From Lachnospiraceae bacterium UBA3850 (GTDB taxonomy: Bacteria > Bacillota > Clostridia > Lachnospirales > Lachnospiraceae), in NCBI GenBank assembly GCA_002392655.1, contig DGHK01000051.1, positions 1-64,000 of the forward strand: a stretch of 64,000 nt of DNA, in the 5' to 3' direction. The position numbers were made by a program, and so were the translations under genes. Of this stretch, positions 1 through 64,000 are shown piece by piece. Position 1 is the first letter of the stretch, and every line of letters begins with the position of its first letter. The notes under the pieces are model-generated. The model saw only the letters and a program-made list of their open reading frames with translations, was not told the origin of the DNA and made no database searches.

Positions 1-1
1 A

Positions 2-1279
2 GATCCCGGAACGGGAAGTATGCTCATAACAATTATCATAGGTCTCTTCGGAACGGCACTTTATTTCCTGAGAAATCTGTTCCTTAAAGTCAGATTCTTC
101 GGAAAGAAGGATAAGTCGAATGGCGAAAAGCTTCCGATAGTAATATTCTCTGATGATAAGAGATACTGGAATGTTTTTGAGCCTATATGTGATGAACTTG
201 AAAAGAGAGAAGAGAAGGCAGTCTATATGACTGAATCTGAGGATGATCCTGCTCTTGAAAAGGAATATAAGTTTGTTGAGACTAAGTGTATAGGTAAGGG
301 AAATGATGCGTATGTTAAGCTTAATCACTTAAAGGCATATGTTGTACTTTCAACGACACCAAGTCTTGATGTATTCCAGTGGAAGAGATCAAAGGATGTT
401 GATTATTACGCTCATATATTGCATGCACCAGGTGATCTAACGATGTATAGAATGTTTGGGATAGATTATTATGATGCTCTTCTTTTATCTGGAGAATTTC
501 AAGGCGAACAAAATAGAGAACTTGAAAAATTAAGAAATCTCCCCGAAAAAGAGATGGTTTATGTTGGATTATCTTATATGGATCAACTTCAGGAAAAGCT
601 TGAAAACTTCAATATTAACCAGAATAAACAAAAAAAGAATATGTCAGATTCGAAAGAAAAAGTTGTACTTCTTGCTCCTTCATGGGGTCCCAATGGTATT
701 TTAAGAAAATATGGATCTCAACTCATAGATGAATTGTTAGATACGGGGTATAATATAGTTATTAGACCTCACCCACAATCGTTTGTATCTGAGAAAGAAT
801 ATATAGATGAATTGATCGAAAAATATAAAGGGATAGAAAAGTTGGAGTGGAATATGGATAATGATAACTTTGAATCCTTAAGAACATCCGATATAATGAT
901 TTCTGATTTTTCAGGTGTCATTTTTGACTATGTTATGGTGTTTAACAAGCCAGTTATTTATACAACTCCTGATTATGATAAGTCAATATATGATTGTGCA
1001 TGGATTGATAAAGAGCTTTGGACATTTAATATACTTCCCCAAATTGGACTAGAATTATCTGAAGATAATTTTGTAAATATAAAGGATTTAATAGAAGAAT
1101 GTCTCTCTTTGAGTAGTCTTTCCGATGGAAGAGATAAAGCGAGAGACGAAGCTTGGATGAATAAGGGGAAATGTGCAGAAAGTACAGTTAATTATTTGAT
1201 TAAGAAGAAAGATGAATTAGAGAATTTGAATAAAAGTGAAGAGAATGACAAAGAAAATAGCTCTAAGGTTAAAAAATAA
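2..1279 (+). CDS. CDP-glycerol glycerophosphotransferase family protein (5' end outside window)
   Basis: Resembles the TagB/TagF family, which transfers alcohol-phosphate units from a CDP-activated donor onto a membrane-linked glycan at the inner membrane face. Visible family marks are the RPHPQ motif (near base 770) and SDFSGVIFDY (near base 905), the usual C-terminal donor-binding signature. A hydrophobic segment near the start (ITIIIGLFGTALYFL) should anchor it. An ATG lies at base 20, but the six codons before it read in frame as DPGTGS. That sequence commonly precedes this hydrophobic segment in Firmicutes envelope proteins, so the true start is probably left of the window. The next gene follows after 24 bases. 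In this phosphonate operon the donor could be a CMP-phosphonate rather than CDP-glycerol; that is inference. Confidence 0.85.
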   Translation, partial: DPGTGSMLITIIIGLFGTALYFLRNLFLKVRFFGKKDKSNGEKLPIVIFSDDKRYWNVFEPICDELEKREEKAVYMTESEDDPALEKEYKFVETKCIGKGNDAYVKLNHLKAYVVLSTTPSLDVFQWKRSKDVDYYAHILHAPGDLTMYRMFGIDYYDALLLSGEFQGEQNRELEKLRNLPEKEMVYVGLSYMDQLQEKLENFNINQNKQKKNMSDSKEKVVLLAPSWGPNGILRKYGSQLIDELLDTGYNIVIRPHPQSFVSEKEYIDELIEKYKGIEKLEWNMDNDNFESLRTSDIMISDFSGVIFDYVMVFNKPVIYTTPDYDKSIYDCAWIDKELWTFNILPQIGLELSEDNFVNIKDLIEECLSLSSLSDGRDKARDEAWMNKGKCAESTVNYLIKKKDELENLNKSEENDKENSSKVKK

Positions 1280-1303
1280 ATTGGTGTAGAGTTGGCATAG
1301 TTT

Positions 1304-2272
1304 ATGGAGAAAATAGCTGTTCTAATTCCTTGTTATAACGAGGCAAATACAATTAAAAAGGTTGTCGCTGATTTTTTGGAGGTGTTGCCGGAAGCTACTA
1401 TCTACGTATATGACAATAACTCAACTGATGGTTCAGGGGAGATAGCTAAGAAGGCGGGAGCTGTAGTTAGGCACGAGTACGTTCAAGGAAAAGGCAATGT
1501 TATACGTCGCATGTTTCGTGAGATAGATGCTGAATGTTACGTTATAGTAGATGGAGATGATACATATCCGGCTGAAGCTTCATCTATTATGGTCGAAAAG
1601 GTTCTTAACTATCAGGTTGATATGGTCGTTGGAGATAGGCTATCCTCGACATATTATAAAGAAAACAAAAGAAGATTCCATAGTTTTGGAAATTCAATAG
1701 TGAGAAAAACTATAAACTTTCTTTTTGATAGTGATATAAGGGATATAATGACTGGTTATAGGGCTTTTTCGTATCAATTTGTTAAAACCTTTCCTGTTCT
1801 TTCAAAAGGTTTTGAAATAGAAACAGAGATGAGTATTCATGCGATTGATAAAAATATGTCAGTTGAAAACTGTGTAGTTGAGTATAGAGATAGACCTGAT
1901 AATAGTGAATCAAAGTTAAACACATATTCAGATGGATTCAAGGTTGTAGGGACAATTGTTAGATTATTTAAAAATTATAAACCGTTGGCATTTTTTGGGT
2001 TTATAGCGCTTATACTTGCGATTATATCGATTGTGTTTTTTATCCCTGTTATGGTTGAGTTTTTAAAGACTGGATTTGTTCCTAGATTTCCGACACTTAT
2101 AATGTGTGTTTTTATGATGATTGCAGCGATTCAATCTTTTTTTGCGGGACTTATCCTTCAGACAAATGTTCAGAAGAATCGGCATGATTTTGAGATGGAG
2201 CTTATTCGTTGTAATGAAAGATATAATGATTTAAAGAATAAAAAAAATGATTATTATGCAGAGGTAAAGTAA
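1304..2272 (+). CDS. Family 2 glycosyltransferase, polyprenyl-phosphate glycosyltransferase type
   Basis: A 322-residue GT-A enzyme similar to dolichol-/undecaprenyl-phosphate sugar transferases. The N-terminal IPCYNEANTI motif and the metal-binding DGDDTYPAE (D84 onward) define the catalytic domain. Two membrane helices follow (about residues 224-246 and 258-282), as in GtrB/ArnC-type enzymes that charge undecaprenyl phosphate with a sugar. The product would serve a GT-C enzyme or a polymer assembled outside the membrane. The ribosome binding site is weak. The stop codon directly abuts the ATG of the next gene, so the two are probably translationally coupled. The sugar is unknown. Confidence 0.85.
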   Translation: MEKIAVLIPCYNEANTIKKVVADFLEVLPEATIYVYDNNSTDGSGEIAKKAGAVVRHEYVQGKGNVIRRMFREIDAECYVIVDGDDTYPAEASSIMVEKVLNYQVDMVVGDRLSSTYYKENKRRFHSFGNSIVRKTINFLFDSDIRDIMTGYRAFSYQFVKTFPVLSKGFEIETEMSIHAIDKNMSVENCVVEYRDRPDNSESKLNTYSDGFKVVGTIVRLFKNYKPLAFFGFIALILAIISIVFFIPVMVEFLKTGFVPRFPTLIMCVFMMIAAIQSFFAGLILQTNVQKNRHDFEMELIRCNERYNDLKNKKNDYYAEVK

Positions 2273-4921
2273 ATGAGCGTAGGATTAGTTTTATATACAA
2301 TTCTAATAAAACCTTTAGAAACACTATTTGATTTTATTTTTTATAGATCGTACTACCATTTTGTTAACGCAGGTTTATCGATTATCATTCTAAGTCTTGT
2401 GGTGAACTTTTTAGCACTCCCTCTTTACAGGAGGGCAGATAAGATGCAGGCTGAGGAAAGTGAAAAAAGGTTTAAAATCAAGAAGTGGGAGGATCATATA
2501 AAAAAGAATTTCAAAGGAAATGAGAGGTTTATGATGCTTCAGACTTACTATCGTCAGAACGATTATAAACCTTACCAGACGTTGAAAAGTGCTATGCCAC
2601 TTCTCTTAGAAATTCCGTTTTTTATAGCTGCGTATCATTTTCTTTCTAATCTTCCCTTAATTGATAATGCTAGCTTTGGTCCTTTGAAAAACCTTGGTGC
2701 ACCCGATGGGTTACTAAAAATATCCGGAATTACAATTAATGTTTTACCTGTTATTATGACTGTAATTAATATCATTTCAGGAACAGTTTACAACCGGACA
2801 GTTTCTTTTAAGGATAAAATTCAGACATATATTCTTGCGTTAGTTTTTTTAGTTCTTCTTTATAAATCACCATCAGGACTTGTTTTTTATTGGACACTTA
2901 ATAATATATTCTCATTATGTAAGAATATAGTATATAGGCTTAAACCAGATAATGATAAGAAAAAGGATACTAAAAAGGAGAAGAATACCTTTGGCTTTTT
3001 GGTTTCTGCTTTACTCCTTGCAATATTTACAGGTATGTATATTCCTACTACTATAGTTAAATCTTCAGTCGAAGAATTTATTGATATAATAGAACTTGAA
3101 AATCCTGTTAATTATATAATCCTAAGCTTCTGTTTAGCTGCTGGTTTCTTTGTGGTGTGGTTAGGAGTATTCTTTTTTCTTTCAAGTGATAGATTTAAAC
3201 GTATTTCTTGTAGACTTATTAGTTCGCTAGCTTTTATTGCGATGCTAGAATATTTAGTTGTACCCGAGAATTTTAGAATCTCACAAAAATTAGTTTATTT
3301 AAATACTCCTGTTTATTCAGTTAATCAACATATTCAGGGAGTGGTAATATTTGTTGCAACTATGGTTCTTTGTTTTTACGTTTATGGAAAGAAAAAAAAC
3401 TTAGTTATTAGTTTGATTTTTTCTGCACTTGCTATATTTACAGTAATCAGTATTTATAATCTGAACAGAATAAATGGTGAGTATGATATTAAATCAGAAA
3501 ATCTTAAAAAGTATAATGAGTATCCGGAGATTCATTTAAGTAAAAACGGAAAAAATGTTATGGTCATTATGATGGACAGAATGGTTAGTTATTTTATTCC
3601 ATACTTGTTTACTGAAAAACCAGAATTGTATGACAGATATGATGGTTTTACTTATTATCCTAATTGCGTCAGTTTTGGAACGGCGACAAATACAGGGTCG
3701 CCTGCACTTTATGGAGGGTATGATTATACTCCGCTTCAGATGAATGCTCGTACGGATATGCTTTTAGAAGAAAAACATAATGAGGCGCTAAAGGTAATGC
3801 CGGTTTTGTTTGATAAAGAAAATTACGATGTTACTGTTTGTGATCCTTCATATGCTGGATATGACTGGAAGCCTGATTTAAGCATATATGATGAATATCC
3901 TAATATTAGTAAATATATAACTGAAGGAAGAATGAGTCCTGAAGAGTATAGAACTGATATGGGTAAAGTCATTAAAAGAAATCTTTTCTTTTATGGAATT
4001 CTAAGAAGTAGCCCTACTATATTTAGAGACTATATTTATAATTATGGATATTATAATTCTGCTATAAAAGCTTCTACAAATGAAGTGGGTGACCAGACTA
4101 TATATAGTTTATCGAAAGCGTCAGGACTTAGTACAGAATATTATGATTCTTATTGTGTTCTTGCGAGTCTTCCATCAGTAACTTCAATAGATGATTCTGT
4201 TAAAGGAAGCTTTTTGATGATGAGTAATAATACTACTCATTCTGATACATTACTTCAAGAACCGGATTATGAGCCTTCGTTAAATGTGGATAATACAGAA
4301 TTTGATACTCAGAATCCATCAAGAAAAGATTGGGATGGTAATATACTTAACTTATATAATAATGATGGTCAGATGATATACAATTCTGATGGGACTACCA
4401 CAGATGGAAATATGCTTCGTGTTCTTCATTATCATATAAACATGTCTGCACTTTTAATACTGGCAGACTATTTTGATTATTTGAAGGCTGAGGGAGTATA
4501 TGACAATACCAAAATTATTATCGTATCTGACCATTCGGCTCACTTAGGACTTGAAACCGGATTAATGTGTGTTTTGGATTTTGAGGATGGAAGAGAGACT
4601 GTTACTGATCTTCTGGGATTTCAAAGTACTTTGCTAGTTAAAGATTTTAATTCGACTGGATTTAAGGTTGATGATAGATTTATGACTAACGCTGATGTTC
4701 CATCAATTGCGACAGAAGGGGTTATTGAAAATGCTAAAAATCCTTTTACCAATAATCCATTATCTAATGACGAGAAGAATAATGAGCCGGTATGGCTTAT
4801 GGCAACTAAAAACTACAGAGTTGAAGAAAACAATGGATATAGATTTATGCCGGAACAATGGTTTTCAGTACATGATAATATATTTGAAGGATCGAACTGG
4901 AGTTACGAGGGTTACCATTGA
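2273..4921 (+). CDS. YidC/Oxa1 domain fused to a sulfatase/LtaS-like phosphotransferase domain
   Basis: One uninterrupted 882-residue frame. Residues about 1-225 look like a YidC/Oxa1 insertase core: a first helix ending in LPLYRRADKMQ with basic residues, a charged cytoplasmic hairpin, then AMPLLLEIPFFIAAY and KSPSGLVFYWTLNNIF, which match the YidC helix pattern. A Lys-rich linker and about five further helices follow (240-400). From about 420 to 850 there is an alkaline phosphatase/sulfatase-superfamily domain with metal-ligand-type motifs: MVIMMDRM (D433), TNTGSPALYGG (Thr/Ser nucleophile region, near 472-481) and IIVSDHSAH (D753, H754). LtaS and phosphoethanolamine transferases use this fold outside the membrane. 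It lies between glycan and phosphonate genes, so it may transfer a phosphonate or phosphoalcohol. The fusion logic is unknown. Confidence 0.8.
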   Translation: MSVGLVLYTILIKPLETLFDFIFYRSYYHFVNAGLSIIILSLVVNFLALPLYRRADKMQAEESEKRFKIKKWEDHIKKNFKGNERFMMLQTYYRQNDYKPYQTLKSAMPLLLEIPFFIAAYHFLSNLPLIDNASFGPLKNLGAPDGLLKISGITINVLPVIMTVINIISGTVYNRTVSFKDKIQTYILALVFLVLLYKSPSGLVFYWTLNNIFSLCKNIVYRLKPDNDKKKDTKKEKNTFGFLVSALLLAIFTGMYIPTTIVKSSVEEFIDIIELENPVNYIILSFCLAAGFFVVWLGVFFFLSSDRFKRISCRLISSLAFIAMLEYLVVPENFRISQKLVYLNTPVYSVNQHIQGVVIFVATMVLCFYVYGKKKNLVISLIFSALAIFTVISIYNLNRINGEYDIKSENLKKYNEYPEIHLSKNGKNVMVIMMDRMVSYFIPYLFTEKPELYDRYDGFTYYPNCVSFGTATNTGSPALYGGYDYTPLQMNARTDMLLEEKHNEALKVMPVLFDKENYDVTVCDPSYAGYDWKPDLSIYDEYPNISKYITEGRMSPEEYRTDMGKVIKRNLFFYGILRSSPTIFRDYIYNYGYYNSAIKASTNEVGDQTIYSLSKASGLSTEYYDSYCVLASLPSVTSIDDSVKGSFLMMSNNTTHSDTLLQEPDYEPSLNVDNTEFDTQNPSRKDWDGNILNLYNNDGQMIYNSDGTTTDGNMLRVLHYHINMSALLILADYFDYLKAEGVYDNTKIIIVSDHSAHLGLETGLMCVLDFEDGRETVTDLLGFQSTLLVKDFNSTGFKVDDRFMTNADVPSIATEGVIENAKNPFTNNPLSNDEKNNEPVWLMATKNYRVEENNGYRFMPEQWFSVHDNIFEGSNWSYEGYH

Positions 4922-4954
4922 TAATTAGATTGGTTTATGAAAGTGAGGGTGAGT

Positions 4955-6250
4955 ATGAAAACTGTATATACATGCTTTTGTACTGATATTATTCATGAGG
5001 GACATTTGAATATTATTAAAAAGGCAAAAGAACTTGGTGACTTGATTGTTGGAGTTTTGGTTGATGACAAAATGATTAAGTATAACCGTTTTCCTACCAA
5101 GACTACTGATGAGAGAGTACGTATGATTGAAAAATTGGATGGTGTGTCCAAAGTTGTTGTACAGGATGAGATTATGTATGACAAAATCATACGTAATCTA
5201 AAACCGGACTACGTTATTCATGGTGACAACTGGCAGGACCCCGGAATGGCGGTGATTAGAGATAACATTATTAATAATCTTTCGACCTATGGAGGAAAAC
5301 TGGTAGAAATCCCGTATACATATAATTCTGTTATACAAAAAAAAGATAAGCAAATGATAGAAAAACTTGCTATGCCGGAGTTTCGACGTGGACGTCTAAA
5401 AAGGGTTATGTCACTTTTGCCAATAGTAAAAGCGCTAGAGGTTCATAGTGGTCTGACGGGACTTATTGCGGAAAAGACTGTAGTTACTAATGGTGGAGAG
5501 ATAGATCAGTTTGATGCGATGTGGATTAGCTCTTTGTGTGACAGTACTAATAAGGGTAAGCCGGATATTGAGCTCGTTGATATGACCAGTCGTTTCAGAA
5601 CAATAGAAGATGTAACTGAAGTGACGACTAAACCGATTATTTTTGATGGGGATACAGGTGGTCTTACGGAGCATTTTGTTTACACTGTCAGGTCGCTTGA
5701 AAGAATGGGGGTATCAGCTGTTATCATAGAAGATAAAACAGGCCTTAAGAAAAACAGCCTGTTTGGAACAGAAGTAGAACAGAATCAAGAGAGTATAGAG
5801 AGGTTTTGTGAAAAACTAACTGCTGGTAAAAATGCTCAACTATCTGATGATTTTATGATAATAGCCAGGATAGAAAGTCTTATTCTTGAAAAGGGAATGG
5901 AAGATGCTTTAAAACGTGCATTTGCATATAGAGAAGCGGGCGCCGATGGAATAATGATTCATAGCAGAAGAAAGGAAGCGGATGAAATAATAGAATTCTG
6001 TGATAGATTTAGGCTAGATGATAAAGATACACCTATCGTTGTTGTGCCTACTTCATTTAATCACATCACAGAAAATGAATTGGCTGAACATGGGGTTAAT
6101 ATCTGTATCTATGCTAATCAATTACTTCGTGCAGCATATCCAGCTATGGAAAATGCAGCTGTTGAAATACTTAAGAATCACAGGGCGTTTGAGATAGATA
6201 AAAAACTAATGCCAATCAAACAGGTTATTTCATTAATTGAGGAACATTAA
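4955..6250 (+). CDS. aepX: Phosphoenolpyruvate mutase with N-terminal HxGH nucleotidyltransferase domain
   Basis: Catalyses PEP to phosphonopyruvate, the C-P bond-forming entry step to phosphonates. The PEP mutase domain (about residues 150-431) carries the diagnostic EDKTGLKKNS (E259-D260-K261 onward) and the GDTGG loop. The N-terminal 135 residues form a cytidylyltransferase-type Rossmann domain with H14-E-G-H17, as in TagD-like enzymes. A similar fusion is known in Fom1 of fosfomycin biosynthesis, where the extra domain cytidylylates a phosphonate. The start at 4955 is chosen because GAGGGTG lies just upstream; the in-frame ATG at 4937 has no binding site. It is the first committed gene of a complete AEP pathway in this operon. 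Confidence 0.92.
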   Translation: MKTVYTCFCTDIIHEGHLNIIKKAKELGDLIVGVLVDDKMIKYNRFPTKTTDERVRMIEKLDGVSKVVVQDEIMYDKIIRNLKPDYVIHGDNWQDPGMAVIRDNIINNLSTYGGKLVEIPYTYNSVIQKKDKQMIEKLAMPEFRRGRLKRVMSLLPIVKALEVHSGLTGLIAEKTVVTNGGEIDQFDAMWISSLCDSTNKGKPDIELVDMTSRFRTIEDVTEVTTKPIIFDGDTGGLTEHFVYTVRSLERMGVSAVIIEDKTGLKKNSLFGTEVEQNQESIERFCEKLTAGKNAQLSDDFMIIARIESLILEKGMEDALKRAFAYREAGADGIMIHSRRKEADEIIEFCDRFRLDDKDTPIVVVPTSFNHITENELAEHGVNICIYANQLLRAAYPAMENAAVEILKNHRAFEIDKKLMPIKQVISLIEEH

Positions 6251-6268
6251 ATAATTAGAGGGGTTTTT

Positions 6269-7003
6269 ATGGAAATAATCAATTCAAAGTGGAAAAGTAT
6301 TTGGGAAAAAAGAGATGTTGCGACAGATTCTTTGATTGACAAAAATGATAAAAAAAGCATTTTTCTGGAATTAAAAAGAATTGATGGATTCGATGTGGTA
6401 GGTGATGGTCTTTCGTATAATGCTTTGATAAGTCAGTACAAAGAAATCAAGGAGAGACTATTTCCGGATTCTAGTTCATATGAGGGGAAAAGTGTTTATG
6501 AGGTAGGATGTGGATGTGGTGCGAATCTTTACCTTTTTGAAGATGATGGGTTTATTACCGGTGGGAATGATTACTCAAGGAATTTGATAGATATAGCTGG
6601 AGACATTCTTGAAAGTAAGGATATATCCTGCTGTGAGGCTAAAGATATAACTTCTGATATGAAGTACGATTCTTGTTTTTCAAATAGTGTATTTTCATAC
6701 TTTCCGGGTATGGATTATGCTTATCGTGTTCTTTCAATCATGGTCGAAAAAGCTAATAGTTCTATCGGACTTATTGATATCCATGATATAGAAAAGAAGG
6801 AAGCTTTCGTTGAATATAGAAAGAAAACTATTGAAAATTATGAAGAAAGATATAAGGACCTGCAAAAATATTTCTATTCGAAACAGTTCTTTATCGATTT
6901 TGCAAAAAAGAATGATTTAGAGATCGTTATAACAGATTCTCATATTGACGGATATTGGAATAATGAATTTGTCTTTAATTGTTATTTTTATAAAAAACAG
7001 TGA
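6269..7003 (+). CDS. Class I SAM-dependent methyltransferase
   Basis: A 244-residue protein with the SAM-binding glycine motif YEVGCGCGANLYL at about residues 77-89 and a downstream acidic residue region typical of the class I fold. A good ribosome binding site (AGAGGGG) precedes the ATG. Its stop overlaps the binding-site region of the AEP transaminase gene. Within a phosphonate operon it may methylate AEP, a hydroxyethylphosphonate or the acceptor sugar. Nothing in the sequence identifies the substrate. The gene is in the same reading direction and tightly packed, so co-expression is likely. Confidence 0.75.
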   Translation: MEIINSKWKSIWEKRDVATDSLIDKNDKKSIFLELKRIDGFDVVGDGLSYNALISQYKEIKERLFPDSSSYEGKSVYEVGCGCGANLYLFEDDGFITGGNDYSRNLIDIAGDILESKDISCCEAKDITSDMKYDSCFSNSVFSYFPGMDYAYRVLSIMVEKANSSIGLIDIHDIEKKEAFVEYRKKTIENYEERYKDLQKYFYSKQFFIDFAKKNDLEIVITDSHIDGYWNNEFVFNCYFYKKQ

Positions 7004-7011
7004 GGATCATA

Positions 7012-8121
7012 ATGAATATTAAAAGAAATGTTTTATTAAATGCCGGGCCGTCTACTACAACAGATACAGTAAAAATGGCTCAGGTCGTTCCTGATATTTG
7101 CCCTCGTGAAAAAGAGTTTAAGGATATTATGAAACCTATGAGGGATGACCTAGTTAAAATTGTTCATGGAAGTAAAGATGAGTATACATCAGTTCTCTTT
7201 TGTGGTTCGGGGACTATCTGTATCGACATAGCAGTAAACTCGCTTTTGGAAGAGGGTAAAAAAGCTTGTTTTATAAATAATGGTGCGTATAGTCAGAGAG
7301 CTGTCGATGTTGCGAGGTATTACGGAATTCCCTTTATAGAGATTAAACAACCAGTTGATCAGTTGCCGGATATGGAGAAGATTAAAGAGGAAGTGAGTAA
7401 GCATGATGATATTGGATATATCTACGCAACTCATCATGAAACTGGAACCGGTCTGCTTAATCCTATTAGTGAACTTGGAAGAATTGCTCATGAAATTGGA
7501 GCTTTCTTTATTACAGATACTACATCTTCATATGCAATGATTCCAATAGATGTATACAAGGATAATATTGATTTTTGTATGGCGTCTGCGCAAAAAGGAA
7601 TAATGGGTACAACAGGTCTTTCGTTTATAATTGGTAAAACTGATATTATAAAAAAGTCGGCTGATTTTCCTAAGAGATCATATTATTGTAATTTATATAT
7701 GCAATATGATTATTTTGAAAAAACGGGTGAGATGCATTTTACTCCTCCTGTTCAAACTGTTTATGCTGCTAAGCAAGCGCTTATAGAGTATTTTGAGGAA
7801 GGAGAAGCCGGAAAATGGGCCAGACATCAACGTGTTATGAATGCGATTCATAAGGGACTTAAAGATATGGGGCTTAAGGAAGCGTTGGATAAAGATGTTC
7901 AATCCGGACTGGTAGCTTCAGTATGTTATCCTGAAAGTCCTAATTGGGACTTTGATAAAGTTCATGATTATTGTTATGAACGGGGCTTTACCATTTATCC
8001 GGGTAAGATTGATGGTAGAGATACTTTCAGACTATGTGCTTTGGGTGCGATAGATGAAAAAGATATAGAAGATTTTTTTGATGTGTTTAAAGAAGCTTTT
8101 GATGAGTATGGAATAAACTGA
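7012..8121 (+). CDS. aepZ: 2-aminoethylphosphonate transaminase
   Basis: A fold type I PLP enzyme of 369 residues related to PhnW. In a biosynthetic locus it aminates phosphonoacetaldehyde to 2-aminoethylphosphonate. The N-terminus LLNAGPSTTTDTVKMAQVV and DICPREKEF are characteristic of the AEP transaminase family. The PLP lysine is K195 in SAQKGIMGTTG. A GTG at 7000 is in frame, but GTGAGG serves better as the ribosome binding site for the ATG at 7012, so that start is chosen. It sits between the methyltransferase and the cytidylyltransferase gene and is separated from the latter by one base, consistent with a linked pathway. Confidence 0.88.
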   Translation: MNIKRNVLLNAGPSTTTDTVKMAQVVPDICPREKEFKDIMKPMRDDLVKIVHGSKDEYTSVLFCGSGTICIDIAVNSLLEEGKKACFINNGAYSQRAVDVARYYGIPFIEIKQPVDQLPDMEKIKEEVSKHDDIGYIYATHHETGTGLLNPISELGRIAHEIGAFFITDTTSSYAMIPIDVYKDNIDFCMASAQKGIMGTTGLSFIIGKTDIIKKSADFPKRSYYCNLYMQYDYFEKTGEMHFTPPVQTVYAAKQALIEYFEEGEAGKWARHQRVMNAIHKGLKDMGLKEALDKDVQSGLVASVCYPESPNWDFDKVHDYCYERGFTIYPGKIDGRDTFRLCALGAIDEKDIEDFFDVFKEAFDEYGIN

Positions 8122-8122
8122 T

Positions 8123-8842
8123 ATGAATAAAGAAATAGCAGTTATTATGGCTGCCGGAATGGGCACAAGGATGGCTCCCCTGACAAAGAAAATTGCAAAG
8201 CCTCTAGTAAAAGTGAAGGGGGAGAGCATGATTGAAACTGTAATCAGTGGATTAAGCAGGCGTGATATCAGTCATATATACGTGGTTGTTGGGTATAAGT
8301 CCGAACAGTTCAGATACTTGGAAGAGAAATATGACTTTCTAACAATTATAGAAAACAAAGAGTATGAATATAAGAATAATTTATCTTCGGTTTATGCTGT
8401 TTGTGATTATATCGGCGAAGAGGACTGCTTTATTTGTGAAGCGGATCTCTATATATCTGATCCAACTATTTTTGATAAGTCACTTAACAAGTCTGGATAT
8501 TATGGTAGGTTTGTTCCTTCTTATTCAACCGATTGGCTATTTGATTGTGCTTCAGATGGGCGCATCACACATGTTGGGAAGGGTGGCTCTGACTGCTACA
8601 ATATGGTTGGTATCTGTTATTTTAAAGGGAAAGATATGTCGAAACTTAAAAAGTATGTCAAGCTTGCCTATATGGAAGAAGGACATGACGACTTATTTTG
8701 GGATGAAATAGTGGATGCTCACCTTGATGAACTTGATATGATAGTTTATCCGGTTGAGAGTAATCAGATTGTGGAAATTGATACTGTGGAAGAATTGATA
8801 GAGGTAGATCCTCAAACTTATGCACATATGAGGTTTGACTGA
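8123..8842 (+). CDS. pntC: PntC-like 2-aminoethylphosphonate cytidylyltransferase
   Basis: A 239-residue nucleotidyltransferase of the LicC/phosphocholine cytidylyltransferase type. The signature AAGMGTRMAPLT (residues 10-21) and K26-P27 bind the nucleotide; CEADLYI and EID supply candidate metal-binding acids. PntC enzymes described in phosphonate loci activate AEP with CTP to CMP-AEP, and are often fused to or adjacent to the AEP transaminase, as here. The product would be a CMP-activated donor for decorating surface glycans. A phosphocholine-specific LicC is the alternative, but no licA or licB gene is nearby, so AEP is favoured by context. Confidence 0.8.
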   Translation: MNKEIAVIMAAGMGTRMAPLTKKIAKPLVKVKGESMIETVISGLSRRDISHIYVVVGYKSEQFRYLEEKYDFLTIIENKEYEYKNNLSSVYAVCDYIGEEDCFICEADLYISDPTIFDKSLNKSGYYGRFVPSYSTDWLFDCASDGRITHVGKGGSDCYNMVGICYFKGKDMSKLKKYVKLAYMEEGHDDLFWDEIVDAHLDELDMIVYPVESNQIVEIDTVEELIEVDPQTYAHMRFD

Positions 8843-8844
8843 TT

Positions 8845-9963
8845 ATGAATATAAATGTTTTTTTTGATATTGTAGGTGCTCAGTTTTACGCCGGTGTTCC
8901 AGATAGTCAGTTGAAAGCGCTATGCGACTATCTCATGTGTATATATGGTATAGATTCCAATCATCATATAATTGCGGCGAATGAAGGTAATGCAGTAGCA
9001 ATAGCAGCGGGATATCATCTTTCGACAGGAAAGATTCCGGTTGTTTATATGCAGAATTCCGGAGAAGGAAATGTTATTAATCCGGTTGCATCATTACTTA
9101 GTGATAAAGTATATGGTATTCCTATAATTTTTGTTGTGGGTTGGAGAGGGGAACCCGGTGTGCATGATGAACCTCAGCACATCTATCAAGGTGAGGTGAC
9201 CATTAAGCTTCTTGAGGATATGGATATTAGTACATTTGTGATTGATAAGGATGTTTCTGAATCTGACCTTAAGGAAGCTATGGATTCTTTTGGGGCTGTT
9301 CTAGACAAAGGAAAGAGTGTTGCTTTTGTTGTAAAAAAAGGTGCGCTTGAGTATGATGGTAAGATTCAATATAAGAATGATTATCCGATGACTAGGGAAG
9401 AAATAGTAAAGCATATAGTCAGTGCTGCTTCTGATGATGTGATTGTGTCAACTACCGGAAAGGCCAGTAGAGAGCTTTTCGAGATTCGTGAGTCAGAAGG
9501 GATTGGACATGAAAGAGATTTTTTGACAGTAGGTTCTATGGGACACACTTCATCTATAGCTTTAGGGATTGCACTCAATAAACCTGAAAAAAGAATTTGG
9601 TGTATAGACGGCGATGGCGCCGCTCTTATGCATATGGGTGCAATGGCGGTTATAGGTTCGTATAAGCCTGGTAATATGATTCATATAGTGATCAATAACG
9701 AGGCTCATGAAACGGTAGGGGGTATGCCGACGGTTGCGGGCAATGTTGATCTAGCGGGGGTAGCTAAAGCGTGTGGATATACGTATTCAGTTACTGTCAG
9801 TGATAAAAGTGCACTTGATGAGGAATTGAATAAAGTTAAGAGTAGAAGAGACCTTAGTCTTATAGAAATTAAATGTTCGATTGGGGCTAGAGCAGATCTT
9901 GGAAGACCTACAACTACACCGATGGAAAATAAACGTGGTTTTATGGATTATCTGAAGAGATAG
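8845..9963 (+). CDS. aepY: Phosphonopyruvate decarboxylase
   Basis: A ThDP-dependent decarboxylase of 372 residues that converts phosphonopyruvate to phosphonoacetaldehyde, the irreversible step that pulls the unfavourable PEP mutase reaction forward. The N-terminal catalytic Glu is E47 in AANEGNAVAIAAGY. The ThDP/Mg motif is D255-GDGAALMHMG ending in NNEAH near residue 282. The length is that of the compact single-chain Ppd family (about 370-400 residues), not of the 550-residue acetolactate synthase type. It is the last gene of the operon; the next gene has its own promoter 17 bases on. Confidence 0.92.
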   Translation: MNINVFFDIVGAQFYAGVPDSQLKALCDYLMCIYGIDSNHHIIAANEGNAVAIAAGYHLSTGKIPVVYMQNSGEGNVINPVASLLSDKVYGIPIIFVVGWRGEPGVHDEPQHIYQGEVTIKLLEDMDISTFVIDKDVSESDLKEAMDSFGAVLDKGKSVAFVVKKGALEYDGKIQYKNDYPMTREEIVKHIVSAASDDVIVSTTGKASRELFEIRESEGIGHERDFLTVGSMGHTSSIALGIALNKPEKRIWCIDGDGAALMHMGAMAVIGSYKPGNMIHIVINNEAHETVGGMPTVAGNVDLAGVAKACGYTYSVTVSDKSALDEELNKVKSRRDLSLIEIKCSIGARADLGRPTTTPMENKRGFMDYLKR

Positions 9964-9979
9964 GATAAAAGGACTGTGC

Positions 9980-10008
9980 TTGATATTTGTGCCGTTTTAT
10001 ATTATTAT
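9980..10008 (+). promoter_or_regulatory. Sigma-A-type promoter for ireB-ruvX
   Basis: A -35 TTGATA (9980-9985) and a -10 TATTAT (10003-10008) are separated by 17 bases. This gives a predicted transcript start near 10015, about 40 bases before the ireB ATG. It separates the housekeeping block from the phosphonate operon. Confidence 0.7.
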
Positions 10009-10054
10009 AGCTATAACTGTAAATTTTTACACAGCATTTATGTGAGGCGTAAAT

Positions 10055-10321
10055 ATGGATAGATATGACGAACAGCATACACAGGATGTCAATCTTGAAC
10101 GTGAATATACCATAGAAGTATCTGAAGTTGTTGCTCAGGTTTATGAGGCACTTTCAGAAAAGGGTTATAATCCGGTGAATCAGATAGTTGGTTATATAAT
10201 GAGTGGAGATCCCACCTATATAACCAGCTATAAAGGTGCGCGCAGTCTTATCATGAAGGCTGAGAGGGATGAGATACTCGAACTTCTTATGGAAAATTAT
10301 ATAGAGACGGTGTTAAAGTAG
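10055..10321 (+). CDS. ireB: IreB family regulatory phosphoprotein (UPF0297)
   Basis: An 88-residue protein matching the UPF0297/IreB family throughout, with the family-typical central segment [19 protein letters not shown] and [10 protein letters not shown]. In Enterococcus, IreB is a threonine phosphoprotein target of the IreK kinase and negatively affects cephalosporin resistance; its role elsewhere is less clear. N-terminal threonines are present (T9 and T19). The gene is preceded by GAGG and followed after 10 bases by ruvX, the usual Firmicutes arrangement. Confidence 0.93.
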
Positions 10322-10331
10322 GTAGGTTATT

Positions 10332-10760
10332 ATGAGAATCATGGGACTGGATTATGGCAGTAAAACTGTCGGGGTGGCAATCTCTGATGAATTACTGATA
10401 ACCGCACAGCCTGTTGAAACAATTGTGAGAGATAGATCAAACAAGCTCAGGAAAACTTATCAGAGGCTTGAAGAACTAATCAGTGAGTATGAGGTAGAGA
10501 AAATAATTGTCGGAAAACCTCTCAATATGAACGGAACTGAGGGGGAGATGGTTTCGCTTGCTACTAGCTTTGCCGAGGAACTTTCCAGAAGAACCGGCCT
10601 TTCGGTTGAGATGCTGGATGAGCGCCTTACCACCTCGGAGGCTGACAGGATTCTTAAAGAGACGGGTGTTGCCATATCCGGCAGAAAAGAACATATAGAT
10701 AAGATGGCAGCGGCAATCATACTGCAGACTTATCTGGATATGAATAAGGTTAATAAATAA
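10332..10760 (+). CDS. ruvX: Holliday junction resolvase-like protein RuvX (YqgF)
   Basis: A 142-residue RNase H-fold protein. The start MRIMGLDYGSKTVGVAISD holds the first catalytic Asp, and DERLTTSEADRIL plus a C-terminal HIDKMAAAIILQ carry the remaining acid positions of the YqgF family. The family acts on structured nucleic acids, with roles proposed in recombination and in pre-16S rRNA 5' processing. Full length. It lies directly downstream of ireB, as in many clostridia, and is likely transcribed from the same promoter. Confidence 0.93.
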   Translation: MRIMGLDYGSKTVGVAISDELLITAQPVETIVRDRSNKLRKTYQRLEELISEYEVEKIIVGKPLNMNGTEGEMVSLATSFAEELSRRTGLSVEMLDERLTTSEADRILKETGVAISGRKEHIDKMAAAIILQTYLDMNKVNK

Positions 10761-10811
10761 GGCACTGGAATTTAGATATCCCGTGTCATATTTATTATTG
10801 GAGGACCAAAA

Positions 10812-12473
10812 TTGGAGAACGGAAAAGGAACGGTTAAGATCATACCTCTTGGTGGACTTGAACAGATAGGTATGAATATAACTGCTATTGAATGTAATGA
10901 CGATATAATTATAATAGACGGCGGACTTGCATTCCCAGATGATGATATGCTGGGAGTGGATCTTGTCATTCCTGATATATCTTATCTCAAGGATAACAAG
11001 GACAAGATCAGAGGTATGGTTGTTACACATGGACATGAGGATCATATAGGCTCCATACCATATATCGAAAAAGAGATAAGTATACCTATATATACAACGA
11101 AACTTACCATGGGACTTATTGAGTATAAGCTTGGTATGCATGGCCTTCTGGATAATGTGAGAAGAAAGGTTGTGACCTATGGCCAGATTATAAATCTCGG
11201 CTGCTTCAGGATAGAGTTTATAAGAACCAATCACTCAATTGCAGACTCCTGTGCACTTGCTCTTTATACACCTGCCGGAATTATAGTACATACAGGAGAT
11301 TTCAAGGTTGATTTTACTCCTGTTTTCGGAGGAACTATAGATCTTCAGAGATTCGGCGAGCTGGGAAAAAAGGGTGTGCTTATGCTCATGGCAGATTCTA
11401 CAAATGTTGAGAGACCTGGCTTTACTCCTTCAGAGAAGAGCGTTGGCAAAACATTTGACCATGTGTTTGATGACATAAGAGATCACAGACTCATCATAGC
11501 TACGTTTGCTTCTAATGTCGATAGAGTTCAGCAGATAATAGATTCTGCTTATAAATATGGCAGGAAGGTTATCCTTGAAGGACGCAGTATGGTAAATGTT
11601 ATGAATATTGCCTCTGAGCTTGGTTATATCAAGGTGCCTGATAACACTCTGATCGATATTGATGAGGCAAAGAATTATCCTGATGAGAAGCTTGTATATA
11701 TAACCACTGGAAGCCAGGGCGAGAACATGGCGGCTCTTTCCAGAATAGCAGCTTCCATACATAACAAGATATCTATAGTTCCCGGTGATGTAGTTATTTT
11801 TTCATCAAGTCCTATACCGGGTAATGAGAAATCTGTTTACAGAGTTATGAATGAGCTGGAACAGAAGGGGGCCAGAGTTATATATCATGATACTCATGTT
11901 TCCGGACATGCCTGCCAGGAGGAACTTAAGCTTATATATGCTCTTACCAGACCTAAATATGCAGTTCCGGTTCACGGAGAGTATAGACACCTGAAGAGGC
12001 ATGCTGAGCTTGCAAACGAGATGGGAATACCAAAGGAGAATATCAAGATCCTTACCTGTGGTGATGTTCTGGAACTGGGAGAGGATAAGTTCGAGATAGT
12101 CGGCAAGGTTCCGTCAGGTGGAGTATTTGTAGATGGGCTCGGAGTCGGCGATGTCGGAAATATAGTTATAAAGGATAGACAGCATCTATCTGAGAATGGA
12201 CTTGTGGTTGTTGTTATAACTCTTGAGTCAGGAACGAATCAGATTCTTGCGGGACCGGATATAGTATCAAGAGGCTTTGTGTATGTAAGAGAAGCGGAGA
12301 TGCTTATAGAGCAGTGCAAGGATATAGCTGAGGAGGCTGTTCAGAGATGCTTATCCAGAGATAATGTTGACTGGAGCAGGATCAAGGCCAATGTCAGAGA
12401 GGATCTGGGAGAATTTCTCTGGCAGAAGACTAAAAGAAGACCTATGATTCTTCCTATTATATCTGAGGTATAG
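10812..12473 (+). CDS. rnj: Ribonuclease J
   Basis: A 553-residue metallo-beta-lactamase/beta-CASP nuclease of the RNase J family, a 5'-3' exo- and endoribonuclease of Firmicutes mRNA turnover. The zinc-binding motif H73-G-H75-E-D77-H78 is intact. Downstream are HTGDFKVDF, the beta-CASP residues of PVHGEYRHL, and the C-terminal domain. Translation starts at TTG 10812, with GGAGGA at 10800-10805 at the correct distance; no ATG lies nearby in frame. The next gene follows after two bases. Confidence 0.95.
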   Translation: MENGKGTVKIIPLGGLEQIGMNITAIECNDDIIIIDGGLAFPDDDMLGVDLVIPDISYLKDNKDKIRGMVVTHGHEDHIGSIPYIEKEISIPIYTTKLTMGLIEYKLGMHGLLDNVRRKVVTYGQIINLGCFRIEFIRTNHSIADSCALALYTPAGIIVHTGDFKVDFTPVFGGTIDLQRFGELGKKGVLMLMADSTNVERPGFTPSEKSVGKTFDHVFDDIRDHRLIIATFASNVDRVQQIIDSAYKYGRKVILEGRSMVNVMNIASELGYIKVPDNTLIDIDEAKNYPDEKLVYITTGSQGENMAALSRIAASIHNKISIVPGDVVIFSSSPIPGNEKSVYRVMNELEQKGARVIYHDTHVSGHACQEELKLIYALTRPKYAVPVHGEYRHLKRHAELANEMGIPKENIKILTCGDVLELGEDKFEIVGKVPSGGVFVDGLGVGDVGNIVIKDRQHLSENGLVVVVITLESGTNQILAGPDIVSRGFVYVREAEMLIEQCKDIAEEAVQRCLSRDNVDWSRIKANVREDLGEFLWQKTKRRPMILPIISEV

Positions 12474-12475
12474 AT

Positions 12476-12796
12476 ATGGATGAACTGATAGAACAGTGCA
12501 GAAAACTAAATCAGCTGATCATTGATTCAAAGGAATATAAGAATTATATCATTGCCAGAGAATCCATAAAATCAAATGAAGAGCTTTATAATGACCTTAT
12601 GGAATTCAAAAGAAGATATGAGGATGTAATGAAGTTTACCGATGGAAATCCATTTGATGAGATACATAGGCTGTATTATGATAATGACGAATTGATACAC
12701 AATTCGACCGTAAATGAATATCTGAGAGCGGAAAGTGCTCTATCGAGACTTGTCAGAAGAATCATCTCTGAGATAACAGATGGTGTAGATATATAA
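12476..12796 (+). CDS. YlbF/YmcA (Com_YlbF) family protein
   Basis: A 106-residue, mainly helical protein of the Com_YlbF family. Members form the Y-complex that guides RNase Y in Bacillus and influence competence and biofilm formation. The pattern of charged helices (IIDSKEYKNYI, MEFKRRYEDVM) and the C-terminal LVRRIISEI fit the family. It lies two bases after the ribonuclease J gene, which fits a function in RNA decay. The exact paralogue (YlbF, YmcA or YheA type) cannot be decided by eye. Confidence 0.8.
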   Translation: MDELIEQCRKLNQLIIDSKEYKNYIIARESIKSNEELYNDLMEFKRRYEDVMKFTDGNPFDEIHRLYYDNDELIHNSTVNEYLRAESALSRLVRRIISEITDGVDI

Positions 12797-12809
12797 AAAA
12801 GGATTAATT

Positions 12810-13391
12810 ATGAAGGCGAACAGCAGAAGAAAAAAAGCTTTAAAAACTGAAAACAGACTAAGGGTTGCTCTATACTATTCGTTTCAGCTGCTTATTGATG
12901 TTTTGATAGTGCTGGTGTGTGTGAAGGCTTTTTCTGCCTCCTTCAATTTTGCGCATGATGTATTTGTTGATTCTGCAAAGGATCTGAGAAATCATGAACT
13001 TGTGGTTGTAAAGATTGCTCCGGATTCTTCTACTAGTACTATATGTGATCAGCTGTATGACAGTGGAGTCATCAAGAATAAGTATGTTATGATGGCCAAG
13101 ATTAAGCTTAGTGAAGTTGGTGGAAATATAAAGTCCGGAAGCTATACTCTGTCTCCTTCAATGAAATATAGTGAAATAATAGGTATTCTCACAGGTGGAG
13201 TTTCTACTAATAAAGAGGTTGAGGAAGTAGATAAGAAAAAGAAGGTAAATACACCTACCGATGCTGAGGATGTTATTGATAACTCAGGAGCCGGAGCCGG
13301 TACCGGTGAAGAGGGCGATGATTTCGTGGATAATTCGGAGGACGCTGCCGGAACAGATGAAGGCGGAGTTCCAAATGAGGCCGGTGAGTGA
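12810..13391 (+). CDS. MltG-like membrane protein lacking the catalytic domain
   Basis: A 193-residue protein with one N-terminal membrane helix (about residues 23-45) and an extracellular domain (VVKIAPDSSTSTICDQLYD to SGSYTLSPSMKYSEIIGIL). This resembles the LysM-like N-terminal part of the endolytic transglycosylase MltG. The catalytic YceG domain that would follow is absent. Instead the protein ends in a Gly/Glu/Asp-rich tail (about residues 150-193), probably disordered. The reading frame shows no sign of a recent frameshift, and short versions are seen in related organisms. It may bind peptidoglycan without cutting it. The stop overlaps the ribosome binding region of trmR. Confidence 0.65.
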   Translation: MKANSRRKKALKTENRLRVALYYSFQLLIDVLIVLVCVKAFSASFNFAHDVFVDSAKDLRNHELVVVKIAPDSSTSTICDQLYDSGVIKNKYVMMAKIKLSEVGGNIKSGSYTLSPSMKYSEIIGILTGGVSTNKEVEEVDKKKKVNTPTDAEDVIDNSGAGAGTGEEGDDFVDNSEDAAGTDEGGVPNEAGE

Positions 13392-13393
13392 TA

Positions 13394-14032
13394 ATGGATT
13401 ATAATAGAATAAGAGATTTTGTACTATCATATAGTCATGATGATGAAGGACTTCTTCGTGAGATGTACGAATATGCATCTGAAAATAATGTTCCTATCAT
13501 CAGGCGTGAATCGAGAGATTTTTTAAAAACTATACTTACTATTCAAAAACCTCATAGGATTCTGGAAATTGGAACTGCGATTGGTTACTCAGCCATAGTG
13601 ATGGCTGAAACTCTTGGAGAAGTTTTTATAGATACCTGTGAGATGGACGAAGTAAGGATAGAAGAGGCCAAGGGGTTTATAGAACGTGCCGGTATGGAAG
13701 ATCGGATATTGATCCATGAAGGTGACGCAACGATAAGCTTGAAGCAATTAGAAGGCAATATATATGATTTTGTCTTTATAGATGCTGCGAAGGCTCAGTA
13801 TATGACCTATCTGAATCTTTTGCTTCCTTTATGCAAAGAAGGCACCGTTATCGTTTCTGACAATATACTTGCTGACGGTGATGTTCTTGAATCGCATTTC
13901 CTTGTTGAGAAAAGAGACAGAACTATACATGATCGCATGAGAGACTATTTATATAGTATAAAAAATGACGAGAGACTGGAGACTGCGATACTATCTGTTG
14001 CTGATGGTATGGCAGTTTCTGTTGTAAAATGA
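13394..14032 (+). CDS. trmR: tRNA 5-hydroxyuridine methyltransferase (TrmR/YrrM family O-methyltransferase)
   Basis: A 212-residue class I SAM enzyme of the COG4122 O-methyltransferase family. Motifs: LEIGTAIGYSAIVMAE (SAM loop), CEMDEVRIEEA (ribose acid), FVFIDAAKAQY and VIVSDNILADGDV (metal-site acids). Bacterial members of this family adjacent to U32 genes methylate 5-hydroxyuridine at tRNA position 34 to 5-methoxyuridine. The neighbouring U32 gene supports that reading. A GTG at 13388 is in frame, but the ATG at 13394 has GGTGAG properly placed, so it is preferred. Confidence 0.8.
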   Translation: MDYNRIRDFVLSYSHDDEGLLREMYEYASENNVPIIRRESRDFLKTILTIQKPHRILEIGTAIGYSAIVMAETLGEVFIDTCEMDEVRIEEAKGFIERAGMEDRILIHEGDATISLKQLEGNIYDFVFIDAAKAQYMTYLNLLLPLCKEGTVIVSDNILADGDVLESHFLVEKRDRTIHDRMRDYLYSIKNDERLETAILSVADGMAVSVVK

Positions 14033-14042
14033 GAGGTGGAAT

Positions 14043-15302
14043 ATGAAGAAACCTGAACTACTTATTCCTGCAGGCGGACCTGAGACACTCAGGGTTGCAG
14101 TTGATTACGGGGCGGATGCGGTTTATATAGGAGGAAACAGATTCGGCCTTAGGGCAAAAGCTGACAATTTCAGTCGTGAGGAAATGGCTGAAGGACTGGA
14201 GTATTGTCACAAACATGGTGTTAAGCTGTATGTTACCACCAATATCTATGCACATAATGAAGATATAGATAAAGCACCGGAGTATTTTAAGGAGCTTAGA
14301 GAAATAGGAGTTGATGCTGTTCTTATTTCTGATCCGGGGCTTTTTGTGATTGCAAGAGATATACTTAAGGATTCAAATACAGATATTCATATAAGCACGC
14401 AGGCAAATAATACAAATTATATGACATATAAATTCTGGTACGATATGGGTGCGACCAGAGTGGTCGCTGCCAGAGAACTTTCCTTGCGAGAGATAGCAGA
14501 GATAAGGAAGCAGATTCCTGAGGATATGGAGATAGAAGCTTTTATGCATGGTGCTATGTGCATCTCCTATTCGGGAAGATGTCTGCTTTCAAACTATCTG
14601 ACGGGTAGAGATGCTAACAGAGGCGCGTGTACACATCCTTGCAGATGGAAGTATGCTGTTATGGAGGAAAACCGTCCGGGTGAGTATATGCCTGTTGAAG
14701 AAGATGAGAGGGGAACGTATATATTTAATTCCAAGGATCTCTGCATGGTGGATAAAATACCTGATCTGATTGCGGCAGGAATTGATTCCTTCAAGGTGGA
14801 GGGTAGGATGAAGACCAACCTGTATGTTGCAACAACAGCCAGAACATACAGAGAGGCTATAGATGATTATCTGAAGTCACCTGAACTTTATGAATCAAAG
14901 CTTGAGAAGTATAAGGAAGAGATAGCTGCTTGCACGATGAGGGATTTTACGAGAGGTTTTTATTACGGAAAACCTTCCGAGGAAGATCAGATATATGATA
15001 ACAATACTTATATTAAGAATGCCACATATATGGGAAGGATAGATAGTATAGAGGAAGATGGCGGAGTAGTCCTCTATCAAAAAAATAAATTTTCGGTTGA
15101 CGACATACTGGAAGTGATGTATTATTCTTTGGTTTGCCTTTCGGTCAGAGTTAAGAACATCAAGGATGAATGGGGAAATGATATGACCTCAGCTCCTCAT
15201 CCGAAGCAGAAGCTCAAGGTTTATCTGGAAGCTCTTGATGAGAGCGGTAAAGAGGCTCTGAAAGAACTTAAGGAAGGTATGATAATCAGGAAAAAAGAAT
15301 AA
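14043..15302 (+). CDS. Peptidase U32 family protein, TrhP-like tRNA hydroxylation protein
   Basis: A 419-residue U32 protein beginning KKPELLIPAGGPETLRVAVDYGADAVYIGG, the family signature. Four cysteines (C173, C180, C196, C200, in the stretch from MCISYSGRC to ACTHPC) match the iron-sulfur ligands of the RlhA/TrhP hydroxylases. The FKVEGRMK motif is present. TrhP uses prephenate-derived chemistry to hydroxylate uridine 34, and TrmR then methylates it; the trmR gene lies 10 bases upstream. The older label, collagenase-like protease, is unlikely here. B. subtilis has two such genes (yrrN, yrrO); only one is present here. Confidence 0.85.
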   Translation: MKKPELLIPAGGPETLRVAVDYGADAVYIGGNRFGLRAKADNFSREEMAEGLEYCHKHGVKLYVTTNIYAHNEDIDKAPEYFKELREIGVDAVLISDPGLFVIARDILKDSNTDIHISTQANNTNYMTYKFWYDMGATRVVAARELSLREIAEIRKQIPEDMEIEAFMHGAMCISYSGRCLLSNYLTGRDANRGACTHPCRWKYAVMEENRPGEYMPVEEDERGTYIFNSKDLCMVDKIPDLIAAGIDSFKVEGRMKTNLYVATTARTYREAIDDYLKSPELYESKLEKYKEEIAACTMRDFTRGFYYGKPSEEDQIYDNNTYIKNATYMGRIDSIEEDGGVVLYQKNKFSVDDILEVMYYSLVCLSVRVKNIKDEWGNDMTSAPHPKQKLKVYLEALDESGKEALKELKEGMIIRKKE

Positions 15303-15314
15303 TAATATTTTTGT

Positions 15315-15342
15315 TTGATATTTATTATTTTTATGCTATAAT
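15315..15342 (+). promoter_or_regulatory. Extended -10 promoter for the type IV pilus operon (pilB)
   Basis: TTGATA (15315-15320), a 16-base spacer and TATAAT (15337-15342), with TG at 15334-15335 making an extended -10. The predicted start is near 15349, giving a 5' leader of about 77 bases before pilB. This is one of the best promoter matches in the window. Confidence 0.75.
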
Positions 15343-15355
15343 CATTATGTTAACG

Positions 15356-15390
15356 TCTCGAATTGGGCGATTTTTGCGCTTTAATCGAGA
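15356..15390 (+). promoter_or_regulatory. Inverted repeat in the pilB 5' leader
   Basis: TCTCGA (15356-15361) pairs with TCGAGA (15385-15390), with partly complementary GC-containing sequence between. It falls right after the predicted transcript start, so it could fold at the mRNA 5' end and protect or regulate it. The stem is short. Confidence 0.4.
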
Positions 15391-15425
15391 TTTTAATAGA
15401 AAAAATAAAGAGGAGAGGGTTTTTC

Positions 15426-17138
15426 ATGCGATTAGCGGGTGCGAGAAAAAAAATACGTATTGGTGACCTTCTTGTGGAAGCCGGCGCTATAACAGACGAG
15501 CAGCTGCAAGAGGCTCTGGCCAAGCAGAAGGAAGAAGGTGGCATGCTTGGTAATGTCATCATGGATCTGGGATTTATCTCCAGAGAATTGCTTATAACAG
15601 TGCTTACAGCACAGCTTGGCATAGACTATTGTGAGATACAGAGTGTAAAGATTGACGAAGAAGTAGTTGATCTCGTTTCAAAGGATCTTGTTCAGAAGTA
15701 CAAGGTTATGCCAATTGGCTTTGCCGAGGACAATCCGAACATACTTCAGGTTGCAATGGCGGATCCTTTGGATCTTATGGCTATTGATGATATCAGCATA
15801 GCCAGTGGTTTCCAGATAGAGCCACTTATTTCATTCGAGGATGATATCGAGAATGTTATAGGTAAATACTACGGAAGCGCCGAGGCGATGGAGGCTGCAG
15901 AAGCATACAAGCTTGAGATGGGTACCGGAGCTGAAGATGAAGAAGGAAACTCTGAAGAGGTTGATAATTCTCCTATCGTTCTCCTTGTTAATCAGATAAT
16001 CGAAGGTGGAGTTAGACAACGTGCGTCCGATATTCATATAGAAGCGCTTGAGTCAAATGTTCGTGTCAGATATCGTATCGATGGTGCACTTAAACAGGTA
16101 ATGACGTATGAGCTCAGCATTCTTCCTGCTATCAGCGCTCGTATCAAAATCATCGGTGGAATGGATATCGCCGAAAAGAGAAAACCTCAGGATGGTCGTA
16201 TCACTATAATAGTAGATAGAAAAGAGTTTGATGTCCGTGTTTCTATTCTTCCTACAGTATATGGAGAGAAAACGGTTATGAGACTTACATCCAAGGATGG
16301 TCTTACAAAACCTAAGTCCGGACTTGGATTCACAGAAGAAGAGATTGAGGTATTCGATGGAATTCTCAGTAACCCGCATGGAATCATCCTTGTTACAGGA
16401 CCTACAGGATCCGGTAAATCAACAACACTGTATACATCTCTTTCGGAGCTGAATACAGAGGATGTTAACATCATCACTGTTGAGGATCCTGTCGAGGCAA
16501 ATATAAATGGTATCAATCAGGTACAGGTTAATGTAAAAGCGGATATGACATTTGCTGCGGCGCTTAGATCTATCCTTCGTCAGGACCCTGACATAATAAT
16601 GATAGGAGAGATTCGAGATGGTGAGACAGCACAGATAGCCGTTCAGGCCGCTATCACAGGACACTTGGTTGTATCAACACTTCATACCAACTCGGCTGCT
16701 TCAACAGTTACTCGTATCATCGATATGGGTATCGAGCCATATGTTGCCGGAGATGCGCTGGTAGGAGTTATAGCACAGAGACTTGTTAGAAGACTTTGTA
16801 CATCGTGCAGAGTTCCGAGACTTGCTGATGAAGATGAGAAGAAGATTCTCGGAGTTGAAGATCCTGAAGAGGATACAGTTATCTATGAACCTGTTGGATG
16901 TCCACTCTGTAATGATACAGGATTCTCCGGACGAATCGGTGTTTACGAGATGATGCCTGTATCAAAAGCACTTCAGGCGGTTATTGCTAAGGGAGCTACA
17001 GCTGATGTTATCGAAAAACAGGCTCTTTCAGAAGGAATGTCTACACTGAAAATGTCAGCGGCAAGACACGTTCTCAAGGGAACTACTTCAATGTCTGAGA
17101 TGAAGAAGATAGTTTATACAACCGGTGATAACTACTAA
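15426..17138 (+). CDS. pilB: Type IV pilus assembly ATPase PilB
   Basis: A 570-residue GspE/PilB-type extension ATPase that powers pilin polymerisation at the inner face of the membrane. It has an N-terminal MshEN-type domain (IRIGDLLVEAGAITDEQLQE), a Walker A GPTGSGKST (residues 325-333), Asp-box and Walker B regions (DPDIIMIGEIRD), His-box segments, and a tetracysteine zinc site (C458, C461, C492, C495) that distinguishes PilB/GspE from PilT. The frame is open from 15363, but AGGAGAGGG places the start at ATG 15426. It is the first gene of the pilus operon. Confidence 0.95.
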   Translation: MRLAGARKKIRIGDLLVEAGAITDEQLQEALAKQKEEGGMLGNVIMDLGFISRELLITVLTAQLGIDYCEIQSVKIDEEVVDLVSKDLVQKYKVMPIGFAEDNPNILQVAMADPLDLMAIDDISIASGFQIEPLISFEDDIENVIGKYYGSAEAMEAAEAYKLEMGTGAEDEEGNSEEVDNSPIVLLVNQIIEGGVRQRASDIHIEALESNVRVRYRIDGALKQVMTYELSILPAISARIKIIGGMDIAEKRKPQDGRITIIVDRKEFDVRVSILPTVYGEKTVMRLTSKDGLTKPKSGLGFTEEEIEVFDGILSNPHGIILVTGPTGSGKSTTLYTSLSELNTEDVNIITVEDPVEANINGINQVQVNVKADMTFAAALRSILRQDPDIIMIGEIRDGETAQIAVQAAITGHLVVSTLHTNSAASTVTRIIDMGIEPYVAGDALVGVIAQRLVRRLCTSCRVPRLADEDEKKILGVEDPEEDTVIYEPVGCPLCNDTGFSGRIGVYEMMPVSKALQAVIAKGATADVIEKQALSEGMSTLKMSAARHVLKGTTSMSEMKKIVYTTGDNY

Positions 17139-17180
17139 AAATTCGAATCAAGGTCAGATTTTAGAAAAAAATATACTATA

Positions 17181-17199
17181 TTATATGTAGTACATATAA
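17181..17199. promoter_or_regulatory. 19-base perfect palindrome between pilB and pilT (candidate operator)
   Basis: TTATATGTA, a single central G, then TACATATAA: a perfect 9+1+9 inverted repeat inside the 133-base pilB-pilT gap. A TATAAT lies downstream at 17240-17245, about 32 bases before pilT, without a clear -35. The geometry suits a dimeric DNA-binding protein better than a terminator, since the stem is AT-rich with no loop or T tract. Confidence 0.45.
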
Positions 17200-17271
17200 A
17201 AAACACATAACACACATAATAATAAAACAATCCATTGTGTATAATAAATGAAAGAATGGGGGTAAATGTAA

Positions 17272-18327
17272 ATGATAGATATGGACGAACTCCTCAGCCT
17301 TGCGGTTGATGAAAATGCATCTGATATTCACCTCGCGGTTGGTATACCGCCAAAGTTCAGAATCAACGGTGGTCTTCAGGAAGTAGATGTTCCGCCTCTT
17401 TCAGCTTCAGAAGCTGCAGAGAGTATAGGAATGACAATGAATGAGAGGCAGAAGGCTATCCTCAAGGATAGAGGTGAGTGCGACTTCGCTTACTCCGTAG
17501 GTGAGAAAGGACGTTTCCGTGTTAACGTATATATGGATCGAGGCAATATGGCGGCTGCTTATCGAAAAATCGATACAGTTATTCCGAAGCCTGAACAGCT
17601 TGGACTTCCTCCTGCTGTAGTTGATCTCTACAAGAAGAAGAGAGGACTTGTTCTTGTAACTGGACCAACTGGATCCGGAAAATCAACAACACTTGCTTCT
17701 ATTATAAACAAAGCAAATGAAAATACAAGTAACCATATAATTACTCTTGAGGATCCTATCGAGTACATCCATCATCATAAGAAGTCGATAGTTAACCAGA
17801 GAGAGCTGGGAATGGATACACTTTCCTTTGATAACGCGCTTAGAGCTGCACTCCGTGAGGATCCGGATATAATCCTCGTAGGAGAGATGCGTGATCCGGA
17901 AACGATTCAGATAGCGATAACCGCTGCCGAGACCGGACACCTCGTATTCTCAACACTGCATACAATTGGTGCCGCTGCAACAGTTGACCGTATCATCGAC
18001 GTATTCCCTCCTCACCAGCAGCAACAGATTCGTATACAGCTTGCGATGGTTATTGAGGGCGTTATATCACAGCAGCTTCTTCCGACAGCGGATGGACATG
18101 GAAGATGTGCAGCATTTGAGGTCATGCTGGCAAACTCAGCTATAAGAGCTCAGATCCGTGAAGGAAAAACACACCAGATTGAGTCAACAATACAGACATC
18201 TAGAAATATCGGTATGGTAACTATGGATGACTGCCTTGTAGAGATGTATAGGAACGGACAGATCAGCAAGGATAATGCATTACTGTATGCGCAGGATCAG
18301 TTAGGTATGAAAAAGAATCTTTACTAA
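17272..18327 (+). CDS. pilT: Twitching motility (pilus retraction) ATPase PilT
   Basis: A 351-residue hexameric AAA-like ATPase that depolymerises pili. It has an N-terminal PAS-like region (ASDIHLAVGIPPKFRINGG), a Walker A GPTGSGKST (residues 131-139), a Walker B region (DPDIILVGEMRD), STLHT, and the PilT-specific C-terminal motif AIRAQIREGK (near residue 290), close to the AIRNLIRE consensus needed for retraction. It lacks the tetracysteine site of PilB, as expected. Its presence implies that the pili retract and may drive twitching or DNA uptake. GGGGG precedes the start. Confidence 0.95.
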   Translation: MIDMDELLSLAVDENASDIHLAVGIPPKFRINGGLQEVDVPPLSASEAAESIGMTMNERQKAILKDRGECDFAYSVGEKGRFRVNVYMDRGNMAAAYRKIDTVIPKPEQLGLPPAVVDLYKKKRGLVLVTGPTGSGKSTTLASIINKANENTSNHIITLEDPIEYIHHHKKSIVNQRELGMDTLSFDNALRAALREDPDIILVGEMRDPETIQIAITAAETGHLVFSTLHTIGAAATVDRIIDVFPPHQQQQIRIQLAMVIEGVISQQLLPTADGHGRCAAFEVMLANSAIRAQIREGKTHQIESTIQTSRNIGMVTMDDCLVEMYRNGQISKDNALLYAQDQLGMKKNLY

Positions 18328-18404
18328 GATAAGTGCAATTTGTGAATTTTTTGTGAAAATAGGCCAAAAATTAACGGTTTGTTCATATATTATTTACAAA
18401 ACGG

Positions 18405-18433
18405 TTGCAATTTTATGTAAAGTATTGTATGTT
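18405..18433 (+). promoter_or_regulatory. Possible promoter upstream of pilC
   Basis: TTGCAA (18405-18410), a 17-base spacer and TATGTT (18428-18433), about 40 bases before the pilC start. It lies in a 146-base gap that contains no clear terminator. The match is moderate. Confidence 0.4.
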
Positions 18434-18473
18434 AATATAAATATTATGTGGAAAAATGGGCGGAGGATAGAAT

Positions 18474-19679
18474 ATGGCTAAGTATAATTACAGAGCTCTC
18501 GATGCCAACGGTAGAGTCAAGAAAGGAACCGTTGACGCGAACACCGAAGAAGCTGCTAAGACTAAGCTTCGTAATGAGGGACTTAATATCACTGAATTTG
18601 GCGAAAGTAAGGATATTAATTTCGGTTTTGGCAAAAAAGGTGTAAAAAACAAAGACCTTTCAGTTTTCTGTAAACAGTTTGCTGCCGTGCTTAGAGCCGG
18701 TGTGCCGATTATTCAGGCTCTTGATATGATGGCAACTAGTATGGAAAACAAAACACTGAAAGAAGCAATTGAAGAAGCAGAGACTCATGTTCAGAAGGGT
18801 GGTACCCTTGCTGATGCTCTGAAGCTTAATCCGAAGGTATTCCCGGAGATGCTGTCAAACATGGTAGCAGCCGGTGAGTCTTCAGGTAAGCTTGAAATCT
18901 GTTTCGAGCGTATGGCAGCACAGTTTGAGAAGGATGGTCACATCGAAGGAAAGATCAAGAGTGCTATGATGTACCCGATCGTTATCCTCGTAGTTGTAAT
19001 CGGTGTTGTAATCCTGATGCTGACATCTGTTGTACCAACATTCGCAGAGATGTTTGAAGAGATGGGAGCTAAGCTTCCAGCAGCTACAACGCTTCTTGTT
19101 AATGCATCTAACTTCCTTGTTAAGAGGTGGTACGTTGTTCTGCTTATTGCAGCTGCAATAATAGTTGGAATCAAAATGTTTGCCAAAACTGATTTCGGCC
19201 AGGAATTCAATGGTAAGATGGCACTTAAGATGCCAATCTTTGGTAATCTGAATGTTAAAACTGCTGCAGCTACATTCTCAAGAACATTTGCTACACTTCT
19301 TGCTTCGGGTATTCCTATGGTAGATGCTATCGAGCAGACAGCAAACGTTATGAAGAATAAGGTTGTCAGAGATTCTCTTAAGGATTGTAAGGTTCAGGTT
19401 ATGAGAGGTGTGCCTCTTTCAAAACCTATTAAGGATATGGATATATTCCCTCCTATGCTTCCTCAGATGATGCATATCGGAGAAGAAACAGGTAACGTTG
19501 AAGATATGATGGAGAAGGTTGCTGACTTCTACGAGGATGAAGTAGATCTTGCAACAGATGCTCTTACATCAGCAATGGAACCGCTTATCATCGTTGTCAT
19601 GGCAGTTGTCGTTGGTGCTATGGTGGTAGCTATCTACTCACCTATCCTTAGTATGTACGACGCAGTTGACAGCTATTAA
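18474..19679 (+). CDS. pilC: Type IV pilus inner-membrane platform protein PilC (type II secretion F family)
   Basis: A 401-residue GspF/PilC protein that links the ATPases to the growing pilus. Two tandem T2SSF domains are visible: CKQFAAVLRAGVPIIQALDM with GESSGKLE, and the second copy FSRTFATLLASGIPMVDAIE with GEETGNVEDMMEK. Membrane helices occur near residues 165-190, 215-235 and 370-395. Length and order are standard. The ribosome binding site GGAGG is well placed. The product is essential for pilus assembly in characterised systems. Confidence 0.94.
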   Translation: MAKYNYRALDANGRVKKGTVDANTEEAAKTKLRNEGLNITEFGESKDINFGFGKKGVKNKDLSVFCKQFAAVLRAGVPIIQALDMMATSMENKTLKEAIEEAETHVQKGGTLADALKLNPKVFPEMLSNMVAAGESSGKLEICFERMAAQFEKDGHIEGKIKSAMMYPIVILVVVIGVVILMLTSVVPTFAEMFEEMGAKLPAATTLLVNASNFLVKRWYVVLLIAAAIIVGIKMFAKTDFGQEFNGKMALKMPIFGNLNVKTAAATFSRTFATLLASGIPMVDAIEQTANVMKNKVVRDSLKDCKVQVMRGVPLSKPIKDMDIFPPMLPQMMHIGEETGNVEDMMEKVADFYEDEVDLATDALTSAMEPLIIVVMAVVVGAMVVAIYSPILSMYDAVDSY

Positions 19680-19722
19680 AATGTTATAAGAGGCTTCCCG
19701 GCCTTTTATATATAAAGTTGTA

Positions 19723-19746
19723 ATAATACCGGGCGAGCGGTATTAT
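19723..19746 (+). promoter_or_regulatory. Hairpin upstream of the major pilin gene
   Basis: ATAATACCG (19723-19731), loop GGCGAG, then CGGTATTAT (19738-19746): a perfect 9-base stem 46 bases before the pilin ATG. No T tract follows, so it is not a classic terminator. It could protect a processed pilin mRNA end or attenuate read-through from pilC. Confidence 0.5.
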
Positions 19747-19791
19747 CATACACTATTTATCATCATTTTCTAAGAAAAGGAGAAAGAGAAT

Positions 19792-20271
19792 ATGAAGAAT
19801 AAGGGATTTTCACTTGTTGAGCTTATTATCGTTATAGCTATCATGGCTATTCTTGCTGCAGCTATCGCTCCAGCTCTTATCAGATACATCGATAAGTCAC
19901 GTAGATCAGACGACGTTGCTGCTGCTGAGACAATCAACACAGCTACTCAGGCTGCTCTTGCTAACGAAGATGCATATGATGAGGTTCAGGATCAGATGCC
20001 TACAAATGCTTCATCAGCTGTTGCTCTTTTAGTTGCTGAGAAGGATACAGCTTTCTCAGAACTTAGTGGATCATATCCATCATTCAAGGAAGAAATTAAT
20101 TCATCTTGTGGTGGTAAGGCTCCTAAGCTTAAGTATACAAAAGAGAGCGCAAAGTATTGGTTTGTTGGAGTTAATGGTGCTGGAAAGCCTGTTGTATGGC
20201 TTGGTTCTACTAACGCTGCTACTGGCACAAAGTGGGAGATGCAGCCTACAATCGACAAGAAGTATAAGTAA
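19792..20271 (+). CDS. Type IV major pilin (class III signal peptide)
   Basis: A 159-residue prepilin. The very short leader MKNKG is followed by F(+1)SLVE(+5)LIIVIAIMAILAAA, the textbook prepilin peptidase site with the conserved Glu5. The rest is a small soluble domain with one Cys (near residue 104), a Lys-rich C-terminus, and high Ala content. Its size and position right after pilB-pilT-pilC suggest the major fibre subunit. It is flanked by hairpins on both sides, which could set its mRNA level apart from its neighbours. No prepilin peptidase gene is in the window. Confidence 0.9.
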   Translation: MKNKGFSLVELIIVIAIMAILAAAIAPALIRYIDKSRRSDDVAAAETINTATQAALANEDAYDEVQDQMPTNASSAVALLVAEKDTAFSELSGSYPSFKEEINSSCGGKAPKLKYTKESAKYWFVGVNGAGKPVVWLGSTNAATGTKWEMQPTIDKKYK

Positions 20272-20287
20272 TCTAAGTAATTAATAG

Positions 20288-20322
20288 GATAAGACATTAA
20301 ACTCGTCCTTTAATGTCTTATC
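20288..20322 (+). terminator. Strong hairpin after the pilin gene (partial terminator or mRNA 3' stabiliser)
   Basis: GATAAGACATTAAA (20288-20301), loop CTCGTCC, then TTTAATGTCTTATC (20309-20322): a perfect 14-base stem 16 bases after the pilin stop. The following bases TTGTTGCT are a poor T tract, so termination may be incomplete, letting some transcripts continue into pilMN. Confidence 0.6.
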
Positions 20323-20392
20323 TTGTTGCTATGTTTAATGATCAGCGGTTTTTATTTCTCTCTTTACGTATACACTATATGTATATGGAACG

Positions 20393-20498
20393 GTACACTC
20401 AGTGTACAGGTAAAGGGAGTATGGGGGAGGCATGATACACCCTTGGGGTTGCCTGCTTTACTTACGGCTGATCTCTGTAAGAAGGTTAGGAAAACCTT
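20393..20498 (+). ncRNA. Candidate structured leader RNA upstream of pilMN
   Basis: The 266-base gap between pilin and pilMN has several short stems: GTACAC/GTGTAC (20393-20398/20402-20407, 3-base loop); a nested hairpin with GTAAAG/CTTTAC (20410-20415/20456-20461), AGGCA/TGCCT (20428-20432/20450-20454) and ACCC/GGGT (20439-20442/20446-20449); CTTAC/GTAAG (20461-20465/20477-20481), which competes with the previous stem; and AAGGTT/AACCTT (20482-20487/20493-20498). The sequence is more G-rich than nearby gaps. It does not match the c-di-GMP riboswitch sequences I can recall. A riboswitch or attenuator is possible, but the call rests only on hand-drawn stems. Confidence 0.35.
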
Positions 20499-20537
20499 TA
20501 TAAATAAAAACTACTGAAAAATGAGGGAGGCTATAGA

Positions 20538-22154
20538 ATGGCAAATAACAGAGTCTTATCAATAGACATTACTAATGAAAGTATTACTATTGTAGAGATT
20601 ACTGCTTCACAGAAGAAGCAGACCTACATTCACAAGGTTCTCATTTTTGAGACACCTGAGGACGCTTTTGAGGATGGACAGATACGAGATATCCAGAGAA
20701 TCGCAGGTGAGATAAAGGGACAGCTCACAAGCGCAGGTATATCAAATAAAAATGCCGTATTTGTTATGAACTCAACGAAGATCGTTAACAGAGAAGTTGT
20801 AATTCCTGATGTTCCTGATAAGAAAGTATCAGCAATGATCAATTCAAACGCAGGAGAGTACTTCCCGGTTAATAATATCTCTGATTACGTTATTGCAAAT
20901 ACTGTACTTGAGAGATTTACGGATGAGAATGGTGCAAAGCAGGCTAGAGTTATGGCAGTTGCAGCTCCTGAGATGATGGTTAGAAATTATTATGACCTTG
21001 CTCAGGCATGCGGACTTAAGGTTTATGCTCTTGATTATATCGGAAATGCTATGCTTCAGCTCATTAAGACACAGACTACAGAACAGTCAACTACTATGGT
21101 TATTCAGCTTGGATCAGAGTCTACAGTTCTTAATGTAGTTAATGGTGACAAGCTTCTTCTTCAAAGAAGTGTACCATATGGAACAAATCCTGTTGTTAAC
21201 GTAGTTATGCAGGAGAAGGGCGTTGACGCTACAACAGCTATGACAATGCTTCAGAATGAAAGAATCATCACTGTTGATTTTGATGATAATGAAGCTACAG
21301 GTGCTTTCAGATACCTCATCAACAATATCGGACGTGTTATGGACTTCTATGCTTCAAAGAATCCTGACAATCCTATAGATGATGTATTCCTTACAGGAGA
21401 CGGAGCGCTTATTAAGGGTATCGATGGTCTCTTCAAGATTCAGCTGAATGTTTCTACTAGAATCATGGACAGCCTTTACAATGTTAAATTTGATCCTTCT
21501 ATAGATCTTAGAATCTATAGTCCGGTATATCTTATTGCACCTATCGGTGGAGCTATTAATCCTATGGGATTCAGTCTCACAAGTGGTGGTGGAGCAGTTA
21601 AGTCAGCCGGTGGAATAGGACCTTTCATTGGTATAGCAGTTGCTGGTGCTCTTATAGCTGCCGGTCTTTCATTCTACTTTATTAATAAAGAGAATAATCT
21701 CAAGAATGATAAGGCTGCTCTCGAGAGACAGGTTGCAGAGAAGGAATATATAGAAGAAATCATAAATGCTCGTAATGATGCTGAAGCCAGAGCTACAGAT
21801 GCAAAAGCGATGGAGATTTCTACATACAAATTCAACGAGCAGGCTCTTGAGTTTATTAATGAACTTGAGGACAAGATGCCTACAAATATTAATATCCAGT
21901 CTTTTACTGCTAATACTTCTAATATTAGTATCCCTGGTGTTGCTGCAAGTTATGATGATATTACTGATTTCATCATGCAGCTTAAGCAGATAAAGTGTAT
22001 AGAAGATGTATACGTCTCATCAATTGCTCAGACGCTTACAGTTGGTGCTGGTGCTACAAATGCTTCTGATGGAGTAGATCCACAGTACAACTTTACACTT
22101 ACCTGTGAATACACAAATCCTTGGGCATCACTTACAGATGCTGAGGAAGAATAA
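20538..22154 (+). CDS. PilM-PilN fusion protein
   Basis: A 538-residue fusion. Residues about 1-340 form the actin-like PilM ATPase fold (LSIDITNESITIVEI near the start, MVIQLGSESTVLNVV for the second phosphate loop, DDVFLTGDGALIKGI). A Gly/Ala-rich linker leads to a membrane helix (about 360-385), a coiled coil (about 388-440) and a PilN-like periplasm-type domain (MPTNINIQSFTANTSNISI to the C-terminus). Separate PilM binds the PilN cytoplasmic tail; here the interaction is built in. Similar fused forms occur in clostridial pilus loci. A GGGAGG binding site precedes the start. Confidence 0.88.
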   Translation: MANNRVLSIDITNESITIVEITASQKKQTYIHKVLIFETPEDAFEDGQIRDIQRIAGEIKGQLTSAGISNKNAVFVMNSTKIVNREVVIPDVPDKKVSAMINSNAGEYFPVNNISDYVIANTVLERFTDENGAKQARVMAVAAPEMMVRNYYDLAQACGLKVYALDYIGNAMLQLIKTQTTEQSTTMVIQLGSESTVLNVVNGDKLLLQRSVPYGTNPVVNVVMQEKGVDATTAMTMLQNERIITVDFDDNEATGAFRYLINNIGRVMDFYASKNPDNPIDDVFLTGDGALIKGIDGLFKIQLNVSTRIMDSLYNVKFDPSIDLRIYSPVYLIAPIGGAINPMGFSLTSGGGAVKSAGGIGPFIGIAVAGALIAAGLSFYFINKENNLKNDKAALERQVAEKEYIEEIINARNDAEARATDAKAMEISTYKFNEQALEFINELEDKMPTNINIQSFTANTSNISIPGVAASYDDITDFIMQLKQIKCIEDVYVSSIAQTLTVGAGATNASDGVDPQYNFTLTCEYTNPWASLTDAEEE

Positions 22155-22171
22155 GAGGGGAGGATAGACGG

Positions 22172-23302
22172 ATGACAGATACAAATAAGAAAATTCTTTT
22201 AACTCTTTTAGGAATAGTTTTTGTTTTTGCAGCATATATGTATATAGTAAGACCAAAGAGTAGTTCCATAAAGAGTCTTGAGTCAGATATAGACGATCTT
22301 CAGGCTAGATATGATGACCTTTGCGCTAAAGAAGCACAGAAGGATCAGCTTATAGCAGAAACTGATGAGTTTAATGCTCAGTTTGACGAAACAATCGGTA
22401 AATTTGCACCTGATCTGAATCAGGAAAACACAGTAGCTTTTCTTAAGGAAACTGAAGCTGAAAATGATTTTGTAAATATGTCAGTAGCTATGCCAAGAGA
22501 GACTGCATATTATATACTTGGACAGGGTGCAACAGCCGGACAGGATGCATCTCAGCTTGATATCGATAAGGATGCTTACGTTGCATATAACGACAATTAC
22601 AGTATTGCATTTAGTGGAACATATGAAGGTGTTAAGTCATATCTTGAGTACATACTTAACTATAAGTATAGAATGGCTGTGGAATCGATTACTATGACTT
22701 TCGATGAAGAAGCAGAGGCTCCTGTCCTTGAAACAAATGGATCTATCATACTTAATACTTATGCTGTTAAGCATGTTGACAGAGCTGCAGATGTTCCGAA
22801 GGTTGATGTTGAAGAAGGTAAGGAAAATATCTTCGCTACAGAAGGTGAGTTTATGCCGGCTTCAGCAGGATCATCAGATCATGATTCTGATAATGGTGAT
22901 TCGATAGTTTCAAATCATAATATGATAATCATGCTTAATAATGCAAACAATGATGCAGCATCTGGTATCATCGCAGCAGCAAGTGAGAGTAACGAAGCTA
23001 CATATGTAACATCAAATGAAAATAAGGTAGAAGATCTTACAGTATCTATTACTTCAGAAGATGGAAAGAATTACGTAACATATGCTATAGGTTCTAAGAG
23101 CTACAAGGCTGAGGTTCTTACAAGCGATGTTAATATCTATGTTAAGTCTTCAAGTAGAGTAGATGATAATGATAAGAATGGTGTTAATGTTAAGATATCA
23201 AACGACACAGCACTTCCGGTTTATATTAAGGTTTCAGGCGATGATGGTTCAAATCCTCGTTTTAATCTTACAGAGAAAGCAGGTAGTGTAAAAGTTTACT
23301 AA
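22172..23302 (+). CDS. PilO-like type IV pilus alignment protein
   Basis: A 376-residue protein with an N-terminal membrane helix (about residues 8-26), a coiled coil (IKSLESDIDDLQARYDDL) and a ferredoxin-like region (GTYEGVKSYLEYILNYKYRMAVESITM), the layout of PilO, which pairs with PilN. It is longer than usual PilO (about 200 residues). The extra C-terminal 160 residues are rich in Asn, Asp and Ser and look like an extracellular extension. It follows pilMN by 17 bases. The assignment rests on topology and position more than sequence identity. Confidence 0.72.
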   Translation: MTDTNKKILLTLLGIVFVFAAYMYIVRPKSSSIKSLESDIDDLQARYDDLCAKEAQKDQLIAETDEFNAQFDETIGKFAPDLNQENTVAFLKETEAENDFVNMSVAMPRETAYYILGQGATAGQDASQLDIDKDAYVAYNDNYSIAFSGTYEGVKSYLEYILNYKYRMAVESITMTFDEEAEAPVLETNGSIILNTYAVKHVDRAADVPKVDVEEGKENIFATEGEFMPASAGSSDHDSDNGDSIVSNHNMIIMLNNANNDAASGIIAAASESNEATYVTSNENKVEDLTVSITSEDGKNYVTYAIGSKSYKAEVLTSDVNIYVKSSSRVDDNDKNGVNVKISNDTALPVYIKVSGDDGSNPRFNLTEKAGSVKVY

Positions 23303-23315
23303 GATCGGAGTGAGT

Positions 23316-25136
23316 ATGGTGGCAATTAATAATAAAAGATTAAAAAATAATAACAAGGGTTTCAGCTTAGTTGATATTATGATTGCTATTGCCGTTTTGG
23401 CTATCCTTATCACACCTATCATTTTGCAGGTTATTACTACTATCAATACTAGTGCTAAATCAAAAGAAAAGCAGTATGTTGTTGATAGTGCCACATCAGT
23501 TATGGAGTACTTTAAACAGTCTTCTATTGATGATATCAAGAAAAATAAGAATGTTGCTGATATAGCCAATATATCAGCAACACCTGTTACAGGTAAACAG
23601 ACCTGTGCCATATATGTTGATGGAACAAACACAGGTGCAACTGTTGAATATAACTATACTGATTTTAATCTTGATTCGGTAAATCTTGGCAGAGCCAAGA
23701 GGCAATATGATAGAGGGGTGGTTATGACTGATCTTGCCAACAAGCTTTTGGCAGGAAAGGCCTCAAACGGAAAGAGATACAGGATTAATTATACAGTTGA
23801 TCTTGATAAATCATCTTCAGTTTATAATAATATATCAAGTGATTCTACATTTGATATTCAGAGTGATCACTCAGCTGTTAAGTTTGATGATCCTAATAGT
23901 TTAACCAAACATATAACAGCTATTGATTGTGTAGAAGTTGCTGATTCAGGTTATGTTGATCCTAATACTGTTTCACTTGGAAACATTCAGGATCTTGATG
24001 CAGATAAGATTGCCATCATAGAGGGTGATGCAACTAAACTCGATCATAGGTTTGAGAGTGATCTTGTATCAATGATTCTTGATTATGCATCACGTCATAC
24101 AAATATTATTGATGAAGATATTATGAGTGATACAGCAACGCTCAATACTTATATCACATCACTTATTCGAAGCCCTGCAAACACCTTTAACAGAATGATA
24201 ATGATTGAGGTTACCAGGAGATTAGATGCTTCGAACAAAGAATACTATCATGTAGGAGTTAAAATCAGATATTATCTGAAGTTTAATAACTCAAGCTTTA
24301 AAGTATTTAATGGTAGTAATGAAGGTGATATGACTTATGAAGTAATGAACAGAGATTTCTTCACAAGTGAACCACCAGATGTATTTATGGTTTATGAGCC
24401 ATTTATTACAAATTCAAATTCAGGAGATGCAGAGTACGCATACACTGATTATATAACTATTCAGTCTGATCCATATACTTCAGGACAGAGAGATGGATAT
24501 GATGCCTCAAAGGTATATATTATCAAGCCGGAAGAATCATGGCAGACAGCTACAGGAGCTGATAATGGACTTAGTTATTTATCAGCAACTGAACAGGAGC
24601 TTAAGAAGAATATGTACTTCACTCTTGATTCTTCGGGTGGTTATAGTCCTGTAAAGATTTCTATCAACCAGGTATATAAGAATGTCGACCTTGGTGGTGG
24701 AAATATGACCAGTTATACACCTGCAGAGTGTTATCCGCTTCAGGTTATAACTAACATTGCAACCTACCATGATGATACTAGAAATGTTGACTGGGTATAT
24801 AATGGTATATCGAATCCATATGATAAGGATTCGGTTTTGGCTGATGATAATGATAATGTGCAATTTGTTCGTACACTTGATTCGAGTGCACTTCCCGCTA
24901 TAAAGACAACTCAGGGAGAGGGTACAAGAGCAGCTTACAAGCTCGGAATCAAGGCTGATGACGATGAAATTGGTGATTTTTACTTCACTGATGGTGATGG
25001 AGATAAGTGTATATACTCTATAGTTCCATGGCAGGGTGAAAGTAAGTATAGTGGCAAGGTTTATAACATTACTGTTACTTATAGAAGTCCATCCGGTGAT
25101 GAAACCTACTTAACTGGTGCGAAGGGAGCTGACTAA
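23316..25136 (+). CDS. Large minor pilin with type III signal, PilV-like
   Basis: A 606-residue prepilin-type protein. After a Lys/Asn-rich leader ending NNNKG, the mature N-terminus reads FSLVDIMIAIAVLAILITP, with Asp in place of the conserved Glu at +5. The remaining roughly 570 residues form an exposed domain rich in Asp, Ser, Thr and Tyr, far larger than a standard minor pilin. A GTG at 23310 is in frame, but GGAGTG favours the ATG at 23316. Its place between pilO and the PilX-like gene suggests a role in priming or capping the fibre, possibly adhesion. Confidence 0.78.
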   Translation: MVAINNKRLKNNNKGFSLVDIMIAIAVLAILITPIILQVITTINTSAKSKEKQYVVDSATSVMEYFKQSSIDDIKKNKNVADIANISATPVTGKQTCAIYVDGTNTGATVEYNYTDFNLDSVNLGRAKRQYDRGVVMTDLANKLLAGKASNGKRYRINYTVDLDKSSSVYNNISSDSTFDIQSDHSAVKFDDPNSLTKHITAIDCVEVADSGYVDPNTVSLGNIQDLDADKIAIIEGDATKLDHRFESDLVSMILDYASRHTNIIDEDIMSDTATLNTYITSLIRSPANTFNRMIMIEVTRRLDASNKEYYHVGVKIRYYLKFNNSSFKVFNGSNEGDMTYEVMNRDFFTSEPPDVFMVYEPFITNSNSGDAEYAYTDYITIQSDPYTSGQRDGYDASKVYIIKPEESWQTATGADNGLSYLSATEQELKKNMYFTLDSSGGYSPVKISINQVYKNVDLGGGNMTSYTPAECYPLQVITNIATYHDDTRNVDWVYNGISNPYDKDSVLADDNDNVQFVRTLDSSALPAIKTTQGEGTRAAYKLGIKADDDEIGDFYFTDGDGDKCIYSIVPWQGESKYSGKVYNITVTYRSPSGDETYLTGAKGAD

Positions 25137-25137
25137 A

Positions 25138-28100
25138 TTGAAAAATATTTTTAAGAAATTTAAAAACAATTTAAAAGATAGCGGCTCATCACTTATTCTT
25201 GTAATAGTTGCTCTTGGTTTTGTAGGTGTACTTACGGGATCACTTCTTATGGCAGTAGCTTATGCTTATAGACAGAAGCTCTATGATTATAATGCTAAGA
25301 GTAACTTCTACTATTTAGAGCAGGCTATGGATGAAGTATACTCCGGAATCGGTAGCAAAACGATGGCGTATATGCAGGCCGCTTATGAAGAAACTAAGGA
25401 GCAGGCAATCAAATATAATCCTGCCACACATGAATACGAGAATATAGGCAGTGAAAATGCTAATGCCCTTTTTAAGGATACATTTATGAATAAGTTTTCA
25501 GCTGCATTAACAGATCCAACTAGCACTGATGATACATTTGTATTAAAGTGGGTTGGGGATCCAACACTTGGTAAGGTTGATACTACACAGGGACTTGGAA
25601 AAACAATAGTTGATTGTATATCTAACTATAAGGATCCTTCAGATCCTAATTCAAAAGGAACTATATCACTTGATGGTAAAGATCTTATGCTTCTTTTCTA
25701 TTATTATGGTAGTGATACACCAAGTACAGTTCCTCTTGCCAGTGGTCAGCTTAACAAGGTTGTAATCAAGAATGTAACTCTTAGCAGAACAGCAAACTAT
25801 AATCGTTCAACTGCTAAAGGTGATTTTACTCAGAAACTTAGTACTGATATAGAAATCAGCAGACCTGACTTTGATGTTAGTTTTGATGGAACTACTTCAA
25901 ATATTAATAACCTGTTTGAGTTCTGTCTCGTAGCTGACTCTGGAGTTGAGATTAATAAGCAGGCCGGTTCTGTTCTCAGTATAAATGGTAACATCTATGC
26001 TGCTAACGATTTCTATAACAAGACATATAATAATTATGATAACAAGAATGATTCTGCATATGATGACGCACTCGTTTGGAAGAAAGCTAATGGTGATGAT
26101 AAAACATATGTTATGAATCCTGTTACAAATTATACATATGTTGATAATGATAATACTACGCTTTATAACAAAAACGATCTTTCAAATGCTGTTACACTTA
26201 AGAATGCGCTTTATGATGGTAGCAATCTGAAGAGTAGATATTCAGGTTTCTATGTAAATGGAAATAATGTTAATATCTTTGCTAACAAGATGATCGTTCC
26301 TGGAAGTATAGCTGTTATGGATTCAGGTAATCTGTCAGTTTACGGTACAGATGGAACAACTATTACACAGTCTCAGGTATGGGCTGATGAAGTTGTTCTT
26401 GCTGGATCAACACAGGGTGTTCCTGTATATGATACTAATTCTACAATAAGTGGACTTAGTGATACAGCTAAGAAGAATGGTTCAAAGGCTGACTTTACTG
26501 CAAATCTTTATATAAAGGATGATACACAGATAGAGTCAGATTATTCAAGATTCAGACTTAATGGTTCATACTATGGATACGGAAACTCCACAGCTACTGA
26601 TACCAGAAAGTTTATTCCTACAACTCTTATTTCAACATCAAAGAATGGTGGAAATATTTACGAAGAATATGGAAACCTTGGTGCAGGTAAGGGTGATGGA
26701 AATAAGATAAGATCACACTATAACAGTAGTGCATTTATCGTAAACGGAGAGCATGCAAATGTTAACTTGTTCGATACACAGTCTATCTATATAGCAGGTA
26801 GATCCTATATAGAGCTTTCAAAAGTAAAGACTGCTAAGAGCACTGTTACATATGCACCAGTAATAGCAGAAGATGGTTCTGTACTTGCAGAAGGTCCGCA
26901 GCAGGCTGCTAAGATTACTACAACATCTCTTTCATATGATGCTGATGTACAGGATTATAAGACTGGTGAGAGTTTATCAATTAAATCTAACCAGCTTGCT
27001 TATAAGCCTAGCTCAGCTCCTGTAAAGGAGAAGTATGTAAAGGATCCTTATGGACATTATACAATAATGGCTGCAGCAGATTACACAGGAACAGATGCGG
27101 TAGAACAGTATTTCTCATATCTTTCAGATGATCTGAAGAATATGGTTCTCTTTACTAAGTACTTTAATACAGCTCTTACTAATGCTGATAAGGGTGGAAA
27201 GGTTCCTGTTGTATACACAGAGGAGAATTACACTACTTCAGCTGGTAAGGATGCAACTAAGTATTACTATTATTTAGATTTCCAGTACTCATTTGATAAT
27301 GAACTTTATGATGCAAATAAGTTCACAAAGAATAGTGCGGAGACAGGTAAGATATTTATTGAATCTGCAGATGATCTTACAAGAGCATTTATTACAGATT
27401 ACTATAATTATCTTGCTTATGTAGATGAATATCAGTCATATGGAGCAGTGGCATTCCTTGCTACTCATACAGGAGTTGATACTGACGTACTTGATGATCC
27501 AAGTCAGATAACTATTGGTGGTACTGATTTTGAAAGAACAGATACACTTGTTAACCTTATGGATTATGAAGAGTATAAGGCAGGTGCAATTGGTACTAAG
27601 GCTGATAATATCTATGCGAGTGGTGCTGTTACAACTTCTTACAAGAAGCTTGCTACCGGTGATATGGGAACACAGGCTGTTAAGAATGATATAAAGAATG
27701 CACTTACAAGTGAAGATAATGTAACATTCTTTGTACAGACTGATACTGATGCTGAAGTAAAGAGTACATTACTTGGTGGTCAGCCTGATACACTTAGTAC
27801 TACGAAGATTACAAATAAAGCAACTGCACTTAATCTTTCAGAAGAATATGAAGAGCATTATAACTATATGAAGTGGTCTCTTCAGGATCTTCCTACAGAT
27901 GATGCATTGCAGCCAGGTACAATGAGCGAAGCTCAGTTTGTACGTGAGGTTGTTGATCAGAAGGGTGCAAGTAGCTTGACACCACTTAACAACTACTTTA
28001 ACTTTGATACAATCAGGAGTAGTGATCCTGATCAAGGAAATTTACCAACATCAATAAATCCTGGAAATCTTAGTCTTTCTTATAACAGCGTTGAGGGATA

Positions 28101-28578
28101 TTCAGAGTACAAGGTTTATGTTGATTATAACGATGTACATGTTGAATGTGAGTCTCCTTCTGAGAATGGTAAGATGACTGGTATTATTGTTACAAAGGGT
28201 GATGTTTACTTTGATGAAGCCGGTGCAAATACTGTTAAAGAATTTAATGGTATCGTAATCTCCGGTGGTAAGGTATATGTAAATAGTACAGTAACTAACA
28301 TCAATTCATCTGAGCTTTGTAAGACTATTATGAATCAGCTTATGGTTAAGGCTAAGGATTGTACATCTGATGATGCTTCTAAGAAGAGTGAAGCACTCAA
28401 TGCTATCAAGGTTCTTGAGCTTTTCAAGGATTATGAGAAGTTCGGTAAGGACTACAGAGCAGTTTATAATGATCCTTCTCTTGCACCTGAGCTTACAGAA
28501 GATGAATATAAGACAATTTCAACAATTGATTATTCAGATGTTCTCAGATATAACAACTGGATGAGAAATGTAGACTAA
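25138..28578 (+). CDS. Giant PilX/GspK-like pilus protein
   Basis: A 1146-residue protein with a basic N-terminus, then DSG followed by SSLILVIVALGFVGVLTGSL, a PilX_N/GspK-type hydrophobic start without Glu at +5. GspK-like subunits sit at the pseudopilus tip and lack Glu5, which fits. The long C-terminal part is rich in Tyr, Asn, Asp and Thr, with repeated GN(N/S) and VYV-type segments that suggest beta structure. The start is TTG 25138, with AGGGAG 9 bases upstream; the frame extends to GTG 25117 inside the previous gene. It probably contributes an exposed tip or adhesin domain. Confidence 0.7.
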   Translation: MKNIFKKFKNNLKDSGSSLILVIVALGFVGVLTGSLLMAVAYAYRQKLYDYNAKSNFYYLEQAMDEVYSGIGSKTMAYMQAAYEETKEQAIKYNPATHEYENIGSENANALFKDTFMNKFSAALTDPTSTDDTFVLKWVGDPTLGKVDTTQGLGKTIVDCISNYKDPSDPNSKGTISLDGKDLMLLFYYYGSDTPSTVPLASGQLNKVVIKNVTLSRTANYNRSTAKGDFTQKLSTDIEISRPDFDVSFDGTTSNINNLFEFCLVADSGVEINKQAGSVLSINGNIYAANDFYNKTYNNYDNKNDSAYDDALVWKKANGDDKTYVMNPVTNYTYVDNDNTTLYNKNDLSNAVTLKNALYDGSNLKSRYSGFYVNGNNVNIFANKMIVPGSIAVMDSGNLSVYGTDGTTITQSQVWADEVVLAGSTQGVPVYDTNSTISGLSDTAKKNGSKADFTANLYIKDDTQIESDYSRFRLNGSYYGYGNSTATDTRKFIPTTLISTSKNGGNIYEEYGNLGAGKGDGNKIRSHYNSSAFIVNGEHANVNLFDTQSIYIAGRSYIELSKVKTAKSTVTYAPVIAEDGSVLAEGPQQAAKITTTSLSYDADVQDYKTGESLSIKSNQLAYKPSSAPVKEKYVKDPYGHYTIMAAADYTGTDAVEQYFSYLSDDLKNMVLFTKYFNTALTNADKGGKVPVVYTEENYTTSAGKDATKYYYYLDFQYSFDNELYDANKFTKNSAETGKIFIESADDLTRAFITDYYNYLAYVDEYQSYGAVAFLATHTGVDTDVLDDPSQITIGGTDFERTDTLVNLMDYEEYKAGAIGTKADNIYASGAVTTSYKKLATGDMGTQAVKNDIKNALTSEDNVTFFVQTDTDAEVKSTLLGGQPDTLSTTKITNKATALNLSEEYEEHYNYMKWSLQDLPTDDALQPGTMSEAQFVREVVDQKGASSLTPLNNYFNFDTIRSSDPDQGNLPTSINPGNLSLSYNSVEGYSEYKVYVDYNDVHVECESPSENGKMTGIIVTKGDVYFDEAGANTVKEFNGIVISGGKVYVNSTVTNINSSELCKTIMNQLMVKAKDCTSDDASKKSEALNAIKVLELFKDYEKFGKDYRAVYNDPSLAPELTEDEYKTISTIDYSDVLRYNNWMRNVD

Positions 28579-28588
28579 GGAGGGGCGT

Positions 28589-29239
28589 ATGGAGATTAAG
28601 AAAAACAGAGGCTACTCATTAGTTGAAATGATAATTGTTCTTGCCATCGTAATAATTCTTGCAGGACTTTCACTTGTGTCCTTAACTCTGGTTAATACAG
28701 CCAGAGCTAAGGATGCATCAAATAAATTCGGATCTGAGGTTTCTCAGGTCAGAAAAAAAGCAATTGAAATGAAACCGGCAAAAGCTAATGATCCGTATTT
28801 TGATGATACAAAAGCTGATAATTACAGGTTCGGTATTGTTATTTATAAAAATGATGGTAAGTTCCAGACAGAGCAGGTTATCGTTGAAAAGACTGCATCC
28901 GGTACTTATAAGTACAGGGATGGTGGAACAGCAGGTGTTTCACATTCATATCCTGCATATGATTCATCTGGCACTCCTATTCGTGAAAATGTACAGTATT
29001 CGTCAAAGGTTGATGTGACATTTGAAGGACATTATGTTAGTTTCGTGGATGGTTCTTCCTGGGATACAACAGATAAGAAAAAGCCCGGTGCAATCGATAC
29101 TGATGATGCAATATGTATACTGTTTGATAAACATGGAAATTGTGTGTCAGGATATGGAGAGTATCGTTTTTATAAGAGAAATTCCAATCAGGTTGCTCGT
29201 GTAGTTGTCAGACAGAACGGAAGTATAGAGATTCGATAG
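28589..29239 (+). CDS. Minor pilin, GspH/FimT-like
   Basis: A 216-residue prepilin-type protein with leader MEIKKNRG and mature YSLVEMIIVLAIVIILAGLS, keeping Glu at +5 with Tyr instead of Phe at +1. The following helix contains RAKDASNKFGSEVSQVRKKAIEM, like GspH/FimT minor pilins. It ends in QVARVVVRQNGSIEIR, a beta-strand finish common in this group. An AAGGAGG binding site is 6 bases upstream. It probably joins the PilV-like, PilX-like and PilW-like proteins in the tip-initiating complex. Confidence 0.85.
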   Translation: MEIKKNRGYSLVEMIIVLAIVIILAGLSLVSLTLVNTARAKDASNKFGSEVSQVRKKAIEMKPAKANDPYFDDTKADNYRFGIVIYKNDGKFQTEQVIVEKTASGTYKYRDGGTAGVSHSYPAYDSSGTPIRENVQYSSKVDVTFEGHYVSFVDGSSWDTTDKKKPGAIDTDDAICILFDKHGNCVSGYGEYRFYKRNSNQVARVVVRQNGSIEIR

Positions 29240-29256
29240 AGAGGAGCTGGTTTCGA

Positions 29257-30426
29257 GTGAAAAATTTACAACGAAATAAAGGATTCACCCTGGTTGAGCT
29301 GATCGTCTCTATTGCAATCCTTGCATTCATTATACTGGCTGTTGGTGGTATTATGTACTCCAACAATCTGATATACAGAAAAGAGAAGGCAGACATTACT
29401 GTACAGGGAAGTGCGCAGGATGTATATAACAAAATAAATGAGGATATAATGCAAGCAAAGCATATCTATTTAGAAGGATATGTGACTGATGATAAAATCA
29501 AGTTTACTTCAAACAAGATTGAATCAAATAGTGTAGGAGTTACTCCAAAGAATTTCCTTCTTCCTACTGATCAGTATGTACTTGATCATTCTACAGGTAA
29601 TCCTTCTGATCTTATAAGTCTTGAGATGGAAAGATCTGTTACAAGTAGGGAAGAGATGCTTGCAACAATGACTGCATCAGATCAGGCATTTTATACTGAC
29701 CTTTTAAATACTGCTGAGTCTGATATTGAAACAAAACTTCAGACTTGTACAGCTGATCAGGTTGATATGTATAGAAAACTTAAGTTTTATACACCGGCTG
29801 AGAGTGATGAGATTGCTAAAGGCTTAAGTGATGATGAGAAAGTGCTTTATAATGCTTATTCTAACAGATTCAGATATTTCAGTGCTGCTGAAAAGTCAGA
29901 AGAGGTTACTTTCCTAAAGAGTATACCTACAAAGACAAATTCTGATTTCGGAACACTTAGCACTGTTGAATCAGGCGGAACTATGAAATACAAGTATGTT
30001 TATATCACAAAGCTTGTAATTGTTTATTCTCAGAAGGCTGATGAGTCATTTATGAGTGGCACAAATCTTACAGCATATAATACTGAAAAAGCTAAACCGG
30101 AGTATGGTGGTAAGAAGCCTAATGATGAAGTAACAGTAACTTACACATTTGGTGGTACTGGTACGGAAAGCCAGATCAGATGTGATTATAAGTATAAGTA
30201 TATGAATGAACTGGATACCTCAAAATATTCAGACAATAATATACTTACAAAGCAGCTTAATCATGCAACATCGAACGGAACAGATATTCCGGGATGTGAA
30301 GCACAGATTGATGCTGAAAAGGATAGTATCAAACTTTATCTGTATTTTGCAGATAAGAGTATGACTTATACCGACAGAGGTATGGTCAAGATAAGAAATT
30401 CTTATGTTTTACACGACGCAAAGTAG
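29257..30426 (+). CDS. Minor pilin, PilW/GspJ-like
   Basis: A 389-residue prepilin-type protein with leader MKNLQRNKG and mature FTLVELIVSIAILAFIILAVG, with intact Glu5. The helical segment then runs into VQGSAQDVYNKINEDIMQAK, typical of PilW/GspJ subunits that contact GspK-like tips. The globular part of about 340 residues is larger than in model systems. It starts at GTG 29257, with GAGGAG 10 bases upstream. It completes a set of four minor pilins in the usual order. Confidence 0.85.
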   Translation: MKNLQRNKGFTLVELIVSIAILAFIILAVGGIMYSNNLIYRKEKADITVQGSAQDVYNKINEDIMQAKHIYLEGYVTDDKIKFTSNKIESNSVGVTPKNFLLPTDQYVLDHSTGNPSDLISLEMERSVTSREEMLATMTASDQAFYTDLLNTAESDIETKLQTCTADQVDMYRKLKFYTPAESDEIAKGLSDDEKVLYNAYSNRFRYFSAAEKSEEVTFLKSIPTKTNSDFGTLSTVESGGTMKYKYVYITKLVIVYSQKADESFMSGTNLTAYNTEKAKPEYGGKKPNDEVTVTYTFGGTGTESQIRCDYKYKYMNELDTSKYSDNNILTKQLNHATSNGTDIPGCEAQIDAEKDSIKLYLYFADKSMTYTDRGMVKIRNSYVLHDAK

Positions 30427-30442
30427 GAAAGGATAATGCAAA

Positions 30443-33400
30443 ATGAGAAGAATTAGTAAAAAATTATTAATAGGTATCATTGCAATGCTTGTTTTATCCG
30501 CAACTGCTTTTGCGGCATTAACATTTTCTCTTGCGGATGATACTACTGAAGAATCTTCTGAGGCAGTATTTGCTGCCAGCGGTCCAAGTACGATAATTGA
30601 TTATATCATTGAGAATTCTATCTCACCTGATTCAACTGATCCAACTTATCATATACTTGAGCTTGGTTCTTCAGATACACCTTCTGATCTTAAGAAGCTT
30701 GTAGAATCTGGTGGATTCCGTGAATTTGTTATTAATGGAAATAAGAGTGATGGGTATACAAATACTATGCCTGACACCGCTAGTATCGAATATATCTATT
30801 ACAATGCAACTGAAGGACATCTGAAGAAGGTAAATTCTGATGGCACTACAACAGCTGCAACTGATGAAGAAATTGTAAATGCTATTCAAAAGGCAGACCT
30901 TTGTTATTTAAGCAATGATCCAAGTGGAAATGGTGGGGCTGTTTTCAAGAAAGGTAATGATATCACAGAGGCTATAAAGATTGCACTTTCAGCTTATGCT
31001 ACAGGTCAAGGAAAACCTCTTATTATTGATAGTCATAATCTTACTCAGAAGTATATATCAAATACTTCGAAAACTATGGAATCGATTGCAACAAATGACT
31101 TTTCTAGTTATGGTGCTGCATACAGTACATATAAGTGGCCTGATTCGCAGTCAGCTGCACAGTTCTTTGATCTGGCAGACATGTCTGCTCTGTTCCTTCC
31201 TATAAATGGTAGAACAGCTAAGGCTGATTCATGGACAAAGTTAAATGATACTACATATGTAGCAAGAGTTCTGACTATTCAGAATGGAGCTGCAGACAGG
31301 GCTTTAACTGATAAGATTCAGCAAGACCTTGATAAGTCAACAGAATTTGTTAATCCTACAGATTCTATTGATCCATCATTTGACACAACCAATACATATG
31401 CACTGAATAATTCTGCACAGCTTTATAAGGGCTATGTAGGTCGTTATGGAACTCCAACAGCTGTTAAGTTTGAGTCTGTTGATATAAGTGATACAGCAAA
31501 TCTTACAGATCTTGCTGATCCAAACAAATATAATCTTGGAAAGTACGACTTTATCTTAGTTGAAAGTGGTACAAAGAACATTAACTTCACAGGATATGAA
31601 GCATCTCAGGCAGCTCTTGTTTCTGCTATGTATGGAAACGTTCATATTCTTTACAGCCAGAGTCTTATAAGTACTTCAGGTGGTGGTGGTAGTTCAGAGA
31701 ATACTGCAGCTAACTACAAGTATGTATATGATAAGGTTGCAACATCTACAGATACTGCAAGATTTGATTATATACTTGTTTGTACAAGAACAAAGATGCA
31801 GTCATATGCAGCTGCAACAACCGGACGTGGTGTTAAGGATATAGCCGATATTATAAATAACGGTAACTTTAGAGCCATTAATGGACATGGAACAGATGAT
31901 TCATCTAATGTATATACAGCACTTGAGGTTGAACCTGCTTATCCTATCAACACATCTCTTGCCAATACTTTGGTAAGTGTAAAAGGATTACAGGATCCTC
32001 AGTCCATTTGGAAGGGTGCAACAAAAACATTTGCCGAAAACAGTTTGAGAAATAACTGGAATTTTGGTGGAAGCACTACTATGTACGGTGATGGTGGTTT
32101 CTACTATATCAGAACTGACGGTGTACTTGATGCAACCTCTGATGAAATCTCATATGATGGTAATACATCACTTACAGATATGATTGAGGCAAATGATTAT
32201 CAGGGTACACTTACTCAGGCTAATGCAGAGAATATAGTTGATTTCTACGACTGGAATCTCTCAAAGGCAAAAGTAGCTCATGCACTTGGTGTAACATATG
32301 ATGAAGTAAAAGTAGTTCATATGTCATCAACTGAGTTTGCACAGAGCAAGGATACTCTTCTTGATAATTATGATATGATTTATTTCGGTGGTGATACATC
32401 ATCAGTTACTTCCGATTCATATCTACATGCAACTAAGAATGGTAATAAATTCTATAGAATGTATAGACATAATGGTGATACATATAATTATCCAATGGAT
32501 AAGAATGGATATGTAGCTAATACAACTGGTGTATTAGTAGGTAATGATATCACTGATGATAAGCTTAAAGAGCTTAAGGAATATGTTTCAAAGGGAATGC
32601 CTGTTATCATTGATAAGGATGTAACTGCATCATACAGTGCAGGTAAAGACATAGATCCTGATTCAAATATGTATGATTTCCTTGATTTCGCATCAGGATC
32701 ATTATATTCAGGTAATACTATTTGGAACTTTGATTATGATTACACAATCAAGCTTGCAAATATCGGTGGTACATATGGCAAGACATATAGTGGATATGCT
32801 ACTGTATTTGCACAGAACGCTACCACTGGATATCCTGAGGAAAAAGAGGATGTTCTCGGCGTTCGTACAACTAGAAAAGCTTCAGGAGAGGATACAGATG
32901 CTTTCCTTGCAGCTAATCTTGAAGATAACGTTATTTGTGAGACTGAGCTTTCTGCTTTGATTACTACACATCAGAGACCTAGACTTGCTGTTACTTCAAT
33001 GCCTATGAGATATGTTGAAGGAAATAAGGCAACATGGCTCGATACCAATGTTCTTGATTTCACTTACAAGATCAATGGTGCTTCATCAGGTGATTGTACA
33101 CTTATTATAGATGATGATAGTAACGGTAGATTTAATGAGGATGATCCTCATAAGCCTGGTAAAGATGGTAAAGTACAGTATACACTTCCTAAGGACTACT
33201 TCGGTGTAGTTTACTGGAAGCTGCTTGTTGAAGGTGAGAATGGTACATCTGCATCTACAACCGGTGTATGTAAAGTTAAGAGAAAAGATCAGGAGAAGAT
33301 GGTTGTTGATCTTCTTGAGATAACACCTCCTATGGCTGCATCTGAAAATAATAAGTCAACACTTCTGTTCTGTACAGAGTGCCAGCAGACAAGAGCCATA

Positions 33401-36400
33401 CTTAATGGTAACAGAAGCAGTACAGTTGGTAAGTATTCAAGAGATTCTGTAACAGGTCTTTCTTCAGGATTTAAGGATCTTCCTACCGGAATATTCCGTG
33501 AAGGAACTGATTCATATACATACACACAGATGGTTGGAAAGATTGCTGCAGATCCTTATAACCAGTTTACAAGGGATGAGGATAATACAGGTATCAATTC
33601 CGGACTTGAGACAAAGATTAATGATTATGTTAAGTATACAACCAATAATAATTCTCTGGGTGTACACGATCACAAATTTGGTATCGTAAAGTACTATGAG
33701 AATCTTGAACTTGCTTCAAGAATTGGTGTAGACGATTGGACAACTAACTGGTTCGATGAGATCAAGGATGACTATGAAGTTAACTTGACTATGATGACCA
33801 CACGTGAATATGAAGCACTTTGTGCACTTGTTAACAGTATCTATAACGGTAAGAGTGATTCTCAGAAGAAAGAGATAGTTAATGAGTTCCAGGAGCGTAA
33901 GACAGAGTATTATACATATTGGCATGTTATGAGAGAACTCATAGAAGGTCATGATGATACAAGTACTTACACTTCAACAACCGGACAGGTTAAGAATTAT
34001 ATACAGGCTGCTGATTGGGCTAAGTTCTATGCTTATATGACTAATGCTTCTACAGATCCTACAAACAAGGGTCTTGGCCTCACAGCTGCTGATATAACAA
34101 GCTTCCAGAATGCTTCAAAGAACATCGATACATTCCTTACTACACATACAGAGTTTGCAGGACAGATTGCCGGAAAGGGAACCACACCTCTTGCTCAGGT
34201 AGAAAAGGAGATACAGTTTGAGACAGATCCATCTATACCTAGATATGAGAGAAACTACTATGATATGTTCAGCTTAGTTAACTCAGCTGATGGTGGTCCA
34301 TATGCAAATTATGGTGAATTCTCAAAGCTTTATCAGGTATGGCGTAATGCAATGATGCTTGAAATTTATTTCAAGAATCAGTATGTAAAGTATAGTCTTC
34401 TTTCATCAGTAAATGAGAAGGCAACTGGTAATACGATTGATGCAACTAAAGAGAATTATATAGATCTTTCAAGTACATTCAATTGTATAGTTATAGGTGC
34501 TGCTGAAGACTTTAATGGCGATGATATCAACAGAACTGGATGCGATGCATTACTTGATTATATAGATGATCAGGGTAACCTGATTCTCTTCCATGATACA
34601 CTTACAGCTACTAAGGGTAATACAGCAACCATGACTAAGTATCTAAGTGATGCATTTGGTCAGAATGCACTTCATCAGGAGTATTACTCAAGTGCTTATG
34701 ATCAGGTAAGATCAAAACTTAAAGTTTCAGTTGGTGGAGCTACAAAGGAATTCACAGTTGAGCCTGATGTAACTGAGGTTGAGATTAAAGCAACCAAGGG
34801 AACTCCTCAAGACAAAACTATTTCAGCAGTTGGTCACTATAAGAATGGTGGAGCTGATCAGACAGCAGCCGGTGCTACGTTACCTGCAAATGCTACAAAG
34901 GCAGATGTATATATCATCATGGATGGTAATGGTAATCTGAATGCTGTTAAGGTTGATGTAAAAGAAACAGGTGCAACTACAGAGCATGATATAAGTCTTA
35001 CACCTTATCTGTGTAAGGGAACTGCTACAGATTCATACGCAACACTTAAAGCTAATCTGTGGAATACAAATGAGTATTATTGGCCACCTGTTAATGCAGA
35101 AGATTGGGCAACTTATGCTGGTAATCTGAAGAAGGTTGAACTTCTTGTTGGCGGTTCTGCTATCGAACCGTTCTGGAAGTTAAACGGTGAGGATCCAGTA
35201 TCTGCATCCAATGCAACTTATACACTTGGTAATCCTAGTGTAGTATCTGCATATGGAACAGGATTTGATTCAAATACTCAGATCGATCAGAAACTTACAA
35301 TTAAGGTTGAAGATGCTGCTGGTAATCCTGTAAGTGGTACATCAATTGCAATAAATAACCAGACAACTGGAGAATCAACTACAGCTTCATCAGCTGGTGG
35401 AGAAGCAAACTATATATTCTCAAATATGGTTGCTAAGGCCGGAAGCGCAATGTCCGTTCGAGCTAAGAGTCCATATAAGAAGACTGAGTATTATCTGAGT
35501 CCTACTACAAATGGAAAAACTCCTAATACTTACACACTTACTCTTAGAACAGCTCTTAGAGATCAGAAGGATAGCGGTGGAAATATGGTTATGCCATATA
35601 AGTACTCTGTACTTGATAAGAACTCAGAAGATGCTGAGTACTTCTTACATGGCGATCATGATATGAGAGATGCTATACATAGTGCAGTCAGATCTGTTAC
35701 AGATAAGACAACTCAGGTTAATAAGGGTATCATAACTATGTATCCGTTTACAATCGGTTCACAGATGAAGGTATCGAATACCACAGCTCAGAGTTATGCA
35801 CTTGATATAGAAGATCCAAATATGACTGTTTATTACACACTTGCAGGTGGTACATCTGGTACACTTTCATCTATGTATGCTGCAGATCCACATAATGGTG
35901 TTGATAATTACTTCATCTATCAGTATGGAGCAATAACATACACTGGTGCAGGTCACTCAGCTATAACAGGTCTTGGTAGAGATAACAATGATGAGAGACG
36001 TCTCTTCATCAACATAATTGTTAACTCAGCTCGTAAGAGTACTAGTGGTCCTGAGCTTCAGCTGTTCGACGTTGATAGTGATATGAGTAAGTATGACTCA
36101 GCTGGAAATCGTACAGGCCTCTGGAATGATTATGTACAGCCTTGTGGTGATAGTGATGCGGATTATAAGTATCAGATAGAGGATATATCAGATCAGTTTG
36201 ACTTCTCATTCCTGCCTACAATGGCACCTGGAACTTCATTTGATCATGTTGAGATATTCTTCGATATCAATAGAGAAGGATCAAATAGAAGTGTATGGAA
36301 TGATGGTGAGGATGATAAGATCTTCGATTCAGGTAGAAATGATTGGGTTGATTCAGATATTCTTACAAGAATAACAACCGGTAGATCACCTTCAGATCCT

Positions 36401-36607
36401 GATAACAGAATTGGTATTAATCTTGATACACCAGATCCTGGACTTATACTTGATACTGCAAATGTACCAAACCTTGTTCTTAAGGAGAAGTACTTCGATA
36501 AGTCTAAGAAGGCATATGTAGTTGTTACAGTAACCGATAACAAGGGTAATACTGCTACAAAGACAATAAGAATTGAATATAAGCCTGAGCTCCTTGAGCT
36601 TAACTAA
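30443..36607 (+). CDS. Giant secreted pilus-operon protein (DUF5057-like)
   Basis: A 2054-residue protein with a Sec signal peptide (KKLLIGIIAMLVLSATAFA) and no later membrane helix, LPXTG motif or S-layer repeats visible. A central segment (about 970-1400) with VVDLLEITPP, FNCIVIGAAEDFNGDD and GNLILFHDT resembles DUF5057 proteins of Lachnospiraceae as I recall them. A CTEC motif lies near residue 977. Near residue 1620-1670 there is an Ig/carboxypeptidase-regulatory-like segment (VEDAAGNPVSGTSIAINNQ), and the C-terminus (VVVTVTDNKGNTATKTIRI) is a bacterial Ig-like strand pattern. It is the last gene before the terminator and may be a pilus-tip adhesin carried by the minor pilins. The function is inferred only from context. 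Confidence 0.65.
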   Translation: MRRISKKLLIGIIAMLVLSATAFAALTFSLADDTTEESSEAVFAASGPSTIIDYIIENSISPDSTDPTYHILELGSSDTPSDLKKLVESGGFREFVINGNKSDGYTNTMPDTASIEYIYYNATEGHLKKVNSDGTTTAATDEEIVNAIQKADLCYLSNDPSGNGGAVFKKGNDITEAIKIALSAYATGQGKPLIIDSHNLTQKYISNTSKTMESIATNDFSSYGAAYSTYKWPDSQSAAQFFDLADMSALFLPINGRTAKADSWTKLNDTTYVARVLTIQNGAADRALTDKIQQDLDKSTEFVNPTDSIDPSFDTTNTYALNNSAQLYKGYVGRYGTPTAVKFESVDISDTANLTDLADPNKYNLGKYDFILVESGTKNINFTGYEASQAALVSAMYGNVHILYSQSLISTSGGGGSSENTAANYKYVYDKVATSTDTARFDYILVCTRTKMQSYAAATTGRGVKDIADIINNGNFRAINGHGTDDSSNVYTALEVEPAYPINTSLANTLVSVKGLQDPQSIWKGATKTFAENSLRNNWNFGGSTTMYGDGGFYYIRTDGVLDATSDEISYDGNTSLTDMIEANDYQGTLTQANAENIVDFYDWNLSKAKVAHALGVTYDEVKVVHMSSTEFAQSKDTLLDNYDMIYFGGDTSSVTSDSYLHATKNGNKFYRMYRHNGDTYNYPMDKNGYVANTTGVLVGNDITDDKLKELKEYVSKGMPVIIDKDVTASYSAGKDIDPDSNMYDFLDFASGSLYSGNTIWNFDYDYTIKLANIGGTYGKTYSGYATVFAQNATTGYPEEKEDVLGVRTTRKASGEDTDAFLAANLEDNVICETELSALITTHQRPRLAVTSMPMRYVEGNKATWLDTNVLDFTYKINGASSGDCTLIIDDDSNGRFNEDDPHKPGKDGKVQYTLPKDYFGVVYWKLLVEGENGTSASTTGVCKVKRKDQEKMVVDLLEITPPMAASENNKSTLLFCTECQQTRAILNGNRSSTVGKYSRDSVTGLSSGFKDLPTGIFREGTDSYTYTQMVGKIAADPYNQFTRDEDNTGINSGLETKINDYVKYTTNNNSLGVHDHKFGIVKYYENLELASRIGVDDWTTNWFDEIKDDYEVNLTMMTTREYEALCALVNSIYNGKSDSQKKEIVNEFQERKTEYYTYWHVMRELIEGHDDTSTYTSTTGQVKNYIQAADWAKFYAYMTNASTDPTNKGLGLTAADITSFQNASKNIDTFLTTHTEFAGQIAGKGTTPLAQVEKEIQFETDPSIPRYERNYYDMFSLVNSADGGPYANYGEFSKLYQVWRNAMMLEIYFKNQYVKYSLLSSVNEKATGNTIDATKENYIDLSSTFNCIVIGAAEDFNGDDINRTGCDALLDYIDDQGNLILFHDTLTATKGNTATMTKYLSDAFGQNALHQEYYSSAYDQVRSKLKVSVGGATKEFTVEPDVTEVEIKATKGTPQDKTISAVGHYKNGGADQTAAGATLPANATKADVYIIMDGNGNLNAVKVDVKETGATTEHDISLTPYLCKGTATDSYATLKANLWNTNEYYWPPVNAEDWATYAGNLKKVELLVGGSAIEPFWKLNGEDPVSASNATYTLGNPSVVSAYGTGFDSNTQIDQKLTIKVEDAAGNPVSGTSIAINNQTTGESTTASSAGGEANYIFSNMVAKAGSAMSVRAKSPYKKTEYYLSPTTNGKTPNTYTLTLRTALRDQKDSGGNMVMPYKYSVLDKNSEDAEYFLHGDHDMRDAIHSAVRSVTDKTTQVNKGIITMYPFTIGSQMKVSNTTAQSYALDIEDPNMTVYYTLAGGTSGTLSSMYAADPHNGVDNYFIYQYGAITYTGAGHSAITGLGRDNNDERRLFINIIVNSARKSTSGPELQLFDVDSDMSKYDSAGNRTGLWNDYVQPCGDSDADYKYQIEDISDQFDFSFLPTMAPGTSFDHVEIFFDINREGSNRSVWNDGEDDKIFDSGRNDWVDSDILTRITTGRSPSDPDNRIGINLDTPDPGLILDTANVPNLVLKEKYFDKSKKAYVVVTVTDNKGNTATKTIRIEYKPELLELN

Positions 36608-36629
36608 GTTTTAATTCTTAGAAGATTTC

Positions 36630-36669
36630 ATACACCCGGATGGATATATCCATTCGGGTGTATTTTTTT
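36630..36669 (+). terminator. Rho-independent terminator of the pilus operon
   Basis: A 15-base stem (36630-36644 with 36649-36663, one G-T pair) around ACACCCG/CGGGTGT, a 4-base loop, and a T tract at 36663-36669. It lies 23 bases after the giant protein stop and just before the efp promoter. Confidence 0.92.
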
Positions 36670-36670
36670 G

Positions 36671-36699
36671 TTGAAAAATTTACTCTGTTATATTACAAT
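36671..36699 (+). promoter_or_regulatory. Sigma-A-type promoter for efp
   Basis: TTGAAA (36671-36676), a 17-base spacer and TACAAT (36694-36699), with a predicted start near 36706. It begins immediately after the pilus terminator, so efp is an independent unit. Confidence 0.78.
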
Positions 36700-36731
36700 A
36701 GACAAAGATTATTTTTAGGGAGGATATTTAG

Positions 36732-37289
36732 ATGATATCAGCAGGTGATTTTAGAAATGGTGTTACCGTAGAGATTGAGGGTAACGTATGTCAGATAATT
36801 GAGTTTATGCATGTAAAGCCAGGAAAGGGTGCTGCATTCGTAAGAGCTAAGCTTAAGAACATAAAGAATGGTGGAGTAGTAGAACGTACATTCAGACCTA
36901 CTGAGAAGTTTGAAACTGCTCATATTGAGAAGAGAGATATGACATATTCATATAAAGATGGAGAACTTTTTTACTTCATGGATCCTGAGACCTATGATAT
37001 GCTTCCTGTAAGTGAGAAAATCATTGGTGATGATATGAAGTTCGTTAAGGAGAATGAGACATGTAAGCTTCATTCACATAATGGAGAAGTATTCTCTATA
37101 GAGCCTCCTATCAACGTTGTACTCGAGGTTACAGAGTGCGAGCCAGGTGTTGCAGGAAACACAGCTACTAATGCTACAAAGCCTTGTACAGTAGAGACTG
37201 GTGCTACACTTCAGGTTCCTCTTTTTGTTAATCAGGGTGATTCTATCAAGATTGATACTCGTACAGGAGAGTATGTTTCAAGAGCATAA
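36732..37289 (+). CDS. efp: Elongation factor P
   Basis: A full-length, 185-residue EF-P, which relieves ribosome stalling at polyproline stretches. It shows the N-terminal KOW-like domain, the loop [15 protein letters not shown] with a Lys at the tip (the position modified in bacilli), and the C-terminal OB domains ending [11 protein letters not shown]. The AGGGAGG binding site is strong. Gene-specific promoter and terminator elements make it monocistronic. The Lys (not Arg) tip excludes an EarP-type rhamnosylation system. Confidence 0.97.
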
Positions 37290-37325
37290 TGCACGCTTAT
37301 AATTGAGTTTGTTTAAATTGATAAT

Positions 37326-37361
37326 AGAGCCAGTATTTAGTATGAACTAAATACTGGCTCT
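37326..37361. terminator. Bidirectional terminator between efp and the convergent YfhO gene
   Basis: A perfect 16-base stem: AGAGCCAGTATTTAGT (37326-37341), loop ATGA, and the complementary arm 37346-37361. T/A residues flank both sides but no long T tract exists. It lies between two convergent genes, so it probably serves both. Confidence 0.75.
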
Positions 37362-37384
37362 TTGAGTTTATAACTAGTTATTAA

Positions 37385-40300
37385 TTATGATTCTGATTCT
37401 GTTATAGCTTCTGTGTCATTTGTCAATATTTCTTCTTTATCGTTATGCTTCAACTTGTAGGAAACAAGTGAACATAAGATTATTATTATCAATGTAGTAA
37501 TTGATATTGCTATTCCGATCCATGCACCTACTGGATGGAATTCCATACGAAGTGTATGTGATCCGGCTTCTACATTCACTCCTATACCACCGAGATAGCG
37601 CTCTTTTTCGACTTTTTTATCATCTATGTATATCTCCCAGGATTCATCATATGGAAGGGATATATAGAGCTTTCCGCTTACTCCGGTATCCAATTTAGCA
37701 TAAATATTCTGACCGTCTTCACTTATGTCTGAAAGTTTATTCTGGGACAGTTTGTTATATAGCTTCGAGAAACTTTCTTCATTAAACAGCGCGATTGATG
37801 GTTTGAAGTCATCCTTCATAACATCTTCAAGTGAGTAGTCTAGGGTGAGTTCGTGATTGTTTTCACCAACTTCACCTATACAGTAAATCCTTCCTTCAAC
37901 TGAAGCGTAAATTTTGCCGGTTATTTCGTCGCTCAGTCTGATATATATAGGTATGTAATCAACAACCTGACTATTATCTCTTTCATATTTATATGGCTCA
38001 CCATAGCTGTAGACTGATTTATTAGTTATATCTTCATCACCTTCTTTATATTCTTCCAGATCTAACTGCTCGTAGAAGCTTTCACCGCCTAGAGCAGTAG
38101 CGAGGTCATTTTGGTAATCGAAGGCTTTGTTATTCTCATAATCTTTGAGTTTGATATTACTTATTACATCACTGTTCTCAGTTACAAATCCAAGTGGTAT
38201 ATGATAAGGATTCTGATACAGATTATAATTATTATAAGTGTAGATCTTATCATATATTGAGAATGCTGAATCATCATATCTATCTTCTATATGATACTTT
38301 ATATCAAGCATCATATCGGCCAGAGGATTTCCACAGTGGTAGTCCATAGAATTGGCACCATATGGTAGATTATAATGTTCTATACGGTCGCTCATATCAT
38401 ATGTGTATGATGAAGCGAAGTAGGATAGAGTATGAATATCTGTCATTGCACCAATATTATAATACAGAGGATGATATCCTAAGTATTCAGTCAGATTATA
38501 GAATTCTTTTGTATCTGGAACTGCATCGGATATAGTATCTATTTTTTTTGCTTCAGTTATCATCTCTGATGTTCCTGATATCTGATTTGAGAATACAACT
38601 GTAAAGTTGATTATTATCTCTAAAGCAGTAAATGCCAGCATATATCTGATAAGCTTTGTATTATCCAGCTTCTTTATTGTATATACAATGATAAGTAGAA
38701 CATATATAACCATAAAAATGACGGTGGTGATAAGAGATAATTTTGATATATCTCTGTTTGCTACATATAAAAGTATATAAATAAATGATATACATATAAC
38801 AGTAAGCTGCAAATGTGAAGGTTTATATTCTTTTATATTTTTTATTATAGTTGCTAGAATGCTGACCATAAGGAATACGAAAAATACTGCATATCTGTTT
38901 GGTACCAGTGACTGCATATGAAATCCGTGGAATATAAAATTTAAAAGCTCATTATCAAATGATATGTAAAGAAGAAGTATAAGAGCTATTATTCTAATTC
39001 TTTCATTTAGTTTTACTTTTTTACAAATAGCGTAGAGAGGTAATACAAACAGAATTATCAGACCTGCATAGATAGCTGCCTGACTTCTGTTTTCGGAGGT
39101 TGAACCGAATACATTGTTCACTCGATAGTCTGTCATAAATGTAAGGAAGTTTTTAAACCAATTTCCAATTAATGGAGTTTCTACAGTCTGTTTAACATAC
39201 CCTGAGCTTTGAGTAAACAGGAAGTATGAATATATAGAAAAAGCAGCTAATCCTGCCGATGCAATCGAGCTTAAAGCAAAACGTATTCCTTTTATAAAGA
39301 AGTCCTTTACCGAGTTGAAATTCATGGTGAAGAAGAATAACGCTAGGAATTCGCAAAGCAAGAAAGCGTGATAAGGATCATATATCATCATAAAAAATAG
39401 AGTGATTATATACAGTGATTTTTTATTATGATATATGAGCTTCTCTAAACCAAGTATTATAAGTGGGAGATAGAATCCAAATCGGAGTAATTCATAGTTA
39501 TAGAATACAGCCATGTATGTGCTTATTGAGTACATAAGTCCTAAAACAATAAGCTTTTTGTCGGAGATAGCATATCTGTTATTTTCTCTGTGTGTCAAGT
39601 AGAATATAATAGCAAATCCTGCAATAAGTAGATTAAATAGGTATCTGAGGGTATAGTCAAGCAGATAAAGAGATTCAGGAAGAAATAGGTATTTGATAAA
39701 TATCCAAGGCATAGTGATGTTATATAAAGTAGCGTGATACATATCCATAAATCCGCCAACATCGTAATTCACAAAGAAAAATGGTTTTCCTTCTTTTACA
39801 TCATTAATTTGTCCTACAATAGATGGATAGCCCTGGCTGAGTGCATCTCCGGTAAGAGTAGGATTAGATCCGAAAGGATAACTGCTTGTGATCATCTGAC
39901 ATAGTATAAAAAGAATAGTTATGGTTGCAAATACTATATAATATACATAGTTAACTCTAAAATGATCAGCAAGTCTTTTGATGTATACATGTTCTTTATT
40001 ATATAATTTCTTTTTGATATATACGAATGATAATACCAGACCAATAATTGTAAAAATAAGCCCGATAATCAAGTATATAGGGTTATAAGTTATCTTAATG
40101 GTATTTGTGCCCGCTTTTACCGGCACTAGTGCAGCATTATTAACCAATGAAATAGGAGTGACCTTTTCACCATTTACGTAATAGTTAAGTGAAGGATCAA
40201 CAGTTGTTCCCACACTGAAATAGCCGTCGGATTTGGCTTCGACAGTGTTTTCGTTATCTATAAAGGAGTCATTTCGAGTTGCATGCTCTGTATATATCTT

Positions 40301-42376
40301 ATTTAGAACTTCTTCATTAAATGCACCTAGCTCATAGTCGCCATACTCATTTGGGAATATAGTCTGTGGTCGAAGTTGAGTTGCATATAGCACTTCATAT
40401 GCTTCGTATTCACCGAGATGATTAACGCTAAAAGCTTTTATGTATAAATCTCCTCCAATATATGGGAGTATCTCAAACTGGATAGAAGAACCATCAACAG
40501 ATTCCATATAATGTACTTCTTTATTACCTGTCTGGAATATTTCACCACTATGAAGATATGTATCTGTGAAGATTGATGCAGATGAGAATGGTTTTGTTTT
40601 ATCATATACATAATCCTTTACAGAGCTATCATAAAATGCATTTCTTAAGCTGTATTTATTCTTATAAATATACACACCATTATTTCCGTTATTTGGTGAA
40701 TAGAATCCATAATAATCCAGATAGGAGTCTGATAATTCTATATTGCTGATAAAATAATCGATTCCTGAAAGTGAAGAAGTGAACGGTGTTTCGAATGATT
40801 CGCCGGATTTATAGTAGGATATAATGGCATCGGGCTCTTCTTTGTGAAGAATCCTTTCTGCTTCATATGTCTGATACTCTTTATTCCTGAAAAGACTTTG
40901 AGATATATAATAAGTTCCGATAGTTTTAAAATTTTTAGTGTAATTTGGAATAATTTCAAAAAAAAGTATCAAAACAAATAGAATTTTGAAAAGGCTTTTT
41001 GTGAGACTCTTGCTTGAATATACCAGCGTCATGATAAAGAAGCCAAATATAAATTCCAGTGATACTATATATGATGAAAAATTATCATACTTGGTTGAAA
41101 AAAGCATAGTAGCAATGATGAGTGCAGTTGTAAGTAATCCTGCTGTTATACAATTGCGTACTTTTAATATATCAATATTACTTAATGATTCATAAGACAG
41201 TAGTAGTCCCATAAAAACAATCAAATAACCATAGTGAACGCTTGTTCCTGCAGAAACACTCAGACCGTTGAATAGATGTCTGAAGGTTGTTGTTGAAGTG
41301 CCTAGGAATAAAAATAGAAATAGTGTAAAATTCTTTATTTTAGTACTTACTTCAATTTTAGAAACAAATAAATAAAGAAAGATAAAGAATACAAATCCTA
41401 CGCCAAACGCAATATCAAGGAAATTGTCATATAAAGAATACATAGAAAGTGTATTTTTTGTCATAAGTTGATTTACAAGATTAAGCGGATTTATAGCTTT
41501 GAAAACCGGGAAGGTTAGTGATAAATCTTCTCTGAAAAGATTGTTTCCATATGAACAACAAAGAACCACTCCGCCACACATAAGGCTGAGAATTAGTCCT
41601 ATTATATAGTTCCTGATTGCTTTAACAAAACATAAAGAATCATGGAAGTCGCGAGTAAAGAAATAAAGTAGTGTAAAAATTCCCGTAATGATTGCAATAT
41701 GGAGATTGCATATAATTGAAAGTGTATAGAATATAATAAAAATAGCGGGATTATTATTAGCTACAATTCTGTCGATACCATATATTACAAGCGGAAGAAT
41801 AGCTATAGCAGACGTAAAAGCTACATTCATTCCAATTGTCAGCATGGTTATGGAAAGTGCGTATGCTGCCGAAATACCTACTATAATCCAGTTTGTATTT
41901 AGTAAGAATTTTCCGATTGTAGTTTTAGGCTCTCCCTTGAAACCTATAACGATATTCTTTTTATTATTTGAATCTTTAGTATTTGTTTCTTCCTTAACTG
42001 TTAATGGTTCTTTGTTATCAGTAATTAGAGAAGCCTTGTGACATAAAAATATACTCATAGCAAGTCCGGCTACAGCAATCTTAAATGCATAAAGCAGATT
42101 AAGAATTGCTGGAATAAGCTGCTTAGAGAATAAAAGGATGATAAGATTAGTTGGATCTGTAATATTTGTTAAAGAAAAACTTCCACTAGAATGAACCGCG
42201 TCGTGCAATTTATAATAATATGGCAGATAGTCACTTGCATCTGATGCAATAAGGGTGAATTTGTCACCAAAGGGCTCAAATCTACCGAGTATAAGTCCGA
42301 TAAAAGCTACCACGAGTGGAATGCTAAATGATAATATATATATAGTTAAATATTTACTCTTTTTTAAATGCTTCAA
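37385..42376 (-). CDS. Double YfhO-type membrane protein (two GT-C-like halves)
   Basis: A 1663-residue polytopic protein of the YfhO family, which in Listeria and Bacillus glycosylates lipoteichoic acid or helps glycan decoration. Two halves are visible, each starting with a helix and an acidic loop: ASDASDYLPYYYKL in the first and LTGDALSQGYPSI in the second. Each half ends in a beta-rich extracellular domain and a final helix (YLIIGLIFTIIGLVLSFVYI near 780, GAWIGIAISITTLIIII near 1630). The second half has LNFIFHGFHMQSLVPNR (near 1148), shared with the other two YfhO proteins here; the first half lacks it. It starts at TTG 42376 with GGAGG 6 bases away. The typical family size is about 850 residues, so this is a fused duplication. 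Confidence 0.82.
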   Translation of the reverse strand: MKHLKKSKYLTIYILSFSIPLVVAFIGLILGRFEPFGDKFTLIASDASDYLPYYYKLHDAVHSSGSFSLTNITDPTNLIILLFSKQLIPAILNLLYAFKIAVAGLAMSIFLCHKASLITDNKEPLTVKEETNTKDSNNKKNIVIGFKGEPKTTIGKFLLNTNWIIVGISAAYALSITMLTIGMNVAFTSAIAILPLVIYGIDRIVANNNPAIFIIFYTLSIICNLHIAIITGIFTLLYFFTRDFHDSLCFVKAIRNYIIGLILSLMCGGVVLCCSYGNNLFREDLSLTFPVFKAINPLNLVNQLMTKNTLSMYSLYDNFLDIAFGVGFVFFIFLYLFVSKIEVSTKIKNFTLFLFLFLGTSTTTFRHLFNGLSVSAGTSVHYGYLIVFMGLLLSYESLSNIDILKVRNCITAGLLTTALIIATMLFSTKYDNFSSYIVSLEFIFGFFIMTLVYSSKSLTKSLFKILFVLILFFEIIPNYTKNFKTIGTYYISQSLFRNKEYQTYEAERILHKEEPDAIISYYKSGESFETPFTSSLSGIDYFISNIELSDSYLDYYGFYSPNNGNNGVYIYKNKYSLRNAFYDSSVKDYVYDKTKPFSSASIFTDTYLHSGEIFQTGNKEVHYMESVDGSSIQFEILPYIGGDLYIKAFSVNHLGEYEAYEVLYATQLRPQTIFPNEYGDYELGAFNEEVLNKIYTEHATRNDSFIDNENTVEAKSDGYFSVGTTVDPSLNYYVNGEKVTPISLVNNAALVPVKAGTNTIKITYNPIYLIIGLIFTIIGLVLSFVYIKKKLYNKEHVYIKRLADHFRVNYVYYIVFATITILFILCQMITSSYPFGSNPTLTGDALSQGYPSIVGQINDVKEGKPFFFVNYDVGGFMDMYHATLYNITMPWIFIKYLFLPESLYLLDYTLRYLFNLLIAGFAIIFYLTHRENNRYAISDKKLIVLGLMYSISTYMAVFYNYELLRFGFYLPLIILGLEKLIYHNKKSLYIITLFFMMIYDPYHAFLLCEFLALFFFTMNFNSVKDFFIKGIRFALSSIASAGLAAFSIYSYFLFTQSSGYVKQTVETPLIGNWFKNFLTFMTDYRVNNVFGSTSENRSQAAIYAGLIILFVLPLYAICKKVKLNERIRIIALILLLYISFDNELLNFIFHGFHMQSLVPNRYAVFFVFLMVSILATIIKNIKEYKPSHLQLTVICISFIYILLYVANRDISKLSLITTVIFMVIYVLLIIVYTIKKLDNTKLIRYMLAFTALEIIINFTVVFSNQISGTSEMITEAKKIDTISDAVPDTKEFYNLTEYLGYHPLYYNIGAMTDIHTLSYFASSYTYDMSDRIEHYNLPYGANSMDYHCGNPLADMMLDIKYHIEDRYDDSAFSIYDKIYTYNNYNLYQNPYHIPLGFVTENSDVISNIKLKDYENNKAFDYQNDLATALGGESFYEQLDLEEYKEGDEDITNKSVYSYGEPYKYERDNSQVVDYIPIYIRLSDEITGKIYASVEGRIYCIGEVGENNHELTLDYSLEDVMKDDFKPSIALFNEESFSKLYNKLSQNKLSDISEDGQNIYAKLDTGVSGKLYISLPYDESWEIYIDDKKVEKERYLGGIGVNVEAGSHTLRMEFHPVGAWIGIAISITTLIIIILCSLVSYKLKHNDKEEILTNDTEAITESES

Positions 42377-42425
42377 TTTAGGCCTCCATACTGATAAATC
42401 TTTGTATTTTGATATAAAAAATCAG

Positions 42426-42454
42426 TTTTTATTATAACAAATATTTGGTATAAT
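42426..42454 (+). promoter_or_regulatory. Plus-strand extended -10 promoter of the neuD cluster
   Basis: TGG precedes TATAAT at 42449-42454 (extended -10), with a weak TTTTTA at 42426-42431, 17 bases upstream. The predicted start is near 42461, 55 bases before neuD. Its core overlaps that of the divergent YfhO promoter, so polymerase probably cannot occupy both at once. Confidence 0.62.
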
Positions 42455-42459
42455 TAGAA
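42431..42459 (-). promoter_or_regulatory. Minus-strand extended -10 promoter of the double YfhO gene
   Basis: Read on the minus strand, TGT followed by TATAAT occupies 42439-42431, with a weak TTCTAA at 42459-42454 at 17-base spacing. The predicted start near 42424 gives a leader of about 48 bases. It overlaps the plus-strand neuD promoter. Confidence 0.6.
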
Positions 42460-42515
42460 ATGGTTTTTGTAAGCTTTTTATTTGTTTTTTATGGTAAAAA
42501 TGAGGATAGGTATAT

Positions 42516-43139
42516 ATGGCTGATCTTGTATTAACGGGTGGCGGTGGTCACTGTATTTCGATTCTTGATACTTTGTACAGAATAGATGAAAATATTAATG
42601 TTGTAATAACTGATCCGGACATAAAGACTGGCACAAAAATACTCAGGAGTGTAGTTGTTGGAAATGATGAATGTCTGGAGGAGCTATATAATAGCGGATG
42701 TCATAAGGCATTTATATGTATAGGAAGTATTAAGGATACATCCATTAGAAGAAAGCTTGATCAAAAACTGAGTCAAATAGGTTTCAATCTTATAAACATA
42801 ATCGATTCATCTTCTGTTGTTTCAGAGTTTACTGAAATGGCAGAGGGGATTTTTATTGGAAAAAATGCTGTAGTTAATGCAGCGTCAACTATAGGAAGAG
42901 AAGTGATTATAAATACCGGTGCTATTATAGAACATGAATGTCACATTGGCGATTTTACACATGTTGCCTGTGGTGCTGTTCTCTGCGGTGGAGTAAGTGT
43001 AGGGAGCGACTGTCTGATAGGTGCGGGTAGTACAGTGATAGAGGGCATAACAATCGGAAGTGGTGTAGTGATAGGTGCCGGAAGTACTGTACTAAGAGAT
43101 GTTAATGATGGTGAGGTAGTAGGAGGCCTTGTTAAATAA
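42516..43139 (+). CDS. neuD: NeuD-family acyltransferase of nonulosonate biosynthesis
   Basis: A 207-residue left-handed beta-helix acetyltransferase with an N-terminal PglD-like Rossmann subdomain (ADLVLTGGGGHCISILD) and hexapeptide repeats from about residue 95 on (GIFIGKNAVVNAASTIG, VSVGSDCLIGAGSTV). NeuD proteins acetylate sialic-acid-type sugars or their precursors. The LegH N-acetyltransferase of the legionaminate pathway has the same fold, so it may act on the 4-amino group of the precursor. The start has GAGGATAGG upstream, and the stop overlaps the neuB start by one base. Confidence 0.85.
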   Translation: MADLVLTGGGGHCISILDTLYRIDENINVVITDPDIKTGTKILRSVVVGNDECLEELYNSGCHKAFICIGSIKDTSIRRKLDQKLSQIGFNLINIIDSSSVVSEFTEMAEGIFIGKNAVVNAASTIGREVIINTGAIIEHECHIGDFTHVACGAVLCGGVSVGSDCLIGAGSTVIEGITIGSGVVIGAGSTVLRDVNDGEVVGGLVK

Positions 43140-44134
43140 TGCATACATATATAATTGCTGAGGCGGGCGTAAACCATAATGGTTCTCTTGAACTCGCAAA
43201 AATACTGATAGATACAGCAAAAGAGGCCGGGGCAGACTGTGTAAAGTTTCAGACATATAAAACTGAACTGCTAGTCACTGATAATGCGCCAAAGGCTGAT
43301 TATCAGAAAGAAAATGACAAAACTTCAGATAGTCAGTTTGAAATGTTAAAAAAACTTGAGCTTTCTTATTCTGATTTTGAAGAGCTTTACATATATGCAA
43401 AGGAACGACAAATTGATTTTTTATCTACACCATTTGATATGGAAAGCGCAGAGTTTCTAAGTGGTCTCGGTATGAAGATGTGGAAGATTCCGTCTGGTGA
43501 GATAACCAATTTGCCTTTACTTGAGTTTATAGGTTCTAAAAAACAAAAAGTTGTTTTATCAACGGGGATGTCCGAGCTTTTTGAAATAGAAGATGCAATA
43601 AATGTACTTAGAAAAGTTGGTTGTGATGATATATGTCTTCTCCATTGTACGACACAGTATCCTGCGCCATATGAATCTGTAAATCTTATAGCTATGAAGA
43701 AACTTCAAGATAGTTTTGGAACTGAGGTTGGATATTCTGATCATACTGTTGGTAATGAGGTTGCTGTTGCAGCAGTAGGTATGGGGGCTAAGATTATTGA
43801 AAAGCATTTTACGCTTGATAAGAATATGGACGGACCTGACCACAAGGCAAGTCTTGAGCCAAAAGAATTAAAGGACATGGTTACTGCAATCAGACATATT
43901 GATGCAGCACTTGGAAAAGGTGAAAAGATAGTTCAGGCTGCTGAGGCCGGAAACAGACTGATTGCAAGGAAAAGTATAGTAGCAAGATGTCCTATATCAA
44001 AAGGCGAAGTAATTACTGAAGATATGCTTATAATGAAAAGACCAGGGACAGGTATATCCCCAATGAGACTGGGGCAGGTTGTTGGCACAAAAGCGGTTAG
44101 AGATTTTGATACGGATGAATTGATAGAGTTATAG
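43139..44134 (+). CDS. neuB: N-acetylneuraminate/legionaminate synthase
   Basis: A 331-residue NeuB-family synthase that condenses PEP with a ManNAc-type sugar to form a nine-carbon 2-keto acid. The N-terminal TIM barrel begins IIAEAGVNHNGSLELAK and includes VKFQTYKTE, KIPSGEITN, and VGYSDHTVG. The C-terminal antifreeze-like SAF domain (ARKSIVARCPISKGEVI to PGTGISPMRL) is complete. Family distinctions among sialic (NeuB), legionaminic (LegI) and pseudaminic (PseI) synthases cannot be made safely by eye; the LegB-like and PtmE-like neighbours favour legionaminic acid or a derivative. Confidence 0.93.
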   Translation: MHTYIIAEAGVNHNGSLELAKILIDTAKEAGADCVKFQTYKTELLVTDNAPKADYQKENDKTSDSQFEMLKKLELSYSDFEELYIYAKERQIDFLSTPFDMESAEFLSGLGMKMWKIPSGEITNLPLLEFIGSKKQKVVLSTGMSELFEIEDAINVLRKVGCDDICLLHCTTQYPAPYESVNLIAMKKLQDSFGTEVGYSDHTVGNEVAVAAVGMGAKIIEKHFTLDKNMDGPDHKASLEPKELKDMVTAIRHIDAALGKGEKIVQAAEAGNRLIARKSIVARCPISKGEVITEDMLIMKRPGTGISPMRLGQVVGTKAVRDFDTDELIEL

Positions 44135-44147
44135 TGGAGTCAGCGTT

Positions 44148-45329
44148 ATGAATCGTATAATGGTGGTTACAACTACAAGAGCGGATTACGGTATTCTTAG
44201 ACCACTTCTCAGAAGAATGAGTGAGGAAGAGTTTGTTTTAAGTATTGCTGTTGGTGGAACGCATCTTAGTAACAGTTTTGGTTATACCATTAATGAGATA
44301 GAGGCTGATGGATATGGCAAGGTTACTAAGTTTAATTATCTATTGGAAGATACTTCGCCTAATGGTGTTGCACAGTCTTCAGGTAGAGCACTCGCGATGT
44401 TTGCAGATCTTCTTCAGAAAGAAATTGAGGATAAGAAAAAGCCTGATATAATCGTCTTATTAGGGGATAGATATGAGATGTTGTCTATAGCAGAAGTAGC
44501 ACTGATATATAGAATTCCTGTTGCACACCTTCATGGAGGGGAGATAACTGAAGGCGCGATTGATGACTCTGTAAGGCATGCGATAACAAAGCTTTCAACA
44601 ATACATTTCGCGTCCAATGAGGAGCATAGGAAAAGAATAATTCAACTGGGGGAAGTTCCGGACAGAGTTTTTAATGTAGGTGCTCTGGGCGTCGAAGCAA
44701 TACGGAATTTGGATTATATGTCAAAACAAGATCTAGGTGCAGATCTTAAGATGGACTTTAGTAAGCCATATATACTTATGACATATCATCCGGAGACTGC
44801 TTCAAAGGAGTCTGAGAACAGCCATTCAGAAAGTGATGATCTGGCTCAGCTGTTATATGCTGTTGAACGGCTATCTGATTATGATTTTATTATTACAAAG
44901 GCAAACGCCGATAGTGGAGGAGCAGAAATAAACAGGCGGCTTGAGGAATTTACATCAATGCACGATAATGTGCATCTTTACGATTCGCTTGGCTCTCATA
45001 GGTATCTCTCAGTGATGAAATATGCAGAGCTTGTTTTGGGAAATTCATCCAGTGGGATAATTGAAGCTCCGGCACTCAGAGTGCCGACTATCAACATTGG
45101 AGATAGACAGAAGGGCAGGATGCGAGCAGACAGTGTTATTGACGTTAAACCTGACACAGAAGAAATAGTTCGAGCTGTTATAGATGTAATAAAGAAGAAA
45201 AATGAGTCTGAATATGATTATAACAGTCCTTATGGAGAGGGTTGCACATCACAGCTTATTTGTTCGAAGCTCGAGGAATTGCTTAAGGATCCTGCGTCAC
45301 TAAAGAATAAAAGTTTTTATGATTTATAA
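44148..45329 (+). CDS. neuC: Hydrolysing NDP-sugar 2-epimerase (NeuC/LegG family)
   Basis: A 393-residue GT-B fold enzyme that hydrolyses a UDP- or GDP-linked N-acetylated hexosamine and inverts C2, yielding the ManNAc-type substrate for NeuB. Motifs: TTTRADYGILRPLL, LLGDRYEMLS, HLHGGEITEGAIDDSVRHA, YHPET, NSSSGIIEAP. In legionaminate pathways the same family (LegG) acts on a GDP-linked bacillosamine-type sugar. A GTGGAG binding site precedes the ATG. neuD, neuB and neuC are in tight tandem. Confidence 0.93.
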   Translation: MNRIMVVTTTRADYGILRPLLRRMSEEEFVLSIAVGGTHLSNSFGYTINEIEADGYGKVTKFNYLLEDTSPNGVAQSSGRALAMFADLLQKEIEDKKKPDIIVLLGDRYEMLSIAEVALIYRIPVAHLHGGEITEGAIDDSVRHAITKLSTIHFASNEEHRKRIIQLGEVPDRVFNVGALGVEAIRNLDYMSKQDLGADLKMDFSKPYILMTYHPETASKESENSHSESDDLAQLLYAVERLSDYDFIITKANADSGGAEINRRLEEFTSMHDNVHLYDSLGSHRYLSVMKYAELVLGNSSSGIIEAPALRVPTINIGDRQKGRMRADSVIDVKPDTEEIVRAVIDVIKKKNESEYDYNSPYGEGCTSQLICSKLEELLKDPASLKNKSFYDL

Positions 45330-45348
45330 TAATTGAGGAGCCTTTGAT

Positions 45349-46248
45349 ATGAAGAGGGTGCTATTTACCGGTGGTTCCGGTTTTATAGGAAGAAATATAA
45401 TATCTGAACTTGGAAAATCCTGCAGTCTTTATGCTCCTACCAGACAGGAGCTGAATCTCCTGGATCAGCTTGCTGTTGAGAAGTATATAATTGATAATAA
45501 AATAGATATAGTTATTCATGGCGCAAATCCTAATCCTGTAAAAAACAGCCTTGATAAGTCAGATAGTTTTTTTGAGGATAGCATCAGAGTGTTTTTAAAT
45601 CTCTACAGGGCAGAAGAGCATTATGAGATGATGTATACTCTGGGATCCGGAGCCGAATATGATAAGTCAAAGGACATTGATATGATATCCGAGGATGAAT
45701 ATGGGCGTAGTATTCCGTATGATACCTATGGACTGATTAAGTATACAATTCATCAAATGATTGAGAAGTCTGATAAACAGTGTAACCTGAGACTTTTTGC
45801 GGTATACGGTCCGACTGATCATGAATCAAAGTTTATAACTCATGTAATAAATAGAATCCTGGAGGGTGAGGATATAACTATTAGACAGGATTGCCTGTTT
45901 GATTATATGCAGGTTATGGATCTGGTTGATATACTTCGGTATTTTATTGATAATAAGCCGCGGTTTAATGCTTATAATATATCCACCGGAAAGACATATC
46001 TTCTTTCTGAAATAGCAGAAATGGTTAGGGACAGAATGAAAAAGCAAGGTCTGGTTGCGGAAGGAAAGTATAGAGATGGAGAACCTCGAATTATTCTCCT
46101 GAAGGATGGATATAATAATAAATATACAGCTGATAATTCAAGACTTCTGAGCGAGATAGGAGATTACAGCTTTACTGATCTGTGTGATGGAATAGACACG
46201 CAGATTGCTTACGAAAGGGATGCTTATAATGCAGAAAAGAGTAGCTGA
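45349..46248 (+). CDS. NAD-dependent epimerase/dehydratase (extended SDR)
   Basis: A 299-residue nucleotide-sugar SDR. It has the Rossmann motif FTGGSGFIGRN, a HGANPNP active-site region, and the catalytic pair in YGLIK (Y...K spacing of four). The C-terminal half is compact, as in reductases or epimerases acting on 4-keto sugars. The exact reaction is unknown. The 3' end overlaps the next gene by 20 bases (stop 46246-46248, next ATG 46229), a sign of translational coupling with the ThDP enzyme. Confidence 0.8.
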   Translation: MKRVLFTGGSGFIGRNIISELGKSCSLYAPTRQELNLLDQLAVEKYIIDNKIDIVIHGANPNPVKNSLDKSDSFFEDSIRVFLNLYRAEEHYEMMYTLGSGAEYDKSKDIDMISEDEYGRSIPYDTYGLIKYTIHQMIEKSDKQCNLRLFAVYGPTDHESKFITHVINRILEGEDITIRQDCLFDYMQVMDLVDILRYFIDNKPRFNAYNISTGKTYLLSEIAEMVRDRMKKQGLVAEGKYRDGEPRIILLKDGYNNKYTADNSRLLSEIGDYSFTDLCDGIDTQIAYERDAYNAEKSS

Positions 46249-48007
46249 TATAATAATGGAAACACTCGTGGAGTATGGGGTAGATACATGCTTCGGAGTT
46301 GTAGGTGGCGGTGCGATGCATCTTGATAATGCACTCGCTCTTAATAAGGATATAAAGAAGATATTTAATCACCATGAGCAGGCTTCTGCAATGGCGGCAG
46401 AGGCTTATGCCAGAATAAGTGGTAAATTGGCTGCTGTCTGCGTAACAAGTGGTCCGGGTGCAACCAATGCCATAACCGGTGTTATGGGATGCTGGCAGGA
46501 CAGTCTTCCGATGATCGTACTTTCTGGACAGGTTAGATATGCTGTATCTATTCCTCAGAGTGGCCTTGACCTGCGTTATAGAGGTATACAGGAGTTTGAC
46601 ATAGTTCATTCAGTTCAGAATATGACAAAATATGTGACTATGGTTACAGATCCTCTTTCAATAAAAAAAGAGTTGATTTACGCAATAAAGCTGGCTACAA
46701 CAGGAAGAAGAGGTCCGGTGTGGCTTGATATTCCTTTGGATGTCCAAAGTGCAATTGTTGAAGAGGAAGACCTCTATATGGATGATATAGAGATAGAATT
46801 GCCTGAGCTGGATGTGAATTCAGTAAAAGAGGCGATTGACAGATTAAAAAAAGCAAAGAGACCGGTTGTTCTTGCAGGAAACGGTATTGTTAATAGTGGC
46901 AATCTGGATGCATTCAGAGCATTTATTAAAAAAATAGGTGTTCCGGTAATTGATGCCTGTATAGCTGCGGATGCAATGTATGAAGAATATCCGTTTTTCT
47001 ATGGTATGTCAGGCTCAATCGGACCAAGAACTGGAAATTTTATAGTTCAAAATGCAGATGTTATCCTTTCTCTAGGTTGTAATCTCGGGTTTAAGATGAC
47101 GGGATGGGAACAGGAGGCTTTTGCACCGGATGCATATATGATATCAGTGGATATAGATGAAAATGAGATGAAAAAGCCGGGTGTAAGGGTTGATAAACAC
47201 CTTCACGGAGATTTGAAGGACTTCTTTAGGAAGGCTGATTCTCTGACAGAGAAGGTAGAACTTGATAAGAGATGGCTTGATTATTGTAATAGTCTCAAAG
47301 AAAGATTTACTCCATATGAGGCGGTAGAAGGTCTGGATATGGAAGAGAGAGTATGTTCATATTTTTTCTGGAAGGTATATGAGAAGTATGAGCCGGAGGA
47401 TAATATAACAATACTCGGCAATAATACTGCGTGCAGTGCGAAGCTACAGATAGGAATAAAGAAAGAAAAGCAGAGGATAGTAGCAAACAATAATTGTGGC
47501 TCAATGGGTGCTGATCTTCCTGAGGCAATCGGGGCTGCCATATCATCCGGAAAGCAGATTATCTGCGTTACGGGTGACGGTAGTATAATGATGAATCTTC
47601 AGGAACTCCAGACTATTAAGCATTACGATCTTCCGGTTAAAGTTATCGTTTTTTCAAATGACGGTTATAATGCGATAAGACAGACATGTAAAAATTTCTT
47701 TAATGGTACAATTATCGGATGTACAAAGGAGACCGGTGTGAGCTTCCCTGAGTTCCAGGATGTGGCTCGTACTTTTGGTATGGATTATATGATATGCCAT
47801 AAGAACAGTGAACTGGACGAGGCGCTGAGAGATTTCTTTAACAGAAAGGGACGTGTCCTTCTGGAGATAGAAGAAAGACTTGATGATCCGGTCACACCGA
47901 AGGTTTCATCTAGAATGAACGAGGATGGTAGCTTTACAACCCCTTCACTCGAAGATATGGCTCCGTTTATTTCCAAAGAAGAACATAATAGGTGGATGAT
48001 CAAATGA
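46229..48007 (+). CDS. ThDP-dependent enzyme of the acetolactate synthase-like family
   Basis: A 592-residue enzyme with the three-domain ThDP lyase layout. The catalytic Glu is in NHHEQASAMAAEAYARISG. The central FAD/NAD-type domain includes KAKRPVVLAGNGIVNSG. The cofactor motif is GDGSIMMNLQELQTI ending NDGYNAIRQT. Housekeeping acetolactate synthase is unlikely, because no small regulatory subunit or ilv gene is near and the gene lies inside a sugar cluster. Related enzymes such as YerE add a two-carbon branch to keto sugars, so it may build a branched or acyl-modified sugar. The start is set at 46229 by AAAGGGA 8 bases upstream; earlier in-frame ATGs lie in the previous gene. Confidence 0.75.
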   Translation: MQKRVADIIMETLVEYGVDTCFGVVGGGAMHLDNALALNKDIKKIFNHHEQASAMAAEAYARISGKLAAVCVTSGPGATNAITGVMGCWQDSLPMIVLSGQVRYAVSIPQSGLDLRYRGIQEFDIVHSVQNMTKYVTMVTDPLSIKKELIYAIKLATTGRRGPVWLDIPLDVQSAIVEEEDLYMDDIEIELPELDVNSVKEAIDRLKKAKRPVVLAGNGIVNSGNLDAFRAFIKKIGVPVIDACIAADAMYEEYPFFYGMSGSIGPRTGNFIVQNADVILSLGCNLGFKMTGWEQEAFAPDAYMISVDIDENEMKKPGVRVDKHLHGDLKDFFRKADSLTEKVELDKRWLDYCNSLKERFTPYEAVEGLDMEERVCSYFFWKVYEKYEPEDNITILGNNTACSAKLQIGIKKEKQRIVANNNCGSMGADLPEAIGAAISSGKQIICVTGDGSIMMNLQELQTIKHYDLPVKVIVFSNDGYNAIRQTCKNFFNGTIIGCTKETGVSFPEFQDVARTFGMDYMICHKNSELDEALRDFFNRKGRVLLEIEERLDDPVTPKVSSRMNEDGSFTTPSLEDMAPFISKEEHNRWMIK

Positions 48008-48966
48008 ATATAATTATTATAGGTCTCGGGTCGATGGGTAAAAGAAGACTCCGTCTGATCAGAGACATAGATAATAGTATAGTAGTATCAGGTGTTGATT
48101 CAAATGCTGAGAGATGTGAATCAGCAGTTAATGAGTTTGGTATCAAGGTTTTTTCAGGACTTGATGAGGCAATAGTGTCAGAAAGACCAGATGCTGTATT
48201 TGTCTGTACGTCACCGCTTACGCATTGCAATATAATAAACACTTTACTCGAAAAGGATGTGTATATATTTACTGAACTAAATCTTGTAAATGATGGCTAT
48301 GATAAGTTCATAAATGAAGAAAAGCTTTTCCTTTCATCAACATTTCTTTACAGGGATGATATCAAATGGATGATCAAAAAGGTTAATGAGAAAAGAGTAA
48401 ATTATATCTATCATACAGGACAGTATCTCCCGGATTGGCATCCATGGGAGGATTATAGAAAATACTTTGTAGGTAATAGCAAATCAAATGGTTGCAGAGA
48501 AATAATGGCAATAGAGTTTCCGTGGCTTATCAGAGCCTTTGGCGAGGTTGTAGATATAAATGTAATGTCTGACAAAATGTCAGGGCTTGAGATCGGTTAT
48601 AATGATAATTATATGATGAGTGTTCTTCATAAAAACGGTACAAAGGGGCTTATCGCTGTTGATGTTGTTTCAAGGAATGCAACAAGAAAGATGGAGATTT
48701 ATAATGAGAATCTACATGTGACATGGGATGGAAGACCGGACAGTCTGATGGATTTTAATATCCAGGAAAAGGCTTTTGAAGATATAAAGGTTTATGAAGA
48801 GATTCAGCATAGAGAAGGATATAGCAGTAATATAATAGAAAATGCTTATAGAGCTGAGATAGAAGCTTTCTTTGATTATATATCCGGTAATCGCGAAGCT
48901 GCACTCTATGATTTCAAAAAAGATCAGAAGATTCTTGAACTTATTGACAGGATTGAAGGTGTTTAG
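48004..48966 (+). CDS. Gfo/Idh/MocA-type oxidoreductase with altered EKP motif
   Basis: A 320-residue NAD(P)-binding oxidoreductase with the Rossmann motif IIIGLGSMGKRRLRLI. The family's catalytic EKP is replaced by E91-L92-N93, so the usual Lys is missing, while DWHPWEDYRKYF in the substrate domain matches the following paralogue (DWRPGVDYRKVY). It may be inactive or act as a partner subunit. The ATG at 48004 overlaps the stop of the ThDP gene (ATGA). An earlier GTG at 47992 is in frame but is itself part of the likely binding site. Confidence 0.75.
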   Translation: MNIIIIGLGSMGKRRLRLIRDIDNSIVVSGVDSNAERCESAVNEFGIKVFSGLDEAIVSERPDAVFVCTSPLTHCNIINTLLEKDVYIFTELNLVNDGYDKFINEEKLFLSSTFLYRDDIKWMIKKVNEKRVNYIYHTGQYLPDWHPWEDYRKYFVGNSKSNGCREIMAIEFPWLIRAFGEVVDINVMSDKMSGLEIGYNDNYMMSVLHKNGTKGLIAVDVVSRNATRKMEIYNENLHVTWDGRPDSLMDFNIQEKAFEDIKVYEEIQHREGYSSNIIENAYRAEIEAFFDYISGNREAALYDFKKDQKILELIDRIEGV

Positions 48967-48986
48967 TTAATTCAACGGGTAATTAT

Positions 48987-49898
48987 ATGATGAAGGTTTG
49001 TTTTGTAGGCTCGGGGTCTATAGGGAAAAGACATATTAATAATTTAAAAAAGATATGTGAAGAAAGAGGTATAAGTCCTGATATACATCTACTCAGAAGC
49101 TCAAAACGTAAGCTGGAAGGAATAGATGGCGTAAAGGAATGCTTTGATATATCGGAGTTAGACGATAAATATGATATGATATTTATTACAAATCCGACAT
49201 TTCTCCATCTGGATACCTTGAAGAAAATGATAGATCGTTCTGACTATTTTTTTGTAGAGAAACCGGTTTTTGATCGCATAGATGTTGATACCGGATTTAT
49301 ATCTTCTGATAAAATGGTATATGTAGCATGTCCACTGAGGCATACAGGCGTTATAAGAAATCTTACGGATTTTGTTGATACTGAAAAGGTTTTTAGCGTG
49401 AGGGCTGTTTGTTCTTCGTATTTGCCTGATTGGAGACCGGGAGTTGATTACAGAAAGGTTTACAGTGCTCATAGTGATGAGGGAGGCGGCGTAAGAATTG
49501 ATCTTATCCATGAGTGGGATTATCTGACTTATCTTTTCGGCTTTCCCGATGAGGTAGCCTGTATGTCGTCAAAGCTTTCCGGACTTGAGATAGACAGCGA
49601 AGATCTGGCTGTTTATATAGCAAGAGATAGCAGGAGAATAATTGAGCTTCATCTGGATTATTACGGAAGAATTCCCAAGAGAGAATTTGAGATGTATACC
49701 GATGAGAGTGTATATGTTGCAGATATTATAAATAATAGCATTACAGCGAACGGAGAAATCATATATTCAGCTGTAGAAGAACCAAATGATAAATATATAA
49801 ATGAGATGAAGTTTTTTCTTGATTTTTGTGACGGAAAGAAGGAAAACATCAATGATATAGACACGGCTATTCATGTAATAAAACTAGCTATGTCATAA
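48987..49898 (+). CDS. Gfo/Idh/MocA-type oxidoreductase
   Basis: A 303-residue sugar oxidoreductase, paralogous to the upstream protein. It has VCFVGSGSIGKRHINNLK for NAD(P) and an intact E91-K92-P93. The C-terminal domain contains GGGVRIDLIHEWDYLTYLF, with a likely catalytic His. Such enzymes reduce or oxidise sugar hydroxyl/keto groups; the Campylobacter ptm locus for legionaminic acid also encodes dehydrogenase-type proteins. It likely acts with the ThDP enzyme and the upstream SDR on one nucleotide sugar. Confidence 0.8.
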   Translation: MMKVCFVGSGSIGKRHINNLKKICEERGISPDIHLLRSSKRKLEGIDGVKECFDISELDDKYDMIFITNPTFLHLDTLKKMIDRSDYFFVEKPVFDRIDVDTGFISSDKMVYVACPLRHTGVIRNLTDFVDTEKVFSVRAVCSSYLPDWRPGVDYRKVYSAHSDEGGGVRIDLIHEWDYLTYLFGFPDEVACMSSKLSGLEIDSEDLAVYIARDSRRIIELHLDYYGRIPKREFEMYTDESVYVADIINNSITANGEIIYSAVEEPNDKYINEMKFFLDFCDGKKENINDIDTAIHVIKLAMS

Positions 49899-49927
49899 CG
49901 AAAAAAAATACCGTTAGGGAATAATAT

Positions 49928-50962
49928 ATGGATAAATATGTGATTAATACAGGTTTTTCAGTAAGAGAAGCGATTGAAAAAATGGAAAAAGAGCTTATAA
50001 AGGGAGTTATAGTCGTGAATGATGACAACAAGGTTGTCGGTCTTTTCACAAATGGAGACATGCGCTCGTTTTTTATGAAGAACGGTCAGTTGTCAGACAA
50101 TATAACAATGGCGATGAATAAGAATCCTAAGCTCTTTTATTCTGAGAATGAGATATATGAAGAAAGAAAAGAAAGGATAAGGCTGATTTATCCAATAGTA
50201 GATGATGCGGGTCATCTGATAAGAGTTGTTGATTTTGAAAATTTGAGCGGTAGTTATAACAACAGCCTGAAAGATGTACCGCTTGTCATTATGGCGGGTG
50301 GAAAGGGAACCAGGTTATATCCTTATACCAGGATACTTCCGAAACCATTAATGCCGATAGGAGATGAAACGATTACAGAAAGAATCATCAGTTCGTTTAC
50401 AAGGTTTGGCTGCAGACGAGTGATAATGATCCTTAATTATAAATCCAGTATGATTAAGTCATATATGGACGAAGTTAAGAAGGACTATGATATAGAATAT
50501 GTTGAGGAGGATGAATTCCTTGGAACCGGAGGAGGACTCAGGCTTATTAAGGATATGGTGGATTCGAGATTTTTCCTTTCAAACTGTGATATTCTTATCG
50601 ACACTGATTTCAGCAGTATAGTCAGAAATCATATAAAAAGCGAAAACAAGATAACATTTGTATGTTCCATGAAAAATGTAGTTATTCCCTATGGTGTTGT
50701 GAGAACTGATTCAAATGGATATATAACTGAGATGAAGGAAAAGCCTGATTATTCATTTATGGTAAATACAGGACTTTATCTGCTTGAACCTGAAGTTATA
50801 AATGACATTGAGGAGAATGAGTTTATTCATCTGCCCGATTTGGCTGACAGAATGATAAAAAAAGGTGAGAAGGTTGGTGCTTATCCTGTATCCGAAAGAT
50901 CTTGGATGGATATGGGACAGTTTAGCGAGATGGAAGACATGAAGAGAAGGTTGGGTATATGA
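49928..50962 (+). CDS. CBS-domain sugar-phosphate nucleotidyltransferase (PtmE-like)
   Basis: A 344-residue fusion of an N-terminal CBS pair (about residues 1-115, KGVIVVNDDNKVVGLFTNGD and LIYPIVDDAGHLI) with a C-terminal NTP-transferase (MAGGKGTRLYPYT from about 122, LPKPLMPIG, SNCDILIDTD). Campylobacter PtmE, a GlcN-1-phosphate guanylyltransferase that starts legionaminic acid synthesis, has this layout. The CBS domains may sense a nucleotide. GDP-mannose-type enzymes are the alternative. An AGGGA binding site precedes the start, and the stop overlaps the next gene by four bases. Confidence 0.82.
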   Translation: MDKYVINTGFSVREAIEKMEKELIKGVIVVNDDNKVVGLFTNGDMRSFFMKNGQLSDNITMAMNKNPKLFYSENEIYEERKERIRLIYPIVDDAGHLIRVVDFENLSGSYNNSLKDVPLVIMAGGKGTRLYPYTRILPKPLMPIGDETITERIISSFTRFGCRRVIMILNYKSSMIKSYMDEVKKDYDIEYVEEDEFLGTGGGLRLIKDMVDSRFFLSNCDILIDTDFSSIVRNHIKSENKITFVCSMKNVVIPYGVVRTDSNGYITEMKEKPDYSFMVNTGLYLLEPEVINDIEENEFIHLPDLADRMIKKGEKVGAYPVSERSWMDMGQFSEMEDMKRRLGI

Positions 50963-51930
50963 AAAAGATTAGTTTATTTACGCCTTGTTACAATGAAAGA
51001 GACAATCTGATGCCTCTTTATGAAAAGGTTACAGAGGTTATGAAGACGCTTCCTGAATATAATTATGAATACATAATTATTGATAATTGTTCTAAGGATG
51101 GTTCGCAGGAGGTCCTAAGGGAGATAGCTGCAAAGGATAAAAGGGTCAAGGTTATATTTAATCTAAAGAATTTCGGACCTTCAAGGTCCGGATCGCATGG
51201 ATTCTTTCAGACTACAGGCGATTGTTCCATATGCTTTGCAGGCGATTTTCAGGATCCCCCTGAGCTTATTCCTGAATTTATCAGACGATGGGAAAATGGC
51301 AGTAAGGTTGTCTGGGGTAAAAAGACCAGTAGTGATGAAAAGAAGTCTATGTTCAGAATCAGAAGACTGTATTATAAATTGATAAAGAAAATCTCTGATA
51401 ATGAACAATATGAGGACGTTACGGGCTTTGGCCTCTATGATAAAGAGGTTATGGATAATCTGAGAAAATACAGTGGACCTACTCCGAACTTTAGAAATAT
51501 GATCTCTGAATTTGGATATGAGGTAGATTTTGTTGAATACCACCAGCCGCTTAGAAGAGCAGGTAAGTCCAGCTATTCGTTTTTCAAGTATCTGAATGTG
51601 GCTATAAATGATATCGTTAATACTTCAAAGCTTCCCCTCAGACTTGGAACTTATCTGGGACTTATTGTCGCAATCCTAAGCTTCTGTGTGGCTGTTTTCA
51701 ATGTTATTCTTAAGCTTATGTACTGGAACAGTTATGAGGCTGGAATGGCGACTCTTTCGGCCGGTATTTTCTTCTTCGGCGCGATACAGATAATGTTTAT
51801 CGGAATCGTCGGAGAGTATGTCGGCGAAATACTGGCAAGAATGAATAAGAGACCAATGGTGGTTGAGAGAGAAAGACTGAATTTTGATGAAAAGGATGTA
51901 GAGCATGGAGCTTCAGATAAGCAGGAATGA
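50959..51930 (+). CDS. Family 2 glycosyltransferase with C-terminal helices (undecaprenyl-phosphate type)
   Basis: A 323-residue GtrB/DPM1-like enzyme. TPCYNERDNLMPL and FAGDFQDPPELIP mark the GT-A domain, QPLRRAGKSSYSF the interface-helix region, and two membrane helices lie at about 234-255 and 270-292, followed by GEYVGEILARMNKRP. It probably charges undecaprenyl phosphate with a sugar used by the GT-C-type YfhO proteins downstream. The next gene starts inside its last 26 bases. Confidence 0.87.
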   Translation: MKKISLFTPCYNERDNLMPLYEKVTEVMKTLPEYNYEYIIIDNCSKDGSQEVLREIAAKDKRVKVIFNLKNFGPSRSGSHGFFQTTGDCSICFAGDFQDPPELIPEFIRRWENGSKVVWGKKTSSDEKKSMFRIRRLYYKLIKKISDNEQYEDVTGFGLYDKEVMDNLRKYSGPTPNFRNMISEFGYEVDFVEYHQPLRRAGKSSYSFFKYLNVAINDIVNTSKLPLRLGTYLGLIVAILSFCVAVFNVILKLMYWNSYEAGMATLSAGIFFFGAIQIMFIGIVGEYVGEILARMNKRPMVVERERLNFDEKDVEHGASDKQE

Positions 51931-52597
51931 ATTAAAAAAATATCTGGCAGGGCAACTTGATGTGTTTTTTCCGGATGGAGTCCGTATGGAAGGAGCAGAT
52001 ATAGACAGTGCATTCGAGCTTGGACTCGAGAGGACAGAACACTGTTTTAAGTGCATAACATTTCCTTCCTACAGTAATGAAAAAGGAGATACCTTTTTTT
52101 CTCATCTCCATGCTGATCAGTATGCTCAGTTCCTTTATTTCTTTTCGAATAGTCTCTGGGAGATATCGGAGAATAAAGTTATATGTGATAAAGTATTAAA
52201 TCTTAATAGGCTTTTGAATGGCTTTTTTTTATCATATAAATGTAAACTCCCGGATTATTTTTTCCTTGGACATCCTGTAGGCTCTATTATAGGAAATGCA
52301 GTATATAGTGATTATCTTGTTATTTTTCAGAATGTTACTATTAATACTGATCAAAAGAAGGATGGTAGTCCGGCGCCGGAAATTGGAATGGGTGTTTTTT
52401 TCGGAGCTGGATCGAAGGTGATAGGAAATAAAAGGATTGGGGACAGAGTTTCTCTAAGCGTAGATGCTATGGTTTATGACAAAGAGATACCTGATGATAG
52501 TGTTGTAATAAGAGGTGACAGCGGGGAAACTATAATTAAAAGGCGAACTAAAGAAAAATGTATGGCTCAGAATTATTTCAGGGATAATATTGAATGA
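51905..52597 (+). CDS. Hexapeptide-repeat acyltransferase, serine acetyltransferase-like
   Basis: A 230-residue protein with an N-terminal helical half and a C-terminal left-handed beta-helix (LGHPVGSIIGNAVYSDYLVIFQNVTINTD, GMGVFFGAGSKVIGN). The layout resembles serine O-acetyltransferase, but the conserved GIDIHPGA-type start of that helix is changed, so a sugar or polymer acceptor is more likely given the locus. AAAGGATG lies upstream of the start in the preceding gene. It overlaps the SGNH hydrolase gene by four bases, so the two may act together on acyl groups. Confidence 0.7.
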   Translation: MELQISRNELKKYLAGQLDVFFPDGVRMEGADIDSAFELGLERTEHCFKCITFPSYSNEKGDTFFSHLHADQYAQFLYFFSNSLWEISENKVICDKVLNLNRLLNGFFLSYKCKLPDYFFLGHPVGSIIGNAVYSDYLVIFQNVTINTDQKKDGSPAPEIGMGVFFGAGSKVIGNKRIGDRVSLSVDAMVYDKEIPDDSVVIRGDSGETIIKRRTKEKCMAQNYFRDNIE

Positions 52598-53373
52598 ACA
52601 ATAATATTAAAAATAATAAATACAAAAAAATACTTTTAGGACTGTATTTTGTTATTGTAGTTGCTTTTGCAATTGGTTCTCGTATGTTTTTTTCATCTGG
52701 CAGTAATTCAACACCTGTTAATAAAAGTATTGTAGTACAAAAAGGCGACACTAAGTATTATAACGAAGTATTTGCTCAATCAGATAAATGTGTATTACTT
52801 ATCGGAGACAGTTACGGAATATCATATTTGAATGACAATAATGAAGGATGGATAGGATGGGCAGAACAGTTTAAACAACTATTTCCTATGTGTAATTGTT
52901 ATACTTATCCAGTAGGAGGAGCTGGACTTGTTAAAGGAGATTTTGGTTTCAAAAAACAACTTAGTAGCATAATTGAGGAAGATGCTCCTAAAGAAGTTAC
53001 TGATATTGTCATTATTGGAGGATACAATGAGGTGGGGAAAACTGAAGAGGAATTAGGAAGGGCAATGCAAGAATTTGTTTCTCTTGCCCGAAGTAATTGG
53101 CCGGATGTACTCATTAGTTATATGTTTGTTCCCAGATCATATATAGATATTGAGAAAAGTAATGAGTTGATAAACTATCAGAAGATTGTTAGAAGTCTTT
53201 GTAAAGAATATGATGTTTTATTTGTTGATAATGCAATGAATATTTTGGATTCAAAGGATGATATGTTTTTTAGTGAGAATGATATTAACAGTGGCTATCA
53301 TCCTAGTACGAAAGGTTCAAAAAAAATAGCTGAGAGTATTGCTGAATATATACTCACTGGAGATTTACATTAA
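52594..53373 (+). CDS. Membrane-anchored SGNH/GDSL-type hydrolase
   Basis: A 259-residue protein with one N-terminal helix (KILLGLYFVIVVAFAIG), so the domain is outside the cell. The SGNH blocks are visible: GDSYG (near residue 71), Gly in PVGGAGL, N in GGYNEV, and the C-terminal H236 in GYHPSTKGSK. SGNH proteins remove or transfer O-acyl groups on glycans, fitting the upstream acyltransferase. The gene is clearly more AT-rich than both neighbours (about 25-27 percent GC in two lines counted by hand, against 40 percent just downstream), suggesting separate origin. Confidence 0.8.
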   Translation: MNNNIKNNKYKKILLGLYFVIVVAFAIGSRMFFSSGSNSTPVNKSIVVQKGDTKYYNEVFAQSDKCVLLIGDSYGISYLNDNNEGWIGWAEQFKQLFPMCNCYTYPVGGAGLVKGDFGFKKQLSSIIEEDAPKEVTDIVIIGGYNEVGKTEEELGRAMQEFVSLARSNWPDVLISYMFVPRSYIDIEKSNELINYQKIVRSLCKEYDVLFVDNAMNILDSKDDMFFSENDINSGYHPSTKGSKKIAESIAEYILTGDLH

Positions 53374-53396
53374 ATAACTATATCGAGGTTTATATT

Positions 53397-54377
53397 ATGG
53401 ATAAGATACTTGTTACCGGAGCAGATGGTTTTATAGGAAGTCATCTGGTTGAAGAACTGATAAAGACGGGTTATGATGTCAAGGCTTTTGTGTTATATAA
53501 CTCTTTTAATACATGGGGATGGATAGATACATTTCCTGAGGAATTAAAGGATAAAATAGAGATATTTACGGGAGATGTAAGGGATCCCAATGCTGTAAGA
53601 GAGGCTATGAAGGATTGTGATGCGGTTTTTCATCTTGCTGCGCTTATTGCTATTCCATATAGTTATTATGCACCTGACAGCTATGTTGATACAAATATTA
53701 AGGGTACACTAAATGTTCTTCAGGCTGCAAGAGAGCAGGGGAATAAGAGGGTGCTGGTTACTTCTACTTCTGAGGTATATGGAACAGCTAAGTATGTCCC
53801 GATTGATGAGAAACATCCTTTCCAGGGACAGTCTCCGTATTCGGCGACAAAAATCGGTGCGGACAGACTAGCTGAGTCTTTTTACAGGAGCTTTGAGCTT
53901 CCGGTAACTATTGTAAGGCCGTTTAATACATTTGGTCCAAGACAGTCAGCAAGAGCGGTGATTCCGACTATAATCATGCAGCTTATTTCCGGAAAAACAG
54001 AGATTAAGCTTGGCTCTCTATCGCCTACGCGTGATTTTAATTATGTTAAGGATACAGCAAACGGATTCATCGAGATATATAAATCTGATAAGACTGTGGG
54101 GGAGGAAATAAATATCGCTACACAGCAGGAGATATCTATCGGAGAGCTGGCTGAAAAGCTAATTCAAAAGATTAATCCTGAAGCAAAGATCGTATGTGAT
54201 GAGCAGAGACTCAGACCTGAGAAAAGTGAAGTAAACAGACTTCTCGGTTGTAATAAAAAAATAAAGGAGCTTACCTCCTGGATACCTAAGTATGATATCG
54301 ATGCTGGTCTTGCAGAGACTATAGCATTTATATCAGATAATCTGGACAGGTATAAAACAGATATTTATAACATATAA
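53397..54377 (+). CDS. legB: NAD-dependent 4,6-dehydratase, LegB-like
   Basis: A 326-residue extended SDR. The start VTGADGFIGSHLVEELIKTG and the segment VKAFVLYNSFNTWGWID are characteristic of the LegB dehydratases, which convert GDP-GlcNAc to the 4-keto-6-deoxy sugar in legionaminic acid synthesis. Catalytic residues: TSTSEVYGTA and YSATK. RPFNTFGPRQSARAVIP matches 4,6-dehydratases. Together with the PtmE-like enzyme, NeuC and NeuB this gives most of the pathway. The next enzyme, aminotransferase LegC, is not adjacent. Confidence 0.85.
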   Translation: MDKILVTGADGFIGSHLVEELIKTGYDVKAFVLYNSFNTWGWIDTFPEELKDKIEIFTGDVRDPNAVREAMKDCDAVFHLAALIAIPYSYYAPDSYVDTNIKGTLNVLQAAREQGNKRVLVTSTSEVYGTAKYVPIDEKHPFQGQSPYSATKIGADRLAESFYRSFELPVTIVRPFNTFGPRQSARAVIPTIIMQLISGKTEIKLGSLSPTRDFNYVKDTANGFIEIYKSDKTVGEEINIATQQEISIGELAEKLIQKINPEAKIVCDEQRLRPEKSEVNRLLGCNKKIKELTSWIPKYDIDAGLAETIAFISDNLDRYKTDIYNI

Positions 54378-54387
54378 AGAGGAAGAT

Positions 54388-55308
54388 ATGAAAAGAGTAT
54401 TGGTTACCGGTCTGACTGGATTTGTTGGCAGACATCTGTATGAATTATTCAGGGAAAAAAATATAGAGATTATTGCGATTGTGAGACAGCCGGATCCTTC
54501 TATGCAGGATGTTAAATGGGTGGTCGGTGATCTTGTCAGTGATATTGATAAAATCAAGAAGGGGCTGGAACCTTATATAGGCACCTTGGATACGTTATAT
54601 CACCTGGCGTGGAAGGGTGTAAATGCTGCAGTTAAAAATGAGTTTGATATACAGTCAGATAATATATTTATAGCAAATAATATAGTTGAGATATGTAAAT
54701 ATTTAAAGTGTGACAGATTTATCAATTCAGGAACTGTCGCTGAGTATGTCTGCGAGGATGGTCTGATAAATGATAAATGTGTGCCAACGCCTATGGATCT
54801 CTATGGCGTCATGAAGGTTGCCTCTAGAAATATAATCGAAACAGAATGTAATAAATATGGCATAAATATGATAGGTACTATAATCTGTAGTACATATGGT
54901 GAATATAGAAGTGATGACAACGTCGTTTCCTATACCATCAAAACACTTCTTCAGAATAAGGCTCCTGAGTTCGGACTGCTGAATCAGATGTGGGATTTCT
55001 TGTATGTGAAGGATGTTGCAAAGGCATTATTCCTTATTGGAGAAAAAGGAATATATGGTAAAACTTATGGTATAGGTAGTGGCAGATATAAGAGACTTAA
55101 TGAGTATATATATGATATTCATAAATTTGTTGGTAATAATACAGAGATTAAAATAGGAGCTTTGAAAGAAAAATATAAAAAGGTTTTAAATTCTTGTGTG
55201 GATTGTTATCAGATACAAAAGGATACCGGGTTCTATCCAGAGTATTCATTTGAGGAAGGCATTAAAAGGACTATAGCGTTTTACAAAGAGGAAGTTAATA
55301 ATGGATAA
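54388..55308 (+). CDS. NAD-dependent epimerase/dehydratase family protein
   Basis: A 306-residue extended SDR with VTGLTGFVGRHLYELF for the cofactor and LYGVMKVASR containing the Y...K active-site pair. HLAWKGV and the C-terminal WDFLYVKDVAKALF fit nucleotide-sugar epimerases/reductases. Its reaction is not identifiable; a 4-epimerase or a ketoreductase acting on the LegB product is possible. AGAGGAAG precedes the start; the stop overlaps the GT8 gene by eight bases. Confidence 0.8.
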   Translation: MKRVLVTGLTGFVGRHLYELFREKNIEIIAIVRQPDPSMQDVKWVVGDLVSDIDKIKKGLEPYIGTLDTLYHLAWKGVNAAVKNEFDIQSDNIFIANNIVEICKYLKCDRFINSGTVAEYVCEDGLINDKCVPTPMDLYGVMKVASRNIIETECNKYGINMIGTIICSTYGEYRSDDNVVSYTIKTLLQNKAPEFGLLNQMWDFLYVKDVAKALFLIGEKGIYGKTYGIGSGRYKRLNEYIYDIHKFVGNNTEIKIGALKEKYKKVLNSCVDCYQIQKDTGFYPEYSFEEGIKRTIAFYKEEVNNG

Positions 55309-56335
55309 ACTAAATGTATTATATCAGTCAAGTTCTGCATATGCCATTCCTGCGGCTGTGTCTATATGCTCGCTTTTCGAGAACAATAAAGATATTGAAA
55401 GCATCAAAATCTGGTATATAGATGATGGTCTGTCTGATATAGATAAAGAAAAAATATCAGAACTGGCAAACAGATATAAAAGGGAACTTGAGTTTTTATC
55501 TCCTAAAGCTATAGAGAAGTTTCTATCAGATAGTGGAGTGGAAAAATGGAAAGGTTCATATGCAACATTTTATAAGCTCTTTATCTGTAATGAAATAAAT
55601 GGAATAGACAGACTCCTTTATATTGATTCTGATACAGTAGTAAGTGGCAGCTTAAAAGAACTTATAAACTATGACCTTGATGGTTATGCGTGTGGAATGG
55701 TTGCATCTGCTATGAGTAAGGAATATAGAGATTATATGGGCGTTGACCCTTATTTCAATGGGGGATTTGAACTTTACAATCTAGATTATTGGAAAAAGAA
55801 TAATATAAGCGATAAGCTTGTAGATAACATAAAGGATGAAAAAAAGAGGGCGAAATATACTATAATCGCTGATGAATCACTTATAAATGTTTCTTTGCCG
55901 GGGGAAATAAAAAAACTTCCTCTTAAGTATGATTGTGAAGCTACATGGTGGCTATGGGGCAGAGATAGGGGCATCCGAAAAAAAATGGGATGGAGTGACA
56001 ATGACGGCTATTATACCATTAAGGAAGTGGAAAAAGCATATAAAGCCCCAGTGATCAAACATTATATGGATCTTACTACAGGAAGACCTTGGGATTATCT
56101 AAACGACCATCCATTTAAGGATGATTATTATAGATACCTTGAGATACTTAAACCTTGGAAGGAACTGGAATTACAGAACAGGGGTCTTGGGGGAAACAGT
56201 AAGTTCCTTCTTAGATGTAAATGGATAATTAAGAAAATAATGCCGTGGCAAATAAGAAGAAGGCTTGGTTATAAACAGCATTGTAATGCATGTATAGCAA
56301 TGATAAAAAAAGTTCAGGATGGGGATAAGGGGTAA
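55301..56335 (+). CDS. Family 8 glycosyltransferase
   Basis: A 344-residue GT-A retaining enzyme of the GT8 family (galactosyl/glucosyltransferases of LPS and glycoproteins). The metal-binding D109-S-D111 follows IDRLLYI; FNGGFELYNLDYW and IKHYMDLTTGRPW are the usual acceptor and C-terminal His motifs. No signal or membrane helix, so it acts in the cytoplasm on a lipid-linked or protein acceptor. A basic tail (KWIIKKIMPWQIRRRLG) may attach to the membrane surface. The next gene starts immediately after its stop. Confidence 0.9.
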   Translation: MDKLNVLYQSSSAYAIPAAVSICSLFENNKDIESIKIWYIDDGLSDIDKEKISELANRYKRELEFLSPKAIEKFLSDSGVEKWKGSYATFYKLFICNEINGIDRLLYIDSDTVVSGSLKELINYDLDGYACGMVASAMSKEYRDYMGVDPYFNGGFELYNLDYWKKNNISDKLVDNIKDEKKRAKYTIIADESLINVSLPGEIKKLPLKYDCEATWWLWGRDRGIRKKMGWSDNDGYYTIKEVEKAYKAPVIKHYMDLTTGRPWDYLNDHPFKDDYYRYLEILKPWKELELQNRGLGGNSKFLLRCKWIIKKIMPWQIRRRLGYKQHCNACIAMIKKVQDGDKG

Positions 56336-57340
56336 ATGAATCTGGATTGGAACGATTTACAGACACTGGTAGATAATAATCCTGATCTTTCTCTGGTTGA
56401 TGGAAATTGTGAGGGGTGTATACTGAGGAAAAAATGTGAAAGGGCTCATCACTTAGAGAGAATACATGGAATTATAGATTCGCCCGCAGAAAACACCGGT
56501 CATCCGGGGATTATGAAGTTGATACAGAAATGTTCATTCATTTTGTATTTTATTCCCAGATTTATCTTCAAAAAGTGGAGTGGATATAATAGTAATACCC
56601 TTGGATGTCCGTCACACAGCATAGTATCAAACCTGGATAAAATCAAAGAGGTTTATGAACTTCTTTCTGATAAGGCGTCAAAGGATTCTTATCTGGCTGC
56701 TATACTGTTTAGGTTAACCTATGATAACAGATATCTGAAGAGTGTAGCGACTGATGATACTGAATACCTTGAATTATTTAATAGTCTTGATGAGAGTGAG
56801 GTAGTGGTTGATTGTGGAGGTTATGTTGGAGACACTCTTGAAGATTATTTAAGTTATAATAAGCCTCCCAAAAAGTATTTGATTTTTGAGCCGGACAGAA
56901 AAAATATGGAGGGCTTAATGGCGAATATAAAGCGTCTTAAAGCTGAGGATTATACTGAAATATATTCGGCAGGAGTCGGAGAGAAAGCCGGCAAACTTTA
57001 TATAAATAACGAGGCGGGTGCGGCTAGCCGGCTTGAAGAAAAGAATGAAAACAGTCTTTATGCTGTTGATATAGTTTCTATTGATTCGCTTAATAGAAAT
57101 GATATAACATTTATCAAAATGGATATAGAAGGTGCTGAACCCGGAGCTATAAAAGGCGCTTCTACAACTATCGCTGAGCAGGCACCAAAGCTTGCAATTT
57201 GCCTATATCATACTCCGACAGATCTTTTTGAGATTCCTATTCTTATAAAAAAGATTTGTCCGAGATATAATAATTTTGTTGTAAAGCAACATCATAGATT
57301 CAGCTTTACAGAGACTATACTATACGTTTGGGAATCATAG
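56336..57340 (+). CDS. FkbM-family methyltransferase with N-terminal cysteine motif
   Basis: A 334-residue protein. The C-terminal half is a class I SAM domain of the FkbM type (VVVDCGGYVGDTLEDY, IFEPDRKN, FIKMDIEGAEPGAIKGA), usually O-methylating sugars. The N-terminal half is unusual: NCEGCILRKKCERAHH puts Cys at 25, 28 and 34 with His at 38 and 39, suggesting a metal or iron-sulfur site, and another Cys lies in LGCPSHS. A hydrophobic stretch (CSFILYFIPRFIF) could touch the membrane. It probably methylates the sugar added by neighbouring transferases. Confidence 0.8.
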   Translation: MNLDWNDLQTLVDNNPDLSLVDGNCEGCILRKKCERAHHLERIHGIIDSPAENTGHPGIMKLIQKCSFILYFIPRFIFKKWSGYNSNTLGCPSHSIVSNLDKIKEVYELLSDKASKDSYLAAILFRLTYDNRYLKSVATDDTEYLELFNSLDESEVVVDCGGYVGDTLEDYLSYNKPPKKYLIFEPDRKNMEGLMANIKRLKAEDYTEIYSAGVGEKAGKLYINNEAGAASRLEEKNENSLYAVDIVSIDSLNRNDITFIKMDIEGAEPGAIKGASTTIAEQAPKLAICLYHTPTDLFEIPILIKKICPRYNNFVVKQHHRFSFTETILYVWES

Positions 57341-57341
57341 A

Positions 57342-60300
57342 ATGAGTACTTCATACACAAAAAAGATACAAAGATTTATAACTGAAAACTATACTTATCT
57401 GGTTGTAATACTTATTGCAACCATTCTTATGATTGCTGCGCTAATTATCGATAAGGCAGAGCCTTTCGGTGATAATTTTCCGTTACTTGGAAATGGTTTT
57501 ATTCAGGATTATTCCCAGTTTGTTAATTCGGTTAAGCAGGTAAAAAGTGGAAATTTCTTCAGCTTTCTTGAGTATGGAGTAGGACTGACTTTCGATAATT
57601 ATGGAATGAAGACTTATTCTGCTACATTTCTACTTCTCAGACCTTGGCTTTATATTATTTATTATTTTGTTCCGGAGAGTTTATTCCTACCAGTTTTCTT
57701 CATGTACTATTATTTCAATTACCTGATTGCTGGTCTGGTTATTATTTATTATCTCACTCATAGAAGAAACGGAAGGGTAATGGACAAAAAGGATCCGAGA
57801 CTCATAGTCTTTGGTCTTGCTTATGGAATGTCTGCATATACTATCAGCTTCTTTATCTATTATTTCAGATATATGATATATGCACCTATCATATTCCTTG
57901 GAATAGAGAAGCTTATATATGATAAGAAGGTAAAGCTCTATATATTTACCCTCGCATATTTTATGGCTACAGAGGCGTATTATGCCTTTATTCTTTGTAT
58001 ATTTGCAGCTATGTATTTTCTGGTACAGAAGCATGGCTCCTTTAAGGAATTCTTTAAGAATTCAGTCCGCTTCGGTATTTCGTCAATTTGTGCGGCAGGT
58101 CTATCGGCTGCATTTCTAATACCTTATTTTATTCGAACCAGATATTCACCGTATGGAGAGTTTGATGGGGCAGCTCCAAGCTTTTTTAAGTGGTTTGGTT
58201 CCATTTTAGCTCCACTTTCTGAATTCAGAGTAGCAAAGGATGGAATGACAACTTCGTCAATAGAGTATAGAGCAAATATCTATTGTGGCATTTTTGTTCT
58301 TTTACTTGTTCCTGTTTATCTGATGCTGAAGGATATAGATATAGGAACTAGGATCAAGAATATGGTCCTTCTTTTGGTTATCTATATCGGATTTGATAAT
58401 CAATTATTCAATTTTATTTTCCATGGCTTCCACTATCAGTGGCAGGTGCCAAACAGATTTTCTTCATTCTTTGTATTCATGCTTATAGTAATGGCTTATG
58501 ACTGTGTTCTCAGATTTGACAGTTTGAAGAAGAAAAACTTACTTGCCGGAGTATGCTGTTCTGCAGTGCTTCTTTTGATTGCATACATAACTAACATCGG
58601 TAATCCTGAGATTCCTGATAATTCAGCCAAATGTTATCTCCTGAGTTTTGTATTTCTTGGATTATATCTGATCTGTTTTACACTATATGCTCTCGGAAAG
58701 CTAAATGGTAAAAAGAAAGCAGCTTTATTTGTAATTGCAGCAATTGAGATAGTAATAAGCTCAGTGCCGACACTTAAGACTTCTTTATCCTACGATGGAA
58801 GTAAAGCAGAATTTGATTATATAGAAAAAATGGAAGCTTTAGCCGAAAGAAATCCACTTATGATGGAGCCATATTCAATTACGGAACGTCCGGGAGAAAC
58901 ATTTGATCAGAATATTTCATATATGACCGGAACTCATTCTCTAAGCTTTTATACCTCAAGTAGTTATAGCCAGCACTTCGATTTGTTCTACAGATGGGGA
59001 ATGCTTTTCTCAAAGAATATTACATATTATTCAACAGGTTCTCCTCTGGCAGATATGATGCTTCATGTGAGGTATCATACTGTAAACAGTGATAAGTATG
59101 AAACAATTTCGCCTTATATTCCTATAGACCAGGAAGATAATATCGTTTTGTATGAGAATCCTTTCTATCTTCCGCTCGGAGTAGTTATTGATAGTAATAT
59201 CCTCGATGAGTGGAACAAAAAGGCTGAGTCATATACAAATTTTGATGGAGCATTTGATAGAGATAATGCTTTTTCAGCTGCATTTGGAACTGGAGATATC
59301 TATGATAGTATTGATATTTCAAGAATATATTCTGAAGAAGAGCTGGGGGATGAAGGTAACTACTATATGGTCGAGGAGGATTCGGAAGGAAACGCACTCT
59401 ATACATTTTATTTGAACAGTGATGTAAGTGGTGCTATCTATATGCAGATTGCACAGGCTCCTGAATATATAGGCGCAGCGGTTGATGGTGAAGCAGGTGT
59501 ACTTTATTATTATGTTCCACAGACTATCAATCTACATGAGTATGATGATGTGAAGCTTGCCAGATGGAATGTAAGTAACTTTACCGCTCTTTATAATATA
59601 CTCAGCCGAAATACTATGACAGATCAGTATTACAGTGATAATACCATAGGCGGAAATGTGGTTATGCCGGAAAGTGGTATGCTTTATCTGGCTATGCCGA
59701 ATATTCCCGGATTTAAAGCATATGTGGATGGAAAAGAAACTGAAATCAAAAGTTATATGGATGGAATAGGACTTCAGCTTTCGCCGGGTGAACACAGGGT
59801 TGAACTTTCCTATATTCCGGACGGTGTTGTGACAGGCTGGCAGATAACTATAATCACCGCATTAATTATGCTGATTGCATATATGCTTATGCTGAAGAAA
59901 AAGCCTGATTTTGAGATAGATAGCTCCAAGATAAAGAGAAGAGTGGGTTTAGTATATATGATACTGGCTCTTCTACCGTTACCTATTATATTCGATGGTT
60001 CAAAGAATTATGCGTATGAGAATATATGGCTTCTAATTCTTGTAACACTTATACTTATGTTCAGAAAGAAGGATTCGCTTGGAAAACTGACTGACAGAGG
60101 CAAGATGCTTACGGTTCTTTTCAGCGGGTTGTTTCTTCTGATGCTTCCTATCACGGATCTTATTAAGGGCACAGCACTTACAGAAACGAGTACTATTTTC
60201 AGTATATGGAAATGGATTGTATACTTGCCTGTGTCTATAATCAGTGTTGGGTATACAATTGGCAGACTGTTCCTTAGTATTTACAAGGATAGAGTAATTG

Positions 60301-61694
60301 AAGGCGAAGAGGCGAAAGTAGTTACTCAGAATAGAATCTCAAAACTTCTCGACAGTAGAAAGACCTGCTTTATTATAATAATAGTTGTATCGTGTATATT
60401 CCTGTTTTCAGCAATGCCAGGACTCTGGGTTCAGGATGATGTGGCACGAGTGATGTATTCTGTTAAGAATAATGCTCCGAGTGACTGGGATACATATGGA
60501 TATTATTTATATGTTTATATAACAACCATAGGTGGAAGATTCCAGTTTGGTGCAAATGTTGTACAGACTGTTATATGGATTCTTATAAATGGATATATAC
60601 TAAAGAGTCTTGAATCATTTAGTATAAGGTCCATGAAGATATATACTGTGCTTATGACACTTGCTGTTACACCTATGCTTTACCTCAGTGTAATGTATAA
60701 GGATAGTGTATTCTCGATGGGTGTGCTTGCACTTGCGGCTGGAATCTTTACGATAATAAAGAATAATAAGGTCGCAGGTAGAGATATCCTCATTCTGGGC
60801 GGAGCATCACTTTTTGCTACTTTATGCAGACATGGTGGAGCAGTTGCAGTAGTAATAGGACTTGGTGGACTCGGCATATATCTGATAAAAACAAACAAGG
60901 CTTTGATTAAGAAGTATGTAATTATACCAGTAGTGCATATACTTGCATATGTTTTAGTTTATTTAGTTTTGTTTAATGCAATGGATGTAGAAAAAGTTCC
61001 TGCATATGTTAAGTATGGAACTCCGCTCTCTATAATCAGTGCGGCGGCAGCTGAAAAGGTAGAGTTTGACGAAGAAGATATAAAACAGCTTGAAGAAGTA
61101 ATGCCTGTTTCAGACTGGGCAATCTGCTATGATAAGTACTGGGCAGATGGAATTTCCAGACCTTGGGGATTCATTGGACCGGATAATTTGTTTAAAATGA
61201 ATGAGCTGATAGAAGAGGATGAATATGGTTCATTTATACTTGAGCTTAATCTTAAGCTTTTGTTAAAGCATCCTGTCATATGGTCTGAGGCATTTCTTGG
61301 AATGTCAAATGATGTGTGGTCTATATCAAGACCTGCAGATATGGTTGAATATTATATGCCGGTAAGTGAAATTGCGAAGATTCCGAAGGATAGTAACATC
61401 GATTATAGTGGTTTGTATCATATAACAAATCCGATATCAAGATTCTATAATTATGTACCTTGGCTTCACAGTGCATTCCTGAGGGGAGGACTAAGTCTGT
61501 TTATCTGTCTGCTTGGAGTTGCAGTACTGTTTATAAAAAAGAAAAAGAGATATATACTCTGTATCCTTGGAGTATTGGTTTATTCGGCTGTTCTGATGCT
61601 TGCTATACCTGCTCCTGATGCGAGGTATGTACTTCCGATACTCGAGGTTGTGATTTTTATGGTGGCCTTCTTATGCAAAAAAGAACAAGTTTAA
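57342..61694 (+). CDS. YfhO-type membrane protein fused to a second GT-C-like domain
   Basis: A 1450-residue fusion. Residues about 1-850 are a YfhO-type unit: an N-terminal helix, an acidic loop, about a dozen helices, the shared motif FNFIFHGFHYQWQVPNR (near 358-374), an extracellular beta-rich domain, and a closing helix. Residues about 860-1450 add another polytopic unit with a long extracellular loop beginning MPGLWVQDDVARVM (near 1028) and ending PAPDARYVLPIL, a pattern seen in ArnT/Pmt-like and DUF6020-type GT-C proteins. Two lipid-linked-sugar transferases could thus be joined. The last 22 bases overlap the next YfhO gene. Confidence 0.78.
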   Translation: MSTSYTKKIQRFITENYTYLVVILIATILMIAALIIDKAEPFGDNFPLLGNGFIQDYSQFVNSVKQVKSGNFFSFLEYGVGLTFDNYGMKTYSATFLLLRPWLYIIYYFVPESLFLPVFFMYYYFNYLIAGLVIIYYLTHRRNGRVMDKKDPRLIVFGLAYGMSAYTISFFIYYFRYMIYAPIIFLGIEKLIYDKKVKLYIFTLAYFMATEAYYAFILCIFAAMYFLVQKHGSFKEFFKNSVRFGISSICAAGLSAAFLIPYFIRTRYSPYGEFDGAAPSFFKWFGSILAPLSEFRVAKDGMTTSSIEYRANIYCGIFVLLLVPVYLMLKDIDIGTRIKNMVLLLVIYIGFDNQLFNFIFHGFHYQWQVPNRFSSFFVFMLIVMAYDCVLRFDSLKKKNLLAGVCCSAVLLLIAYITNIGNPEIPDNSAKCYLLSFVFLGLYLICFTLYALGKLNGKKKAALFVIAAIEIVISSVPTLKTSLSYDGSKAEFDYIEKMEALAERNPLMMEPYSITERPGETFDQNISYMTGTHSLSFYTSSSYSQHFDLFYRWGMLFSKNITYYSTGSPLADMMLHVRYHTVNSDKYETISPYIPIDQEDNIVLYENPFYLPLGVVIDSNILDEWNKKAESYTNFDGAFDRDNAFSAAFGTGDIYDSIDISRIYSEEELGDEGNYYMVEEDSEGNALYTFYLNSDVSGAIYMQIAQAPEYIGAAVDGEAGVLYYYVPQTINLHEYDDVKLARWNVSNFTALYNILSRNTMTDQYYSDNTIGGNVVMPESGMLYLAMPNIPGFKAYVDGKETEIKSYMDGIGLQLSPGEHRVELSYIPDGVVTGWQITIITALIMLIAYMLMLKKKPDFEIDSSKIKRRVGLVYMILALLPLPIIFDGSKNYAYENIWLLILVTLILMFRKKDSLGKLTDRGKMLTVLFSGLFLLMLPITDLIKGTALTETSTIFSIWKWIVYLPVSIISVGYTIGRLFLSIYKDRVIEGEEAKVVTQNRISKLLDSRKTCFIIIIVVSCIFLFSAMPGLWVQDDVARVMYSVKNNAPSDWDTYGYYLYVYITTIGGRFQFGANVVQTVIWILINGYILKSLESFSIRSMKIYTVLMTLAVTPMLYLSVMYKDSVFSMGVLALAAGIFTIIKNNKVAGRDILILGGASLFATLCRHGGAVAVVIGLGGLGIYLIKTNKALIKKYVIIPVVHILAYVLVYLVLFNAMDVEKVPAYVKYGTPLSIISAAAAEKVEFDEEDIKQLEEVMPVSDWAICYDKYWADGISRPWGFIGPDNLFKMNELIEEDEYGSFILELNLKLLLKHPVIWSEAFLGMSNDVWSISRPADMVEYYMPVSEIAKIPKDSNIDYSGLYHITNPISRFYNYVPWLHSAFLRGGLSLFICLLGVAVLFIKKKKRYILCILGVLVYSAVLMLAIPAPDARYVLPILEVVIFMVAFLCKKEQV

Positions 61695-64000
61695 TATCTT
61701 TCTTAATAGTGTTTTTATTCCTGACTATAAGCTTTGCCATAATCGGTATAAAGCCTTTCGGAAACAGGTTCATACTGCTCGGAGACAGCTACGAGCAGTA
61801 TGTGCCTTTTTTCAGTCTCTTCAGGGATAAGACTCTGGGACTGGGAAGTATCGACTCTATACACGACCTCTTTTATTCCTGGAAGGTTGGACTCGGAACA
61901 AATTATCTGCTCCTGTTCTTTTATTATCTGGCAAGTCCATTTAGTCTGCTTCTTCTTTTTGTATCAAAGAGTGGGATAGTAGGTGCGCTTACTGTTGTAA
62001 TCATACTGAAGATAGCACTTTCTGCGGCGTCCTTTTCCTATTATCTGTCTAAGAAGGAAAGCTTCCCGATGAGCGGCCTGTTTACTGTCGCACTTTCCAT
62101 AGGATATTCACTTAGTGGATTTGTATGTGGCTATTTCTGGAATGTTATGTGGCTTGACAGCCTGATCATGTTCCCGATAGTTCTTTTGGGACTGGAGAAG
62201 CTTCTTAAGGGTGAGAGACCTTTTATGTATATCCTGTCACTCAGTCTTACTATATATCTGAATTTCTATATGGCATTTATGATATGTATATTCCTTGTCA
62301 TATATACTTTGTTCTGGAAGTATACTTCTGTTAAGGAGTTTGGCAGAAGCTTCTTAACCTTTGCTCTTAGTTCAATTCTTGCAGCCGGAATGACGGCAAT
62401 TTCTCTTTTTGTTACTTATTTTGGAATATCAGGAACGGAAACAGCCGGTTTTTCTGCCCCTTCCTTTGGATTCTTCGGAAATATATTTAAGGTCTTCAGA
62501 AATGCATTTTATCTGACTAAGCCGGTAGTCACGGAGAGATATAACGGAGTAGCTAACATCTATTGTGGAAGCCTCATCATACTTCTGTTTTTTATATATT
62601 TTATCTCATCAGGTATAAGTCTCTCTGACAGACTGAGACGTCTGGGGATGCTGCTTATCCTTGTTGTCAGTATGAATGAAAAGGTACTAAACTATATATG
62701 GCACGGTTTCCATGAGCAGTTTCTTATTCCGAACAGATTTTCCTTTATTTATATATTCCTGATACTTTGCGTGGGATATGATGCGATAGGCTCTAAGAAT
62801 TCAGAATACAGGGTAAGTCTGGCAAGAATATGTATCGGAGGAAGTTTTGCTGTGATTTTCCCTTGTCTATGCTTCTTCTTTGTTGACCTCGATGCATTTA
62901 TGAATAGCACCACGGTTATTCTGGTAAATATAATACTAATTATTATTTATTCATTTATGCTGATTTTCGGATTATTCAGAAAGAAGCATTTCAGTAAAGT
63001 CATAGCGGCTGTGTCAGTTTTGACTATGGTGGAGATATTATCAAATGCTTATATAAGCTACGACAAAAACTCCTACACTGTAGATGAAAAAGCTATAGAG
63101 GCGATGACAGATTATATGGAGCAGTATCATTCGGAAAAACCGGATACTTTCTACAGGGTAGAGATACTGAATCCTTCTATATCAAATGAAGCTACATTCC
63201 AGGGACTTAATAATGCAGATACATTTTGTTCGACTATATATGGTGACAGTGTTTATACTATGATGGACATGGGCTTCAGCTACCGTAATAACGAATTTAT
63301 GTATCAGGGCTATAACCCATTTACCAGTTCTCTTCTGGGAGTAAGGAATCATTACTATACAGTGGATAATCAGGTATATATGGAGGAAAATCCACAGGCT
63401 CTTCCAATAGGATTTGCTGCTAAGAATGGTACGCTTTCCTATACACCGAGCAAAGAGATAGATCCTCCTTCAAATGTAAACAGTATGGCTTCTTTGATGA
63501 CAGGAAGTGATGCTGAGATAATGAAGGATGTTACCGGACAGGTTACATATGAGAATTTCTACTGCGATGTAAAAGAAAGTGTATCGAAGAAGAATTCAGT
63601 TCTTATTACACCGAATTCATCTGAAGATGCAGCTTTTGTTATGGAATATACGACAGAAGAAAGCGGACAGTATTATATATATCTGGCGGCTACGGATGCT
63701 AAAAGTGTCAGCGTTATTCTGGATGGACAGCTCTATCTGGAAGGCAAAATAATAAATGGCTGGCTGGCGTTACCCGAGCTTGATAAGGGTGTTATAATAG
63801 ATATATATTTTGAGACCGATACTGAGACATCTCTTGTATGGTATTTCAGCAGATTTGATGTGGAGACATCTGATGCCGTTCTGGGATTCCTTAGTGAAAA
63901 TGGTCTGCATGTTACTTCCTACAGCGAGGGGACGATTGATGCAAGAGCTGATATAGGGGAGAATGAGATGCTCGTAACAACCATCCCCTATGACAAGGGC
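61673..64000 (+). CDS. YfhO-family membrane protein (3' end outside window)
   Basis: The frame is open from ATG 61673 to the last base, 776 codons with no stop, so the gene continues past the window. The N-terminus (IGIKPFGNRFILLGDSYEQY) is the characteristic YfhO start, with GDSYEQYVPFF as the probable catalytic acid loop. About twelve helices follow, then LNYIWHGFHEQFLIPNR (near residue 338-355), and an extracellular domain from about 450. YfhO proteins add or help add sugars to teichoic acids outside the membrane. It overlaps the preceding gene by 22 bases in another frame. Confidence 0.88.
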   Translation, partial: MQKRTSLISFLIVFLFLTISFAIIGIKPFGNRFILLGDSYEQYVPFFSLFRDKTLGLGSIDSIHDLFYSWKVGLGTNYLLLFFYYLASPFSLLLLFVSKSGIVGALTVVIILKIALSAASFSYYLSKKESFPMSGLFTVALSIGYSLSGFVCGYFWNVMWLDSLIMFPIVLLGLEKLLKGERPFMYILSLSLTIYLNFYMAFMICIFLVIYTLFWKYTSVKEFGRSFLTFALSSILAAGMTAISLFVTYFGISGTETAGFSAPSFGFFGNIFKVFRNAFYLTKPVVTERYNGVANIYCGSLIILLFFIYFISSGISLSDRLRRLGMLLILVVSMNEKVLNYIWHGFHEQFLIPNRFSFIYIFLILCVGYDAIGSKNSEYRVSLARICIGGSFAVIFPCLCFFFVDLDAFMNSTTVILVNIILIIIYSFMLIFGLFRKKHFSKVIAAVSVLTMVEILSNAYISYDKNSYTVDEKAIEAMTDYMEQYHSEKPDTFYRVEILNPSISNEATFQGLNNADTFCSTIYGDSVYTMMDMGFSYRNNEFMYQGYNPFTSSLLGVRNHYYTVDNQVYMEENPQALPIGFAAKNGTLSYTPSKEIDPPSNVNSMASLMTGSDAEIMKDVTGQVTYENFYCDVKESVSKKNSVLITPNSSEDAAFVMEYTTEESGQYYIYLAATDAKSVSVILDGQLYLEGKIINGWLALPELDKGVIIDIYFETDTETSLVWYFSRFDVETSDAVLGFLSENGLHVTSYSEGTIDARADIGENEMLVTTIPYDKG

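Follow-up and report, generated by a model that had tools for sequence, protein, structure and literature searches.

Genes at the locus

The window, that is, the whole stretch of 64,000 nucleotides analysed from Lachnospiraceae bacterium UBA3850 (contig DGHK01000051.1), opens with a series of genes on the forward strand, the third of which, here termed YS, encodes a YidC core joined to a second membrane domain and a transferase. The genes, together with the domains and the putative catalytic and groove positions of YS, are as follows; paired fractions give the conservation of a residue.

2..1279, + strand: GPT, a membrane-anchored TagF-like CDP-X phosphotransferase (PF04464, E 9.4e-13)
1304..2272, + strand: GT2 glycosyltransferase, dolichyl/polyprenyl-phosphate sugar synthase-like, accessory (PF00535 over cut-off, TIGR04182 below)
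2273..4921, + strand: YS, YidC core plus EptA/LtaS/PbgA-type transferase, 882 aa, a single uninterrupted frame
2273..2941, + strand: YidC domain, residues 1-223, five TM helices and C1 hairpin (PF02096 at 34-221; Foldseek)
2405..2407, + strand: codon of N45, where the groove of canonical YidC has Arg/Lys (aligned to R of E. coli YidC and YidC 2 chains)
2942..2986, + strand: linker, residues 224-238, basic and presumably cytosolic (from sequence; lower pLDDT, 65-68)
2987..3511, + strand: second membrane domain, residues 239-413, five helices (predicted structure; MCR-1/PbgA chain alignment)
3530..4918, + strand: alkaline-phosphatase-superfamily transferase domain, extracellular, residues 420-882
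3575..3577, + strand: codon of D435, metal ligand position (109/109 and 118/118)
3686..3688, + strand: codon of T472, nucleophile position at the N-terminus of helix 472-481 (109/109 and 118/118)
4238..4240, + strand: codon of H656 (109/109 and 118/118)
4529..4534, + strand: codons of D753-H754, metal ligand positions (109/109 and 118/118)
4937..6250, + strand: cytidylyltransferase-PEP mutase fusion (PF01467, PF13714 and TIGR02320 all over cut-off)
6269..7003, + strand: SAM methyltransferase-like (weak methyltransferase matches below cut-offs)
7000..8121, + strand: 2-aminoethylphosphonate (AEP) aminotransferase, PhnW/AepZ (TIGR03301 over cut-off)
8123..8842, + strand: MobA/LicC/PntC-type nucleotidyltransferase (PF00483 and PF12804 over cut-off; resembles LicC-type seeds)
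8845..9963, + strand: phosphonopyruvate decarboxylase (TIGR03297 over cut-off)

The window copy of GPT has lost its 5' end at the contig start, the sequence beginning at the D of the invariant DPGTG motif, and its first ATG frame is 20-1279. Between 4937 and 9963, the PEP mutase, decarboxylase and AEP aminotransferase score over their NCBIfam cut-offs and the nucleotidyltransferase over its Pfam cut-offs; the latter is probably of the LicC/PntC type. A phmmer search of positions 1-16000 with three of the genome's own LicD proteins as seeds found no LicD-like gene, and a promoter and terminator scan of 1-11000 returned 48 and 4 sites, compared with 47.7 and 3.7 in shuffles.

A genuine fusion of YidC with an EptA/LtaS-type transferase

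A preliminary description of this DNA held that one frame joins a YidC core to an alkaline phosphatase-superfamily enzyme, and this is borne out: PF02096 matches YS with an E-value of 2.6e-22, over its curated cut-off, whilst the transferase domain has a clear structural match (Foldseek) to the alkaline phosphatase superfamily fold. The fusion is genuine, an assembly artefact being ruled out by thousands of matching proteins, by at least 531 stretches encoding YS relatives in genome contigs (tblastn) and by full-length frames within the order. Relatives of YS account for 6230 of 7997 scored candidate proteins (E<=1e-3); PF02096 is present in every one of the 120 matches listed, and the best local alignment covers 98-100% of the query in 115 and 70-79% in five. 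The transferase part finds seven matches in 5 of 246 genomes of the order, this organism's own among them, all in frames of at least 882 aa; contrary to the refuting outcome named in the preliminary description, the homologues are mostly fused rather than separate. The exception, P0124 (638 aa), is a YS relative without a YidC domain and looks genuine.

Pfam makes no call for the sulfatase-type part of the window YS itself, but many of the homologues listed do have a precomputed PF00884 assignment. LtaS is found among the Foldseek matches of YS, and the fold match supports the original assignment to a sulfatase/LtaS-type enzyme. The transferase is of the complete five-TM EptA/LtaS/PbgA type (residues 235-882, AlphaFold pLDDT 91), with five helices predicted between residues 239 and 413, and chains of MCR-1 and PbgA align from residue 234-235 onward with an rmsd of 14-15 when the membrane part is included (MCR-1 9nww_B across 235-835, rmsd 14). 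Residues D435, T472, H656, D753 and H754 are placed along strands and helices as would be expected of the Thr nucleophile and the Asp, Asp-His and His ligands of EptA, LtaS and PptA, of which they are the putative counterparts. Amongst the catalytic residues first listed, T472 and D753-H754 stand, the metal-binding aspartate is D435 rather than D433, and H656 is to be added.

Coupling to a glycosyltransferase had also been described. YS does start on the base directly after the GT2 stop codon (2272/2273), but this is a local trait: a close relative of GT2 (E<=1e-20) lies at only 1 other of 79 loci (L034), and GT2 as a regular YS partner is ruled out (2/80 loci).

The YidC domain and its groove

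The five-TM core and cytosolic C1 hairpin of the YidC/Oxa1 superfamily are present in YS, and structure prediction upholds the YidC fold proposed for the N-terminal part, residues 1-223 superposing on 6al2_B (Foldseek rmsd 3.7 over 215 columns, E 2.3e-5). TIGR03592 is barely over its cut-off (84.6 versus 84.3). Judged from the alignments, the groove of this domain is rebuilt. The position that is Arg in 17 and Lys in 2 of 19 canonical YidC proteins from the same order is Asn in 106, Ser in 2 and Gly in 1 of 109 fusions, such that the Arg/Lys of the YidC/Oxa1 groove is lacking in YS, whilst every one of the 109 fusions keeps the polar membrane residues S41, T163, N166 and N210, and 108 keep N211.

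The housekeeping YidC is a separate gene in this genome. At least 44 of 50 YS genomes likewise contain a distinct YidC frame, 241-483 aa long, and YS as the sole YidC is consequently ruled out in its own genome and in at least 44 of the 50 others. In two genomes (G228 and G254) additional YidC matches lie in frames 511 and 189 aa long, and in three (G215, G218 and G248) the single YidC match is the fusion.

A TagF-like phosphotransferase is the usual partner of YS

The phosphonate genes and GT2 that were initially taken as the context of YS proved too narrow, the usual partner being the previously unnamed GPT, whose family is present at 68 of 80 YS loci and adjoins YS on the same strand at 65. 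In 59 GPT-YS pairs the median gap is 1 base, with 57 pairs within 50 bases and 25 overlapping. The GT-B fold and PF04464 core of GPT are confirmed, the top Foldseek match of the predicted structure (window copy, pLDDT 91.2) being TagF 3l7k (E 8.2e-14). An N-terminal hydrophobic stretch is found in 65 of the 68 copies and the DPGTG motif located there is invariant. The neighbouring genes suggest that the donors of GPT are CDP or CMP compounds other than CDP-glycerol and CDP-ribitol. GPT is missing from 12 of the 80 loci, in some cases owing to contig ends, which counts against the headgroup function proposed below.

Headgroup genes and a possible replacement of LicD

We propose that GPT and YS may constitute a two-protein, LicD-independent machine that places zwitterionic phospho-headgroups on surface glycans, a reading of the gene neighbourhoods whose chances of being right or wrong we consider evenly balanced. 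The headgroups would include phosphocholine, 2-aminoethylphosphonate and probably others. Choline kinase genes occur at 17 of 80 YS loci, whereas the density of such genes in 61 relatives predicts 0.36 across the 79 loci fetched; the genes observed lie 120 to 4228 bases from YS and 16 of the 17 loci also contain GPT. Across 50 YS genomes, 17 of 25 over-cut-off choline kinases, by our reading, are no more than 10 kb away from YS. PEP mutase is found at 5/80 loci (4/79 without the window, versus 0.12 expected). A cultured carrier, Schwartzia succinivorans DSM 10502 (L060), has its fusion next to a PEP mutase gene. The phosphonate neighbourhood described earlier thus holds for the window, where the set is present, but it is shared by just those five loci and choline kinase is commoner; a phosphonate-specific enzyme as the general role of YS is ruled out. 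Mapping the two labels onto the GPT tree takes 5 changes for the 5 AEP rows and 10 for the 16 choline rows, and on these counts the linkage of both choline and AEP genes is recurrent.

EamA (LicB-like) transporter, nucleotidyltransferase and choline kinase genes recur beside YS, and LicD-like genes were detected by phmmer with three LicD seeds at 3 of 80 loci, including one of the 17 with choline kinase. A locus elsewhere in the same genome (L129) contains a kinase-nucleotidyltransferase, a nucleotidyltransferase and a BCCT transporter followed by LicD, and in two other genomes (loci L045 and L055) these three gene families are followed by GPT-YS. These arrangements point to GPT-YS taking the place of LicD.

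Several observations weigh against a headgroup role, among them the YS relative that lacks a YidC domain (P0124) and the rmsd of 14-15 for superpositions taking in the membrane part. Genome-wide carriage of over-cut-off choline kinases is not enriched (18/50 YS genomes versus 26/61 relatives), headgroup-specific clades were not found on the GPT tree, where the labels are unsorted, and at 58 of the 80 loci neither choline kinase nor PEP mutase is within reach. No common Pfam family was found near those 58 loci among the best 25 of 114 families, with 99 of 189 nearby frames scanned; NTP transferases lead with 6/99. These 58 loci, together with TagF and LtaS as structural matches of the two proteins and LCP ligase-like genes at 6/80 loci, would suit a teichoic-acid-type system, in which GPT assembles or primes a polyol-phosphate or phosphodiester-linked glycan on a cytosolic lipid and YS, like LtaS, polymerises or modifies it outside using a phospholipid donor such as phosphatidylglycerol, the YidC part only aiding membrane placement. 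Such a system appears unlikely, as the recurrent choline/AEP activation linkage and the LicD swap indicate headgroups over polyols, and it gives no reason for the fusion of YidC to either one of its partners.

A second YidC fusion family

In a second large family YidC is fused to PF04464 instead, both Pfam domains being present in 119 of the 120 matches listed. A separate sulfatase-type gene is located near this YidC-GPT fusion at 5 of 6 loci; at the sixth, decarboxylase, NTP transferase and PEP mutase genes directly adjoin. In genome G557, where YidC-GPT lies amid phosphonate genes, no PF00884 match was found genome-wide, an observation that counts against the headgroup proposal, although 2 of the 5 transferases located beside such fusions are under the PF00884 cut-off as well. 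YidC is the membrane piece common to both families and, as read from the domain architectures, the exchange of partners between them is a Rosetta-stone swap, which speaks for the proposal. The groove position is Lys in all 26 aligned YidC-GPT proteins; as this family keeps Lys, the pathway does not depend on loss of the groove charge, which also tells against the proposal.

Proposed route across the membrane

In the headgroup proposal, neighbouring genes would first make and activate the headgroup as a CDP or CMP derivative, as judged from annotation, using either choline kinase and LicC-type enzymes or PEP mutase, decarboxylase, aminotransferase and nucleotidyltransferase. GPT, on the cytosolic side, would then charge a membrane lipid with the nucleotide-bound headgroup, and the headgroup of this lipid could cross the bilayer through the polar groove of the YidC domain. 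Finally, on the basis of fold and residues, T472 of the outer domain would attack the lipid headgroup and pass it on to a glycan. EptA and LtaS transfer their lipid headgroups in a similar manner. In the window, the headgroup would be 2-aminoethylphosphonate or a methylated form, the product of 6269..7003 being a possible N-methyltransferase for it. Crossing by way of YidC is suggested because the nucleotide donor of GPT must be cytosolic while the transferase fold works on the outer side, and because both fusions have YidC as their common membrane piece; the earlier idea that the groove handles a lipid-linked substrate gains circumstantial support. The more specific claim that the YidC fold was recruited, through fusion to two partners, for the dedicated transport of headgroups linked to lipid, with the CDP-X enzyme charging, YidC scrambling and the outer transferase spending, is advanced tentatively, and we regard it as rather more probably wrong than right.

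The YidC domain might instead serve as an insertase or chaperone dedicated to its own transferase and to GPT's short N-terminal helix, with the pathway running as proposed and the lipid crossing by another route. The intact YidC fold with its C1 hairpin, the Lys retained in YidC-GPT and the near-universal hydrophobic stretch of GPT (65/68) with its invariant DPGTG would all fit this scenario, which nevertheless seems improbable given the separate YidC frames in at least 44/50 YS genomes and the replacement of the groove Arg/Lys by Asn in 106/109; in addition, EptA/LtaS-type enzymes elsewhere, to our knowledge, need no fused YidC. That the domain is a relic merely docking GPT at the membrane beside the transferase is highly improbable: the swap of fusion partners does suggest physical coupling of YidC to either enzyme, but a mere dock would have no need of the five polar positions conserved in 108 or all of the 109 fusions.

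Relation to known systems

In common with the YidC/Oxa1/Alb3 insertases, YS possesses the core fold, the C1 hairpin and PF02096, and it differs in its fusion to an enzyme, in Asn for the groove Arg/Lys and in being a non-housekeeping copy. With EptA/MCR, PptA, LtaS and PbgA it shares five TM helices, an extracellular catalytic domain and, putatively, the Thr, Asp, Asp-His and His positions, whilst the extra YidC module, the TagF-like partner and the linkage to CDP-choline/CMP-AEP genes set it apart. Similarly, GPT has the GT-B fold and PF04464 of the TagB/TagF/TarL CDP-polyol phosphotransferases, but is either a stand-alone domain bearing an N-terminal DPGTG helix or part of a fusion with YidC. 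The choline kinase, nucleotidyltransferase and EamA (LicB-like) transporter genes of Lic-1 (LicA-LicB-LicC-LicD) are also found at YS loci, although a LicD-like gene is undetected at 77 of 80, GPT-YS occupying its position; Lic-1-type activation genes thereby adjoin a PptA/EptA-like fold. PptA attaches phosphocholine to pilin, and the present loci bear on a stated gap, the phosphocholine donor of PptA-type transferases (PMC10434233). The AEP gene set and nucleotidyltransferases of the Pnt pathway (Ppm, Ppd, AEP aminotransferase, PntC) are present in the window too. The portion of the literature consulted on that pathway describes LicD-like phosphotransferases and glycosyltransferases, with no mention there of a sulfatase, whereas the window has YS; the same portion calls the steps of phosphonate tailoring that follow C-P bond formation enigmatic, and YS bears on the post-activation steps that bring AEP to the cell surface (PMC6697681).

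YidC is taught as a protein insertase, and we know of no bacterial job assigned to lipid scrambling by it. E. coli YidC scrambles lipids in liposomes, according to a preprint (PMC10491306), and this activity may have a natural role, open to testing, in the two large families in which YidC is fused to phospho-headgroup enzymes. If correct, the transporter reading would describe a general LicD-free route by which gut and rumen bacteria acquire phosphocholine and phosphonate decorations, and it would be the first enzymatic pathway to rest on insertase-type lipid scrambling. Searches of an open-licence library found no paper on a YidC-sulfatase domain fusion, on YidC together with phosphonate biosynthesis, on YidC fused to lipoteichoic acid synthase or on the motif YIDPGTGS. 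Among the matches listed, the source names of both fusion families are YidC insertase, save for hypothetical entries and one blank, and it is because the fusions carry such names that annotation would hide the pathway.

Distribution of the YidC–transferase fusion

The window's fusion (2273-4921, 882 aa), which joins a YidC core (PF02096) to a sulfatase-type (PF00884) transferase of the EptA/LtaS/PbgA type, is distinct from housekeeping YidC. A separate YidC of 441 aa lies on a different contig of its own genome. A survey took in the fusion-bearing genomes behind 50 of the 79 relatives' loci; 44 of these 50 list a YidC frame of 241-483 aa apart from the fusion, and some of the 50 carry many fusion copies. 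A protein database search (7997 candidates scored) matched 6230 proteins at E<=1e-3; the best 120 of these all contain PF02096, and for 115 of them the best local alignment spans 98-100% of the query. The transferase part (residues 400-882), used as query, again retrieves mainly full-length fusions among the 120 matches listed, four of which are short and carry no Pfam domain. One of these four, P0124 (638 aa), is closely related to the transferase part and looks like a genuine protein that lacks the YidC domain.

At least 531 stretches of genome contigs encode relatives, and the 79 loci kept from these come, according to their record titles, from Lachnospiraceae, Oscillospiraceae/Ruminococcaceae, other Clostridia, Schwartzia, Solobacterium, Eggerthellaceae and an uncultured actinobacterium. 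The spread is patchy, with the fusion in 5/148 genomes of the class and 5/246 of the order (own genome counted); all seven transferase-part matches in the 246 genomes of the order lie in frames of at least 882 aa. At one locus, L064, eight fusion-family frames surround a single gene for a TagF-like (PF04464) CDP-X phosphotransferase (GPT), which suggests one charged lipid supplying several transferases; two of the eight, of 354 and 579 aa, may be pieces of a single gene.

Groove and catalytic residues

The YidC groove is rebuilt in the fusion. N45 aligns with the Arg of E. coli YidC and of the YidC 2 chains 3wo6/3wo7; this position is N in 106, S in two and G in one of 109 full-length fusions (loci and window), and N in 117 and S in one of the 118 sequences of alignment A2, whilst the 19 canonical YidC proteins compared, one from the own genome and 18 from relatives, have R (17) or K (2). 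Further polar positions in the membrane also depart from canonical YidC, which has F, G, V or A at T163, Q or T at N166, S or G at N210, A, N, S or T at N211, and mostly I or Q at K217. The putative catalytic residues D435, T472, H656, D753 and H754 are each present in 109/109 full-length fusions and 118/118 of A2.

Headgroup genes and LicD

Across 80 loci (79 and the window), choline kinase occurs at 17, a LicC-type nucleotidyltransferase at 24, a LicB-like EamA transporter at seven, a BCCT transporter at three and PEP mutase at five, every one of the last with phosphonopyruvate decarboxylase. The chance expectation over the 79 loci (1.45 Mb) is 0.36 choline kinases and 0.12 PEP mutases. The underlying densities come from 61 relatives, which yielded 39 over-cut-off choline kinases and, at E<1e-30, 13 PEP mutases; these relatives represent the window's order alone, whereas the loci cover several groups. 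A reading of the gene lists of the 50 fusion genomes, supplemented for L076 by the locus data, places 17 of 25 over-cut-off choline kinases <=10 kb from a fusion gene. On the GPT tree the 2-aminoethylphosphonate (AEP) label, carried by 5 rows, costs 5 changes and the choline label, carried by 16, costs 10, and both linkages are therefore recurrent; neither label forms clean clades. Counting against headgroup linkage, 58 of the 80 loci have neither choline kinase nor PEP mutase, and choline kinase anywhere in the genome is not enriched (18/50 fusion genomes versus 26/61 relatives, over cut-off).

Elsewhere, the organism's own genome holds a classical set of kinase-nucleotidyltransferase, nucleotidyltransferase, BCCT transporter and LicD, the phosphotransferase of the Lic-1 phosphocholine pathway (L129). 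L045 and L055 have the first three of these gene families in that order, with GPT and the fusion coming next. LicD-like genes were detected at 3/80 fusion loci and at 1/17 loci with choline kinase, despite being common in the window's genus. From this gene content, LicD would seem to have been replaced by GPT plus fusion at such loci. In the own genome (G000) the classical locus lies on contig C3 and a second LicD locus (L128) on C25, where genes for a PhnW-like aminotransferase and for a TagD-like cytidylyltransferase lie close to two LicD matches.

Two other features were also observed. A protein of ~158 aa, in L040 (9387-9863) a member of the uracil-DNA-glycosylase superfamily, is the immediate neighbour of the fusion gene at three loci (L040, L065, L072) and is found close by at L088 and L103. 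GPT carries an invariant DPGTG motif in its N-terminal membrane helix (window 1-1279 and the complete GPT proteins of the loci); a literature text search for the string YIDPGTGS found no paper.

A second fusion family

Two unusual PF02096 frames of the genome survey proved to be fusions of YidC with a GPT-type domain, and others were found in the class.

YidC fusions with a GPT-type domain
L130:212-2374, minus strand: YidC-PF04464 fusion, PF04464 over cut-off
L131:3652-5562, plus strand: YidC-GPT-type fusion, phmmer match, PF04464 not reported
L136-L139 (4 loci): further YidC-GPT fusions, from 391 genomes of the class

This second family is large, with 2969 database matches (7998 scored); PF02096 and PF04464 occur together in 119 of the best 120, and the proteins are called YidC insertase wherever a source names them. 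Five of the six loci have a separate sulfatase-type gene by phmmer (three over the Pfam cut-off, two below), which in G196 adjoins YidC-GPT and is the sole PF00884 match of the genome. At the sixth, in G557, decarboxylase, nucleotidyltransferase and PEP mutase genes lie directly downstream, and a search of that genome for PF00884 gave no match. The groove position is Lys in all 26 aligned YidC-GPT fusions. YidC is thus coupled to the inner enzyme (GPT) in one family and to the outer enzyme (transferase) in the other, a Rosetta stone arrangement. At L139:1229-14498 a YidC-GPT fusion and PEP mutase genes lie inside a run of same-strand frames that may be a glycan cluster; the genome of L139 gave no PF00884 match.

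Proposed mechanism

The component parts of the GPT and fusion system are already known, and it is a variant of known surface-decoration systems; searches of open-licence literature turned up neither the two YidC fusion architectures nor their link to the pathway. The transferase fold acts outside the cell, as established for EptA and LtaS, and GPT should draw its headgroup from a cytosolic nucleotide donor; because donor and transferase would lie on opposite sides, the headgroup must cross the membrane. YidC is the membrane piece common to both fusion families, and a preprint reports lipid scrambling by E. coli YidC in liposomes (PMC10491306). On these grounds, a route is proposed in which GPT would form a lipid-linked headgroup that passes through the YidC groove to the outer transferase and thence to a glycan. 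The analysis shows the anatomy, predicted folds, conservation, linkage and the swap of fusion partner, while a lipid as acceptor, YidC as passage and the final acceptor are inferred; the bold case is that YidC serves as a dedicated lipid transporter. Under the positive-inside rule a basic linker is expected on the cytosolic side. The linker of the fusion (224-238) is basic in sequence, which fits a cytosolic YidC C-terminus and therefore an outer catalytic domain.
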